From Fibrobacterota bacterium (GTDB taxonomy: Bacteria > Fibrobacterota > Fibrobacteria > UBA11236): DNA of 46,419 nucleotides. The position numbers and the translations under genes were made by a program. This document shows positions 1 to 46,419 of the stretch, piece by piece; position 1 is the first letter of the stretch; each line of letters opens with the position of its first letter. The notes beneath the pieces are model-generated. The model ran no database searches. It saw only the letters and a program-made list of their open reading frames with translations, and had not been told where the DNA came from. The DNA is taken from positions 1 through 46,419 of the forward strand of contig JAQBPN010000038.1 in the NCBI GenBank assembly GCA_028287505.1, read 5' to 3'.

Positions 1-689
1 TTGGATTCCACCGCTTCCGTTTTGCGGCCCAGGGAGAACAGGCAGATGGCGGATTGGTTCAGACAACCGGCGACCTTGGCCAGCCGGCCCTGATCGCGGT
101 AATAGCCCATGGCCTCGTGCCACAGGGTATCCGCCAAAGCGTAGTCCTTGCGGGCCATGGCCGCCATCGCATCCAGGGGAACGGCGCGCTCGCGCCCCAG
201 CCCCTTGCGGAGCGTCTCGTATTGGGAAGCCCAGACGGACGGCTCCCGCGATTGGATCAGATAGCGCATCCGATCCAGTCGCATGGTGGTCTGCCGGGCT
301 GCATCGCCCTTGGCCAGGCCCAGGGCCGAATCGACCAGTTCCACGGCCTGGGGATAATGCCGCTGGAGGAAAGCCAGTTGGGAACGCTTCCACAACCACA
401 GGGATTTGAGTCCCTTGTCATGGGTGCTGACGCCATCGAGCAGGCGGCCCGCCTCCATTTCATCACCGGATTCCAATTCCAGGTCCACCAGGTTGAAGGT
501 GGCTTTGGCGATCCACTCGTCCTTGCCCTTGAGAACCGCGTCCTGCAGGGCCTTGGAGAAGAACATGCGGGCCAGATCGTATTTGCCGGCGTAATAAGCG
601 GACATGCCGCGCTCGGCGTACTTGGGAGAGTCATCTGCGTAGACTCTTGTTGAGAGTGAAAAAGTCAAAATGCAAAATGCAAAATGCAA
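1..689 (-). CDS. Secreted helical-repeat (TPR-like) protein, 3' end missing
   Basis: The frame is open from the left window edge up to about position 689, so the C-terminus is missing. I do not recognise a specific family. The visible protein is rich in Ala/Leu helices with TPR-like pairs (for example YAERGMSAYYAGKYDLA near the start and a later helix pair around AMARKDYALADTLWHEAM), suggesting a scaffold. The start is uncertain. A TTG at 689 would give an 18-residue hydrophobic leader ending VYA before DDSPK, a plausible signal peptide, whereas the first ATG lies at 605 and would lose it. The leader is encoded inside a heptamer repeat. The gene lies 50 bases downstream of mlaD on the same strand, so it may be co-transcribed with the Mla genes, but no Mla function can be assigned. 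Confidence 0.6.
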   Translation of the reverse strand, partial: MHFAFCILTFSLSTRVYADDSPKYAERGMSAYYAGKYDLARMFFSKALQDAVLKGKDEWIAKATFNLVDLELESGDEMEAGRLLDGVSTHDKGLKSLWLWKRSQLAFLQRHYPQAVELVDSALGLAKGDAARQTTMRLDRMRYLIQSREPSVWASQYETLRKGLGRERAVPLDAMAAMARKDYALADTLWHEAMGYYRDQGRLAKVAGCLNQSAICLFSLGRKTEAVES

Positions 690-691
690 AA
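671..691. repeat. Three tandem TGCAAAA heptamers
   Basis: Three perfect copies of TGCAAAA lie head to tail at 671-677, 678-684 and 685-691, with a partial unit (TCAAAA) before them. The tract is AT-rich inside GC-rich DNA. It overlaps the predicted 5' end of the leftward TPR-like gene and, read on the minus strand, encodes the hydrophobic part of its putative signal peptide. Confidence 0.8.
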
Positions 692-739
692 TTGAAGATC
701 GAAGAGATCCGCGCGATCGGGATGAGATTCCCCGGGGTC

Positions 740-1690
740 TCACGGGCCCGCCTCATTCAGCAAAACCGGATAATCGCCCTTCTTCACCATCTTGCCGCGG
801 ATGAACCACAGGCTGGAAACCGCGTTCATGAGGTCGCCGGCCTGGTCTATCTTCCCCGAGCCCTGGAGCATTATCTGGTCCATGCGCCGGAGGATGGTTT
901 CGCCCTGGCCCGCAAGCACGTTGGCGTGCACGCTCAGCTTTTCCGCCTGCTCGGCGGTGCGCACCAGTTTGCCGGAAGTGGAATCGGCCCTGGCCAGAAT
1001 GCCGCCCAGAGCCAGGTGCAGGGTATCGGTCAGCAAGGCGACCTTGCCCAGCACCACCCGGCCCTGTCCCACCGCCGTGTCCACGCTGTTCACGCCGTCC
1101 AGAAGGCGGTCGTACAGATCCCGGGAGCCGAGCATGGCCCCTACCGTGGTGTTGGGATCCTTGGCCTTAACCACGATCTCATCGATGCTGTTGATCAACT
1201 GGTCCATCTTCCCCATCAGCTTGGTCAGTCCGCTCAGCACGGATTCGATGTCCCGCGAGTTGGAGACCATCAGGGTATCGCCCCCCTTGAGGATGGTTCC
1301 TCCCAGTCCCAGCGTCTCGATGTTGACCACGCGATCGGAAACCAGGTTCTTGTCGCGCAAGGCGAACGCCACGGACCGGCTGGTTATGAAGTCCTGGAAC
1401 TTGCGCTCGACGAGGAGGTTCAACACCACTTTTCCGGAGGAGGCGTCGATGCCTCCGCGGCCCAGGAGATTGAGGGATTCCACCCGGCCTATTTTCACGC
1501 CGTTGAAAAGGACGTCCGCGCCGGGGCGCAGGCCTACGCCGTTTTCGAACACGGCGCTCAAGGTGTATTGCATCTCGAAGACGCCCTTCTTGTGGAAGAG
1601 CACGACCAGGGACACCACGAAGGTGATGGCGGCGGTGGATACGAAAAAGCCGGCCAACAGATTGCGGTGGCGATGCAACTGGAGCTTCAT
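740..1690 (-). CDS. mlaD: MCE-domain lipid transport protein, MlaD family
   Basis: This is the periplasmic substrate-binding subunit of an Mla-type ABC system, which moves phospholipids between inner and outer membranes. The 316-residue protein has a short basic N-terminus, one membrane anchor (about residues 13-32, rich in V/F/A/L) and an MCE domain at about 38-120. The typical core is visible: a GVGLRPGADVLFNGVKIGRV stretch followed by a beta segment with SDRVVNIETLG. After it comes a long helical tail (about 140-300) of the kind that forms the MCE channel. The start ATG overlaps the mlaF stop in an ATGA, so translation is probably coupled. The order mlaE-mlaF-mlaD is the usual one. No mlaB or mlaC homologue follows here. 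Family assignment is firm; transport direction and substrate are inferred. Confidence 0.9.
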   Translation of the reverse strand: MKLQLHRHRNLLAGFFVSTAAITFVVSLVVLFHKKGVFEMQYTLSAVFENGVGLRPGADVLFNGVKIGRVESLNLLGRGGIDASSGKVVLNLLVERKFQDFITSRSVAFALRDKNLVSDRVVNIETLGLGGTILKGGDTLMVSNSRDIESVLSGLTKLMGKMDQLINSIDEIVVKAKDPNTTVGAMLGSRDLYDRLLDGVNSVDTAVGQGRVVLGKVALLTDTLHLALGGILARADSTSGKLVRTAEQAEKLSVHANVLAGQGETILRRMDQIMLQGSGKIDQAGDLMNAVSSLWFIRGKMVKKGDYPVLLNEAGP

Positions 1691-2460
1691 GATTGCGGCT
1701 CCGCGGTCATGGCCGCTTCCTGTTCCAACTGGCGGAAGAGGTATTCCACGAAGGAATCCTGGCAGTTCTTCAACTGCTCGAAGTTCATGGGCTGCAGGAG
1801 TTCGCCTTCCTTGAGCACGCCGATTTCCCCTCCCAGTTCCCGGGCCGCGAGCAAATCGTGGGTGACAAGGATCATGGAGACATGGTTGATGCGGCGGATG
1901 TTGGCGATCAGGGCGAGCAGCACCGCGCGGCTGATGCGATCGAGTCCGGCGGTGGGCTCATCCATGAGGATGAGCTTGGGCCGCATGATCATGGCGCGGG
2001 CCACGGCCGCGCGCTTGAGGATTCCCAGGCTCACCGAGGCGGGATATTGGTGCTGGAATTCCTTGATGAGCAGCATCTCCAGGGCGTTGTCCACCCGGGA
2101 GCGGATTTCCTCCTCGTCCCCCACGTTGTGGTAGATGAGCGGAAGGGCCACGTTCTCGAATATGGTCTTGGTGGAGATAAGGGCCGGGCTCTGGAACACG
2201 AAACCGACCTCGCGTTTCAAATCGTTGAACTCCACCTCGTTCAAGGTGGCGATGTCCTTTCCCAGCAGGCGGATCACGCCCGCATCGGGCTTTTCCAACC
2301 CGATGAGGAGCCGCAGCAAAGTGCTCTTGCCCTGTCCCGACAGGCCGCAAATGACCAGGATCTGCCCGGGCAGAACGTGGAAGTTCACGCGCCGCAGCAC
2401 GGTCTCCTGGCCGGGATAGGTGAAGCGCAGGTTATGCACGGAAGCGATGACGCCGCTCAT
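1687..2460 (-). CDS. mlaF: ABC transporter ATPase, MlaF family
   Basis: This is the cytoplasmic ATPase of the Mla lipid transporter, 257 residues from the ATG at 2460. That start sits in an ATGA overlap with the mlaE stop; a longer in-frame extension upstream reads as non-homologous sequence. Visible motifs are Walker A (GLSGQGKST, 39-47), Q-loop Gln90, Walker B (LILMDE, 163-168) followed by PTAGLD, and the switch His201 in VTHDL. The ABC signature is odd. Where MlaF proteins have an LSGG-type sequence before the RRAALARA helix, this one reads SVSLGILKR (142-150), keeping one Ser and one Gly but not the SGG core. The following AAVARAMIMRP helix is normal. Hydrolysis may still be supported, but this needs testing. 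Confidence 0.92.
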   Translation of the reverse strand: MSGVIASVHNLRFTYPGQETVLRRVNFHVLPGQILVICGLSGQGKSTLLRLLIGLEKPDAGVIRLLGKDIATLNEVEFNDLKREVGFVFQSPALISTKTIFENVALPLIYHNVGDEEEIRSRVDNALEMLLIKEFQHQYPASVSLGILKRAAVARAMIMRPKLILMDEPTAGLDRISRAVLLALIANIRRINHVSMILVTHDLLAARELGGEIGVLKEGELLQPMNFEQLKNCQDSFVEYLFRQLEQEAAMTAEPQS

Positions 2461-3278
2461 AGGAATCCCAGCTTGGCCAGGAAGGGCAGCGCGAAAAGGG
2501 TGTCGAAAAGGGTGATGCACACGAAGGAGTTCACCACGCCGTTGGTCGTGGCCTTGGGCACTTCCCGGATGTCGTTGGAGACGTTGATGCCGTGATAGCA
2601 GGCGATGATGGAAACCAGGATCCCGAAGAACACGGGTTTCACGATGCCGAGCACGCCGTCCATGAGGCTCATGGAAGCCAGGATGCGCTCCAGGAAAAGC
2701 GAGAGGGACAATTGCACCTCCGAAAAATCCGAGACGAAGAGGGAAAGGCTTTTCACCACGACATAGCCGCCGAAAATTGCGACCAGGTTGAAGATGACGG
2801 TTAGGCAGAACATGGATATGACCGTTGCGGCGAAACTAGGATACACCAGGTAGCGCACCGGGTCCACTCCCATGGTTTTGAGCGCGTCTATTTCCTGCTG
2901 CACCTTCATGTTGCCCAGATAGGTGGAAAGCGCGGAACCGGTGCGGCCCGCCACCAGGAAGGCCGTGAACAAGGGTCCCACTTCACGGATCACCACCAGA
3001 ACCATGACGTTTCCGAAATAATCCCCCGCGCCGATCTTGGGCATCACGGTGGAGGCCTGCAGGATGGTGGCGCTGCCGATGACCAAGGCCAGGAAAGCCA
3101 CCAGGGGAATGGCCTCCACGCCGGTGAAATAGATCTGGGTGATGAGCTGATCCAGGCTTTGCTTGCGGTTTCCGGCCTTATGCACGGCGCACCATGAAGC
3201 TTGCAGCCCCAATTCCATCAATTGGCCTACGTAGGATCTGCGGTAGCGCAGTCCTATCCACGTCAAAAGGCGGGTCAT
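2457..3278 (-). CDS. mlaE: ABC transporter permease, MlaE family
   Basis: This is the inner-membrane permease of the Mla lipid transport system, 273 residues with about five hydrophobic segments. The hallmark coupling region is present at 111-140: GRTGSALSTYLGNMKV followed by QQEIDALKTMGVDP, which contacts the ATPase in this family. It is the first gene of the leftward mla operon. Its stop overlaps the mlaF start. No strong Shine-Dalgarno is visible in front of the ATG at 3278. The 169 bases upstream, to the 3' end of the sugar dehydrogenase gene, contain an AT-rich patch (TATAGTGTAGAAT on the minus strand, about 3288-3300) that could be a -10 region. Confidence 0.93.
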   Translation of the reverse strand: MTRLLTWIGLRYRRSYVGQLMELGLQASWCAVHKAGNRKQSLDQLITQIYFTGVEAIPLVAFLALVIGSATILQASTVMPKIGAGDYFGNVMVLVVIREVGPLFTAFLVAGRTGSALSTYLGNMKVQQEIDALKTMGVDPVRYLVYPSFAATVISMFCLTVIFNLVAIFGGYVVVKSLSLFVSDFSEVQLSLSLFLERILASMSLMDGVLGIVKPVFFGILVSIIACYHGINVSNDIREVPKATTNGVVNSFVCITLFDTLFALPFLAKLGFL

Positions 3279-3447
3279 CTGGTCTTATTCTACACTATAA
3301 AGACGGGCGGATGGAACCGGGCCGCCGGGACGCGGCTAGGCCTCTGGGGTGGATCGAGGGAAGCGCGACCCTGAGGATTTTGGGTTTTATGGGGCGGGTT
3401 TGGAGTTTCTCAGTTTCTTGACCCGGAATGCCCGGGACGATTCCGGA

Positions 3448-4791
3448 TCATTCCGACAGGATTTTGGCGATGACTTTTCGCGATCCGGCCCGCCAGACCA
3501 GAAGATGCACTCCCGGCGCCAATTCGGCGCGGATCTCCATCCAGCCCTTTTGCGCCGCCGGGGCCCGCGCCTCCAGGGTCCCGTCCGCGCGCCGGACTTC
3601 GAGCGATTGCGGTCCTGCTTGCAGCAGGTTGATCCGCAGGCCTCCCCGGGCCGATACGCTCCATTGCATCACCTCGGAAGCCTTCAGAGGCCGCACTTCC
3701 GACCGGTTCGCCGCAGCGCCTCCAGGGTAGGTGAATTTGAAGACCTTGCCTGCGGCGGTGGAGGCGGCGTCTCCGCAACGGGCGCTCGCATACAGGGATC
3801 CTTTCGCGCCTACGTCCATGCTGATCACGCAATCGCCCGCCAGGCTTTCGAAGGTGGCGACCTTCTTGGTTTTGGGATCGAGGGTCTTGATGAACCCGTT
3901 TCCGTTGTTTCCGAAGAAGAAAAGACCGCGGTATTCGGCCGGGAACTGATCCGCCGCATAGAACGCGCCGCCAATCTGCGCCGTGCCGTTGGCGCCGTAA
4001 GCCAGGAGCGGGGCCACCGGCGCGCTTCCGCCGCCGTAACCGTAGTTGGCCCCGGTCTTCGCTTCATTGATCTCATCGTCGAAGTTGTCGTCCTGCACGT
4101 CGCTGAAATACCCCAGCCCGGTTCCCGGTTGGAAGCGCAGGTTGAAGGGGTTGCGGTTGCCGTAGGTCCACACGGCCCGCGCGTTCCCGGTGTTGGTCGC
4201 ATAGAAGGGATTGTCGTTCGGGATGGACCCGTCCGGATTGATGCGGAAGATGCTTCCCAACAGATCGTTCTTGTTCTGGGAAACGGTCTTGGCATCCCCG
4301 AGATAACCCGCGGCATTGCCTTGGGTGAAGTACACCTTGCCGTCCGGCCCGAAAGTCACGTCCCCGCCGTGGTGGTAGGGGGCGCCGTGCACGCCCAGAT
4401 CGAAAAGGGTTTTCGCCGAAGCCGGATCGGCCACGTCGCCTTGGACTGTGTAGCGGCTGATGTAGGCGTGATCATCCTTGTCGTTGTGGAAAAGGTACAC
4501 GTACCCGTTGGCGGCGAAATCCGGATCCGCCGCGATGCCGAGCAGGCCCCGTTCCACGGCGCTTTGTACGCTCGCGGAAATGTCCAGGAGAGGCGCGGCG
4601 AGGAGTTTATCGTCCTTGATGACCCGCACCACCCCGTGTTTTTCATTGACCAGGATGCGCCCGTCCCCAAGGGCGCACAGGAAGGAGACGTCCAGTCCCG
4701 TGGCCACGGTGGCGCTCGTGAATCCGGCCGGAAGCCCCCAGGCCGCGAAGGGAAAGACGGCCAGCACGGCCGCGGACAAAAGGTTTCGCAT
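3448..4791 (-). CDS. Secreted PQQ-type glucose/sorbosone dehydrogenase-like protein with C-terminal sorting-like domain
   Basis: This is probably a secreted soluble quinoprotein sugar dehydrogenase (GSDH beta-propeller family), oxidising an aldose or related sugar with PQQ. I start it at ATG 4791, because that places a classic signal peptide (MRNLLSAAVLAVFPFAAWG) at residue 1; the frame extends further upstream without support. The propeller covers about residues 22-345. The family's active-site strand is seen as HHGGDVTFGPDGKVYF (about 140-155), with GLLGIAADPDF before it and RNPFNLRFQPGTGLGYFSDV after it. The last ~75 residues form a separate beta domain ending LAPGVHLLVWRAGSRKV, resembling type IX secretion type-A sorting or FlgD-like C-terminal domains. 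Substrate and PQQ use are inferred. The protein stands alone between mlaE and engB. Confidence 0.82.
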   Translation of the reverse strand: MRNLLSAAVLAVFPFAAWGLPAGFTSATVATGLDVSFLCALGDGRILVNEKHGVVRVIKDDKLLAAPLLDISASVQSAVERGLLGIAADPDFAANGYVYLFHNDKDDHAYISRYTVQGDVADPASAKTLFDLGVHGAPYHHGGDVTFGPDGKVYFTQGNAAGYLGDAKTVSQNKNDLLGSIFRINPDGSIPNDNPFYATNTGNARAVWTYGNRNPFNLRFQPGTGLGYFSDVQDDNFDDEINEAKTGANYGYGGGSAPVAPLLAYGANGTAQIGGAFYAADQFPAEYRGLFFFGNNGNGFIKTLDPKTKKVATFESLAGDCVISMDVGAKGSLYASARCGDAASTAAGKVFKFTYPGGAAANRSEVRPLKASEVMQWSVSARGGLRINLLQAGPQSLEVRRADGTLEARAPAAQKGWMEIRAELAPGVHLLVWRAGSRKVIAKILSE

Positions 4792-4885
4792 GATACCGCT
4801 AAGGTATCGATCCGGAGCGATAAAACGGGGCGTTTGGGTGTTGAGGGCAGGGTTCCGCTTAGGAATCAAAAGCGGAAAGGGAGGG

Positions 4886-5509
4886 TCAGGCCTTTGGAGC
4901 TTGGGAAGGGCCTTGGGAACCGCTCGCGGCGCCGTCCAGGACGAGTTGGATCTGCTCCAGGACTTCCTCCCGGCCGGTTTTCTTGTCCGCGCTGGTCACG
5001 AGCGGCTCATCCGGCAGCTTGTAGCGGAGGGTGATTTCCGCCAGGGCTTTGCGGGTCTGCTCTTTGTTCAGCTTGTCGCCCTTGGTGGCCACCACCAGCA
5101 AAGGCATATCGAAGCCGGCCAGCCAATCCAGCGCTTCCCCGTCCACGGGACTGTCCGTCATGCGGATGTCGACCAGATAGAGCAGCCCGGACAATCGCTT
5201 GCAGGTGCGGAAATACGTCTCGATGGCGTCTTCCATGCGATGCTTCTCGTCCCGGCCGACCCGGGCATACCCGAACCCGGGAATGTCCACCAGGTAGAAC
5301 GCCCGGTTGACGAGGAAGAAATTGATCAGGCGCGTCTTGCCGGGACTTTGGCTGGTTTTCACCAGGCCCTTGCGCTGGACCAGCATATTGAGCAGGGAGG
5401 ATTTCCCCACGTTGGACCGCCCCGCCACGGCGATGTGCGGCAGCCCGTCATTGGGGTAATCGGCGGGGGATTGCGCGGATTTGATGAAGTCGGCGGATTT
5501 GATCAGCAT
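4886..5509 (-). CDS. engB: Ribosome biogenesis GTP-binding protein EngB (YihA/YsxC)
   Basis: This is a small essential-type GTPase that acts in large ribosomal subunit assembly. At 207 residues it has the family's normal length. G-motifs are in order: G1 GRSNVGKS (30-37), G2 region SQSPGKTRLINF (53-64), G3 DIPGFGYA (75-82), G4 TKGD (142-145) and a G5-like TSAD at about 172. The YsxC-specific sequence around SPGKT and PGFGYA separates it from Era or Der. It lies on the minus strand between recR (59 bases upstream) and the sugar dehydrogenase gene (94 bases downstream). The C-terminal tail (about 190-207) is Ser/Gln/Pro-rich and non-conserved. Confidence 0.96.
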   Translation of the reverse strand: MLIKSADFIKSAQSPADYPNDGLPHIAVAGRSNVGKSSLLNMLVQRKGLVKTSQSPGKTRLINFFLVNRAFYLVDIPGFGYARVGRDEKHRMEDAIETYFRTCKRLSGLLYLVDIRMTDSPVDGEALDWLAGFDMPLLVVATKGDKLNKEQTRKALAEITLRYKLPDEPLVTSADKKTGREEVLEQIQLVLDGAASGSQGPSQAPKA

Positions 5510-5568
5510 GATGTCGGGATTCGGGGGGGCGGGTTCCGCGCCGGTTTCGCCCGGAAAGGCGAGCCGGT

Positions 5569-6174
5569 TCAGATCACCTCGACCCGGCTTTCCAGGGCGC
5601 GCTGCACGGTAAGCTCATCCACGTATTCCAATTCCGACCCCACTGGGATGCCGCGGGCCAGGCGCGAGATCTTGACCGGCGCGCCGTGGAGTTTTTGCGC
5701 GATGAAGGTGGCGGTGGCTTCGCCTTCCGCATTGGTGTTGAGGGCCAGGATCAATTCCACCTGGCCGGGCGCGCTGCGTTCCCACAGCTTCGCGAAGTTG
5801 AGATCGGCGGGGCCGATGCCGTCGAGGGGGGAAATACTTCCTCCCAGCACGTGGTAAACGCCCTGGTAACTGCCCGAGCGCTCGAAAGCCAGGATATCGG
5901 CGGGCTTTTCCACCACGCAGATCAGGTTCTGCTGGCGGCGCCCGTTGTCGCAAATCCGGCAGACTTCCTTTTCGGTGTAATTGCCGCATACCGCGCAGGC
6001 GTGGATCCGGGCTTTGGCATCCGTGAGGGTGCGCGCCAATTCCCTGACCGAAGCCTCGTCCTGGGCAAGCAGGTGATAGGCCAGCCTTTGGGCGGTCTTC
6101 CTGCCTATGGACGGCAGCCCGGCCAATTGGCTGATGAGGTTCTCTATGAGGATTTCCCTCGGTTCCGAATCCAT
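5569..6174 (-). CDS. recR: Recombination mediator protein RecR
   Basis: RecR acts with RecO (and RecF) in RecA loading at gaps during DNA repair. The 201-residue protein is full length. It has an N-terminal helix-hairpin-helix (LAGLPSIGRKTAQRLAYHLL, about 17-36), a zinc finger with Cys60, Cys63, Cys72 and Cys75, and a Toprim domain starting at VVEKPADILAFE (87-98). The C-terminal LARGIPVGSELEYVDELT is typical. It is the first gene of a short leftward run with engB and is divergent from the Bat operon. The 178-base gap between them carries an AT-rich palindrome. Confidence 0.97.
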   Translation of the reverse strand: MDSEPREILIENLISQLAGLPSIGRKTAQRLAYHLLAQDEASVRELARTLTDAKARIHACAVCGNYTEKEVCRICDNGRRQQNLICVVEKPADILAFERSGSYQGVYHVLGGSISPLDGIGPADLNFAKLWERSAPGQVELILALNTNAEGEATATFIAQKLHGAPVKISRLARGIPVGSELEYVDELTVQRALESRVEVI

Positions 6175-6210
6175 CGCAACAAAATACTTATAATCCCCGA
6201 CCCTGACCCG

Positions 6211-6237
6211 GAATCCACCAATAACAATAGTGGATTC
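6211..6237. promoter_or_regulatory. Palindrome in the recR/Bat divergent intergenic region
   Basis: GAATCCAC at 6211-6218 and GTGGATTC at 6230-6237 form a perfect 8-bp inverted repeat around an AT-rich 11-base spacer. A partial direct repeat of its centre (AACAATAGTG) follows near 6245. It sits in the AT-rich 178-base gap between divergent recR and the Bat operon, so an operator or a transcript hairpin are both possible. The function is inferred from position only. Confidence 0.45.
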
Positions 6238-6352
6238 ACCCCCAACAATAGTGCGCCCCCTATTTTTTCCGGGCCGGGAATTTGTTAAATTCTATCCGCT
6301 TTAGAGGCTTTTCCGGCTTTCGGATTCTTGGAGGTTGCCAGTTTCCAGACCT

Positions 6353-7453
6353 ATGCGCGCTCGCAACGAAAATACGCTGACCCGCACCGCATCCGCGCTC
6401 CTGACCTTGGCGCTGCTCGGCGCCCCCGAGGCGCCCGGCCTTTCCGCTTTTGCCCAATCCCCGCAGGCCTCCCAGGGAAATCCGGACACCGCCTCGGCCG
6501 CGGTCCGCGATCCTTTCCTGGCCCCGCATTCCGCCCCGGCGATCGATTCCAACGCCGCCGCCGCGCCCCAGGAAGCCGTCAAACTGTCCGGGCAGGGGGC
6601 CTTCACCTCCCCTGCGCCGCGCGTCGGGGACTCCCTGGACTACGTGGTGCAGGTGGAGTGGGAGGACACCCAGGTTCCCGTATTCGTGCTCGCCCCCGAC
6701 AGCCTGGATTTCCCCGGGTTCAAAATCCTGGGGCAGGCCACGGTCCATAAGAAGCTGGCGAACGCCCAGTCGGTCCGCAACCATACGGAATTCATCTATC
6801 GCCTGCGGGCGCAGACCCAGGGACCGGGCAAGGCGGCCTCCCTGAAAGTCCGCTATCTCACGGGCCTTTCCCGGCAGGAAGAGGCCGTGTTCATCCCCAC
6901 CGCGCTGATCGATATCGGACCCGCGCCCGTCCATCTCATGGACATGCTGTGGTTCAAGCTGGTTTTGTGGATGGCCATTTGCGCCGCCGCGGGAGCGCTC
7001 GCCACCCTCAGCTTCAAGCTTACCCTGCGCAGGCGCGCCGCCAAGGTTCCCAAACGGGACGATCTGAAACCGGAAGTGACGGCCCTCAAGAACAGGCTGC
7101 GCTCGGCCCAGAATTCCCCGGATGCCAGCAAGGCCATTTTATCGGAAATGGAAAACCTGGCCGCGCGATTCCTCCGCGATGAGCTCACGGCTTCCGGAAA
7201 CGCGCCCCAAGCATCCGGATCCGCTACGGCACGCTTCGAACCCTTGCTGGAAGCCTATCTGGCCCGCAATGGGGCGGGGCCCGGCGCAAGCCGGGCGGAC
7301 GAAAATTCCGGCGGCAGCGCCCAGGACTGGGCCAAGCTCGGGGACCTGTTCCGCCACGCGCGTTTCGCGGGCGGCTACAAAGAGCCGCACGAGCTGCAGG
7401 ACGCTTTTCGGACATTCAGGAAATGCCTTAAGATGACGGGAGACGAAGAATGA
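6353..7453 (+). CDS. BatD-like membrane-anchored protein, first gene of the Bat operon
   Basis: The 366-residue protein has a signal sequence (about 1-34, ending SAFA before QS), a low-complexity linker, an extracytoplasmic beta domain (about 85-190), one transmembrane helix (about 200-222) and a cytoplasmic helical region. This topology matches BatD-type proteins of aerotolerance operons, but sequence recognition is weak. Bat proteins are membrane and periplasmic factors linked to stress tolerance in Bacteroides, Leptospira and relatives; their biochemistry is unclear. I chose ATG 6353. A TTG at 6335 is possible but directly abuts the only GGAGG (6330-6334). The stop overlaps the moxR start in an ATGA, so the protein probably works with that AAA ATPase. 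Confidence 0.7.
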   Translation: MRARNENTLTRTASALLTLALLGAPEAPGLSAFAQSPQASQGNPDTASAAVRDPFLAPHSAPAIDSNAAAAPQEAVKLSGQGAFTSPAPRVGDSLDYVVQVEWEDTQVPVFVLAPDSLDFPGFKILGQATVHKKLANAQSVRNHTEFIYRLRAQTQGPGKAASLKVRYLTGLSRQEEAVFIPTALIDIGPAPVHLMDMLWFKLVLWMAICAAAGALATLSFKLTLRRRAAKVPKRDDLKPEVTALKNRLRSAQNSPDASKAILSEMENLAARFLRDELTASGNAPQASGSATARFEPLLEAYLARNGAGPGASRADENSGGSAQDWAKLGDLFRHARFAGGYKEPHELQDAFRTFRKCLKMTGDEE

Positions 7454-8457
7454 CTACTGGGACTGCGACCAAGGTGGATATCCAGGCCATTACGGAAAAA
7501 GTGAAGCGGGAAGGGGCCTTCATCCAGAAAATCCTGGACGAAGTGGGCCGCACCGTCATCGGCCAGAGGAACATGCTCGAGAAGCTGATCATCGGCCTCT
7601 TGGCGGACGGCCACGTGCTGCTGGAAGGCGTGCCCGGGCTGGCCAAGACCACGGCCGTGAAGGCCCTGGCCAATGCCATCAATTGCGCGTTCAACCGCAT
7701 CCAGTTCACGCCCGATCTCCTGCCGGCGGATCTGATCGGCACCCTGGTCTTCAATCCCAAGACCGGCGACTTCCACGTCAAACGCGGCCCCATCTTCGCC
7801 AACATCATCCTGGCGGACGAAATCAACCGCGCGCCCTCCAAGGTCCAGTCCGCGCTCCTGGAAGCCATGCAGGAGAAGCAGGTCACCATCGGGGATACGA
7901 CATATACCCTGCCGCCTTTGTTCCTGGTTATGGCCACCCAGAACCCGGTGGAGCAGGAAGGCACCTATCCCCTCCCGGAAGCCCAGATCGATCGGTTCAT
8001 GCTCAAGGTCACCCTCACCTACCCCACCAAGGAAGAAGAGAAGGCCATCGTCAACATGGTTTCCGGCAAGGGCCTGCATACCGCGCAGAAGATGGCCACG
8101 GAGGAGGATATCCTGCGCGCCCGCAACACCGTGGGCGAAGTGTTCATGGACGACAAGATCATGGACTACATCATCAACCTGGTGGCGGCGACCCGGGACC
8201 CGTTGGGACACGGCATCAAGGACGTGGCGGGCCTGATCGAATACGGCGCCTCCCCGCGCACGAGCATCAGCCTGGCCAAGGCGTCCAAGGCGCATGCGCT
8301 CATCCGCGGCCGCGGCTACGTGACCCCGGAGGACGTGAAGTCCATCGGCATGGACGTGATGAAGCACCGCTTGATCCTGAGCTACGAGGCCGAGGCCGAG
8401 GAAGTGAAGGCGGAGAACATTGTGCAGCGGATTTTTGACTCTATCGAGGTTCCGTAA
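7450..8457 (+). CDS. moxR: MoxR-family AAA+ ATPase
   Basis: This is a chaperone-like AAA+ ATPase of the MoxR/RavA group, whose members typically work with vWA-domain partners encoded beside them. It is 335 residues. Walker A is GVPGLAKTT (60-68) and Walker B is IILADE (119-124), followed by INRAPSKVQSALLEAMQE, the MoxR hallmark. A sensor-1-like MATQNP and the PLPEAQIDRF stretch follow. The start overlaps the previous stop (ATGA 7450-7453). The downstream DUF58 gene and two vWA genes are its likely partners. This arrangement is the standard MoxR-DUF58-BatA-BatB core. Confidence 0.96.
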   Translation: MTTGTATKVDIQAITEKVKREGAFIQKILDEVGRTVIGQRNMLEKLIIGLLADGHVLLEGVPGLAKTTAVKALANAINCAFNRIQFTPDLLPADLIGTLVFNPKTGDFHVKRGPIFANIILADEINRAPSKVQSALLEAMQEKQVTIGDTTYTLPPLFLVMATQNPVEQEGTYPLPEAQIDRFMLKVTLTYPTKEEEKAIVNMVSGKGLHTAQKMATEEDILRARNTVGEVFMDDKIMDYIINLVAATRDPLGHGIKDVAGLIEYGASPRTSISLAKASKAHALIRGRGYVTPEDVKSIGMDVMKHRLILSYEAEAEEVKAENIVQRIFDSIEVP

Positions 8458-8485
8458 AGCCCGCCGGGAGCGGACGGATGCGAAA

Positions 8486-9373
8486 ATGATTCCCAAGGAA
8501 GTACTGAAAAAGGTCCACCAGATCGAGATCCGCACCACCGGCATCGTGAATTCGGTGTTGTCGGGAGCGTATACCTCGTCCTTCAAGGGCCAGGGCATGG
8601 AGTTCGCCGAGGTGCGGGAATACGTGCCCGGGGACGAAATCCGCTCCATCGACTGGAACGTCACGGCGCGCCACGGCACTCCCTATATCAAGAAGTTCGT
8701 CGAGGAGCGGGAGCTCACCGTGATCCTGGTGGTGGACGCCAGTTCCTCCGGCGAGTTCGGCAGCCAGTCGGAGATGAAGGGCGAGGTGATGGCCACCATC
8801 AGCGCCCTGCTCGCATTCTCCGCCACCAAGAACAACGATCGCGTGGGTCTGCTCATCTTCACTTCCCAGGTGGAGATGTTCATCCCGCCCAAGAAAGGGC
8901 GCAAGCACGTGCTGCGCGTCATCCGCGAACTTTTGTATTTCAAACCCAAGGAACGAGGGACCAACCTGTCCCTGGCCCTGGAATACCTGAACCGGATCCT
9001 GACGCGCCGGGCGGTGGTGTTCGTGGTTTCGGATTTCGCCACCGGGGATTTCGAGAAGCCCATCAAGCTGCTCGCGCGCCGGCACGAAGGCGTGGCCATC
9101 ACGGTGTGGGATCCCCGCGAACGGGAAATCCCCGACGTCGGATTCATCGAACTGGAGGACGCGGAAACCGGCGAGATCATCCTGGTGGACACCAGCGACG
9201 AGGATTTCCGCAAGACGTTCAAGAAGGAAGCCCAGAAGGAAAGCTCGCAGTTGAAGCGGCTGTTCCGCAAACTGCAGATCGATTTCGTGGAAATCGTGAT
9301 CCAACCCAAATACGACGATACCATCCATCCGTTGCTGGAATATTTCCGGAAACGTGCCGCTAAAATCCGGTGA
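8486..9373 (+). CDS. DUF58 domain protein
   Basis: The 295-residue cytoplasmic protein belongs to the DUF58 family that nearly always accompanies MoxR ATPases. The family signature is clear at about 47-75: YVPGDEIRSIDWNVTARHG then YIKKFVEERE. A vWA-like fold follows, with DASSSGEFG at 84-92 in the position of a metal-site motif. I start it at ATG 8486, 28 bases after the moxR stop; an upstream in-frame ATG at 8420 lies inside moxR and adds unrelated residues. This is one of the few non-overlapping junctions in the operon. It is probably an adaptor between MoxR and the membrane Bat proteins; this is inferred from context. Confidence 0.93.
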   Translation: MIPKEVLKKVHQIEIRTTGIVNSVLSGAYTSSFKGQGMEFAEVREYVPGDEIRSIDWNVTARHGTPYIKKFVEERELTVILVVDASSSGEFGSQSEMKGEVMATISALLAFSATKNNDRVGLLIFTSQVEMFIPPKKGRKHVLRVIRELLYFKPKERGTNLSLALEYLNRILTRRAVVFVVSDFATGDFEKPIKLLARRHEGVAITVWDPREREIPDVGFIELEDAETGEIILVDTSDEDFRKTFKKEAQKESSQLKRLFRKLQIDFVEIVIQPKYDDTIHPLLEYFRKRAAKIR

Positions 9374-9381
9374 GTGAAGAG

Positions 9382-10302
9382 ATGAAATCCCGATTCCCAT
9401 TTTCGATCGTTCCCGCCATGGCGCTGGCCCTGCTCGCCGCGGGTTGCGATTCCCAACGCTCCGCCTTCACGCGCGAGCAATACCGCGCCGCCGCCACCGC
9501 CCTTTTCGAACGGCAGTTGTACCGCGAAGCCATCGATACCTATCAGGAATACCTGCGGTCCCCGGCCATCCCCGCGGAAGACGTGCCCAACGTCCTCTAC
9601 CAGATGGGCGTGATCTATCAGGAGAACCTGATGGACCCGAAGGGGGCCCTGGCCAAGTTCGCCGTGATCAAGGCGCTGTATCCGGACAAGACTTTCGAGA
9701 ACCAGCTGGGCAAACGCATGGTGGCCTGCCTGGAAAACATGGGGCGCAGCGTCGACGCCACCCAGGCCCGTTCGCGCCTGACCGATTTCAACCAGGACAC
9801 GGCCAAAGCCGCGGGCGCCGGAACCGTGGTTGCGGAACTGGACGGACGCAAAATCACCCTGGGCGAGATCGCGGCCCTGGTGGGCAAGCTCCCGGAAGCG
9901 CCCCTGGAACTGAACCAGCTGGTGCGCGAATACGTGGCCCAGATCCTGATCGCGGACGCGGCGCGCCGCAAGGGCATCGCCGACCGGCCCGAGGTGAAAC
10001 AGCGCATCGGCCAGGCGGAGAACCAGATCCTCACCCAGGCGGGGTTGCTGGAGGAAATCAAGATCCAGCCGCCCAGCGGAAACGACATCAAATACTACTT
10101 CGAGGCCAACAAGGCCCGCTATCTGCAGGGAGCGGATTCCAACGCCACCTTCGAAAAGCTCGCGCCGCGCGTGCAGGCCGATTGGGCGCGGGAAAAGCAG
10201 GGCGCGGAATACCAGAAGTACGTGGAGCGTCTGTTGCAGACCGCCAAAGTGCAATTCTTCAGCGCCCCTATCGCCGGCACCGGAGCAGCAGCCGCCCGAT
10301 GA
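9382..10302 (+). CDS. Lipoprotein with TPR-like repeats and SurA-like N-domain
   Basis: The protein is 306 residues from ATG 9382; a GTG at 9370 overlapping the DUF58 stop is an alternative start. It has a lipoprotein signal with lipobox LAAGC (Cys22), TPR-like helices (about 30-125, with QLYREAIDTYQEYL and a partner helix), then a domain resembling the helical, non-catalytic part of SurA/PpiD-type periplasmic chaperones (about 145-270: VAELDGRKITLGEI, then QLVREYVAQILIADAARRKGI). The parvulin isomerase domain usual in that family is absent. Insertion of such a lipoprotein between DUF58 and the BatD/BatA genes is unusual and suggests a chaperone or scaffold for an envelope complex. It ends in an ATGA overlap with the next gene. 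Confidence 0.75.
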   Translation: MKSRFPFSIVPAMALALLAAGCDSQRSAFTREQYRAAATALFERQLYREAIDTYQEYLRSPAIPAEDVPNVLYQMGVIYQENLMDPKGALAKFAVIKALYPDKTFENQLGKRMVACLENMGRSVDATQARSRLTDFNQDTAKAAGAGTVVAELDGRKITLGEIAALVGKLPEAPLELNQLVREYVAQILIADAARRKGIADRPEVKQRIGQAENQILTQAGLLEEIKIQPPSGNDIKYYFEANKARYLQGADSNATFEKLAPRVQADWAREKQGAEYQKYVERLLQTAKVQFFSAPIAGTGAAAAR

Positions 10303-11501
10303 ACGCGAACGATACCGCCAAAGCCGCCTCCCCGGCGTCGGTTTCCCTGGACATCTCGTCCCAGGTGGACCATTCGGAAATCACCATCGGGGACCGGATC
10401 CAATACGAGATCAAGGTGGTCTACCCCGCCGACGGCCACGTGGAACTGCCTTCCGTGCTCGGCAACCTGGGATCCTTCGAAGTAAAGGAGTACCAGGCCT
10501 CCGATCCCAAGGACGCGGGCAATCTCAAGATCCAGACCTGGCATTTCGATCTCTCCACCTACACCGTGGGCAAGTACACCATCCCGCCCCAATTGGTGGT
10601 CTACCGCCACGGGACGGATACGACCGCCGCCACCTATTACACCCAGCCCATCGAAATCAACGTCATCCGCACGTCCCCGGAAACGGTCAAGGACATCGCG
10701 GACATCGCCACCCTTGCGGAAGTCAAATCCGCGCAGCCCTGGCTCGCCTATGGTCTGGGCGCCGCGATCCTAATCGCCGCCGCCCTGCTGCTCTGGAAAC
10801 GCTTCCGCCGCAAGGCCCCTCCCAAAGCCGCCAAGCCCGCCCTGCCGCCTTTCGAAGAGGCCATGGCCAAGGTGGCCGGCTTGAAGGACCTCTCCCTCAT
10901 CCGCCAGAACCGGGCCCGGGAATTCTGCTTCCACCTGTCCGAAGCCCTGCGCCGCTACCTCGACCGCCGCTACGGGACGGACTCCCTGGAATCCACCACC
11001 GCCGAGTTCCTGGAAAAGGCCCGTAGCTTGCCGGTTACCGTGGCCCAGAAGCAATGGCTGGGGGAATTCTGCGAGGCCACGGACCTGATCAAATTCGCCA
11101 GCGCCCCCTTGCTGGAAAGCGATGCGGGGGTTCTGATCCAGAAAACCGAGGAATTCCTGCGCCAGACCCGGCCCAAGGAAACGGAAACGGGATTGCCCGG
11201 ACAAGGGGCCGCGGACGCGGCCAAGGTGTCCCCCAAGCGGCCCTTGACCGGAAAACCGGCGGCGGCCAAGCCCACCCCCGCTTCTCCGCAACCCGGGAAA
11301 ACCGGCCAGACTCCGCAGTCAAACGGGAAAGCCGCAGCGGGCAAGCCGCCCGGCAAACCCAAGATTGCTCCCGGTCCCGGTTATACCCAGGGCGGCCACG
11401 GCCATGAACCGGAAAGCCCCAGGCCGGGAAGCCAGGGGCCGGATGGCCAGAAACCGGGCGGGAAGAAACCGGACGACAATTCCAGGGGATGGACGGCATG
11501 A
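10299..11501 (+). CDS. Second BatD-like protein, no recognisable signal peptide
   Basis: The 400-residue protein begins directly with an extracytoplasmic-type beta domain (about 10-125: SLDISSQVDHSEITIGDRIQ), has one membrane helix (about 148-166), a helical domain (about 180-280) and a long Pro/Lys/Gly/Ala-rich tail (about 285-400). The helical domain, with REFCFHLSEALRRYLDRRYG and then TTAEFL and DLIKFA, is the C-terminal unit found in BatD and DUF4381-type proteins. There is no N-terminal hydrophobic segment from the ATGA-overlapping start at 10299, so export of the first domain is puzzling. The tail is disordered-looking and probably extends in the cytoplasm. Assignment to the BatD superfamily is by domain layout. 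Confidence 0.75.
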   Translation: MNANDTAKAASPASVSLDISSQVDHSEITIGDRIQYEIKVVYPADGHVELPSVLGNLGSFEVKEYQASDPKDAGNLKIQTWHFDLSTYTVGKYTIPPQLVVYRHGTDTTAATYYTQPIEINVIRTSPETVKDIADIATLAEVKSAQPWLAYGLGAAILIAAALLLWKRFRRKAPPKAAKPALPPFEEAMAKVAGLKDLSLIRQNRAREFCFHLSEALRRYLDRRYGTDSLESTTAEFLEKARSLPVTVAQKQWLGEFCEATDLIKFASAPLLESDAGVLIQKTEEFLRQTRPKETETGLPGQGAADAAKVSPKRPLTGKPAAAKPTPASPQPGKTGQTPQSNGKAAAGKPPGKPKIAPGPGYTQGGHGHEPESPRPGSQGPDGQKPGGKKPDDNSRGWTA

Positions 11502-12496
11502 ACCTGCCCCATTTCCAGAATCCTTATTTCCTGGCGGGCCTTGCCGCCATTCCGTTCCTGGCCTGGGACTATTTCAGCAAGAACCAGCGACGCAAGGCCA
11601 GCATCCGTTTTCCGTCCCTGGCCATCGTCAAGCGCGTGCCCCATAGTCTGGCCTACCGCGCCCGGCATATGCTGCTGGTGCTGCGCCTGTTGGCCATCTC
11701 TCTCATGTGCATTTCCCTGGCCCGGCCGCAATACGGCGAGGCCATCGAGGATGTCACCACCAACGGCATCGATATCATGCTGGCCCTGGACATTTCCGGG
11801 TCCATGCGCACCATGGACTTCAAGCCCCAGAACCGCCTGGTGGTGGCCAAGAAGGTCATCGAAAATTTCGTGTTGGGCCGCCAGCACGATCGCATCGGTC
11901 TGGTCGTCTTCTCGGGCAAGAGCTTTACCCAGTGTCCGCTCACCCTGGATTACGGCATCCTGGTGCAATTCCTGCGGCAGGTGAACTTCGGCATGGTGGA
12001 GGACGGCACCGCCATCGGCACGGCCCTGCTCAACGCCACCAACCGCCTGCGCCTTACCGGAGCCAAGAGCAAGGTGATCGTGCTCCTCACCGACGGGGCC
12101 AACAACGCGGGCGAAGTGGATCCCGTCACCTCGGCCAAGGCGGCCAAGGCCCTGGGGATCAAGATCTACGCCATCGGCGTGGGCAAGGAAGGCGAACAGC
12201 CCATGGAGATCGACAATCCCCTGTTCGGCAAGCAGATAGTCAGCGTCAAGACGGACGTGGACATGCCCATGCTGCAATCCGTGGCCAACCTGACCGGCGG
12301 CAGATGGTACCGGGCCCAGGACGCCAAGGCGCTGGAAGCCATCTACGAGGATATCGACAAGCTGGAAAAGACCGAGATCAAGACAACCAGCTATTACAGA
12401 TATCACGAGCTGTTCCGCAACCTTCTCATCATCGCCCTGCTGATCCTGATCCTGGAGACGGCATTGGCCAACACGAGGTTCATGAAAATCCCATGA
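11498..12496 (+). CDS. batA: Aerotolerance protein BatA (vWA domain)
   Basis: This 332-residue inner-membrane protein has two N-terminal membrane helices (about 10-26 and 55-75), a vWA domain and a C-terminal membrane helix (about 308-325). The metal-ion-dependent adhesion site motif is LDISGSM, with Asp98, Ser100 and Ser102; TDGANNAG supplies the later metal-site Asp. GGRWYRAQDAKALEAIYEDIDKLE is characteristic of BatA/BatB. I prefer ATG 11498, which forms an ATGA overlap with the preceding stop, over the ATG at 11489. With BatB it is the likely substrate or partner of the MoxR ATPase. Confidence 0.93.
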   Translation: MNLPHFQNPYFLAGLAAIPFLAWDYFSKNQRRKASIRFPSLAIVKRVPHSLAYRARHMLLVLRLLAISLMCISLARPQYGEAIEDVTTNGIDIMLALDISGSMRTMDFKPQNRLVVAKKVIENFVLGRQHDRIGLVVFSGKSFTQCPLTLDYGILVQFLRQVNFGMVEDGTAIGTALLNATNRLRLTGAKSKVIVLLTDGANNAGEVDPVTSAKAAKALGIKIYAIGVGKEGEQPMEIDNPLFGKQIVSVKTDVDMPMLQSVANLTGGRWYRAQDAKALEAIYEDIDKLEKTEIKTTSYYRYHELFRNLLIIALLILILETALANTRFMKIP

Positions 12497-13518
12497 GATT
12501 CGCCTCGCCGCAAATGTTCTGGCTGTTCTGGCTGGTCCCCATCCTGATGGGTTTTTTCATCTATGCATTCCGCAAGAAAAGCAGGACCCTGGCCCGCTTC
12601 GCCCAGGTGGAAATGCTGAAGCGCATGACCGACGGCATTTCCCGGGGACGTCAGGTTTTCAAGGCCTTGCTGTTGCTGCTGGTTGCCGTCTTTTCCGTGC
12701 TCGCGCTGGCGCGCCCGCAATTCGGCACCAAGATGGAACTGATGCGCCGCAAGGGACTGGACGTAGTGGTGGCCCAGGACGTTTCCCTGTCCATGTACGC
12801 CGAGGATATCAAGCCCAACCGGATGCTGCGGTCCAAGCAGGAAATCGGCAAGTTCGTCGATCGCCTGGCCGGCGACCGCGTGGCCCTGGTGGCCTTCGCC
12901 GGGGAGGCGTTCCTGCAATGCCCGCTGACCATGGACTACGGGGCGTTCAAGATTTTCCTGGACGTGCTGGGACCGGATCTGATCCCGACTCCGGGCACGG
13001 ACATCGCGGGCGCCATCGAAACCTCCCTGAAGGCCTTCGACCCCAAGGATCGGAAGTACCGCGTGCTGGTGCTGCTGACCGACGGCGAGGATCACAGCGG
13101 GCGGGCGGAAAAAATGGCCGAGGAGGCGGCGAAGATGGGCGTGGCCATCTATACGGTCGGCATCGGCCTGCCCTCGGGAGTGCCCATCCCCCTCAAGGAC
13201 GAGCAGGGAAACGTGTCCTATAAGAAAGACCGCCGGGGAAATATCGTCACCACCAAGCTGGACGAAGTGTTGATGCAGAAAATCGCCCTGGCCACCAACG
13301 GCAAGTATTACCATGCGGAACCGGGCCGCTTCGAACTGGAGGATGTGCTCAAGGAAATCGGCAAGATGGAAAAACGCGAGCTCGAGTCCGAACGCATGAG
13401 CCAATACGAGGATCGCTTCCAGCTTCCCCTCGCCATCGCCCTGTTCCTGCTGATCGCGGAAATGCTGGTTTCCGACAGGCGGAAACGCCGGAAGGAATGG
13501 GAGGGCCGGTTCACATGA
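12493..13518 (+). CDS. batB: Aerotolerance protein BatB (vWA domain)
   Basis: This is a paralogue of the preceding BatA, 341 residues, with membrane helices at about 8-25, 55-73 and 310-328 around a vWA domain. The metal site is DVSLSM (Asp96, Ser98, Ser100), with TDGEDHSG later. BatB-type features are the IPLKDEQGN loop, a KKDRRGNIVTTKLDE stretch and NGKYYHA. ATGA overlaps at both ends tie it to batA and batC. BatA and BatB are thought to form membrane complexes; that is family knowledge, not visible here. Confidence 0.93.
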   Translation: MRFASPQMFWLFWLVPILMGFFIYAFRKKSRTLARFAQVEMLKRMTDGISRGRQVFKALLLLLVAVFSVLALARPQFGTKMELMRRKGLDVVVAQDVSLSMYAEDIKPNRMLRSKQEIGKFVDRLAGDRVALVAFAGEAFLQCPLTMDYGAFKIFLDVLGPDLIPTPGTDIAGAIETSLKAFDPKDRKYRVLVLLTDGEDHSGRAEKMAEEAAKMGVAIYTVGIGLPSGVPIPLKDEQGNVSYKKDRRGNIVTTKLDEVLMQKIALATNGKYYHAEPGRFELEDVLKEIGKMEKRELESERMSQYEDRFQLPLAIALFLLIAEMLVSDRRKRRKEWEGRFT

Positions 13519-14429
13519 ACGCGCGTATTTCCCTGTTGGCCGTCATCGCCCTTCTCGGAGCCGCGGCGGCGCAGATCAAGGTGGATCCGGCCGGATCGAA
13601 CGGCGCCTCCGCCCCGGTGTCATTGGATCCCGCGCGGCCGGATACTTCCGCGGGAGATCTCCTCTCCCGCTACGAAAAGCCCGCGGGCGGAAAGCCCCGC
13701 TGGGTCTCCAAGCTGCTGAGTCTGCTGGGCTCGGGCGGCGCTCCGCCCAAACAGGCCGCCAAGGCTTATGCCGAGGGCGACTACGACAAAGCCTTGCAGA
13801 AGTACGCGGAGGCGCAACTGGACAACCCCGAGTCGCAGGCCCTGGCCTACAACATGGGAAACGCCCAATACCGGAAGAAAAAATACGACGACGCCATCTC
13901 CGCCTACAAGAAAGCCCTGGTGGGAGACGATGCCGGCCTGGCCGCCGCGTCCTATTACAATCTGGGGAACTCGCATTTCCGCAAAGGGGAGTTCTCCATC
14001 CAAAGCGGCAAGCAGGAGGGCATCGAGGATTACCGGGAAGCCATGGCCATGTACAAGAAGTCCCTGGAAATCCGCCCGGACAACAAGAACGCCAAACGCA
14101 ATATCGAAGTCGTACAGGCGCGCATCAAGGAGCTGCTGGATAAGCAGAAGCAGGACCAGAAGCAGCAGGGGAATCCCCAGAAGCCCCCGGAGCCCAGCGA
14201 AAAGGCCAAGGAGGTCCTGGCCCGGGCCATGCAATTGGTGCAGGAACGCCGGTACGCGGAAGCCAAGGCTTTGCTGGAGGACATCATCCAGAAGGATCGC
14301 ACGGCGGCCACCTACCAGTCCCACGTGCAGAGAATCGATGACGTGCTCAAAATCCTGCGCGGCGAAACTCCGGCCCCGCCCCAACGCCAGGATCCGCGCG
14401 CCTCCCAACCCGGGGTGGGCGTGATATGA
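13515..14429 (+). CDS. batC: TPR protein, BatC-like
   Basis: The 304-residue protein has a signal peptide (about 1-19, ending AAAA before QIKVD) and several TPR units between about 78 and 200. Diagnostic stretches are YNMGNAQYRKKKYDDAISAY and YYNLGNSHFRKGEF. A Lys/Gln-rich linker (KQKQDQKQQGN, about 210-225) leads to a final helical pair with EVLARAMQLVQERRYAEAKAL. TPR proteins at this place in Bat operons are called BatC and are periplasmic scaffolds. The gene overlaps batB and the next gene by ATGA. Confidence 0.85.
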   Translation: MNARISLLAVIALLGAAAAQIKVDPAGSNGASAPVSLDPARPDTSAGDLLSRYEKPAGGKPRWVSKLLSLLGSGGAPPKQAAKAYAEGDYDKALQKYAEAQLDNPESQALAYNMGNAQYRKKKYDDAISAYKKALVGDDAGLAAASYYNLGNSHFRKGEFSIQSGKQEGIEDYREAMAMYKKSLEIRPDNKNAKRNIEVVQARIKELLDKQKQDQKQQGNPQKPPEPSEKAKEVLARAMQLVQERRYAEAKALLEDIIQKDRTAATYQSHVQRIDDVLKILRGETPAPPQRQDPRASQPGVGVI

Positions 14430-15070
14430 TCCTGCGTAACGTCCGCAACAACATCCGTTCCCTTCTCCTTTCCCTGGCCGTCCTCGCCGTCGCCTTCCCG
14501 GGCATCGCCGCAGCCGCGGCCAAGCCCGTGGACGATTATCTGCACGGGGGCGCGGCCAGATACATCCAGGGCCGCCTCCAGGAAGCCGGCGTGGAAGTGG
14601 AAGAAGGCTTGCGCCACTACCCCAACGATTCCAGATTGAAAGCCTTGGCCAACCAACTCAAGAACATGAAGGACCAGCAGAAGAAGGATCAGGGGGGCCA
14701 AAGCTCCCAGGGCGGGGACGAGAACAAGGACAAGCAGGATAAAAAGGATTCCTCCGGCCAGGGCGACAAGGACGGGAAAAAGGATCAGAAGGATCAAAAG
14801 GACCAGAAAGACAAGGAAAAGGAGAAGGAAAAAGAGCAGGAAGGCAAGGACAAGGATAAGGACAAGGGCGGCCAGGATCAAAAGCCCCAACCCGAAGAGG
14901 GAAAAGAGGGCGATTCCAGCGGCCAGGCGGCAGCCCCGGCCAAGCCGGGCCAGATGAGCAAGGAAGAAGCGGAACGATTGCTAAATTCCTACCAGGACGA
15001 CGAAAAACGGGAGCAGAAGCAGTTGCAGAAACGCAACCGCCAGCCCGTGGAAGTTGAGGAAGATTGGTAA
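14426..15070 (+). CDS. Secreted protein with Lys/Asp/Gln-rich low-complexity region
   Basis: The 214-residue protein starts with a signal peptide (about 1-32, LAVLAVAFPGIAAAAA) and has one or two TPR-like helices (about 34-80: ARYIQGRLQEAGVEVEEGLR). From about 80 to 175 it becomes almost wholly K/D/Q/E/G, with runs such as KDQKDQKDQKDKEKEKEKE. A short helix (SKEEAERLLNSYQDDEKR) closes it. It resembles a degenerate BatC copy in which the repeats were replaced by a charged, disordered tract. It sits between batC and batD with overlaps at both ends. A structural spacer or polyelectrolyte role is a guess. Confidence 0.8.
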   Translation: MILRNVRNNIRSLLLSLAVLAVAFPGIAAAAAKPVDDYLHGGAARYIQGRLQEAGVEVEEGLRHYPNDSRLKALANQLKNMKDQQKKDQGGQSSQGGDENKDKQDKKDSSGQGDKDGKKDQKDQKDQKDKEKEKEKEQEGKDKDKDKGGQDQKPQPEEGKEGDSSGQAAAPAKPGQMSKEEAERLLNSYQDDEKREQKQLQKRNRQPVEVEEDW

Positions 15071-16845
15071 AGGGTTTTCATTGGATCTGCCTGGCGGTGC
15101 TGGCCGTCTGCTGCGTCGCGCGCGCCGAGGTGGCCGCCGAAGCGTCCATTTCCTCCACCCAGGTGGGTACCGGCGAGCCGTTCCAGCTCACCATCCAGGT
15201 GACCTCGGACGACAAATCCGAAAGCCTTCCCTGGCCCCAGGTGGACGGCCTGGAAAAATTCACCGTGGCCAAGAGCACGGGCACCACCCAGAGCTCCCAG
15301 ACCACCATCATGAACGGAAAGATTTCCAACCGCAATCTTTACGTCACCAATTTCATCTACACGCTCACCGCGCAGAAGCCCGGGACCTTCCAAATCGGAC
15401 CCATCCGCTACGCCTACAAGACCTATGAAAAGAACATGGGCAGCGCCAATGTCACCGTGGTCAAGCAGGAAGCCGGCCTCACCAGCCAGCCGTCCCTCTC
15501 CAAGAAGTCCGCCTTCATCGGCGAGCAATTGCTCTACAACCTGCGCATCATCCCCGCCCAGGGAGTGCAGCAAATCAATCTGCCCCAGGATCTGCAGAAG
15601 CTGATCGGCGAAAAATTCTGGTTCCAGCGCCTCGACAAGAACGTGGAGGCCAAGGTCGTCAAAATCAACGGCGAAAACGTCCGCGTGTTCGATGTCCGCA
15701 TCGTGCTCTTCCCCCTTCTCCCGGGCAAGGTGGAACTGTCCGGCATCCCGGTGGACTACCAGCAGGTGAGCCGCAACCAGCGCCGCCGCACCGGTTCGGT
15801 CTTCGACATGTTCGACGATCAATTCTTCAACGGCGCTTCCGTGGTCAACATGACCGCCATGGCCAGCCCCATCTCCATGGAGGTCTCCCCCCTTCCCGGA
15901 GAGGCTCCGGCGGACTTCACCGGATCTGTCGGCGAGTATTCCCTGACCGCCAATATCGACAAGACCTCCCTGGCCTCCGGCGATGCCTTGACGCTCACCG
16001 TGACCATCCGCGGGGACGGTGAACCCAAGACCATCACCAAACCCAAATTGCCGGACCTGGGACAGTTCGAAGTGTTCGATCCGGAAGTCAGCACCGGGAG
16101 CGCGGTCCAGGGCTCCACCCTCGTCACCACCAAAACCTTCAAGTACGTGGTGGTCCCCCATCGCAAGGGCGACTACAGCCTGGGACCGGTCGCCTTCAGC
16201 TATTTCGATCCGGCCAAACGCGCCTATGCGGAGGCCAAATCCCAGCCCCTCACCATTTCCGTCACGGAAGGCAAGGAAATCTCCGCGTCCCCCAACCGCA
16301 TCATGAGCCAGCGGGAGATAACGGACATAGGTTCGGACATCCGCCATATCAAGGGAGGCTCCGCGCCCCTGCGCAGCGAGGACGATTTCCTCTACAAGCA
16401 TTTCTGGTACTGGCTGCTCTTCTCCCCCACCCCCGTGGCCTTCGCCATGATCTTCCTGGTCCGCAGCCGCGGACGCAAACTGGCCGGGGACGCCACCCTC
16501 AAGCGCAAGACCCTGGCCGGGGCCCAACTCAAGCGCCGGCTCAAGGAGGCGAACGAAGCCCTCAAGCAGCGCAACGCCAGGGAATTCTACAAAGCGCTTT
16601 CCCAGGCAGTCGTCGGTTTCGCCAGCGACAAGCTGAACGTGGAGTTCCGCGGCCTCACCGTGGACGACGCCAAAGCGCAGTTGCGCAAGCGCGGCATCTC
16701 CGAGGCCTCCATGACCGAATACGAAAAGGTCCTGCAGATGTGCGATTTCGGGCAATTCGGCGGCGGCGCGCGCGACGAAAAAGCCTGGAAGGAATCCCTG
16801 GACGCGGCGGACAATCTGCTGCGCATGCTGGATAGGGAGCTATGA
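15064..16845 (+). CDS. batD: Aerotolerance protein BatD
   Basis: This is the full-length BatD-family protein (593 residues): a signal peptide (about 1-21, ending ARA before EV), tandem extracytoplasmic beta domains to about residue 400, one membrane helix (about 446-466) and a C-terminal cytoplasmic helical domain (NAREFYKALSQAVVGFASDKL). The N-terminal domain starts ASISSTQVGTGEPFQLTIQV, typical of BatD. No ATG is available. TTG at 15064, overlapping the previous gene's stop by seven bases, gives the complete signal peptide. It is the third and largest BatD-type protein in the operon. Confidence 0.93.
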   Translation: MVKGFHWICLAVLAVCCVARAEVAAEASISSTQVGTGEPFQLTIQVTSDDKSESLPWPQVDGLEKFTVAKSTGTTQSSQTTIMNGKISNRNLYVTNFIYTLTAQKPGTFQIGPIRYAYKTYEKNMGSANVTVVKQEAGLTSQPSLSKKSAFIGEQLLYNLRIIPAQGVQQINLPQDLQKLIGEKFWFQRLDKNVEAKVVKINGENVRVFDVRIVLFPLLPGKVELSGIPVDYQQVSRNQRRRTGSVFDMFDDQFFNGASVVNMTAMASPISMEVSPLPGEAPADFTGSVGEYSLTANIDKTSLASGDALTLTVTIRGDGEPKTITKPKLPDLGQFEVFDPEVSTGSAVQGSTLVTTKTFKYVVVPHRKGDYSLGPVAFSYFDPAKRAYAEAKSQPLTISVTEGKEISASPNRIMSQREITDIGSDIRHIKGGSAPLRSEDDFLYKHFWYWLLFSPTPVAFAMIFLVRSRGRKLAGDATLKRKTLAGAQLKRRLKEANEALKQRNAREFYKALSQAVVGFASDKLNVEFRGLTVDDAKAQLRKRGISEASMTEYEKVLQMCDFGQFGGGARDEKAWKESLDAADNLLRMLDREL

Positions 16846-17639
16846 TGGGCCGCTTCATCGGGAAATCGATTGTGCTCCGGGTGGCGGCCTTGCTGCTCGC
16901 CCTGGCGTCCCTCACCTCCGCCTCCGCCTCGCCGGAGGCGCTTAAGCGCGCGACCAAGGACTATCAGCAGGCCAATGCGGCCTATGAAAAGACCGACTTC
17001 GCCAAGGCCGGGGATCTTTACCGGCGCGCCATCGATGAAGGCGTAGCGGACTCGCGCCTGTATTTCAACTACGCAAACTGCCTGTTCCGCCTCAACCAGC
17101 CCGGGATGGCCATCCTATATTACGAGAAAGCGCGCAAGCTGGATCCCAACGATGAGGACGTCGCCTATAACCTGCGCTTCGTGAACGCGCAGATCATCGA
17201 CAAGAATCCCGCGCCGGAAAGCAACGCCTTGACCAAGGCTCTCTCCTTCGCCCATTCGGCCTTTTCCATCAACGAAGGTCTGTGGATCTCGGCGGGCCTT
17301 TTCTCGTTGCTATTCCTCGCAGCCATCCTGACCCTCTTCGCGGGCCCGGCTTTCCGGGGCGCCTTGATCGCCGCCATGGTGCTGGCGGGTCTGGCGCTGC
17401 TGGCCTTAACGCCTTCCCTGGCCTTCAAGATCAAGGAACAGGAGACCCTGCAATACGGCATCGTGCTCAAACCCGCCGCGGAAATGTTCAGCGGGCCGGG
17501 CGAAACCTTCCAGGTATTGACCCAGGTTCACGAAGGCACCAAGTTCGAAATCGTGGAAACCCGCGGCGACTGGGTCTCGGTGAAATTGGCCAACGGCAAG
17601 GGCGGTTTCGTGCGCCTGGCGGATCTCGGCAAGGTCTGA
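16842..17639 (+). CDS. batE: BatE-like TPR and SH3 domain membrane protein
   Basis: This is the last gene of the operon. The 265-residue protein has a signal sequence (about 1-29), TPR units (about 35-110: ANAAYEKTDFAKAGDLYRRA, YYEKARKLDPNDEDVAYNLR), two membrane helices (about 145-168 and 171-195) and a C-terminal bacterial SH3-like domain (about 205-262: GPGETFQVLTQVHEGTKFEI, then RGDWVSVKLANGKGGFV). This is the normal BatE layout. The start ATG overlaps the batD stop in ATGA, with a second ATG directly after. SH3-like domains of this kind often bind cell wall or peptides; the ligand is unknown. Confidence 0.92.
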   Translation: MMGRFIGKSIVLRVAALLLALASLTSASASPEALKRATKDYQQANAAYEKTDFAKAGDLYRRAIDEGVADSRLYFNYANCLFRLNQPGMAILYYEKARKLDPNDEDVAYNLRFVNAQIIDKNPAPESNALTKALSFAHSAFSINEGLWISAGLFSLLFLAAILTLFAGPAFRGALIAAMVLAGLALLALTPSLAFKIKEQETLQYGIVLKPAAEMFSGPGETFQVLTQVHEGTKFEIVETRGDWVSVKLANGKGGFVRLADLGKV

Positions 17640-17656
17640 GTTAGGCTCATCGCTTC

Positions 17657-17677
17657 GGAGTTTGCCGGGCAAACTCC
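17657..17677. terminator. Perfect hairpin between convergent Bat and nuo operons
   Basis: GGAGTTTGCC and GGCAAACTCC flank a single G, giving a 10-bp inverted repeat, in practice a stem of about 9 bp with a 3-base loop. It lies in the 64-base gap between the convergent ends of batE and nuoN. No T-tract follows on either strand, so it is not a canonical intrinsic terminator. A 3'-end processing or protecting hairpin for both transcripts is equally likely. Confidence 0.5.
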
Positions 17678-17703
17678 ACGCGATTCGCTTTCAATGGCCT
17701 GAC

Positions 17704-19134
17704 TTAAGGCCCGCTGCGGGCAGCAAGCCAGTCGGCCGCCGCCGGGCACAATCCCAGCATCAATAGCAAAGCCGCGAAGCCCCACAGGGAAAGTTTCTGC
17801 ATGGGATTCAGGACGATTGCCTTTCCCTCGCCCGGCGCCGCGATATAAGCTTCCTTGACCACCAGCATGTAGTAGTAGAAGGAAACCACCGCGTTGGCCA
17901 CGGCAATGGCGACCAGCAGGTAATGCCCTTGCGCAGCCGCCGCTGAGAAGAGCATGAACTTGCCCAGGAAGCCCGCCAGGGGCGGGATACCGGCCAGGGA
18001 GAACATGCATAGCACCAACAGGGCCGCCAGGCCGGGGCTGCGCCGGCTCAGTCCGCGCAAGCCGGGCAGGGTTTCCGGTCCGTCCTTGCCGATGATTCCC
18101 ATGATGAAATACAGGGCGAAGCTGGTGACACCGTAAGTGACCAGGTTGTATTGCAACGCGGCCCGGGCCGCCTCCTGTTCCCCCAGCAGGCCCAATAGCA
18201 TGTAGCCCACCTGGGCCACGGAAGAGTATGCCACGAAGCGGCGCAGATTGGTCTGGCGCATGGCGCCCAGGTTGCCTGCCACCATGGACAGCACCGCCGC
18301 GCCTGAGAAGAACAGCGCCAGGTCCTGGCCTACCACGATCAGAGGACCCAGGAAAATCGCCACGGTGGCGGCTACCGCGGCCGCTTTCGATCCCACCGAG
18401 AGGAAAGCCATGACCGGCGTGGGCGCGCCCTGGTAGACGTCCGGGGCCCACATATGCAACGGCGCCATGGCCAGCTTGAATCCGAGTCCGCCCAACAGGA
18501 AGAAAATCCCGCCCCAGAGAACGGGATCGGCGGGGGCCGACCGGGCCGCCTGCTCCAACGCTTCGAAGCCCAGCGAGCCCGAGGCGCCGTACAGGAAGGA
18601 AATCCCGAACAAGGTCAGCGCGGAGGAGAATCCGCCCATCAGCACGTACTTGGATCCCGCTTCCACCGAATCCGCATCGCGCGGTTGAAAGGCGGCCAAA
18701 GCATAGATGGGCATGGTGGCCAGTTCCAGCCCCAGGTAGAAGATCAACAGGTTCGATGCTGAGACCAAAGCGAACATGCCCTGGGTGCACAGGAGAAGCA
18801 ACGCGAAGAAGGCCCCGGATTTGGCCAAGGTCCCGCGCGCATTGCCGCCCTTGCGGAAATACGGACGGGACAGAAACACGGTGCCCAGAGTGGCCAAGGT
18901 GAACAGGAGCTTCCAGACCTGGGTGCCGGAGGATGTGCGATAGTCGGAAAAAGCCGTTACGGCTTGCGGCATCGGATTCAGCGCGAGCAAGACCGCGATG
19001 ACGGCCAACCCGATCCAGGTCACATGGAAAACGGCCCGTCCGTCTTCGCTCCGGATATCGAGCGTAAGCACCAGCAATGCCAGCGCCAGCAGGAGCATGT
19101 CGGGCAAAAGAGGCAGAAGCGAAGCCGGCGTCAT
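17704..19134 (-). CDS. nuoN: NADH-quinone oxidoreductase subunit N
   Basis: This is a membrane-arm, proton-pumping antiporter-like subunit of respiratory complex I, 476 residues, with about 14 hydrophobic segments. The conserved glutamate of the transmembrane-5 motif is Glu137 in GLELATMPIYALAAF. The KLAMAPLHMWAPDVYQGAPTPV stretch (the second half-channel region) is typical of NuoN. It is the last gene of the nuo operon, starting 6 bases after the nuoM stop. Its 3' end faces batE. Confidence 0.95.
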   Translation of the reverse strand: MTPASLLPLLPDMLLLALALLVLTLDIRSEDGRAVFHVTWIGLAVIAVLLALNPMPQAVTAFSDYRTSSGTQVWKLLFTLATLGTVFLSRPYFRKGGNARGTLAKSGAFFALLLLCTQGMFALVSASNLLIFYLGLELATMPIYALAAFQPRDADSVEAGSKYVLMGGFSSALTLFGISFLYGASGSLGFEALEQAARSAPADPVLWGGIFFLLGGLGFKLAMAPLHMWAPDVYQGAPTPVMAFLSVGSKAAAVAATVAIFLGPLIVVGQDLALFFSGAAVLSMVAGNLGAMRQTNLRRFVAYSSVAQVGYMLLGLLGEQEAARAALQYNLVTYGVTSFALYFIMGIIGKDGPETLPGLRGLSRRSPGLAALLVLCMFSLAGIPPLAGFLGKFMLFSAAAAQGHYLLVAIAVANAVVSFYYYMLVVKEAYIAAPGEGKAIVLNPMQKLSLWGFAALLLMLGLCPAAADWLAARSGP

Positions 19135-19140
19135 CCCGTC

Positions 19141-20646
19141 CTACCTGTTCAGATTGTTGAGGATGGGAAGCAACGCCTCGTCCAACAAAGCCACGATGGG
19201 ACCGGGAAAGATGCCCAGGGCGATGATGCATGCGAGCAGGATCACGAGAGGGATCTTTTCGATCAAGGTGGCATCGGAAACGCCCGCCGCGGCCGCGTTG
19301 GGCGGGCCGTGCAGGATCCCGTTGGCGGCCCGCAATACGTAGATGGCCGTGACCACGATGGATAGGACCGCCAAGGCGGAGCAAACCGTGGCCAGCGGGC
19401 TTCCCGCCGTGAATCCGCCCAGGAAAATGTTCAGTTCCGCTGCGAAGCCGGCCAAGCCCGGCAGGCCCAGGGCCGCGAAGCCGGCGATGATGAACGAAAC
19501 GGCCAGGAAGGGCATGCGCGCCATCAACCCGGACATCTCCGGGATCAGGCGGGTGTGGGTGCGGCCGTAGATCATTCCGATCAGGCAGAACACCGCCGCG
19601 GTGATGAATCCGTGGGCCAGCATCTGCATGACCGCGCCCCGCAATCCCACCAGGTTCAGGAACGCCAGCCCGAGGAACACCAGGCCGCAATGGGATACGG
19701 AAGAATAGGCGTTCATGTACTTGAGGTCCTTCTGCTTGACCGCCACGAAAGCGCCCCAGACCACTCCTCCCGCCGCGAGCACCATGAAGACGTCCATCCA
19801 GGGACGGCAGCCTTCCGGAAGCAGGTACATGGCGATGCGCAGGCACCCGTAACTTCCCAGTTTCATATGCACGCCGGCCAGGAACATGGAGATGGCCGTG
19901 GGCGCGGAAGCATGGCCGTCCGGGGACCAGATATGGAAGGGGAAAAGGTTGCCCAGGATGCCGAATCCCAGGAACAGCGCCGGGAATGCCCACATCTGGA
20001 ATCCCTTGTCGAAATGGATCCGGGACAGTTCCACGATATCGAAACTGCGGATTCCGGACTCGAAATACAGGCCCAGGATGCCGAGCAGGATCAGGGCCGA
20101 TCCGCCCATCAGCATCAGGTTCAGCTTCATGGCGGCGAATTCCTTGCGCCCGCTGCCGAACATGCCTATCAGCAGATAGGTGGGAATCAGGGTGAGCTCG
20201 TTGAACACGAAGAACGCGAAAAGATCGAAGGAGATGAAACTGCCGAACACGCCCGCCGCCAGTATCTGCAGGAGCACGAAGAATTCTTTGCTCCGTTCCC
20301 CGATGCCCCAGCTTGCCAGGGTGCCGCAGAAGACCACGACGCCCGCCAGGAACATCATGGACATGGAAATGGCGTCCACGCCCACGTGGTAATGGATATG
20401 CCAGGCCGGGAACCAGGCGTAATCGGCGGCGAATGCCAGGACCGATTCGGTGGAGCCGGGCGGGGCATGGGGATGATCCTGCAGGAAAGCGACGGAGAGC
20501 CATGTGATGAGAACCAGGTTGGCCGCATTGGCCGCCAGGGCGAATCGCTTCACGGCCTGATTGCTTCCCGCGGGAAAGGCCATCAGGATTCCGGCGGAAA
20601 CCAGCGGCAGGACCCAGGTGAGGGTGAGCAACAGCGACGGGGACAT
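19141..20646 (-). CDS. nuoM: NADH-quinone oxidoreductase subunit M
   Basis: This is a membrane-arm antiporter-like subunit of complex I, 501 residues. I use ATG 20646, which overlaps the nuoL stop by one base; the frame extends upstream into nuoL. The family's key glutamate is Glu150 in NELTLIPTYLLIG. FPFHIWSPDGHASAPTAISMFLAGVHMKLGSYG is read in the antiporter core, with the conserved Lys in VHMKLG. The order nuoL-M-N is standard. Confidence 0.96.
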   Translation of the reverse strand: MSPSLLLTLTWVLPLVSAGILMAFPAGSNQAVKRFALAANAANLVLITWLSVAFLQDHPHAPPGSTESVLAFAADYAWFPAWHIHYHVGVDAISMSMMFLAGVVVFCGTLASWGIGERSKEFFVLLQILAAGVFGSFISFDLFAFFVFNELTLIPTYLLIGMFGSGRKEFAAMKLNLMLMGGSALILLGILGLYFESGIRSFDIVELSRIHFDKGFQMWAFPALFLGFGILGNLFPFHIWSPDGHASAPTAISMFLAGVHMKLGSYGCLRIAMYLLPEGCRPWMDVFMVLAAGGVVWGAFVAVKQKDLKYMNAYSSVSHCGLVFLGLAFLNLVGLRGAVMQMLAHGFITAAVFCLIGMIYGRTHTRLIPEMSGLMARMPFLAVSFIIAGFAALGLPGLAGFAAELNIFLGGFTAGSPLATVCSALAVLSIVVTAIYVLRAANGILHGPPNAAAAGVSDATLIEKIPLVILLACIIALGIFPGPIVALLDEALLPILNNLNR

Positions 20647-22655
20647 CAGAAAGCCAGGCCCGCGAAACGGGAAAGGAGATAGAGGCCCAGCAGGGCCACG
20701 GCGATATAAAGCTGCACCTGTCCGCTTTGCGCCAAACTCTGGACGAAGGCCATCCGCTTGATGGCCCCGGTCACCCAATCGAACGCGCCGTTCACGATCC
20801 TGCGTTCAACCCAGGCGGCGGGAGCCGCGACAAGGCGGGCGCCCACGCGCTTGGCCAGGAACAGATACAACTCATCGATGTAGAACTTGTTGGAGAGAAT
20901 CCGGTACCAGGCCGGGGCCTTGCCATTCGGAAAAGCGGGACCGTTCTTCTTCATCCCGTACCAATACCAGCTGACCGCCACGCCGGTCAAGGCCAGCACG
21001 GTGGCCACCGCGGGCAGCCAGGCCGCGCCGCCATGGGCCAGGGCTTCTCCCCCCGCCTCCGCCGTTCCGCTCCCGGAGGGAAGGACCGCGCGCATGAAAA
21101 ATCCCTTGCTGAAATACCCGATGAGGGCGCTGGGCACGGCCAGGATCAGAATGGGCAAAGTCATCAGCAGGCCTTCCCGGACCGGGTGGGCATGCGCATC
21201 GGGATCCTTTCCGCCGTGTCCGGCGGCGCCCGCTGCGGCGGATCCGGCATAGGCCCCATGGAATCCCCGGGTCCCGTGGAAGACCAGGAAAAAATACCGG
21301 GACATGTAGAAGGCGGTCAGGCCGCTGGTGCAAAGCCCCGCCAGGAAGGCCCCGTAATGCCCGCTCGCGAAAGCCGCGTGCAGGATTTCCTCCTTGGAAA
21401 AGAACCCCGAGAAAGGCCAGATGCCGGAAATGGCCAGGACCGCGATCAGGGTCGCCCAATAGGTTCGCGGCAAAGCTTTGCGCATGCCCCCGGCATCGCG
21501 CACGTCATTGCTGTGGATGGCATGGATCACCACGCCCGCGGACAGGAACAGCAGGCATTTGAAAAAGGCGTGGGTGAAGATGTGGAACATGGAAGCCGGA
21601 TACGCTCCCGCTCCCGTGCCCAGGGCGAACATCATCAGGCCCAATTGGGACAGGGTGGAAAAGGCCAGGATGCGTTTCAGATCCGTCTGGGTGCAGGCGA
21701 TGGCCGCGGCGAATACCGCGGTGAAGGCGCCGGTGCACTCGACCACGCGCAGGGTATGCGCGGCGGCGGAGAACAAAGGAAACAGCCGGGCCGTCAGGAA
21801 AACGCCCGCCACCACCATGGTGGCAGAATGGATGAGGGAAGACACCGGAGTGGGGCCTTCCATCGCGTCCGGCAGCCAGACGTGGAACGGGAACATTGCG
21901 GATTTGCCCCAGGCGCCCATGTAGATGCCCAGCGTGCCCACCGTCAGCAGATTGAACGTGAGGAATCCCGCGCCCACCGTATGGTTCAGGGCGGCCGCCG
22001 CCTCCGGCGAATTCAGGCGATCGAATCCGAAGCCGCCCGCAGAGATCCCCACCACCAGCATGCCTATGAGGAAGAAGGCGTCCGCCAGCCTGGTGAGGAT
22101 GAATGCCTTCTTGCTCGCCGCCACCGCGGAAGGCTTGGCGTACCAGAATCCGATCAGGAGATAGGAGGCCACTCCCACCAGTTCCCAGAAGAAGAAAGTC
22201 TGGATCAGGTTGCCGGAAACCACCATGCCGAGCATGGCGAAGGTGAAGAAGGACAGGAGCGGAAAGAAGCGACCCGCGCTCTTATCATCGTGCATATAGC
22301 CGATGGAATAGACATGCACCAGGAAGCTGATGCAGGAGATGACGAAGACCATCATGACCGAGATGGGGTCGAGCAGAAACCCGGCTTTGGCGGCCAGGAC
22401 GGAGTCCGTTCCCAGGCCGAAGGACATCCAGGTATGTTCCCAAAGGAGCGCGGCGCGGGCCGGGAAGGCTCCCGGATTCGCGAGCACGATGCCCCGGTAG
22501 GCGTTGGCGAGAAGAACGGCAAGCGCCAGAGTGAGGCCCATGAGCGCGGCCGCCGTCCATGCGGAAGCCCGCGGGCTTTTCCGCCCCAGCCACAGTCCGT
22601 TGATGAGGAAGGAAAGCAGCGGAAAGGCCAGGATGCCGTATCCGATTAGGCCCAT
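20646..22655 (-). CDS. nuoL: NADH-quinone oxidoreductase subunit L
   Basis: This is the distal proton-pumping subunit of complex I. At 669 residues it includes the C-terminal extension that forms the long lateral helix in this family. Transmembrane-5 Glu158 lies in FFWELVGVASYLLIGFWY, and MFPFHVWLPDAMEGPTPVSSLIHSATMV is the diagnostic NuoL stretch. Two starts are possible. ATG 22655 is preceded by a strong GGGGGAG five bases upstream and matches where homologues begin (MGLIGYGILAFPLL). ATG 22694 would add 13 residues and has no such signal, so I chose 22655. Gly/Ala-rich loops (about 485-500) look variable. Confidence 0.95.
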   Translation of the reverse strand: MGLIGYGILAFPLLSFLINGLWLGRKSPRASAWTAAALMGLTLALAVLLANAYRGIVLANPGAFPARAALLWEHTWMSFGLGTDSVLAAKAGFLLDPISVMMVFVISCISFLVHVYSIGYMHDDKSAGRFFPLLSFFTFAMLGMVVSGNLIQTFFFWELVGVASYLLIGFWYAKPSAVAASKKAFILTRLADAFFLIGMLVVGISAGGFGFDRLNSPEAAAALNHTVGAGFLTFNLLTVGTLGIYMGAWGKSAMFPFHVWLPDAMEGPTPVSSLIHSATMVVAGVFLTARLFPLFSAAAHTLRVVECTGAFTAVFAAAIACTQTDLKRILAFSTLSQLGLMMFALGTGAGAYPASMFHIFTHAFFKCLLFLSAGVVIHAIHSNDVRDAGGMRKALPRTYWATLIAVLAISGIWPFSGFFSKEEILHAAFASGHYGAFLAGLCTSGLTAFYMSRYFFLVFHGTRGFHGAYAGSAAAGAAGHGGKDPDAHAHPVREGLLMTLPILILAVPSALIGYFSKGFFMRAVLPSGSGTAEAGGEALAHGGAAWLPAVATVLALTGVAVSWYWYGMKKNGPAFPNGKAPAWYRILSNKFYIDELYLFLAKRVGARLVAAPAAWVERRIVNGAFDWVTGAIKRMAFVQSLAQSGQVQLYIAVALLGLYLLSRFAGLAF

Positions 22656-22686
22656 GTTCTCCCCCAGCGGGCCTATCACCGTCGAG

Positions 22687-23007
22687 TCACCCATGCATGC
22701 CGTCCAAATCCCGGATGTCCAGATGCCGGCGCTGGCGATGCACCGCGATGACGATGGCCAGGGCCAATGCCATTTCCGCCGCCGTCACCGCCACGGCGAA
22801 CAGGGCGAACAGGCTGCCCGCTTCCGGATCCGGGGCCGCCGCGTGGCCGCCTCCGAACCTGGCGAAGGCCACGAAGTTGATCAATGCGGCGTTCACCATC
22901 AGTTCCAGGGACATCAGAGCCGCGATCATGTTCCGGCGCGTGACCAATCCATAGGCCCCGATGGCGAACAGGGCCGCGGACAGCATCAGGCAGGAAGTCA
23001 GGTTCAT
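22687..23007 (-). CDS. nuoK: NADH-quinone oxidoreductase subunit K
   Basis: This is a small three-helix subunit of the complex I membrane arm (106 residues). The two glutamates needed for proton transfer are visible as Glu35 in SLELMVNAALINFVAF and Glu78 in VTAAEMALALAIV. A Gly/His/Ala/Pro-rich insertion (about 52-63) lengthens the loop between helices 2 and 3. The start overlaps the nuoJ stop in an ATGA. Confidence 0.95.
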   Translation of the reverse strand: MNLTSCLMLSAALFAIGAYGLVTRRNMIAALMSLELMVNAALINFVAFARFGGGHAAAPDPEAGSLFALFAVAVTAAEMALALAIVIAVHRQRRHLDIRDLDGMHG

Positions 23008-23606
23008 GCCGGCCGTCCTTGGCCGGGAGCGGACGCAGCCTTGCCGCCGCCTCCTTCACCTGCGCCTGCGCCTGGAACAACCGCGGCTTCGCGGGCCACG
23101 GCGATGGCTCCCACCATGGCGGCCAGCAACAATACGGAAATCAGCTCGAAGGGAACCAGGAAGCCCCGCGGATCGAGGAGGCGTTCTCCCATTGATTTCA
23201 TGGAGGCGATGTTCGCCCCGGCGGCCACGGAGCCCGCGGGCGATTCGGCCCGGACGCGATCCGCCGAGCCTCCCGCCTTTTTCGCAAGCCCGGCCAGCAT
23301 CCCCAATGCCACCGCGGCCACCACCACCGCCAGCCCGATTTTCAACGGCGAAGGCGAGGCCATGCGGCCTCCCAGTTCGGAAGTCAGCAACACCGCATAC
23401 AACACGAAAATCATGATGCCGCCGATGTAGACCATCACCTGCACCAAGGCCACCATCTCCGCCTGCAAGAGAAGAAACAGCACGGCTGTGCACAACAGCA
23501 CGCCCAGCAGGCCCAAGGCGGAGCGGAAGAGATTGCGGGAAAGCACCGTGACGCCGGCCAACCCCAGAAGGACGGCGCAGAGGCCGTAGAAAAAGAAATC
23601 GCGCAC
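23004..23606 (-). CDS. nuoJ: NADH-quinone oxidoreductase subunit J
   Basis: This is a five-helix membrane subunit of complex I, 200 residues. No ATG fits. GTG 23606, two bases after the nuoI stop and behind a GGAAGG, starts the protein at VRDFFFYGLCAVLLGLAGV, where homologues begin. MVYIGGIMIFVLYAVLL is the family's helix-3 region, which includes the pi-bulge glycines. The loop between helices 4 and 5 is long (about 105-150), and the last ~20 residues are Gly/Ala-rich. Confidence 0.93.
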   Translation of the reverse strand: MRDFFFYGLCAVLLGLAGVTVLSRNLFRSALGLLGVLLCTAVLFLLLQAEMVALVQVMVYIGGIMIFVLYAVLLTSELGGRMASPSPLKIGLAVVVAAVALGMLAGLAKKAGGSADRVRAESPAGSVAAGANIASMKSMGERLLDPRGFLVPFELISVLLLAAMVGAIAVAREAAVVPGAGAGEGGGGKAASAPGQGRPA

Positions 23607-23608
23607 TC

Positions 23609-24133
23609 TCAGCGCCCTTCCTTCTTGTTCAGGATCAGGTCCAAAGGGTCGCGCGAGTAGGTGGCCATTTCGAAGCCGGGACCCATGTGGATGGCGTCGA
23701 AAGGACACGCCTCGATGCACAGATTGCATAGGGTGCAGGACGACAACCGGTAGACGAAGGCCCCGAGCACGCGCTTGCTGGCGATGTTCTTGGTGGTGAG
23801 GATGGAAATGCTTCCGTTCGGGCAGGCTTTTTCGCACAAGGTGCAGGCCGTGCAGGTATGATCCCCGTTTTCATCATGGGGCATGATCACCTGGCCGCGG
23901 AAACGCTCCGGGAACTTCAATGTGTCGCGATTCTCGGGATACTCCCGGGTCACCACGCGGCTGGGCTTGCGGATGTACCGGAAAGTGACGCCCATGCCCT
24001 TGAACAGATTCGCGGCGTCCCCGAGGAAGCGGCGCAAGCTGGGTTTGCCGTTGGCCGGATCCACCTGGACGCCGGGGAGGGCGGGCTTGGCTTCGGGGGC
24101 CGGGGGAACTGTAGCGGTAGCGGTGTCGGTCAT
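23609..24133 (-). CDS. nuoI: NADH-quinone oxidoreductase subunit I (two 4Fe-4S clusters)
   Basis: This is the ferredoxin-like subunit that carries electrons through the complex I side arm to NuoB, 174 residues. Two cluster motifs are complete: Cys94, Cys97, Cys100 and Cys104 (CTACTLCEKACP), and Cys133, Cys136, Cys139 and Cys143 (CTLCNLCIEACP). The N-terminal ~25 residues are Pro/Ala/Thr-rich and not conserved. The gene lies 13 bases after nuoH and 2 bases before nuoJ. Confidence 0.96.
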   Translation of the reverse strand: MTDTATATVPPAPEAKPALPGVQVDPANGKPSLRRFLGDAANLFKGMGVTFRYIRKPSRVVTREYPENRDTLKFPERFRGQVIMPHDENGDHTCTACTLCEKACPNGSISILTTKNIASKRVLGAFVYRLSSCTLCNLCIEACPFDAIHMGPGFEMATYSRDPLDLILNKKEGR

Positions 24134-24146
24134 GGTCGCTCCGGTC

Positions 24147-25229
24147 TCAGGGGATGATCAGTTTGAAGGTGACCAGGGTCGCCGCCAACAGCAGGTTGGC
24201 CATGGATACCGGCAGCAGGAATTTCCATTCCAGGGACAGCAGGTGATCGATGCGCAAACGCGGAAAAGTCCAGCGGAACCACATGTACAGGAAGATCAGG
24301 AAGTAGGTCTTGAGGAAGAACCAGATCACGCCGGGCACGGCGGCCAGCGCATAATCCACCGGGCCGATCCCGAATTGCGGCGCCAGGAAGCCGCCCAGGA
24401 AGAAGGTGGCCCCCAGCCCCGCCGAGGCGAACATGTTCACGAACTCCGCCAGGAAGAACATGGAAAAGGAAATGCCCGTGTATTCGGTATGGAAGCCGCC
24501 CGTCAGTTCCGATTCGGCTTCGGACAGATCCAAGGGACCGCGGTTGAGCTCAGCGGTGGAGGAAATCATGAACAGGAAGAATGCCAAGAAGCCGGCGACC
24601 GGCAGTTTGAAAATCCACCAATCGGCCACGGTGCCCTGTTGGGACAGAACGATTTCCCGCAAGGAGGCGGAGCCGCTGGCCATGACGATCAGCAACAGAC
24701 ACAGGACCATGGAGAGTTCGTAGGAAAAAAGCTGGGCGCCGGAACGCATGGAGCCCAGGAGGGAATATTTGTTGTTCGATCCCCAGCCGCCGATCAGGAT
24801 GCCCAGGATGCCGAGTCCGGACACGGCCACCACGTAGACCACGCCGGCTTGCAGGTCCACTACCTGGAGATTGTGGTCGAAAGGCATCACCGCCAGCACC
24901 AGGAACGATCCGGTGATGGGCAGCAGCGGGGCCATGAAATAGGCCAGGTTGTCCACGCCGCGCGGGCGCAGGTTTTCCTTCATGAGCAGCTTGATCGCGT
25001 CCGCGATGGGTTGCAGAAGGCCGAAGGGACCCACGCGGGTGGGACCCAGGCGCGCCTGGAAATGCGCGCAGACCTTGCGTTCCAGCCAGATGAGGAAAAT
25101 GGCGCTGACGGTCACCAGGCCGGCGATCACCGCCACGGCCAAGGCGCCGTTGGCGATGGCGGCCCAAGGCGCGGGCAGCAGGCTCCGGACGATATCCCCT
25201 ATCGGGTGGTTGACCGCGTATGCCTTCAT
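24147..25229 (-). CDS. nuoH: NADH-quinone oxidoreductase subunit H
   Basis: This is the membrane subunit that, with NuoB and NuoD, forms the quinone-binding chamber of complex I; 360 residues with about eight to nine helices. ATG 25229 sits in an ATGA overlap with the nuoD stop. Diagnostic stretches are ERKVCAHFQARLGPTRVGPF, LLQPIADAIKLLMKE and the acidic loop DLSEAESELTGGFHTEYTG, which lies next to the quinone site. Confidence 0.96.
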   Translation of the reverse strand: MKAYAVNHPIGDIVRSLLPAPWAAIANGALAVAVIAGLVTVSAIFLIWLERKVCAHFQARLGPTRVGPFGLLQPIADAIKLLMKENLRPRGVDNLAYFMAPLLPITGSFLVLAVMPFDHNLQVVDLQAGVVYVVAVSGLGILGILIGGWGSNNKYSLLGSMRSGAQLFSYELSMVLCLLLIVMASGSASLREIVLSQQGTVADWWIFKLPVAGFLAFFLFMISSTAELNRGPLDLSEAESELTGGFHTEYTGISFSMFFLAEFVNMFASAGLGATFFLGGFLAPQFGIGPVDYALAAVPGVIWFFLKTYFLIFLYMWFRWTFPRLRIDHLLSLEWKFLLPVSMANLLLAATLVTFKLIIP

Positions 25230-26380
25230 CGATCGATATCCGGGATGATCAGGTCCAGGGTGGACAGGATGGCGACCAGGTCCGCGATCTTCCCGCCCCG
25301 GGACATCTCGTTGATGGCCGACAGGTTGGAGAAGTTCGGCGACCGGCTCTTGATGCGGTAGGGTTTGAAGGAATTGTCGGAAACCATGTAGGTGGCATAG
25401 AGTCCGCGCGCGGTCTCCACGTTGGCGTAGTAGCTGCCGGCCGGAACCTTGTAGCTCGCCTTTTCCTTGGAACGGTATTGCCCTTCCGGAAAGCCCGCCA
25501 TGGCCTGCGCCAGGATGCGGATCGATTCCCGCATCTCCTGCATGCGCACCATATAGCGGTCGTAGCAATCCCCGTTCTTGCCGAGGGGCACGTCGAATTG
25601 GAAGCGATCGTAAACGGAATAGGGATCATGCTTGCGCACGTCGAAATCGATCCCGGAGGCCCGTCCCACCGGTCCCGAGCACCCGTAGTTGATGGCCCGT
25701 TCCCGGGACAGCGCGCCCACGCCCAGCGTCCGCTCCCGGATGATCGGGTTCTTGGTCAAAAGCACTTCGAATTCATCCAGGGAGAATTTCAGCTCCTCCA
25801 GGATTTCCTTCACGCGCGCGAGGAAATTTTCCGGCACGTCGGCATTGGAGCCTCCCGGCCGGAAGAAATTCATGGTCAGGCGCGCCCCGCACAACTCCTC
25901 GAACAAAGCGGTGATCTTCTCCCGCTCCTTGAACCCGTACAGGAAGGCGCTCACCGCTCCCAGATCCATCCCGAAAGCGCCCCACCAGAGCAGGTGCGAC
26001 TGGATGCGTTGCAACTCGGAAACCATCACGCGGATATATTCCCCGCGTTCCGGCACGCCGATGCCCATGGCCTTTTCGATTGCCAGGCAGACGCACAGGT
26101 TGTTGATGTGGCTGCTCAGGTAATCCATCCGGTCCGTGAGATGGATGTACTGGACGAAGGTCTCGTTCTCCCCCATCTTCTCGATGGCGCGGTGGATGAA
26201 CCCAAGATGCGGCACCACCTCGATGACGGTTTCCCCGTCCAGGCGCACCACCAGCTTGAGCACGCCATGGGTGCTGGGATGCTGGGGGCCCATATTGAGG
26301 AAATATTCCTGGCTGCCGTCCGCGCGGGTTTCCCGTAAGGAGAAGCCCGGAGGCAACGCGTAGCCTTGTTCCGTCGCCAT
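25226..26380 (-). CDS. nuoD: NADH-quinone oxidoreductase subunit D (49-kDa type)
   Basis: This is the hydrogenase-derived subunit that lines the quinone pocket, 384 residues from ATG 26380, which overlaps the nuoB/C stop by one base. The quinone-site loop is NMGPQHPSTHGVLKL near residue 30, followed by ERGEYIRVMVSELQRIQSHL. The C-terminus ends LDLIIPDIDR, as usual. It is separate from nuoC here, whereas in Escherichia coli nuoC and nuoD are the fused pair. Confidence 0.97.
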   Translation of the reverse strand: MATEQGYALPPGFSLRETRADGSQEYFLNMGPQHPSTHGVLKLVVRLDGETVIEVVPHLGFIHRAIEKMGENETFVQYIHLTDRMDYLSSHINNLCVCLAIEKAMGIGVPERGEYIRVMVSELQRIQSHLLWWGAFGMDLGAVSAFLYGFKEREKITALFEELCGARLTMNFFRPGGSNADVPENFLARVKEILEELKFSLDEFEVLLTKNPIIRERTLGVGALSRERAINYGCSGPVGRASGIDFDVRKHDPYSVYDRFQFDVPLGKNGDCYDRYMVRMQEMRESIRILAQAMAGFPEGQYRSKEKASYKVPAGSYYANVETARGLYATYMVSDNSFKPYRIKSRSPNFSNLSAINEMSRGGKIADLVAILSTLDLIIPDIDR

Positions 26381-27687
26381 CAATAGGGCCTCTTCACGAC
26401 GCGGGAGGGATCCTCGAAATCCTTGCGCAAGGGATGGCCGGGGAAATCGTCGTCCAGGAACAGGCGGCGCAGGTCCGGATGGCCCGCGAAGCGGATCCCG
26501 AAGAAGTCATAGGCCTCGCGCTCATGCCAGTTGGCTCCGGAATACAGTTCCGACAAGGAAGGGATTTCCGGATGGACATCATGAGGCAGAGCGCAACGGA
26601 TGAACAACTTGTGGCCTTTTTCCATGGACTGGAGATGCACCACCACGTCGAACCGGTCTTTCCAATCCACGGCGGTCAACTCGATCAGGAAGTCCAGGCG
26701 CAGCCGGGCATCCTCTTTCAGGAAGGTGATGAACGGCAGATAGTCTTCCCGGCCCACCGCCACGTCCAGAACATATTCGGGCCCCAAGGCCGCGATCTTT
26801 TCCGCGTTCGCCTCGGGAACGTTCTGGACGGTCAAGGCGGGAAACCGTTCGGTGAGGATGGCCAGCATGTCCGCAGCGGGCACTCCCCGGGCGGGACGGA
26901 CGGTCCGCGCCACCTCGTCGAACTTGGGGGCGGCTATCCGCTTGATGACCACGCCCTTGAAGTCGGGATTCTCGGCTTTGAAGCGCTCCTGCGCCTCTTT
27001 CATCCCCTCCTGCTTCAGCTTTTCCTTTTCCTCCCAAAGCCGGGCGGTCTCGCTCATCTCGTCCTTGATGGGCGAATGGTTGATGGGGCGCGGCGTGAGG
27101 GAGTTCCGCCAAGCGCCTTTGCGGATCAATTCCTGCAATTTCATGACCCCGAACAAAAGGGCTTCCGGCCGGGGCGGGCACCCCGGCACGTAGACATCCA
27201 CCGGAATCAGGCGGTCGGCGCCCTTGACCACGGAATAACTGTCATAATAGAAGGGGCCGCCGGAGATGGTGCAGGCGCCCATGGCGATCACGTATTTGGG
27301 GCCGGGCATCTGTTCATAAAGGGTGATCAGCCGGGAACCCATTTTCTCCACGATGGTGCCGGCCAGGATGATGAGATCCGCCTGGCGCGGGGAGGCCCGG
27401 GCCACTTCCAACCCGAAACGCGCCCAATCATTGTGGGATGCGCCCGTGGCCATCATTTCAATGGCGCAGCAGGATGTGCCGAAAACCAGGGGCCAGAGGG
27501 AATTGGCGCGGGCCCAGCCCACCACCCAGTCCACCGCGTTGGTCAGGCCGCCCGAACCGGCGACGCCGGGAATCGGGGGCAGGCCGCCCAATGCGCCCGC
27601 CTCTCCAAGCAGGGAAGCCAGATATTGGGCGTCCGGATCATGGTGACCCGCCGCGGGAGCCCCGGATTTCGCTTTTTCTATTCCCAT
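26380..27687 (-). CDS. nuoBC: Fused NADH-quinone oxidoreductase subunits B and C
   Basis: One 435-residue open frame holds two complete complex I subunits. NuoB spans about 40-205 and keeps all four ligands of cluster N2: Cys73 and Cys74 in [11 protein letters not shown], Cys139 in [10 protein letters not shown] and Cys170 in [12 protein letters not shown]. NuoC (30-kDa subunit) spans about 275-435, with the signature [19 protein letters not shown] (388-406) and the end [17 protein letters not shown] charged helical linker (about 206-270, [20 protein letters not shown]) joins them. I start at ATG 27687, ten bases inside nuoA and behind a GAAGG. Both halves look functional. Fusion fixes the subunits in a 1:1 ratio. 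Confidence 0.93.
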
Positions 27688-28058
27688 TCCAGTACCTTCT
27701 TCCGCCAGGCATAGAACAAGGCAAAGCCCAGGATGGCGATAAAGACGAGCAATTCGCACCAGACGAACAAGGGAGAGATGTGGGATCCGCTCCCGCCCGC
27801 CGAGCGGAGGATTCCGAGCACGGGAAACAGGAAAACCGCTTCCACATCGAACACCAGGAAAACCAGGGCGAACAGGTAATAGCCGATTTTGAACTGGATG
27901 CGCGCGGAACCGATAGTGTCTTCCCCGGATTCGTAGGAATTCAACTTCTTGCCGGCATCGGGGAAACGCGGGGCGACAATACGCGAGAAAACCATGGCGG
28001 CCCCCGCGAAGAGGATTCCCACCAAGGCGAAAACGCCTATGATGATGTATTCCGGCAT
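27678..28058 (-). CDS. nuoA: NADH-quinone oxidoreductase subunit A
   Basis: This is a three-helix membrane subunit of complex I (126 residues) and the first gene of the leftward nuo operon. The conserved loop [21 protein letters not shown] and the helix-2 stretch [12 protein letters not shown] are present. The start ATG at 28058 has a GGAAGGG about 11 bases upstream, itself part of a small GGAAG/CTTCC hairpin. Upstream on the minus strand a TAGGATAAT sequence near 28085 is a possible -10, with no good -35. nuoE, nuoF and nuoG do not occur in the operon. Confidence 0.95.
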
Positions 28059-28234
28059 CTTATGGAAGCCCTTCCGGTGCCATTATCCTATTTCTGAAAA
28101 GGAAATCCACGCTTTCAGGAAGGATTTTCACCGCTCGCCGTCCCCCGTCCCGCGGACCGGAGCAGAGGCGACCGGAAACCCGCGATCTTTCCTCTAAAAA
28201 GATAGGAAAGTTGGTCAAACAACGACAATTTCAA

Positions 28235-28457
28235 CCCGGCGGTTTGCCGGGAGGGAAACCTTTCATATGGTTCCCGCTAAGGTCGGACCTGCGCGTAGCG
28301 ATGGCCAAAGCGCCGTGGTATTTTTTCATAGTGCCGACCCGATCTCCGCCGAAAATATCCGGCGCGGCTTCCGGCTACCGGGCCCGGGACACCCACGATG
28401 CATGGTCCCGGACGGAACCGTCCAAACCACCAATTAAATTGGTAAGAAAGCCGGCTT
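28235..28457. other. Hairpin-dense segment, candidate structured RNA
   Basis: Successive inverted repeats are: CCCGGC/GCCGGG with loop GGTTT (28235-28251); GGGAA(A)CC/GGTTCCC (28253-28275); CGCTA-AGGT/ACCT-TAGCG (28275-28300); CCGGGAC/GTCCCGG (28384-28411); GACG/CGTC (28411-28422); ACCAATT/AATTGGT (28429-28443); and AAGCCGGCTT (28448-28457). The loop GGTTT of the first hairpin can also pair with AAACC at 28256-28260, which would make an H-type pseudoknot. No known riboswitch class was recognised. The strand is undecided: it could be a leader of the vWA gene, a nuo leader or an independent RNA. Confidence 0.35.
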
Positions 28458-28762
28458 CCGCCCCGCTCCCAAAGCCGGGAGGCCGGGCCTTTTTCCCGGG
28501 GTGGATCGGACCCCGACTACCCCAAGGTTCTCCAGGGACGGCTATTCCGGGATACCCCATCCGTCCCCGCCCGGATTCCCAAAAGCGCCGCCGCGCATAA
28601 CCTTATGAAGACCGGCCTCCCGGAACAGCTATATTGGAGTCGCAAACCATTTCGTTTTGGTGACCATCCCAAATATCGGCCAATCCACAACGGCTTAGAC
28701 GTTGATTCTGCTTGCCTTGGAAAATCCTTGCGCCCATAATGGGTTTGGGGAAAATAACATTC

Positions 28763-28791
28763 TTACCTGGTGCGTTTGGGAATGATATAAT
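28763..28791 (+). promoter_or_regulatory. Sigma-70-like promoter for the vWA giant gene
   Basis: A perfect TATAAT -10 box at 28786-28791 is preceded at exactly 17 bases by TTACCT (28763-28768), a moderate -35. Transcription would start near 28798, giving a leader of about 75 bases before ATG 28875. The surroundings are locally AT-rich compared with flanking genes. Confidence 0.55.
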
Positions 28792-28874
28792 TTTGGGGGG
28801 ACGGTATCCGGCCGGCCCTTCTAGGGGTGATTTTTCCGCTTTCCCAATTCCGGATTGAACCTTTGGAGTCCGCC

Positions 28875-31800
28875 ATGCATCGCATCGCACCCTTTCGCAG
28901 CAACCCACTTCAACGGACATTCCGCGCCTGGGGAAACTTCGCGGTTACCCTTGCGCTCCTGGCCGGCGCGGCCGGAGTGCATGCCCAGACCAAACGATGC
29001 GATCTGGTGGGACGCGACACGTCCATCACCGGCAATCCCGCGCGCTTCAAGCGATGCCTCGATCTGGCGGCCCTGAGCGGCAAGACCGTGAGGGTACCCT
29101 CCAACGTTACCCGCATCGACAATGACGGACTTTCCCTTTGCAAAGGGTCGTTGCGGCTGGGCGGGGATGCGGACATCATGTTCGTGCTGGATCAGAGCGG
29201 AAGCATGGGAGCGGGATACGCATGGGTGAATACCGCGGTCACTCCCAATGATACCCTTTTCTTCAATGATCTCACGGGATGCGGTAGCTCCACCCTGAGC
29301 GGCACCATCAGCTACCAGGTTTTCGAAAAGATCAACGTCACCAATCCGGTGGTCAGCACGGTCACGATCAATCGATTGGCTTCCGCCACGGGATGCACCT
29401 CATATTCGGGCGACCCATACAAAATCCGGGCCACCGCGGTAAGGCAAGCAATCGATAACATCGCCGCCTCCGGAACCCAAATTTCTACCGCCGGGTTCGT
29501 GGGGTTCGCAGCCAACAACCTGGACTCTGTGAAACCATTGACATTGAACGCGGCGAACATAGCGACGTTGAAGAGCAAGATTTTCATCAAAGAAGAGGGC
29601 GGCACCAACTATTTCAATGCTTTGAGCCGGTCGAAGACATGGCTCAAAGACCCCACTGTGATAAAGACATCCAAGCAGGCCATCGTTTTCATTTCCGACG
29701 GTCGCCCCACTTCTGGAGGAAACACCGCTACCTTGCTGGACGGCACCATGCCGCCCATCTACAGCATTTTCCTGGCTGGCAAGGCCACTCCGGATACGGC
29801 CGTCATGAAATCACTGTCCGACGGCAGTGGCGGAAAGTTTTTCCGCGTTCCGCCCCAGGAGCCGGACAGCGTGGTGAAAATCGTCAAACAGATCCTCAAC
29901 CTGATCCTGAAGGAATACCAGCCGGACAGCGCCACGGTTTCGAACAATACCCTGGCGCCCGTGCAATCGGCCTTCGCGGGGATGCCGGCGGGTTTTGTCC
30001 TGCAACCCGATGGCAGCTGGCTCATGAAGCTAAGCGACATCATCGGACTCAAACCTTTATCCTCCAACCAGATCTCGGTCAAGACCAAGTTCGACGAGGT
30101 CAACGGCGCCGGCGTGGACAACTCGACCATCAACTTCACCATAGCTACGATAGACTCTCCAACGACAACAAACACCAACCTTCCCCTTGGCAATCCGTTC
30201 GGCGTGGCCTGTTACGATAAGTCCACCCTGGCCATCCGGAAATCGGACGGAAGTAGGCCGCCCTTCTTCACGGACGCGCAGACGGCTTATCGCTTGCGGG
30301 TCAGGACCGCTCCCGGACCTTTGGGCTCCATCACGGTTCCTTCCCGCACGGCCTTGAAGACCGATGCGGAGACTCCCGTTTTCGCGCCTCCCGCGTCAAT
30401 CACGGTGGACAGCCTGGTATTCGACGGGACCAACCCCTTCCTGGTGCTTTCCGCCGCCAGGACCAATGGGAACGGCACGCTGGAGTCCAACCTGTACGAC
30501 TCCATCCTCGTCTCGTGGGTCCATCCCCGCGACGCACAGGACGTGGCTTCGGACTTTATGGTGGTGCGCGCCGCCACCCAGCAGGCCAAGGTCCGTTTTT
30601 CCGGGACCAACGGCGGACCCGTCACCACGCAATACCTGGTGGACGCCACCAAGGTTTTCATAGTGGTTGAAGATCAGCCTGCCGATCCGCGCCGGACCTA
30701 TACCGCGGTGGTGACTTCGGAAAAGTTCGGCATAGACCGTGAGACCGTCATACTCACCGAACAGCCGGGGGGATCGGGGATCTTCCTGGGACAACTGACC
30801 ATCTCAAACCTGGCCAAGACCCAGGCCGATAACCTTCTGCAAGTGTCCGCGGGCGGCGATCAACTGCGCGTCGTCTATAAGGATCAGGTGGACGGGGATT
30901 CCGCCACCGCCACCGCCGGATTCGATGAAAACGTGCAGGAGGCCCCCACCCTCGAATTCACGGACGCTTCCGGAGCGCCTTTGGCGCCCAACGCGGTCTG
31001 GTCTCCCGCCAACGGCAAACTGTTCCTGAGCTACAGCGACGACTATGCCTATGGCCGGGTGGCCAGCAAGCAGGTCACCCTCACCCTGGTCAGCAAGAAA
31101 TACGATGCCGCCATCGGCACCGACCATGAAAAGGTCACCGTCAACATGACCGCGGTTCCCAGCGGCACCCGCGCCACCTGGATCGGGTCCATCGATCTCG
31201 CGGACGCCTTCCCCTCCACGGACAATAACGGCGCGGCGGAAACCCGCTTCCGGGGCGAAGCCACCGTGGTCGTGAACGCCCATGACAATGTCGGCGTCCA
31301 GCAAACCGCCACCGTCTCGGATTTCCTGGTCATCGCCTATCCGGATTCCCAGGCCACCATCCAATGGCGGTTGGACACCACGGTCACTCCCAAGCCCAAC
31401 GAAGGTTTGGTGATTACCGTCAACGATCAGACCTTCTCCCTGAATCAGAAGGACACCGCCCTGGTCTCAGTAGCCTGCACCAAGTCCGGGGACAGCGTGG
31501 CCAACTTTCCGGCCATCGAAGGCCCTACGGTCATTTCGGGAGTGTACACGAGCGGCACCCTGGTGAAGGATGAAGGCGTACCCATCCTTTCGGACAAATT
31601 CCTCTCCTGCCTCACCACGGACCAGATCCGCATCCGCTACGTGGATCCCGTCTACGGCACGTTCACGGAACTCCTCATCAATGAAGTCGGCAAGCCGGAA
31701 GCCAGTCCGGCCGGCCGCAAGTTCATCACCAGCGAACTCGTCACCCTGTCTTCGAGCACTCCCGGGGCGCTCATCTATTACACCACGGACGGCTCCAAAC

Positions 31801-34800
31801 CCATTCCCGGCGTGAGCCTCCTGTATACGGATCCCATCCGCATCAGCGTGACCACTACGCTCACCGCCATAGCCGTGAAACCGGGCTTCAAGGACAGCAA
31901 GGTGATGACCCAGGTTTACACCAAGGAGTTCGTGGCCTCGCGCCTGGAAATCCTGGATGAGAACGGCAATGCCATCCCGGGAGGATTCATCACCGGGGCG
32001 GCCAAGGCCGTGCGCATCAAGCTGGTAACCACCCAGGACAACCTGGCATCGGCTTCCGCCGACGCATCCACCAAGGTCGCCGGCGATAAGGAGCAGGTCA
32101 CCTTGGCCAACAACGGCTCGCTCGGGGACGCCTTCGAATTCGGACAGCAGGTTTCCCTCAAGCATCCCTTCACGGGAGTCTCGGGCAACGATACCATCGA
32201 GGCCATCGGGACCGATACCCTGATCGTCCATTGGGTCAACCCTTACAACGCCGGCGACGTGGCCGCCGATACCCTGATCATCAAGCCCGCAATCGTGGAT
32301 GCCCAGGTCTATTTCTCCACCTCCGAGAACGGCCCCAAGATTACCGAATATCCCGTGGGCCAGGACAGCATCTACATCGTGGTCAAGACCCGGCCGCGCG
32401 ATCCCACCTTGACCTATACCGTTACGGTAACCTCCAGCGACGGCAGCACGGACAAGGAAGTCCTGGTCCTCAAGGAACTTTCCCCCGGGGTATTTTCGGC
32501 CAAGGCTCCGGTAGGCACGGGACCCAAGACCGCGAGTGACGGAACCATCCAGGTGGCGGCCGCGGGAGATCAATTGACGGCGGTGTTCACCGACCCGGTC
32601 TACAAAACGGACTACCGCGGCGACGCCGGCTTCGCCCAGCAGGTTCAGGAATCCGCAAGCCTGGAATTCATCGATGAAACCGGCAAGGTGGTGCCCGCGA
32701 CCGACGTCTGGAGTCCCGTCAAAGGCAAGGTGTACCTCCGTTTCTCGGACGATTGGAACCCCGGCATCAGCTCGGGTATCCAGACCAAGACCGCTCGCCT
32801 CCAGTTGATCAACCGCAAGTCCGGCGACTCCGTGGGCGCCGACGTCGAAACGGCCACGCTCAAACTCAAGGACTCGACCGCCACCCGCGGGATCTGGGAA
32901 GGCTCGCTTACCCTGGTGGATAAGGCGCCCGCCAAGGCCGGCAACGACACTGTGGAAACCTATTTCCGCGGCGAACTGCGCGCGGCGGTGACGCCCCACA
33001 ACAACGCGGGCCAACCCACCAGTCCGGATGCGGTGGACAATCTGGTCATCGCCTATCCCGATCAGCCGGCTGAAATCGTGATCCGGGACACCTCCGGCAA
33101 GAGCGTGGTGCGCGAGACCGACAAGGTGGACGTGGTGATCCGCGACCAGCTGTTCACCAAATCCGGCGATGCCTCCATCAACGCCTTCGTCACCTGCGCG
33201 CAATCCGGGGACAAGGTCGCCAGCGTCACCCTTGTCTGGGACGGCACGGCCTATGTCATCAAGCCTCCTCTGGACAAGGGTGAATTGAGCGGAACCACCG
33301 TGGACAAGAACGACGTCTTGCTGCTCTGCCGCGATTCGGACGTGCTGACGGTGACCTATGTGGATCCCGTCTACCTGACGCCCCGTACCGCGGACGTGAA
33401 GTGGAGCGACGATACCAAGGCGCGGATGTACTACGTCTCCTCCAAAGACGGGTCGGTCATCACCTCCGCCACGGACGCCCTGAGCACGAATTTCCGAATC
33501 ATCGTGGAAGGCAAGAGCCCCTCCCGGGACAAGGTCGACACCATCGACGTGATCCTGACGACGGCCCAAGGCGAGAAGGAAACCTTCCGCGCCGTGGAAA
33601 CCGGAATCTTTACCGAGAAGTTCGAGGTGCTGGCGGACTTCAGGTTCCAGACCGGAAATCCCTCCAAGGAAAACAAGATGGTGGAGGCGCGCATCAACCC
33701 CGGAAACCGGATCAACCAGATCCTGGTGGCCGGTACGGCGGTCGTTGCCGGGGAAACCGTCAGCGCGGACCTGTCCCTGCTTTCCAGCTATGACCTGGTG
33801 GCGAGGGCCTATATCAAGGATGAGGATGAGGATGGACGCGCCGACCGCGCCTATTTCGTATTCGACCACAAGCTGCCCATCCTGCCGGCCAGCCTGGATG
33901 AGGTGTTCTGGAACCAGGAGGGCGCGGATTTCAAGCGCCAGGCCGACCATTCCATGTTGTCCTTCAAGCCCGGTTCCGATTCCACCATCGTGGTGGCCGA
34001 TTTCACGAAATCGCAGTTCGGCGCCTTCCTCACGGACGTCGCGGAAGGCCGGCCGGCTCCTTATGGCCGTTTCCCGGACGATAACCTTTTCGGGGGACAG
34101 AAGGTGACGTTGGAGGATTCGGTGGGGCCCGTGGTGGTTACCGCAATCAAGCGGCCTTCCAACCTCCAGGTCTACACCGTGGGCCTTACCGAAAAGCGCT
34201 TCAACCCGGACACGCTGGTGATCACGGTATCGGAAAAGATCAAGACGTCGCAATCCTTCGACGATTTCCTGCGCTTCTCCAAAGGTTGCGCGGAATACGC
34301 GGATTCGAAGCCGGTCAAACTGCAGAGCCAGCCGGCCGTTTCGGCGGACGGGCTCACCTACGTGGTCATCGTCGACAATGCCCCCGACTCCCCTTCCCCC
34401 CTGGTCAAGGACTGCATCTTCCTGGAAGTGGATGGGCGCTATACCGATTTGAAATTCAACATTCCCGGGCGCTTGGGCGCGGAGATTTCCGGCGCAAATC
34501 CCGCTCAGGTTATCCGCGAGTTCCGCGGCTTTCCCCCGGTCGCGGGTTTGGATCCCACCAAGCCGGGCTTCGTGATAAGCACCAACGATCCTCGCAACGA
34601 TCCCAATACCGGTTTCAGCCATCCTACCGGAACCGACGGCAATTTCGAAATCCTCTGGATCCCGCCGTATGGAATGGCCGACAACGATCCGGTAGGTTCC
34701 CTCAATGATATCTCCAAGGACTTCCTGAATCCCACCGCCGGGGAGCGCACCCGGGAGAACTCGTATCCGCGCCCGCTGCCCCCGGGAATCAGTACCGTCC

Positions 34801-35081
34801 AGGTGATCACCTCTTCGGCGTACAAGGCCCAGATCCGCATCTTCGACAACCTGGGGCATTTCGTCCGCGCCATGAACCAGTCTTTCGGGACCAATGGCGA
34901 GCTCTTGAACACGAACCGGACCACCATCAACGGTCAGGCGAGCTTCCTGGTCTGGGACATGAAGGATGCAGATCACAACCTGGTAGGCCAAGGGGTTTAC
35001 GTCTGGAAGGTGTCCTTCCTCTTCCTGGAAAAGACCAAGAAATCGGAAATCATGTACACCCGCACGGGCGTGGTCCGCTAG
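28875..35081 (+). CDS. Giant secreted vWA protein with repeated beta domains and shared C-terminal module
   Basis: The protein is 2068 residues. I chose ATG 28875 because a GGAG precedes it and a signal peptide follows (1-37, ending GVHA before QTK). A vWA domain runs from about 98 to 350 with an intact metal site, LDQSGSMG (Asp106, Ser108, Ser110), and ISDGRPTSGG later; it carries a Cys-containing insertion after the first strand. Next come a beta-domain module (about 520-930), a chitobiase C-terminal-like domain (about 942-1020, IYYTTDGSKPIPGVSLLY), a second copy of the module (about 1100-1510) and a partial third. An EF-hand-like loop D-E-D-E-D-G-R-A-D lies at 1649-1657, and a C-terminal FlgD-like module ends in GQGVYVWKVSF and YTRTGVVR. 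The likely role is adhesion or matrix at the cell surface; the function is unproven. Confidence 0.85.
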   Translation: MHRIAPFRSNPLQRTFRAWGNFAVTLALLAGAAGVHAQTKRCDLVGRDTSITGNPARFKRCLDLAALSGKTVRVPSNVTRIDNDGLSLCKGSLRLGGDADIMFVLDQSGSMGAGYAWVNTAVTPNDTLFFNDLTGCGSSTLSGTISYQVFEKINVTNPVVSTVTINRLASATGCTSYSGDPYKIRATAVRQAIDNIAASGTQISTAGFVGFAANNLDSVKPLTLNAANIATLKSKIFIKEEGGTNYFNALSRSKTWLKDPTVIKTSKQAIVFISDGRPTSGGNTATLLDGTMPPIYSIFLAGKATPDTAVMKSLSDGSGGKFFRVPPQEPDSVVKIVKQILNLILKEYQPDSATVSNNTLAPVQSAFAGMPAGFVLQPDGSWLMKLSDIIGLKPLSSNQISVKTKFDEVNGAGVDNSTINFTIATIDSPTTTNTNLPLGNPFGVACYDKSTLAIRKSDGSRPPFFTDAQTAYRLRVRTAPGPLGSITVPSRTALKTDAETPVFAPPASITVDSLVFDGTNPFLVLSAARTNGNGTLESNLYDSILVSWVHPRDAQDVASDFMVVRAATQQAKVRFSGTNGGPVTTQYLVDATKVFIVVEDQPADPRRTYTAVVTSEKFGIDRETVILTEQPGGSGIFLGQLTISNLAKTQADNLLQVSAGGDQLRVVYKDQVDGDSATATAGFDENVQEAPTLEFTDASGAPLAPNAVWSPANGKLFLSYSDDYAYGRVASKQVTLTLVSKKYDAAIGTDHEKVTVNMTAVPSGTRATWIGSIDLADAFPSTDNNGAAETRFRGEATVVVNAHDNVGVQQTATVSDFLVIAYPDSQATIQWRLDTTVTPKPNEGLVITVNDQTFSLNQKDTALVSVACTKSGDSVANFPAIEGPTVISGVYTSGTLVKDEGVPILSDKFLSCLTTDQIRIRYVDPVYGTFTELLINEVGKPEASPAGRKFITSELVTLSSSTPGALIYYTTDGSKPIPGVSLLYTDPIRISVTTTLTAIAVKPGFKDSKVMTQVYTKEFVASRLEILDENGNAIPGGFITGAAKAVRIKLVTTQDNLASASADASTKVAGDKEQVTLANNGSLGDAFEFGQQVSLKHPFTGVSGNDTIEAIGTDTLIVHWVNPYNAGDVAADTLIIKPAIVDAQVYFSTSENGPKITEYPVGQDSIYIVVKTRPRDPTLTYTVTVTSSDGSTDKEVLVLKELSPGVFSAKAPVGTGPKTASDGTIQVAAAGDQLTAVFTDPVYKTDYRGDAGFAQQVQESASLEFIDETGKVVPATDVWSPVKGKVYLRFSDDWNPGISSGIQTKTARLQLINRKSGDSVGADVETATLKLKDSTATRGIWEGSLTLVDKAPAKAGNDTVETYFRGELRAAVTPHNNAGQPTSPDAVDNLVIAYPDQPAEIVIRDTSGKSVVRETDKVDVVIRDQLFTKSGDASINAFVTCAQSGDKVASVTLVWDGTAYVIKPPLDKGELSGTTVDKNDVLLLCRDSDVLTVTYVDPVYLTPRTADVKWSDDTKARMYYVSSKDGSVITSATDALSTNFRIIVEGKSPSRDKVDTIDVILTTAQGEKETFRAVETGIFTEKFEVLADFRFQTGNPSKENKMVEARINPGNRINQILVAGTAVVAGETVSADLSLLSSYDLVARAYIKDEDEDGRADRAYFVFDHKLPILPASLDEVFWNQEGADFKRQADHSMLSFKPGSDSTIVVADFTKSQFGAFLTDVAEGRPAPYGRFPDDNLFGGQKVTLEDSVGPVVVTAIKRPSNLQVYTVGLTEKRFNPDTLVITVSEKIKTSQSFDDFLRFSKGCAEYADSKPVKLQSQPAVSADGLTYVVIVDNAPDSPSPLVKDCIFLEVDGRYTDLKFNIPGRLGAEISGANPAQVIREFRGFPPVAGLDPTKPGFVISTNDPRNDPNTGFSHPTGTDGNFEILWIPPYGMADNDPVGSLNDISKDFLNPTAGERTRENSYPRPLPPGISTVQVITSSAYKAQIRIFDNLGHFVRAMNQSFGTNGELLNTNRTTINGQASFLVWDMKDADHNLVGQGVYVWKVSFLFLEKTKKSEIMYTRTGVVR

Positions 35082-35109
35082 CGGGCGCGATAAACACAGG
35101 TTCCCTGCC

Positions 35110-35144
35110 GCGCGGCGCCCTCCCCGGGGCGCCGCGCTTTTTTT
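35110..35144 (+). terminator. Intrinsic terminator after the vWA giant
   Basis: An 11-bp perfect GC stem (GCGCGGCGCCC at 35110-35120 with GGGCGCCGCGC at 35127-35137) has a six-base loop and is followed by seven T residues (35138-35144). It lies 28 bases after the stop codon, so most transcripts of the giant gene probably end here and the sigma-factor gene has its own promoter. Confidence 0.92.
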
Positions 35145-35294
35145 GGGGACTTGGGGAACGACTGCGTTCTTCGACGAAGCGGCGATGCTTTTCGCGCGAT
35201 TTCCAAATCCGGGGCGGGCTCCCGCTCCGTATCTCCTGCATGCGGATGCTATATTTTCGCATTGAAGGACCGGCTCCATGCCGATTTGGTCTCA

Positions 35295-35876
35295 ATGCAG
35301 AACGACGGACCGGATTTGATTGAATGCATGGAGCGGATTGTCCGCCGCGACGCAAGGGCGTTGGAGTTCCTTTATGATCGCTTTTCCAACGTCCTTTTCC
35401 GGTTCGTGCTCGCCTTCGTCAAGAGGAGGGAGGACGCGGAGGATGTCCTCGGGGAAATCTTTTTCCAGGTCTGGAGGAAGGCGGAAACCTTCGATCGGGA
35501 CAAGGGTTCCGTCTACGGTTGGCTGCTTTCCATCGCCCGCTCGCGGGCCATCGACCGGCTTCGTTCCAAGCAGTTCAAGAACGACCGCATGGAGGATCCC
35601 GGATTGCTGGACATGGATGACCTGGCGGGAGCCTCCTCCGTCAGCCCTCTCGATCTGGCGGAGCGTTCCATGATGATGAAACATGTCCGATCCGCCATGG
35701 ACAGCATTCCTTCCGACCAAAGGCGCGTGATCGAAGAAGCCTATCTCGGCGGTTTTTCCCAATCCCAGGTGGCCAACAGGCTGGGCCTGCCGCTGGGAAC
35801 GGTCAAGACGCGCATGCGGGACGGCATGCGCACATTGCAATCCATATTGAAGGTTGGAGGCGCCGCCGATGGATGA
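35295..35876 (+). CDS. ECF-type RNA polymerase sigma factor
   Basis: This is a 193-residue sigma-70 family factor of the extracytoplasmic-function class. Region 2 (about 20-90) includes FVKRREDAEDVLGEIFFQVWRK and GWLLSIARSRAIDRLRSK. Region 4 (about 130-185) includes LPSDQ-type IPSDQRRVIEEAYLGGFSQSQVANRLGLPLGTVKTRMRDGM-like helix-turn-helix sequence, seen in short segments such as AYLGGFSQSQVANRLGLP. There is no region 1.1 or 3. ATG 35295 is the first plausible start, with a weak ribosome site. A TATATT at 35250-35255 could be a -10. It overlaps the anti-sigma gene by eight bases, the usual sigma/anti-sigma pairing. It probably senses an envelope cue and may drive the flanking giant genes; the targets are inferred. 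Confidence 0.94.
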   Translation: MQNDGPDLIECMERIVRRDARALEFLYDRFSNVLFRFVLAFVKRREDAEDVLGEIFFQVWRKAETFDRDKGSVYGWLLSIARSRAIDRLRSKQFKNDRMEDPGLLDMDDLAGASSVSPLDLAERSMMMKHVRSAMDSIPSDQRRVIEEAYLGGFSQSQVANRLGLPLGTVKTRMRDGMRTLQSILKVGGAADG

Positions 35877-36753
35877 TCTGACCTTCCGCGAGCTTTGCCT
35901 GACCCAGGCCCTTGGGTTGCTGGATGAAAAAGGACAGCAGGAGCTTTTCCTCGCTTTGGAACACGCCGACGAAAAACGGTTGGAGTTCTTCGCCGAAACC
36001 GTTTCCGCCGCCCGGCATCACCTCCAGGATGCGCAGGCTTCCGGTCCGTCCCCTCATGTCAGGGAACGGGTCATGGCCATGGCCAAGTCGGAAGCCTTGC
36101 CCGGCAATCCCGGGCAGCCCGCGCCTAAACCCGTACCGGGATTCCTTTCCAGGCTGCGGAACGCCTTGGACTCGGCGCCTTCCTGGTTGAAGGGACCCGG
36201 GCCGGCCATCGCTTTCGCGTCCCTGGCTTTCGCGGCCGGTCTATCGGTCCACGACCTTTTCAACCATGGCCGACCACCGGCGGTCGGGGCGCGAGCCGCG
36301 GCGCCGGATACGGCCCTGCTGGCCTCGCAATCCCGCATCGTCGCCCTGGAAGACTCGCTTTCCAGGCAGGAAGCCCTGCTTGCCGTGCTTTCCTCCCGGC
36401 AATTGCAGGTCGCCCGGCTCAAGGGTCAAGGAGAAGGGCGCTCGGGAATCGGCAGGGTCATGTGGGACCCGCAAAAGCAGCGGGGAATCCTGCAAGTGGC
36501 CAATCTTCCGCCCGCCCCCGCCGGCCAGGTCTACCATTTATGGATCCTGGTCGATGACAAGAAAGATCCCTGCCTCCGGGCCGGCTCGTTCAAAATCCGC
36601 CAGGCATCCCTGTCCGGAGACCTCTTCCGTTTCGAAAGCGAAGAGTCCATGGGCCAATCCAAACTGCTCGGCTTCGAGGTAACCCTCGAATCAAAAGTCG
36701 GACATCCCCATCCCAGCGGCCCCAGCCTGCTCCGCTCGGAAACCCTGATGTGA
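35869..36753 (+). CDS. Anti-sigma factor, RskA-type C-terminal domain
   Basis: The 294-residue protein is encoded directly after the ECF sigma gene, starting inside it (ATGGATGA overlap) behind a GGAGG. The N-terminal ~75 residues are helical (LTQALGLLDEKGQQELFLAL) and would bind the sigma factor. A single, weak membrane helix lies at about 111-130. A short coiled-coil-like segment (about 150-180) leads to an extracytoplasmic anti-sigma-K (RskA) domain at about 196-290, with GILQVANLPPAPAGQVYHLW and an LRAGSFKI strand. There is no zinc-binding HxxxCxxC motif. Release of the sigma factor by proteolysis is the usual mechanism for this family. Confidence 0.88.
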   Translation: MDDLTFRELCLTQALGLLDEKGQQELFLALEHADEKRLEFFAETVSAARHHLQDAQASGPSPHVRERVMAMAKSEALPGNPGQPAPKPVPGFLSRLRNALDSAPSWLKGPGPAIAFASLAFAAGLSVHDLFNHGRPPAVGARAAAPDTALLASQSRIVALEDSLSRQEALLAVLSSRQLQVARLKGQGEGRSGIGRVMWDPQKQRGILQVANLPPAPAGQVYHLWILVDDKKDPCLRAGSFKIRQASLSGDLFRFESEESMGQSKLLGFEVTLESKVGHPHPSGPSLLRSETLM

Positions 36754-37071
36754 ACAGGCACTGGCCCAAAACCGGCCGAAAACCGCTTTCCAGCCACCGC
36801 AAAAAACGATTCCCCATGAAGGCGTGAACAGTTTCGGGGCTTCGGGGCCCTTTCCCGGCCACTGGGGCCGGATTGTCCTCACCTGGAACCCCACTTTATA
36901 CTTAGATTTCCGGACCGAGGAATTAAGATTTGGCCGTTCGTGGGTTTAGCGCTGAACATACCATTTTCGTTTTTTGATGACGCTTTCCCGCCAACGTATT
37001 TTGGGCATTTCTCATATATTAAATTGGCGTTCGGGAGGCCCGTCCTGGAAACATCTGAAAAAGGATTCAAC
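36754..37071 (+). other. 318-base intergenic leader upstream of the fibro-slime gene
   Basis: No gene or strong hairpin terminator was seen after the anti-sigma gene. The first ~120 bases are GC-rich with G and C runs, and the remainder turns AT-rich. A sigma-70-like promoter is placed at 36873-36902, leaving a leader of roughly 160 bases. A second AT-rich patch, CATATATTAAATT near 37013-37025, could be an alternative -10 with a shorter leader. AAGGA at about 37061 is the ribosome site for the GTG start. Confidence 0.6.
36873..36902 (+). promoter_or_regulatory. Sigma-70-like promoter for the fibro-slime gene
   Basis: TTGTCC (36873-36878) and TATACT (36897-36902) are separated by 18 bases. 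Each differs from the -35/-10 consensus by few bases. It lies 170 bases upstream of the GTG start at 37072. Which promoter is used, and by which sigma factor, is unknown. Confidence 0.45.
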
Positions 37072-40000
37072 GTGAAGTCCAACAACTTCGTTCATATCGC
37101 TTTCGTATTGGGATTGACCATGCTCGCCATGGATGCATCCTACGGACAAGCGCCTCCCACCACGCTGAGACTCACGTCCAAGGTCCGCGACTTCCGGGAG
37201 CTTCCGGACGCCAAACTACCATCCTCCGTTGCCAACTATCATCCGGACTTCAACACCTTCAACAGCTGCGATCAGACCGGTTACGTGGATGCCGTCATCC
37301 AGACCACCGGAGCGCTGGACACCGCCAACTTTCCCAACGACAACCGCAATCCCAAGCTCATCAACGCCCGGGCCGGCTGCTTCACCAGCTTCGCCCGCTT
37401 CGACGAATGGTATAACGACAAGGACACGGAAACCAACCGTCCCTTTCTCTATGATCTGGTTTTCCAGCGCACGCCCGCCGGCATGTATGAATACCAGAAC
37501 AGCAACTTCTTCCCGATGGACAACGATTCCCTCACCAGAACGGATCCCGTCACCAATCAGAAGATCACCAAGAATCTGAAGGGCCAGAACCTGGTCAGCT
37601 TCGGACATCTCAACACCGGCGCCAACGCCGCCCACAACTTCGGCTTCACCATGGAGTTCCACGCCAACTTCACCTACATCGCCTCAGCCGATCCCGCCAA
37701 GCAGCAGATTTTCACCTTCACCGGCGATGACGATGTCTGGGTGTTCATCAACGGAAAGCTCGCCATCGACCTGGGAGGCGTCCACGCCGCCCTGTCCAAG
37801 ACCATCACCCTGAACGCGGCGCAAGAGGCCAACCTGGGATTGGAGAACGGCAAAAGCTACCTGCTCGATTTCTTCATCGCCGAACGCCACATCACCCAGT
37901 CGAATTGCCGCATCACCACCAGCCTGGTGCTGGAAACCCAGAAAGTCGCCACCCCGGTGGCCACTCCCGGCACCTCCAGCTTCAATTCCCAGCTGGCCGT
38001 GACTCTGTCCTCCGCCACTCCGGACGTCAAAATCTATTACACCACCAATGGCAACGCCCCGGACAGCAACAGCACGCTTTACACGGGCCCCATCCCCATC
38101 ACCACCAGCACCACCGTGAAAGCCATCGCCTATAAGATCGGCTGGACCAAGAGCGACGTGATGACGGCCGTCTATACCAAGAACTTCGTCGCCTCCACCC
38201 TGGACATCCTCGATCAGAACGGCAATCCCCTCTCGGGCGGATACATCACCGAACTCAACTCGGCCTACACCGTCAAAGTCACCACCACCCAGGCAGGTCT
38301 GGCTTCCATCACCCCGGGCGCCACCACCCAGGTTGCCGCGGATCAGGAAACCCTGACCTTGACCAATCCCTTGGCGCAGGGAGACAACTTCCTCTATTCC
38401 GGAACCTCCCCTTTCCAAATCACCACCGCCACCCTGAACAATTCCAAGACGGAAGCCACCGCTTATGATTTCCTGACGGTGAAATGGGTCAACCCTCTGG
38501 ATTCCCGCGACACCGCCAGCAAGACCGTGGTGGTCCGCCCCGCGCCCAGACAGGCCCGCGCCTATTTCTCTTCCAATGTGAACGGCACCGATACGCTCGA
38601 TCAATACACGGGCACCGAAACGAAAATCTTCCTCATCGTCCTCGACCAGATGCTTCCTTCGGGCGTAACGCCCACGGTGACCCTGGAGACCACTCCCAAG
38701 GTGACCAGCCGCGGCAAGGACACGGAAACCTTCAACTTGACGGCCATTTCGGCCGGCAAGTACAGCGTCGCCGTCAACGTGGATCTTGTCGGCGCGGCCA
38801 GCGTGGTCGGCGACAAGTCGCTCCAGTTGGCGCTCGGGGATCAAATCCTCGGGAGCTACAAGGATCCGGTGGACGGGGATGTGGCGTCCGCCAATGCCGG
38901 TTTCGGCATCGCTCCCAATCTCGATGCGTCCCTGCAGTTCACGGACAAGAACGGCAACGTGCTTCCCAACGGTTTCTACTACAGCCCGGCGGAAGGCTTC
39001 CTGTATCTGACCTATAAGGATGACTGGGTAAACGGCAGCATTCCGAAGAAGACCGTGATGCTGGTCATCGGAAACAACGGCGGCAAGGCCGGCGCGGACT
39101 CGGAAGTCACCTTCACCCTGGACCTGACCAGCCATGCCGGCTCCACGGGCGAATGGAAAGGCTCTTTTCCCCTGAAGGATCTGCCCACCATCACCAAGCT
39201 GAACGGCACCGCGGAAACCTATATCCTGGGCGAAGTCCATGCCTCCGCCCCCGCGCACAACAATGTCGGCGTCGCCTCCCTGTCGGCCACTGACGACCTG
39301 CTGGTGGCCTTCGGCAACCAGGATCCCGTCATCGGAATCGAAGGTCCCGGCGGTCCCGGAGTCCAGATCAACCGCGATGACCCCGGGGTCAAGATCACCA
39401 TCAAGGACCAGAGCATTTCCAGTGCCCGCGATACCCTGTACGCCACCTTGAGCTGCACGGAGAACAAGGACGTGGTAGTGAACGTGATGCTCATCGAAAA
39501 GGCCGACAAGCCCGGCGAGTATGAGTCGGTCATCCTTTCCAAATCGGAAGGCGCATCGGTGGTGGACGGGGTGCTTCAATGCCAGCCCAAGGACTTCATC
39601 AAGGTCACCTATAAGGATCCGGTCTACGGAGACGTTAAGGAAGTCCAGGTCCTGATAGACAATCCCGTGACGTCCAAGCTGTACTTCTCGTCCAAAGCGG
39701 ACGGCAGCGACGAAATCACGGCCGTCAACGATCTGGACGCCGACTTCTTCTACGTGGTCATCCTGGCGCGCAGCCCGGACGTGGCCAAGGTGGACAATCT
39801 GCAGGTCACCTTCACCACTCCGCAGGGCGAAACCGAAACCTTCACCGCCGTGGAAACCGGCGTGTATTCGCAAAAGTTCATCGCCAAGGTTCCCTTCGGA
39901 TTCGTCACCACCTCGCCGGTGGCGGGCAATTCCATGCTGGAAGGCAAAATCACCGCCAAAGAAGTGAACAACTACGTTACCGCCATCGGCACGGCGACCG

Positions 40001-41295
40001 TCGACAACGCCACCGTCAAGGCGCCCATCGATCTGGTGGCCGGCTTCGCTCCCGTGGAGAAAGCCTACATCAAGGACAGCAACGGAGACGGCATGGGCGA
40101 CAAGGTCTATATCGTGTTCGAGAAGAAACTGAGTCGCCTACCCACCACCCTGAGCGCCCAGTGGAACGACTCCACCTCGGCGACCAAGATTGCCCCTAAG
40201 CTTTCCTTCCTCAATGCGGATTCGACCGTGGTGGTCGCCGACTATTCCGGCGGCCCTTTCCCGGCCGGTCTCACCGCCGCCGGGCCGGTAGGGAACCCCA
40301 GGGCCTTGCTGCCCAACGATGCGCTCTTCAAGGGCCAAAAGCCGATCATCGAAGATTCCATCGGCCCCATCATCCTCTCGGCCATCAAGCATCCTTCCAA
40401 TCTCAACAGCCTGGTGGCCAACGACCCCAACTACAACCTGGATACGTTGATCGTCACCTTGTCGGAACCCCTGGAACCGGCAAACTTCAAGACCATGCTG
40501 AAGTTCTCCACCAGTTGCGACGACTACGCCAACGCCAAGACCATCGAGGCGGTCAATACCCCCAATCCCACTCCGGGCAAGCCCACGGAATACATCGTCA
40601 TCGTGAACAATGCCATTTCCACTCCCTTGGCGGGCAACTGCCTTTTCCTCAACGCCGACCCCGGCCCCAACCAATATGTGGATATGCACAAGAATCCTCC
40701 GCCCGAATACGGTGTGGTGCTCCTGGGCTTCAACCGCGATCAGGTCATTCAGGGTTTCCGCGGCTTCCCGCCGGTAGCCGGTCTCGATCCGAACAACCCC
40801 AACTTCCAGGTGGCCGTGCAGGACTCCCGCGATTCCACCAAGGGCGGCTATGCCACCAACCGCGATCCGTCAAAGCCCTGGGAAGTGCTTTGGATTCCTC
40901 CCTATGGCTTTACCGAAGCCGGCGGACTGGACCCGTATAAGGCCACGTTGAACGACCTTCCCGGCGGAACGAAGGAGACTGCCACGCCCGTCAGGTTGCC
41001 TCCCGGAGTCAGCGCCGTGCAGGTGGTGAGCACCACGGCCTATATCGCCCACATTGCCATCTTCGACAATTATGGAAACTTTGTGCGCAGCTCCATCCAG
41101 GTGTTCGGCGGCAGAGGCGAATTGCAGAATCAGGCCCGCACCGTGCCCAAGGGTCTGGTCAGCTTCCTGTACTGGGACATGAAGGACAAGAACGGCCAGT
41201 TGGCCGGCCAGGGCGTTTACGTCTGGAAGGTCTCCTTCGAGTTCAAGGGCGGCAAGCAGGAAATCCGCTATACCCGCACCGGCGTAATGCGCTGA
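37072..41295 (+). CDS. Giant secreted fibro-slime domain protein
   Basis: The protein is 1407 residues from GTG 37072, which follows AAGGA and opens a signal peptide (about 1-25, ending ASYG before QAPP). Longer upstream frames lack one. A fibro-slime domain (PA14-like, known from Fibrobacter and myxobacterial surface proteins) covers about 65-290, with GDDDVWVFINGKLAIDLGG at 218-236. Then follow a chitobiase C-terminal-like domain (about 295-375, IYYTTNGNAPDSNSTLY), one copy of the beta-domain module found twice in the vWA giant (about 440-960), an EF-hand-like loop D-S-N-G-D-G-M-G-D (1002-1010) and the same C-terminal module (about 1090-1407, GQGVYVWKVSFEF, ending YTRTGVMR). It is probably a carbohydrate- or substrate-binding surface protein. 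It ends at an intrinsic terminator. Confidence 0.9.
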   Translation: MKSNNFVHIAFVLGLTMLAMDASYGQAPPTTLRLTSKVRDFRELPDAKLPSSVANYHPDFNTFNSCDQTGYVDAVIQTTGALDTANFPNDNRNPKLINARAGCFTSFARFDEWYNDKDTETNRPFLYDLVFQRTPAGMYEYQNSNFFPMDNDSLTRTDPVTNQKITKNLKGQNLVSFGHLNTGANAAHNFGFTMEFHANFTYIASADPAKQQIFTFTGDDDVWVFINGKLAIDLGGVHAALSKTITLNAAQEANLGLENGKSYLLDFFIAERHITQSNCRITTSLVLETQKVATPVATPGTSSFNSQLAVTLSSATPDVKIYYTTNGNAPDSNSTLYTGPIPITTSTTVKAIAYKIGWTKSDVMTAVYTKNFVASTLDILDQNGNPLSGGYITELNSAYTVKVTTTQAGLASITPGATTQVAADQETLTLTNPLAQGDNFLYSGTSPFQITTATLNNSKTEATAYDFLTVKWVNPLDSRDTASKTVVVRPAPRQARAYFSSNVNGTDTLDQYTGTETKIFLIVLDQMLPSGVTPTVTLETTPKVTSRGKDTETFNLTAISAGKYSVAVNVDLVGAASVVGDKSLQLALGDQILGSYKDPVDGDVASANAGFGIAPNLDASLQFTDKNGNVLPNGFYYSPAEGFLYLTYKDDWVNGSIPKKTVMLVIGNNGGKAGADSEVTFTLDLTSHAGSTGEWKGSFPLKDLPTITKLNGTAETYILGEVHASAPAHNNVGVASLSATDDLLVAFGNQDPVIGIEGPGGPGVQINRDDPGVKITIKDQSISSARDTLYATLSCTENKDVVVNVMLIEKADKPGEYESVILSKSEGASVVDGVLQCQPKDFIKVTYKDPVYGDVKEVQVLIDNPVTSKLYFSSKADGSDEITAVNDLDADFFYVVILARSPDVAKVDNLQVTFTTPQGETETFTAVETGVYSQKFIAKVPFGFVTTSPVAGNSMLEGKITAKEVNNYVTAIGTATVDNATVKAPIDLVAGFAPVEKAYIKDSNGDGMGDKVYIVFEKKLSRLPTTLSAQWNDSTSATKIAPKLSFLNADSTVVVADYSGGPFPAGLTAAGPVGNPRALLPNDALFKGQKPIIEDSIGPIILSAIKHPSNLNSLVANDPNYNLDTLIVTLSEPLEPANFKTMLKFSTSCDDYANAKTIEAVNTPNPTPGKPTEYIVIVNNAISTPLAGNCLFLNADPGPNQYVDMHKNPPPEYGVVLLGFNRDQVIQGFRGFPPVAGLDPNNPNFQVAVQDSRDSTKGGYATNRDPSKPWEVLWIPPYGFTEAGGLDPYKATLNDLPGGTKETATPVRLPPGVSAVQVVSTTAYIAHIAIFDNYGNFVRSSIQVFGGRGELQNQARTVPKGLVSFLYWDMKDKNGQLAGQGVYVWKVSFEFKGGKQEIRYTRTGVMR

Positions 41296-41334
41296 TATCG
41301 GGATCCGGCGCGGTCCCCGCGCCCATGGAACGAC

Positions 41335-41368
41335 AAAGGCCCCGCATCCGCGGGGCCTTTTCTTTTTT
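41335..41368 (+). terminator. Intrinsic terminator after the fibro-slime gene
   Basis: GGCCCCGC (41338-41345) and GCGGGGCC (41350-41357) form a perfect 8-bp stem around ATCC, extended by AAA/TTT pairs. The 3' arm is followed by TTTTCTTTTTT. It stops rightward transcription. The A-rich left flank is short, so it should serve the convergent rdgB transcript less well. Confidence 0.93.
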
Positions 41369-41430
41369 GTCCTAAACCGGAATCCAAACGCGGAGTCCTG
41401 CCAATCTGCGCGATCGCCGCGTCGGCCCAA

Positions 41431-42111
41431 TCAGGCTCGGGTATTTTCCGCCAGGCTTTTCAGGAACAAAGCCACCGCCTTGCCCCGATGGCTCAGGACA
41501 TCCTTGACATCTCCGGGCAACTCCGCAAAGGTCTTGTCCTGGCCCAGAGGAATGAAAAGCGGGTCATAGCCGAATCCACTCTCTCCCCTTTCCTCCCGGG
41601 TGATTTCCCCTTCGCAAACACCCTCGAAGAAGGCCGCCTCGCTTCCGGGAACCAGATAGCACAGCACGCAACGGAAGCGCGCCTTGCGGTCCTGGCGGCC
41701 TTCCATGGCTTTCAGGAGCTTGGCCCGGTTGGCGGCGGCCTGGGGCAGGGGTTTTCCCGCCGCATCGGTCCAAATCGGCCGGGATTGCCCTGCCGATCCC
41801 GGACCGGAGTCCAAAGCGGCGTAGCGCGCGGAATACACTCCGGGCGCGCCTCCCAAAGCATCCACCTGCAAGCCGCTGTCATCGGCCAATACGGGATGGG
41901 GACTGACTGCCGCCAGCGCGGCAGCCTTGAGGAAGGCGTTGGCGACGAAGGTATCGCCGGTTTCCTCCACCTCCCCGGAGAATCCCAGGTCCGCGGGCAA
42001 AAGCAAAGTGAAGCCGGCCGGAGCCAGCAGGGATTGGAATTCCGCCACCTTGCCGCGGTTGCCGGTGGCAATCACCAAGGGACGGAAAGGGATGAGCGGA
42101 GCGGAGGACAT
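41431..42111 (-). CDS. rdgB: Non-canonical purine NTP pyrophosphatase (RdgB/HAM1)
   Basis: This enzyme hydrolyses XTP, dITP and ITP to monophosphates, cleaning the nucleotide pool. The protein is 226 residues. Family motifs are ATGNRGKVAEF (15-25), LADDSGLQVDAL (75-86), GVYSARYA (91-98), SGFGYDPLF (178-186) and LSHRGKA (206-212). An insertion of about 20 residues (100-122, Gly/Ser/Pro-rich) separates the SARYA motif from the helix with NRAKLLKAM, making it somewhat longer than the usual ~200 residues. It starts 32 bases after the leuS stop, probably as the second gene of a leuS-rdgB unit. Confidence 0.95.
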   Translation of the reverse strand: MSSAPLIPFRPLVIATGNRGKVAEFQSLLAPAGFTLLLPADLGFSGEVEETGDTFVANAFLKAAALAAVSPHPVLADDSGLQVDALGGAPGVYSARYAALDSGPGSAGQSRPIWTDAAGKPLPQAAANRAKLLKAMEGRQDRKARFRCVLCYLVPGSEAAFFEGVCEGEITREERGESGFGYDPLFIPLGQDKTFAELPGDVKDVLSHRGKAVALFLKSLAENTRA

Positions 42112-42143
42112 GGCGCGCTGATTCTCCCGGAAACCGGCTCCGG

Positions 42144-44702
42144 CTACTTCGGCTTGACCACGAAGTTGACCAGCTTGTCGGGGACGACGATCACCTTGAT
42201 CACCTCGCTGGATTCCAGATAAGCTTTGAACTTGGGATGCGTTCGCGCCAACTGCTCCAGGTCCTGCCGGGAGGTGCCTTTGGCCACCTCATGCTCCACG
42301 CGCACCTTGCCGTTGGTCTGGAAGACCACGTTGACCGAATCCTCCACCGTGAGCGCTTCGATATGCACGGGCCAAGGCGCGTAAGCGAGACTTTCCCCAT
42401 GCCCGAGGATTTCCCAAATCTCCTCGGCGATATGGGGCGCGAAGGGCGACACCAGCTTCACCAGGATTTCCGACGTCTCCCGGTACGCGGCGCCGCTCTT
42501 CTCCAGATCCTCGCCCAGTTCCCCCACGAAAATCATCAGCTGGGAAATGGCGGTGTTGAAACGCAGGTTCTCGATGTCTTCCGTGACCTTCTTGATGGTC
42601 TGGTGGGTACGCTTGACCAGATGGGCCGGAGGCGCATCGTCCGTGATGCGGACCTGGACGCGATCGTCCCCGACGGTGGCGCGCCATACCTTGTTGAGGA
42701 AGCGCCACAAGCCTTCGATGCCGGCCGTCTGCCAGGGCTTCTGGCGTTCCAGGGGGCCCATGAACATTTCATACAGGCGCATGGAATCGGCGCCGTAGCG
42801 CTCCACCACGTCATCGGGATTGACCACATTCCCGCGCGACTTGGACATCTTCTCGCCGTCCTCGCCCAGGATCAGACCCTGGTTGACCAGCTTCTGGAAC
42901 GGCTCGGAGGTGGAGACATGCCCCAGATCGAACAGGACCTTCTGCCAGAAGCGCGAATACAGGAGATGCAGCACGGCGTGTTCCGCCCCGCCGATGTAAA
43001 GATCCACCGGCATCCAATATTTCTCGGCCTCGCGCGACCAGGGTTCCTTATCGTTGTCGGGATCGATGAAGCGCAGGAAATACCAGCTGGATCCGGCCCA
43101 CTGCGGCATGGTGTTCAGCTCCCGGCGGCCGGAATGATCCGCATTCGCACCCTTATATTCCAACCACTCCTTGGCCTTGGCCAAAGGCGGCTCGAAGGTT
43201 CCCGTGGGCCTGTAGTCTTCCATTTCCGGCAAGGTCAGGGGCAGCTCCGAATCGGGAATGGACTCGACGCCCTTGGCCGTATGCACCAGCGGAAAAGGCT
43301 CGCCCCAATAGCGCTGACGGGAGAAGAGCCAATCGCGCAGCCGGTATTGCACCCGCGCCTTGCCCAATTGCTTCTCTTCCAACCATGCGATCATTTTCGC
43401 CTTGGAGTCCTCCACCCGGAGGCCGTCGAGGAATCCGGAATTCACCAGCACGCCGTCCCCGGTGAAAGCTTCCTTGGAAACGTCTCCGCCTTGGATCACC
43501 TCCACGATGGGAAGGCCGAACGCCTTGGCGAATGCGTAGTCGCGCTCGTCATGGGCGGGCACGGCCATGATGGCGCCGGTGCCGTACCCCATCATCACGT
43601 AGTCGGAAGTCCAGATGGGAATCCTGCCGCCGGTCACGGGATTGATCGCGAACGCGCCCGTGGCCACGCCGGTCTTGTCCTTGTCCAGGCCGCGCTCCAG
43701 ATCGGATTTGCTGCCGGCCGCCTTGCGATAGGCTTCCAGCGCCGCCTTTTGGCCCGGGACGGTGATGGATTCCAGAACCGGATGCTCCGGAGCCACCACT
43801 ATGTAGGTCGCGCCGAACAGGGTGTCCGGCCGGGTGGTGAAGACCACCAAGGGTTCCTCCCGGCCTTCCACCTGGAAATGCACTTCGGCGCCGGTGGATT
43901 TGCCCACCCAGTTCTTCTGCATCAGCTTGATGGAATCCGGCCAATCCAACCCATCCAGATCCTTGATCAGGCGCTCGGCATAGGCGGTGATGCGCAAAAC
44001 CCATTGCCGCATGGGACGGCGCACGCAAGGGAAACTCCCCCGCTCCGACTTGCCGTCCATGACTTCCTCGTTGGCCAGCACGGTGCCGAGTTCCTGGCAC
44101 CACCACACGGGGTTTTCGGAAATGTACGCCAGCCTCTGGGAATCCCGGTACCTGCGGATTTCCGCCTCATCCTTATCCTTGAGGCCGGTAGGGATGGGAA
44201 GCTTCGCGATGGGCATGGCCTTGTCGGCGGCGGCATCGTAATAGCTTTCGAACAGCTGCTTGAAGATCCATTGCGTCCACTTGTAGTAGGCCGGATCGGT
44301 GGTGCTGATCTCCCGATCCCAATCGTACGAGAAACCCAGGGACCGGGTCTGACGGCGGAAATTATCGATGTTCGACAGGGTGGTCACGGCCGGGTGGGTG
44401 CCCGTCTTGATGGCGTGCTGTTCCGCGGGCAGACCGAAGGCGTCCCAGCCCATGGGATGGAGCACGTTGAACCCGCGCATGCGCTTGTAGCGGCACACGA
44501 TGTCCGTGGCCGTCCAGCCTTCCGGATGGCCCACATGGAGCCCGTTGGCGGAAGGGTAGGGAAACATGTCCAGGGCGTAGAACTTGGGTTTCAAGGCGCC
44601 TTGCGCGTCCTTCCCCGGCGCCATGGTGGCTTTGAAGGTCTTGTGCTGGAGCCAATACTGCTGCCATTTGGGTTCGATCGATTTGGGAATGTACCTGGAC
44701 AC
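42144..44702 (-). CDS. leuS: Leucyl-tRNA synthetase
   Basis: This enzyme charges tRNA-Leu. The protein is 852 residues, a normal length for bacterial LeuRS. The class I signature HVGH (56-59, in [14 protein letters not shown]) and KMSKS (about 615-620, in [12 protein letters not shown]) are intact. The CP1 editing domain is present, with [12 protein letters not shown] and an [14 protein letters not shown] stretch. I choose GTG 44702, which gives the family N-terminus [17 protein letters not shown] and has AAGG upstream; a TTG at 44741 would add 13 unconserved residues. It is divergent from the aldo/keto reductase, with a shared 92-base gap. Confidence 0.97.
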
Positions 44703-44794
44703 GGCTTGCCTTGTTCGTGGGTTAGGCCCAAAAGATAGCAAGGTTGGGGGTGATTGTTACCTTTCCGGAGTTGGGGGAAATCCAGGGGGTACTG

Positions 44795-45775
44795 ATGAAG
44801 CAGCGTAGTTTTGGAAAGACGGGTTTGCGGGTGTCCGAAGTGGGTTTCGGAGCCTGGGCATTGGGCGAATCGTGGTGGGGCAAGCAGGATGATGCGGAGT
44901 CCATCAAGGCCCTGCACCGCGCCGCCGAGCTCGGAGCCAATTTCATCGACACCGCCCAGGTCTACGGCGAAGGCAAAAGCGAGTCCGTGATCGCGCGCTT
45001 CCGCAAGGAATGGAAGGGCGACCTGATCGTCGCCACCAAGACGCCCCCGGAAGCCGGCGCCTGGCCGCCTTCCCCGTACGACGCTCCCGAGGTTTCCTAT
45101 TCCCCGGCCTACCTGCGCGCCAACGTGGAGAAGCGCCTCCGCAGCCTGCAAACCGACTGCATCGATCTCCTCCAATTGCACACCTGGACGCGCGCCTGGA
45201 ACAAAGACCCCCGTCCCCTGGAAACGCTTCGCCAGCTCAAGCAGGAAGGCAAAATCCGTTTCTTCGGCGTGTCCACTCCCGAGCACGATCAGAACAGCGT
45301 GGTCGATCTCATCCGCAACAACCACGTCGACTCCGTGCAGGTCATCTACAACATACTGGAACAGGAACCGGCCGCCGAAATCCTTCCCGCCGCCAAAGAG
45401 CACGGGGTGGCCATCATCGTGCGCATGGCTTTCGACGAAGGCGCCCTGACGGGGAAATTCTCCCGGGACACGGTTTTCCCAAAAGGCGATTTCCGCGCGG
45501 ACTATTTCCGCGGCGAGCGCTTGGGCCAAGTGGTGGATCGCGTCGACAAAATCAAGGCTGACGTGGAAGGTTCGGGGTATACCCTACCCCAGGCCGCCCT
45601 GAAGTTCGCCATGTCCCATCCGGGGGTAAGCACCGTGATCGCCGGCATCCGCAACGTGGCGCAGGCGGAAATGAACCTTGCCGTTTCGGATCTGCCTGAG
45701 CTGCCCCCGGCGCTTATGCAAAAGCTGCGGGAGCATAATTGGCGCAGGGGGATTTGGTACGGGGATCACTGGTAG
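44795..45775 (+). CDS. Aldo/keto reductase
   Basis: This is an NAD(P)H-dependent aldo/keto reductase with a (beta/alpha)8 barrel, 326 residues. The catalytic tetrad is complete: Asp52 and Tyr57 in IDTAQVYG, Lys82 in VATKTPP and His129 in LLQLHTW. The C-terminal cofactor-binding part is seen as TVIAGIRNVAQAEMNL. ATG 44795 follows a GGGGG and begins MKQRSFGKTGLRVSEVGFGAW, the standard N-terminus; the open frame upstream to 44744 is not conserved. The physiological substrate cannot be told. A large inverted repeat begins six bases after its stop. Confidence 0.95.
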   Translation: MKQRSFGKTGLRVSEVGFGAWALGESWWGKQDDAESIKALHRAAELGANFIDTAQVYGEGKSESVIARFRKEWKGDLIVATKTPPEAGAWPPSPYDAPEVSYSPAYLRANVEKRLRSLQTDCIDLLQLHTWTRAWNKDPRPLETLRQLKQEGKIRFFGVSTPEHDQNSVVDLIRNNHVDSVQVIYNILEQEPAAEILPAAKEHGVAIIVRMAFDEGALTGKFSRDTVFPKGDFRADYFRGERLGQVVDRVDKIKADVEGSGYTLPQAALKFAMSHPGVSTVIAGIRNVAQAEMNLAVSDLPELPPALMQKLREHNWRRGIWYGDHW

Positions 45776-45780
45776 CGATT

Positions 45781-45973
45781 TGGCTCGGGAGGGCGGTTCC
45801 CGCGCGAACTGCGCTGGCCGGTGCCGTGGACCTATTGACATCCTGGAGAATGGGTCGCCCGCGGATCCTTCTCTGGGGCGATGGCCGGGCCCGCGGGCTT
45901 TCGATGCTTTGACATTTTCCATTCCCCAGGATGTCATCCGCTTGTAATGCGCGGGAACCGCCCTCCCGAGCCA
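45781..45973. repeat. 193-base long inverted repeat (MITE-like element or structured RNA)
   Basis: The ends are perfect 25-base inverted repeats (45781-45805 and 45949-45973). Inside, 45837-45853 and 45919-45935 pair over 17 bases with one mismatch, and GCCCGCGG (45857-45864) pairs with CCGCGGGC (45891-45898), leaving a 26-base apical loop. The unpaired parts between arms are asymmetric (31 and 13 bases; 3 and 20 bases). There is no coding frame and no clear target-site duplication. Options are a small non-autonomous mobile element, a REPIN-like element, or a long hairpin ending the reductase transcript. With 46006-46152 it fills most of the 477-base gap 45776-46252. Confidence 0.85.
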
Positions 45974-46005
45974 GCCCACCTTCGCCGCCCTTACCGTACC
46001 CTGAA

Positions 46006-46152
46006 GTCCGCGTCGGACATTCCAAGTCGGACCTCCACTCTCACTGCCCGCGTCGGGCCCTCCATGTTTAAACTATGTCCCCGCCCCTATTGCCCGCGTT
46101 GGGCTCGTCAAGACGAAAACCATCGTGTGCGTTCCCTTCGGCCCGCGTCGGG
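46006..46152. repeat. Four spaced CG-rich palindromes with CGT centre
   Basis: GTCCGCGTCGGAC (46006-46018), GCCCGCGTCGGGC (46046-46058), GCCCGCGTTGGGC (46092-46104) and CCCGCGTCGGG (46142-46152) are four variants of one five-base-stem, three-base-loop palindrome at 40, 46 and 49-base intervals. The sequences between them are unrelated. In copy 1 both arms change together (GTCCG/CGGAC), which keeps pairing. No gene overlaps them. The function is unknown. Confidence 0.7.
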
Positions 46153-46252
46153 ATGGTCAGGTCGCGTTTTGGGTAGGCTTTGGGCTTTTGGGAAGAGCTA
46201 AATCACGAGACTTGTGGCGCAGCTTTGCGATGAGGCGGGCATGGCCGCCGAA

Positions 46253-46419
46253 TCAGTCGATGAAATGGATTGGGGAGTTGCGGTCGATGCCTACGGCGCT
46301 TCGTTCGTAGAAGGCGGCCAGGAGGGCCGCGCGGTCGTCGGGTGAGAGTCGGAAATTTTCCCGGCCGTGATCTTTGAGCCAGCGATCCAGGTTCGAGACG
46401 AGGACTCCCGCGCATACGG
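46253..46419 (-). CDS. 3' end of an unidentified gene
   Basis: A minus-strand frame is open from the right window edge to a TGA at 46253-46255 and encodes the last ~54 residues of a protein. Visible are LVSNLDRWLKDHGRENF, LSPDDRAALLAAFYERSAV and the C-terminus GIDRNSPIHFID. The amphipathic helices and ordinary composition look like a real cytoplasmic protein, but I do not recognise the family. Other frames over this stretch are Arg/Pro-rich and unlikely to be coding. Confidence 0.55.
   Translation of the reverse strand, partial: VCAGVLVSNLDRWLKDHGRENFRLSPDDRAALLAAFYERSAVGIDRNSPIHFID

Follow-up and report, generated by a model that had tools for sequence, protein, structure and literature searches.

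Two giant surface-type proteins with a common body and exchanged heads, encoded on either side of a SigK/RskA-like gene pair in a Fibrobacterota genome

Genes and features of the locus

The window, that is, the whole stretch of 46,419 nucleotides analysed here, corresponds to contig C77 in a Fibrobacterota genome of 6.07 Mb (G000). In a scan of genome contigs with a six-row body alignment, a 15-row version being too diverse, the relatives with similar loci proved, where named, to be draft metagenome-assembled genomes (MAGs) of Fibrobacteres/Fibrobacteria. Four genes follow one another on the plus strand, in the order vWA giant, ECF sigma factor, RskA-type anti-sigma factor and fibro-slime giant, just where the initial annotation had placed them, and their families were confirmed by profile matches. 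On the left the block is flanked by nuo genes on the minus strand, which end at ~28.1 kb, and on the right (41431-45775) by what we take, on reading the translations, to be leuS and genes for a HAM1/rdgB-like protein and an aldo-keto reductase. The starts used for the giants, 28875 (ATG) and 37072 (GTG), are the ones kept in relatives. The features of the locus are as follows.

28712..28742, plus strand: candidate sigma-70-type promoter 1 of the vWA giant, TTGCCT-17-CATAAT, conserved in G000, G002, G003, G004 and G005
28763..28791, plus strand: candidate sigma-70-type promoter 2 of the vWA giant, TTACCT-17-TATAAT, conserved in the same five genomes
28875..35081, plus strand: vWA giant, with predicted signal peptide, vWA head, truncated body copy, full body and C-terminal tail
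29166..29920, plus strand: vWA domain region of the head, from Pfam VWA_2 and alignments, limits approximate
30261..31670, plus strand: extra truncated body copy in the vWA giant (model positions 104-591)
31683..35078, plus strand: full body of the vWA giant, with the C-terminal tail at its end (34776-35078)
35110..35144, plus strand: terminator-like hairpin and T run 3' of the vWA gene, read directly
35206..35234, plus strand: putative promoter motif of the sigma gene, AATCC-N17-CGTATCT, the sole strict copy in the window
35295..35876, plus strand: ECF sigma factor (SigK-like); the reading frame is open from 35151, and the start at 35295 is suggested by comparison with G005
35869..36753, plus strand: RskA-type anti-sigma factor; reading frame from 35854, first ATG at 35869
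36960..37071, plus strand: conserved region 5' of the fibro-slime giant with a TATATT-type -10 at 37015, matching G005 and partly G003
37072..41295, plus strand: fibro-slime giant, with predicted signal peptide, fibro-slime/PA14 head, body and C-terminal tail
37633..37926, plus strand: Fibro_Slime (TIGR02148) domain, with PA14 overlapping
37933..41292, plus strand: body of the fibro-slime giant, consisting of CHB_HEX_C, two beta-repeat types and a conserved C-terminal third, with the tail at 40990-41292

The shared body

In a BLAST comparison of the two giants, residues 949-2084 of the vWA giant and 331-1451 of the fibro-slime giant were aligned collinearly at 39% identity over 1,160 columns (E = 0), a likeness far above chance, so that ~1,100 C-terminal residues are common to both proteins. 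The proposal that the giants have the same domain order after their different heads is not strictly borne out: the vWA giant carries an extra, truncated copy between head and full body (residues 466-951, 35% identical to 419-904 of the fibro-slime giant), and CHB_HEX_C_1 is found in mid-protein in the vWA giant (961-1028) as opposed to directly beside the head in the fibro-slime giant (346-409).

Profile-profile comparison divided the body into a CHB_HEX_C/Fn3-associated domain, two repeat types (s1~s3, E 4e-8; s2~s4, E 3e-11; s2~s5, E 2e-8) and a C-terminal third that is conserved and is closed by a presumably Ig/FlgD-like tail. A search of solved structures with the body sequence returned nothing meaningful beyond the CHB_HEX part. 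The AlphaFold model of the body, built from 10 sequences, is all-beta and of moderate confidence only (mean pLDDT 69, pTM 0.35); with this model, Foldseek returned chains of Ig-like domains at good E-values and low whole-chain TM-scores, among them the ice-binding adhesin 4p99 and the Aureispira grappling-hook protein GhpA (9fly/9flw), with E-values in the 1e-10 range and TM-scores of 0.10-0.12. These multi-Ig stalks likewise present a head on a chain of beta-sandwiches, although no sequence relation between them and the body of the giants was detected. On the basis of the model, the body may be read as a flexible stalk of tandem Ig-like beta modules. The full 1,100-residue body was found only in the taxonomic family of the window genome and in one neighbouring family, with a weak match in the rumen-type genome G011.

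Secretion

Both giants begin with a hydrophobic leader, as read from their sequences, and are probably secreted. Among the Fibrobacterota genomes tested, 12/12 contained SprA, the outer-membrane translocon of the type IX secretion system (T9SS), and 7/7 contained a PorU-like C25 peptidase; both were found in G000 itself, and neither gave a match in 14 control genomes. A family-specific model of the last 100 residues hit 12 places in G000, and T9SS export has been proposed for enzymes of F. succinogenes (PMC6851124). The leader, the core genes, the tail model and the F. succinogenes proposal taken together make it likely that the giants are exported by the T9SS. In signal peptide, Ig-like tail and core genes they resemble T9SS cargo with a C-terminal sorting domain of the P. 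gingivalis and F. johnsoniae type (TIGR04183); they differ in that their tail scores 15.6 bits with this standard model, below the cut-off of 23.

Heads and their exchange

The head of the first giant matches Pfam VWA_2 (E 1.5e-6, 29.2 bits against a cut-off of 27), and the MIDAS residues D, S, S, T and D are invariant in alignments of 14 vWA heads; its designation as a metal-dependent vWA adhesin is compatible with this domain. The AlphaFold model of this head (four rows) reached a pLDDT of 34, too low for use. The second giant matches Fibro_Slime TIGR02148 at 37633-37926 (E 4e-27, 94.4 bits against a curated cut-off of 45) and PA14 (E 1.4e-6), and the earlier description as a PA14-like lectin is consistent with these domains. 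The known role of the fibro-slime family is surface adhesion to polysaccharide (PMC4668043, PMC6851124, PMC4704652), and fibro-slime proteins of F. succinogenes stick to cellulose (PMC4668043). The latter proteins have the fibro-slime/PA14 head (TIGR02148) of the window's giant, whereas in the window's family this head is one among several carried on the 1,100-residue body.

In G000-G010, 59 heads joined to the body or to parts of it were gathered: vWA (14), Fibro_Slime (14), "EDTVR" (11), "VGGVT" (7), DUF4114-like (6), FG-GAP repeats (3) and four heads that each occurred only once, including a nidogen-like one, which amounts to about ten head types. The EDTVR and VGGVT heads gave no significant match in Pfam or PDB. 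A maximum-likelihood tree of 46 bodies required at least 16 changes of head label (the minimum possible is 8), a count that depends on a single, quickly built tree under a simple model; Fibro_Slime and EDTVR heads reappear in distant body clades. G002 has one body elsewhere in its genome, bearing an EDTVR head. In G010, which belongs to a different family of the same order, about 25-30 long bodies carry many kinds of head.

Head exchange is most plainly seen at the locus itself in G001, which belongs to the same genus. At the same nuoA/rdgB-leuS site, the first giant of G001 consists of a fibro-slime head on a long vWA-type body, which shares 56% identity with the vWA giant of the window across 1,628 columns and is placed within the vWA-body clade with a support of 100; a vWA head of the window's type was not found anywhere in G001 at E <= 1e-30. 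The notion of two giants with exchangeable heads is thereby upheld, both at this site and by the repeated changes across the family. As a source of the G001 head, local gene conversion from the neighbouring giant is not favoured, the head being closest to heads of G004/G005 (49-51% identity) and 47% identical to that of its own neighbour, a small margin. A more far-reaching reading is a combinatorial surface display, in which about ten kinds of head have repeatedly been recombined onto a fixed, T9SS-exported Ig-like stalk and in-place replacement at a conserved locus alters binding specificity between species; we advance it tentatively and with somewhat less than even confidence.

The sigma/anti-sigma pair

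The sigma reading frame contains ECF sigma regions 2 and 4, its nearest NCBIfam model being PRK09646 SigK with a score below the cut-off of that model, and the anti-sigma reading frame matches RskA_C (E 4e-13). As an ECF sigma factor and an RskA_C anti-sigma factor encoded by overlapping genes, the pair is like the SigK/RskA pairs of Mycobacterium and Yersinia. SigK/RskA modules elsewhere control adjacent surface-protein genes, as in the mpt83-sigK-rskA cassette (PMC7509140). This precedent and the adjacency of the four genes on one strand speak for a single regulated surface system, in which an envelope signal would free the sigma factor from its RskA-type anti-sigma factor and the sigma factor would drive both giants. 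The window's pair differs in that no MPT83-like target gene is seen beside it and that the neighbouring giants are without its motif.

The four-gene order, whose conservation in relatives was to be expected of one system, is confined to the window genome among the 168 genomes of the phylum. Homologs of the anti-sigma factor occur in six of these genomes, in seven copies, each adjacent to a sigma gene; the window's copy is the only one that adjoins a giant, with some of the other contigs being short (4-9 kb). Where genomic context was looked up, at selected loci, other copies of the pair are neighboured by a gene for a Cu/Zn superoxide dismutase or lie close to cyclopropane-synthase and hydrolase genes, and these neighbours suggest an envelope or oxidative-stress role. 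Conversely, in G001, G003 and G004 the pair of giants occupies the same locus at a distance of ~0.3-0.4 kb with no sigma pair between them, compared with a spacing of 2.0 kb in the window, and G001 and G003 have no homolog of either sigma or anti-sigma factor at the thresholds used, though the giants are present. In G002 the vWA gene adjoins rdgB, and in G005, which has two tandem fibro-slime giants beside rdgB, a contig break separates the vWA gene from the fibro-slime genes.

The vWA promoter, with sigma-70-like boxes, is conserved whether or not the sigma pair exists, being kept in G003 despite the lack of any homolog of the pair. A terminator-like hairpin lies between the vWA and sigma genes, and similar hairpins are found 3' of the first giant in G001 and G004. 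The region just 5' of the fibro-slime gene matches that of G005, where a different giant comes first. Upstream of the sigma genes, a scan for ECF promoters of the GGAAC/CGTC type gave nothing consistent; a subsequent search for shared words yielded MATCC-N16/17-CGTATM, which precedes 7/7 homologous sigma genes by 90-190 bases relative to the reference start used. At most 0.00135 occurrences per region are expected by chance in Markov shuffles, a rate somewhat flattered because the motif was derived from the very sequences on which it was counted. This shared motif suggests that the sigma factor may regulate its own gene. By contrast, the motif was absent from all nine promoters of giants, in its strict as well as in a looser pattern, a comparison that bears on direct sigma control only. 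Throughout the genome it had six matches against four for the reversed control, with none clearly before a gene start except the sigma factor's own site; no regulon is therefore claimed. A copy with one mismatch on the minus strand between the nuo and vWA genes (28551-28577) was taken as chance (24 such copies found, 20.7 expected).

On synteny, presence and absence, and promoter data, the four genes were rejected as one conserved system, and together with the hairpin the same data leave little of the envelope-responsive regulator that had been proposed as part of it; direct control of both giants by the sigma factor is thus very unlikely. Somewhat less improbable, but still doubtful, is that a recently inserted sigma pair recruited the fibro-slime giant only, for instance through read-through from the presumably autoregulated sigma operon: the fibro-slime gene follows on the same strand after about 320 bases, and visual inspection of 36754-37071 showed no terminator-like hairpin, yet its upstream region is shared with G005, where another giant precedes, and the sigma motif is absent before it. 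Taken together, the distribution, the hairpin, the upstream regions and the motif are best explained by a putatively autoregulated module inserted between two independent units. The sigma factor is probably a bystander rather than the switch of the giants, a case in point that regulation should not be inferred from adjacency in one genome, however obvious the regulator may seem. Once inserted, the sigma factor may nevertheless have acquired a role that is indirect or peculiar to this lineage.

The head swap or the insertion might also be an artefact of MAG assembly, favoured by long paralogous bodies; the named genomes are indeed MAGs, and the bodies are repeated within genomes. We regard this as very improbable, given that both flanks of the window continue the synteny of the genus, that the terminator and the upstream region which bound the insert are both conserved, and that head changes recur in several genomes. 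Moreover, head and body of the G001 giant reach only ~50-56% identity with any other copy examined, which leaves no near-identical stretch to cause a mis-join.

Proposed architecture and significance

Our favoured reading, which we hold with reasonable though not full confidence, is that an uncultured Fibrobacterota genus has a conserved locus for adhesins that are exported by the T9SS and combine a shared Ig-like stalk with recombined heads, and that a self-regulated SigK/RskA-like pair entered this locus in the present lineage only. Each giant would comprise a signal peptide, an N-terminal binding head, the ~1,100-residue stalk and a C-terminal sorting tail; it would be exported by Sec, pass through the T9SS and be anchored at the surface via the pathway that recognizes the tail, with the stalk extended and the head facing outward. 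Fibro-slime heads may bind polysaccharide, by analogy with F. succinogenes, and vWA heads may bind a ligand through their intact MIDAS. Recombination of vWA, fibro-slime/PA14 and several other heads onto the common body could diversify binding while export and anchoring stay unchanged. Each giant would form its own transcription unit under a housekeeping-type promoter, and the sigma/anti-sigma genes would be a separate autoregulated SigK/RskA-like module, placed between the giants in this lineage alone.

To our knowledge, substrate attachment in Fibrobacterota from habitats other than the rumen is little understood. Interchangeable heads on a stalk would offer a direct handle on this question, because ligand screens can be run on single heads expressed by themselves, and where species differ by a head swap an altered binding target is predicted.

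Heads of the giant proteins

The vWA head contains an insert of about 70 residues, positioned after the DxSxS loop and before the first helix:

29208-29430, + strand, insert in the vWA head

An 'SGDP' stretch and one cysteine within this insert are invariant in the 14 heads compared, and the insert may provide an extra binding arm. Two head families, 'EDTVR' (about 300 aa, with a GDDAA motif; locus L048:8645-9589 and ten more heads) and 'VGGVT' (about 200 aa; L081:666-1334 and six more heads), gave no significant match in Pfam or PDB; judged by eye, the 'EDTVR' head looks like an alpha/beta enzyme-like domain.

Gene neighbourhood in relatives

In the Fibrobacterota genome G005, two fibro-slime giants adjoining rdgB are arranged in tandem (L051:6086-15213), the upstream one with a head subtype unlike that of the downstream one. 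Homologs of window positions 13497-17639 precede the vWA giant in genome G003 (L049:1-4000), and the nuo block (window about 17.6-28.1 kb) is therefore absent or relocated there. A second, conserved type of SigK/RskA pair (ECF sigma and anti-sigma factor) occurs in relatives at loci L055, L056, L058 and L059; the sigma promoter motif is common to all of these pairs, and most lie close to a gene resembling that of a cyclopropane-fatty-acid synthase and to one for an alpha/beta hydrolase.

Stalk paralogs within single genomes

Genome G010, from a neighbouring family, encodes about 25-30 long paralogs of the stalk, the shared C-terminal body of the giants (loci L062-L085, L099 and L100). Several of these paralogs are 2,000-3,300 aa long, bear FG-GAP heads and contain partial bodies in repeated copies. 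Additional shorter proteins with the final part of the body are found in the window's own genome on contigs C35, C78 and C39, that of C35 (901 aa) carrying a vWA head and that of C78 (1,015 aa) a DUF4114-like head.
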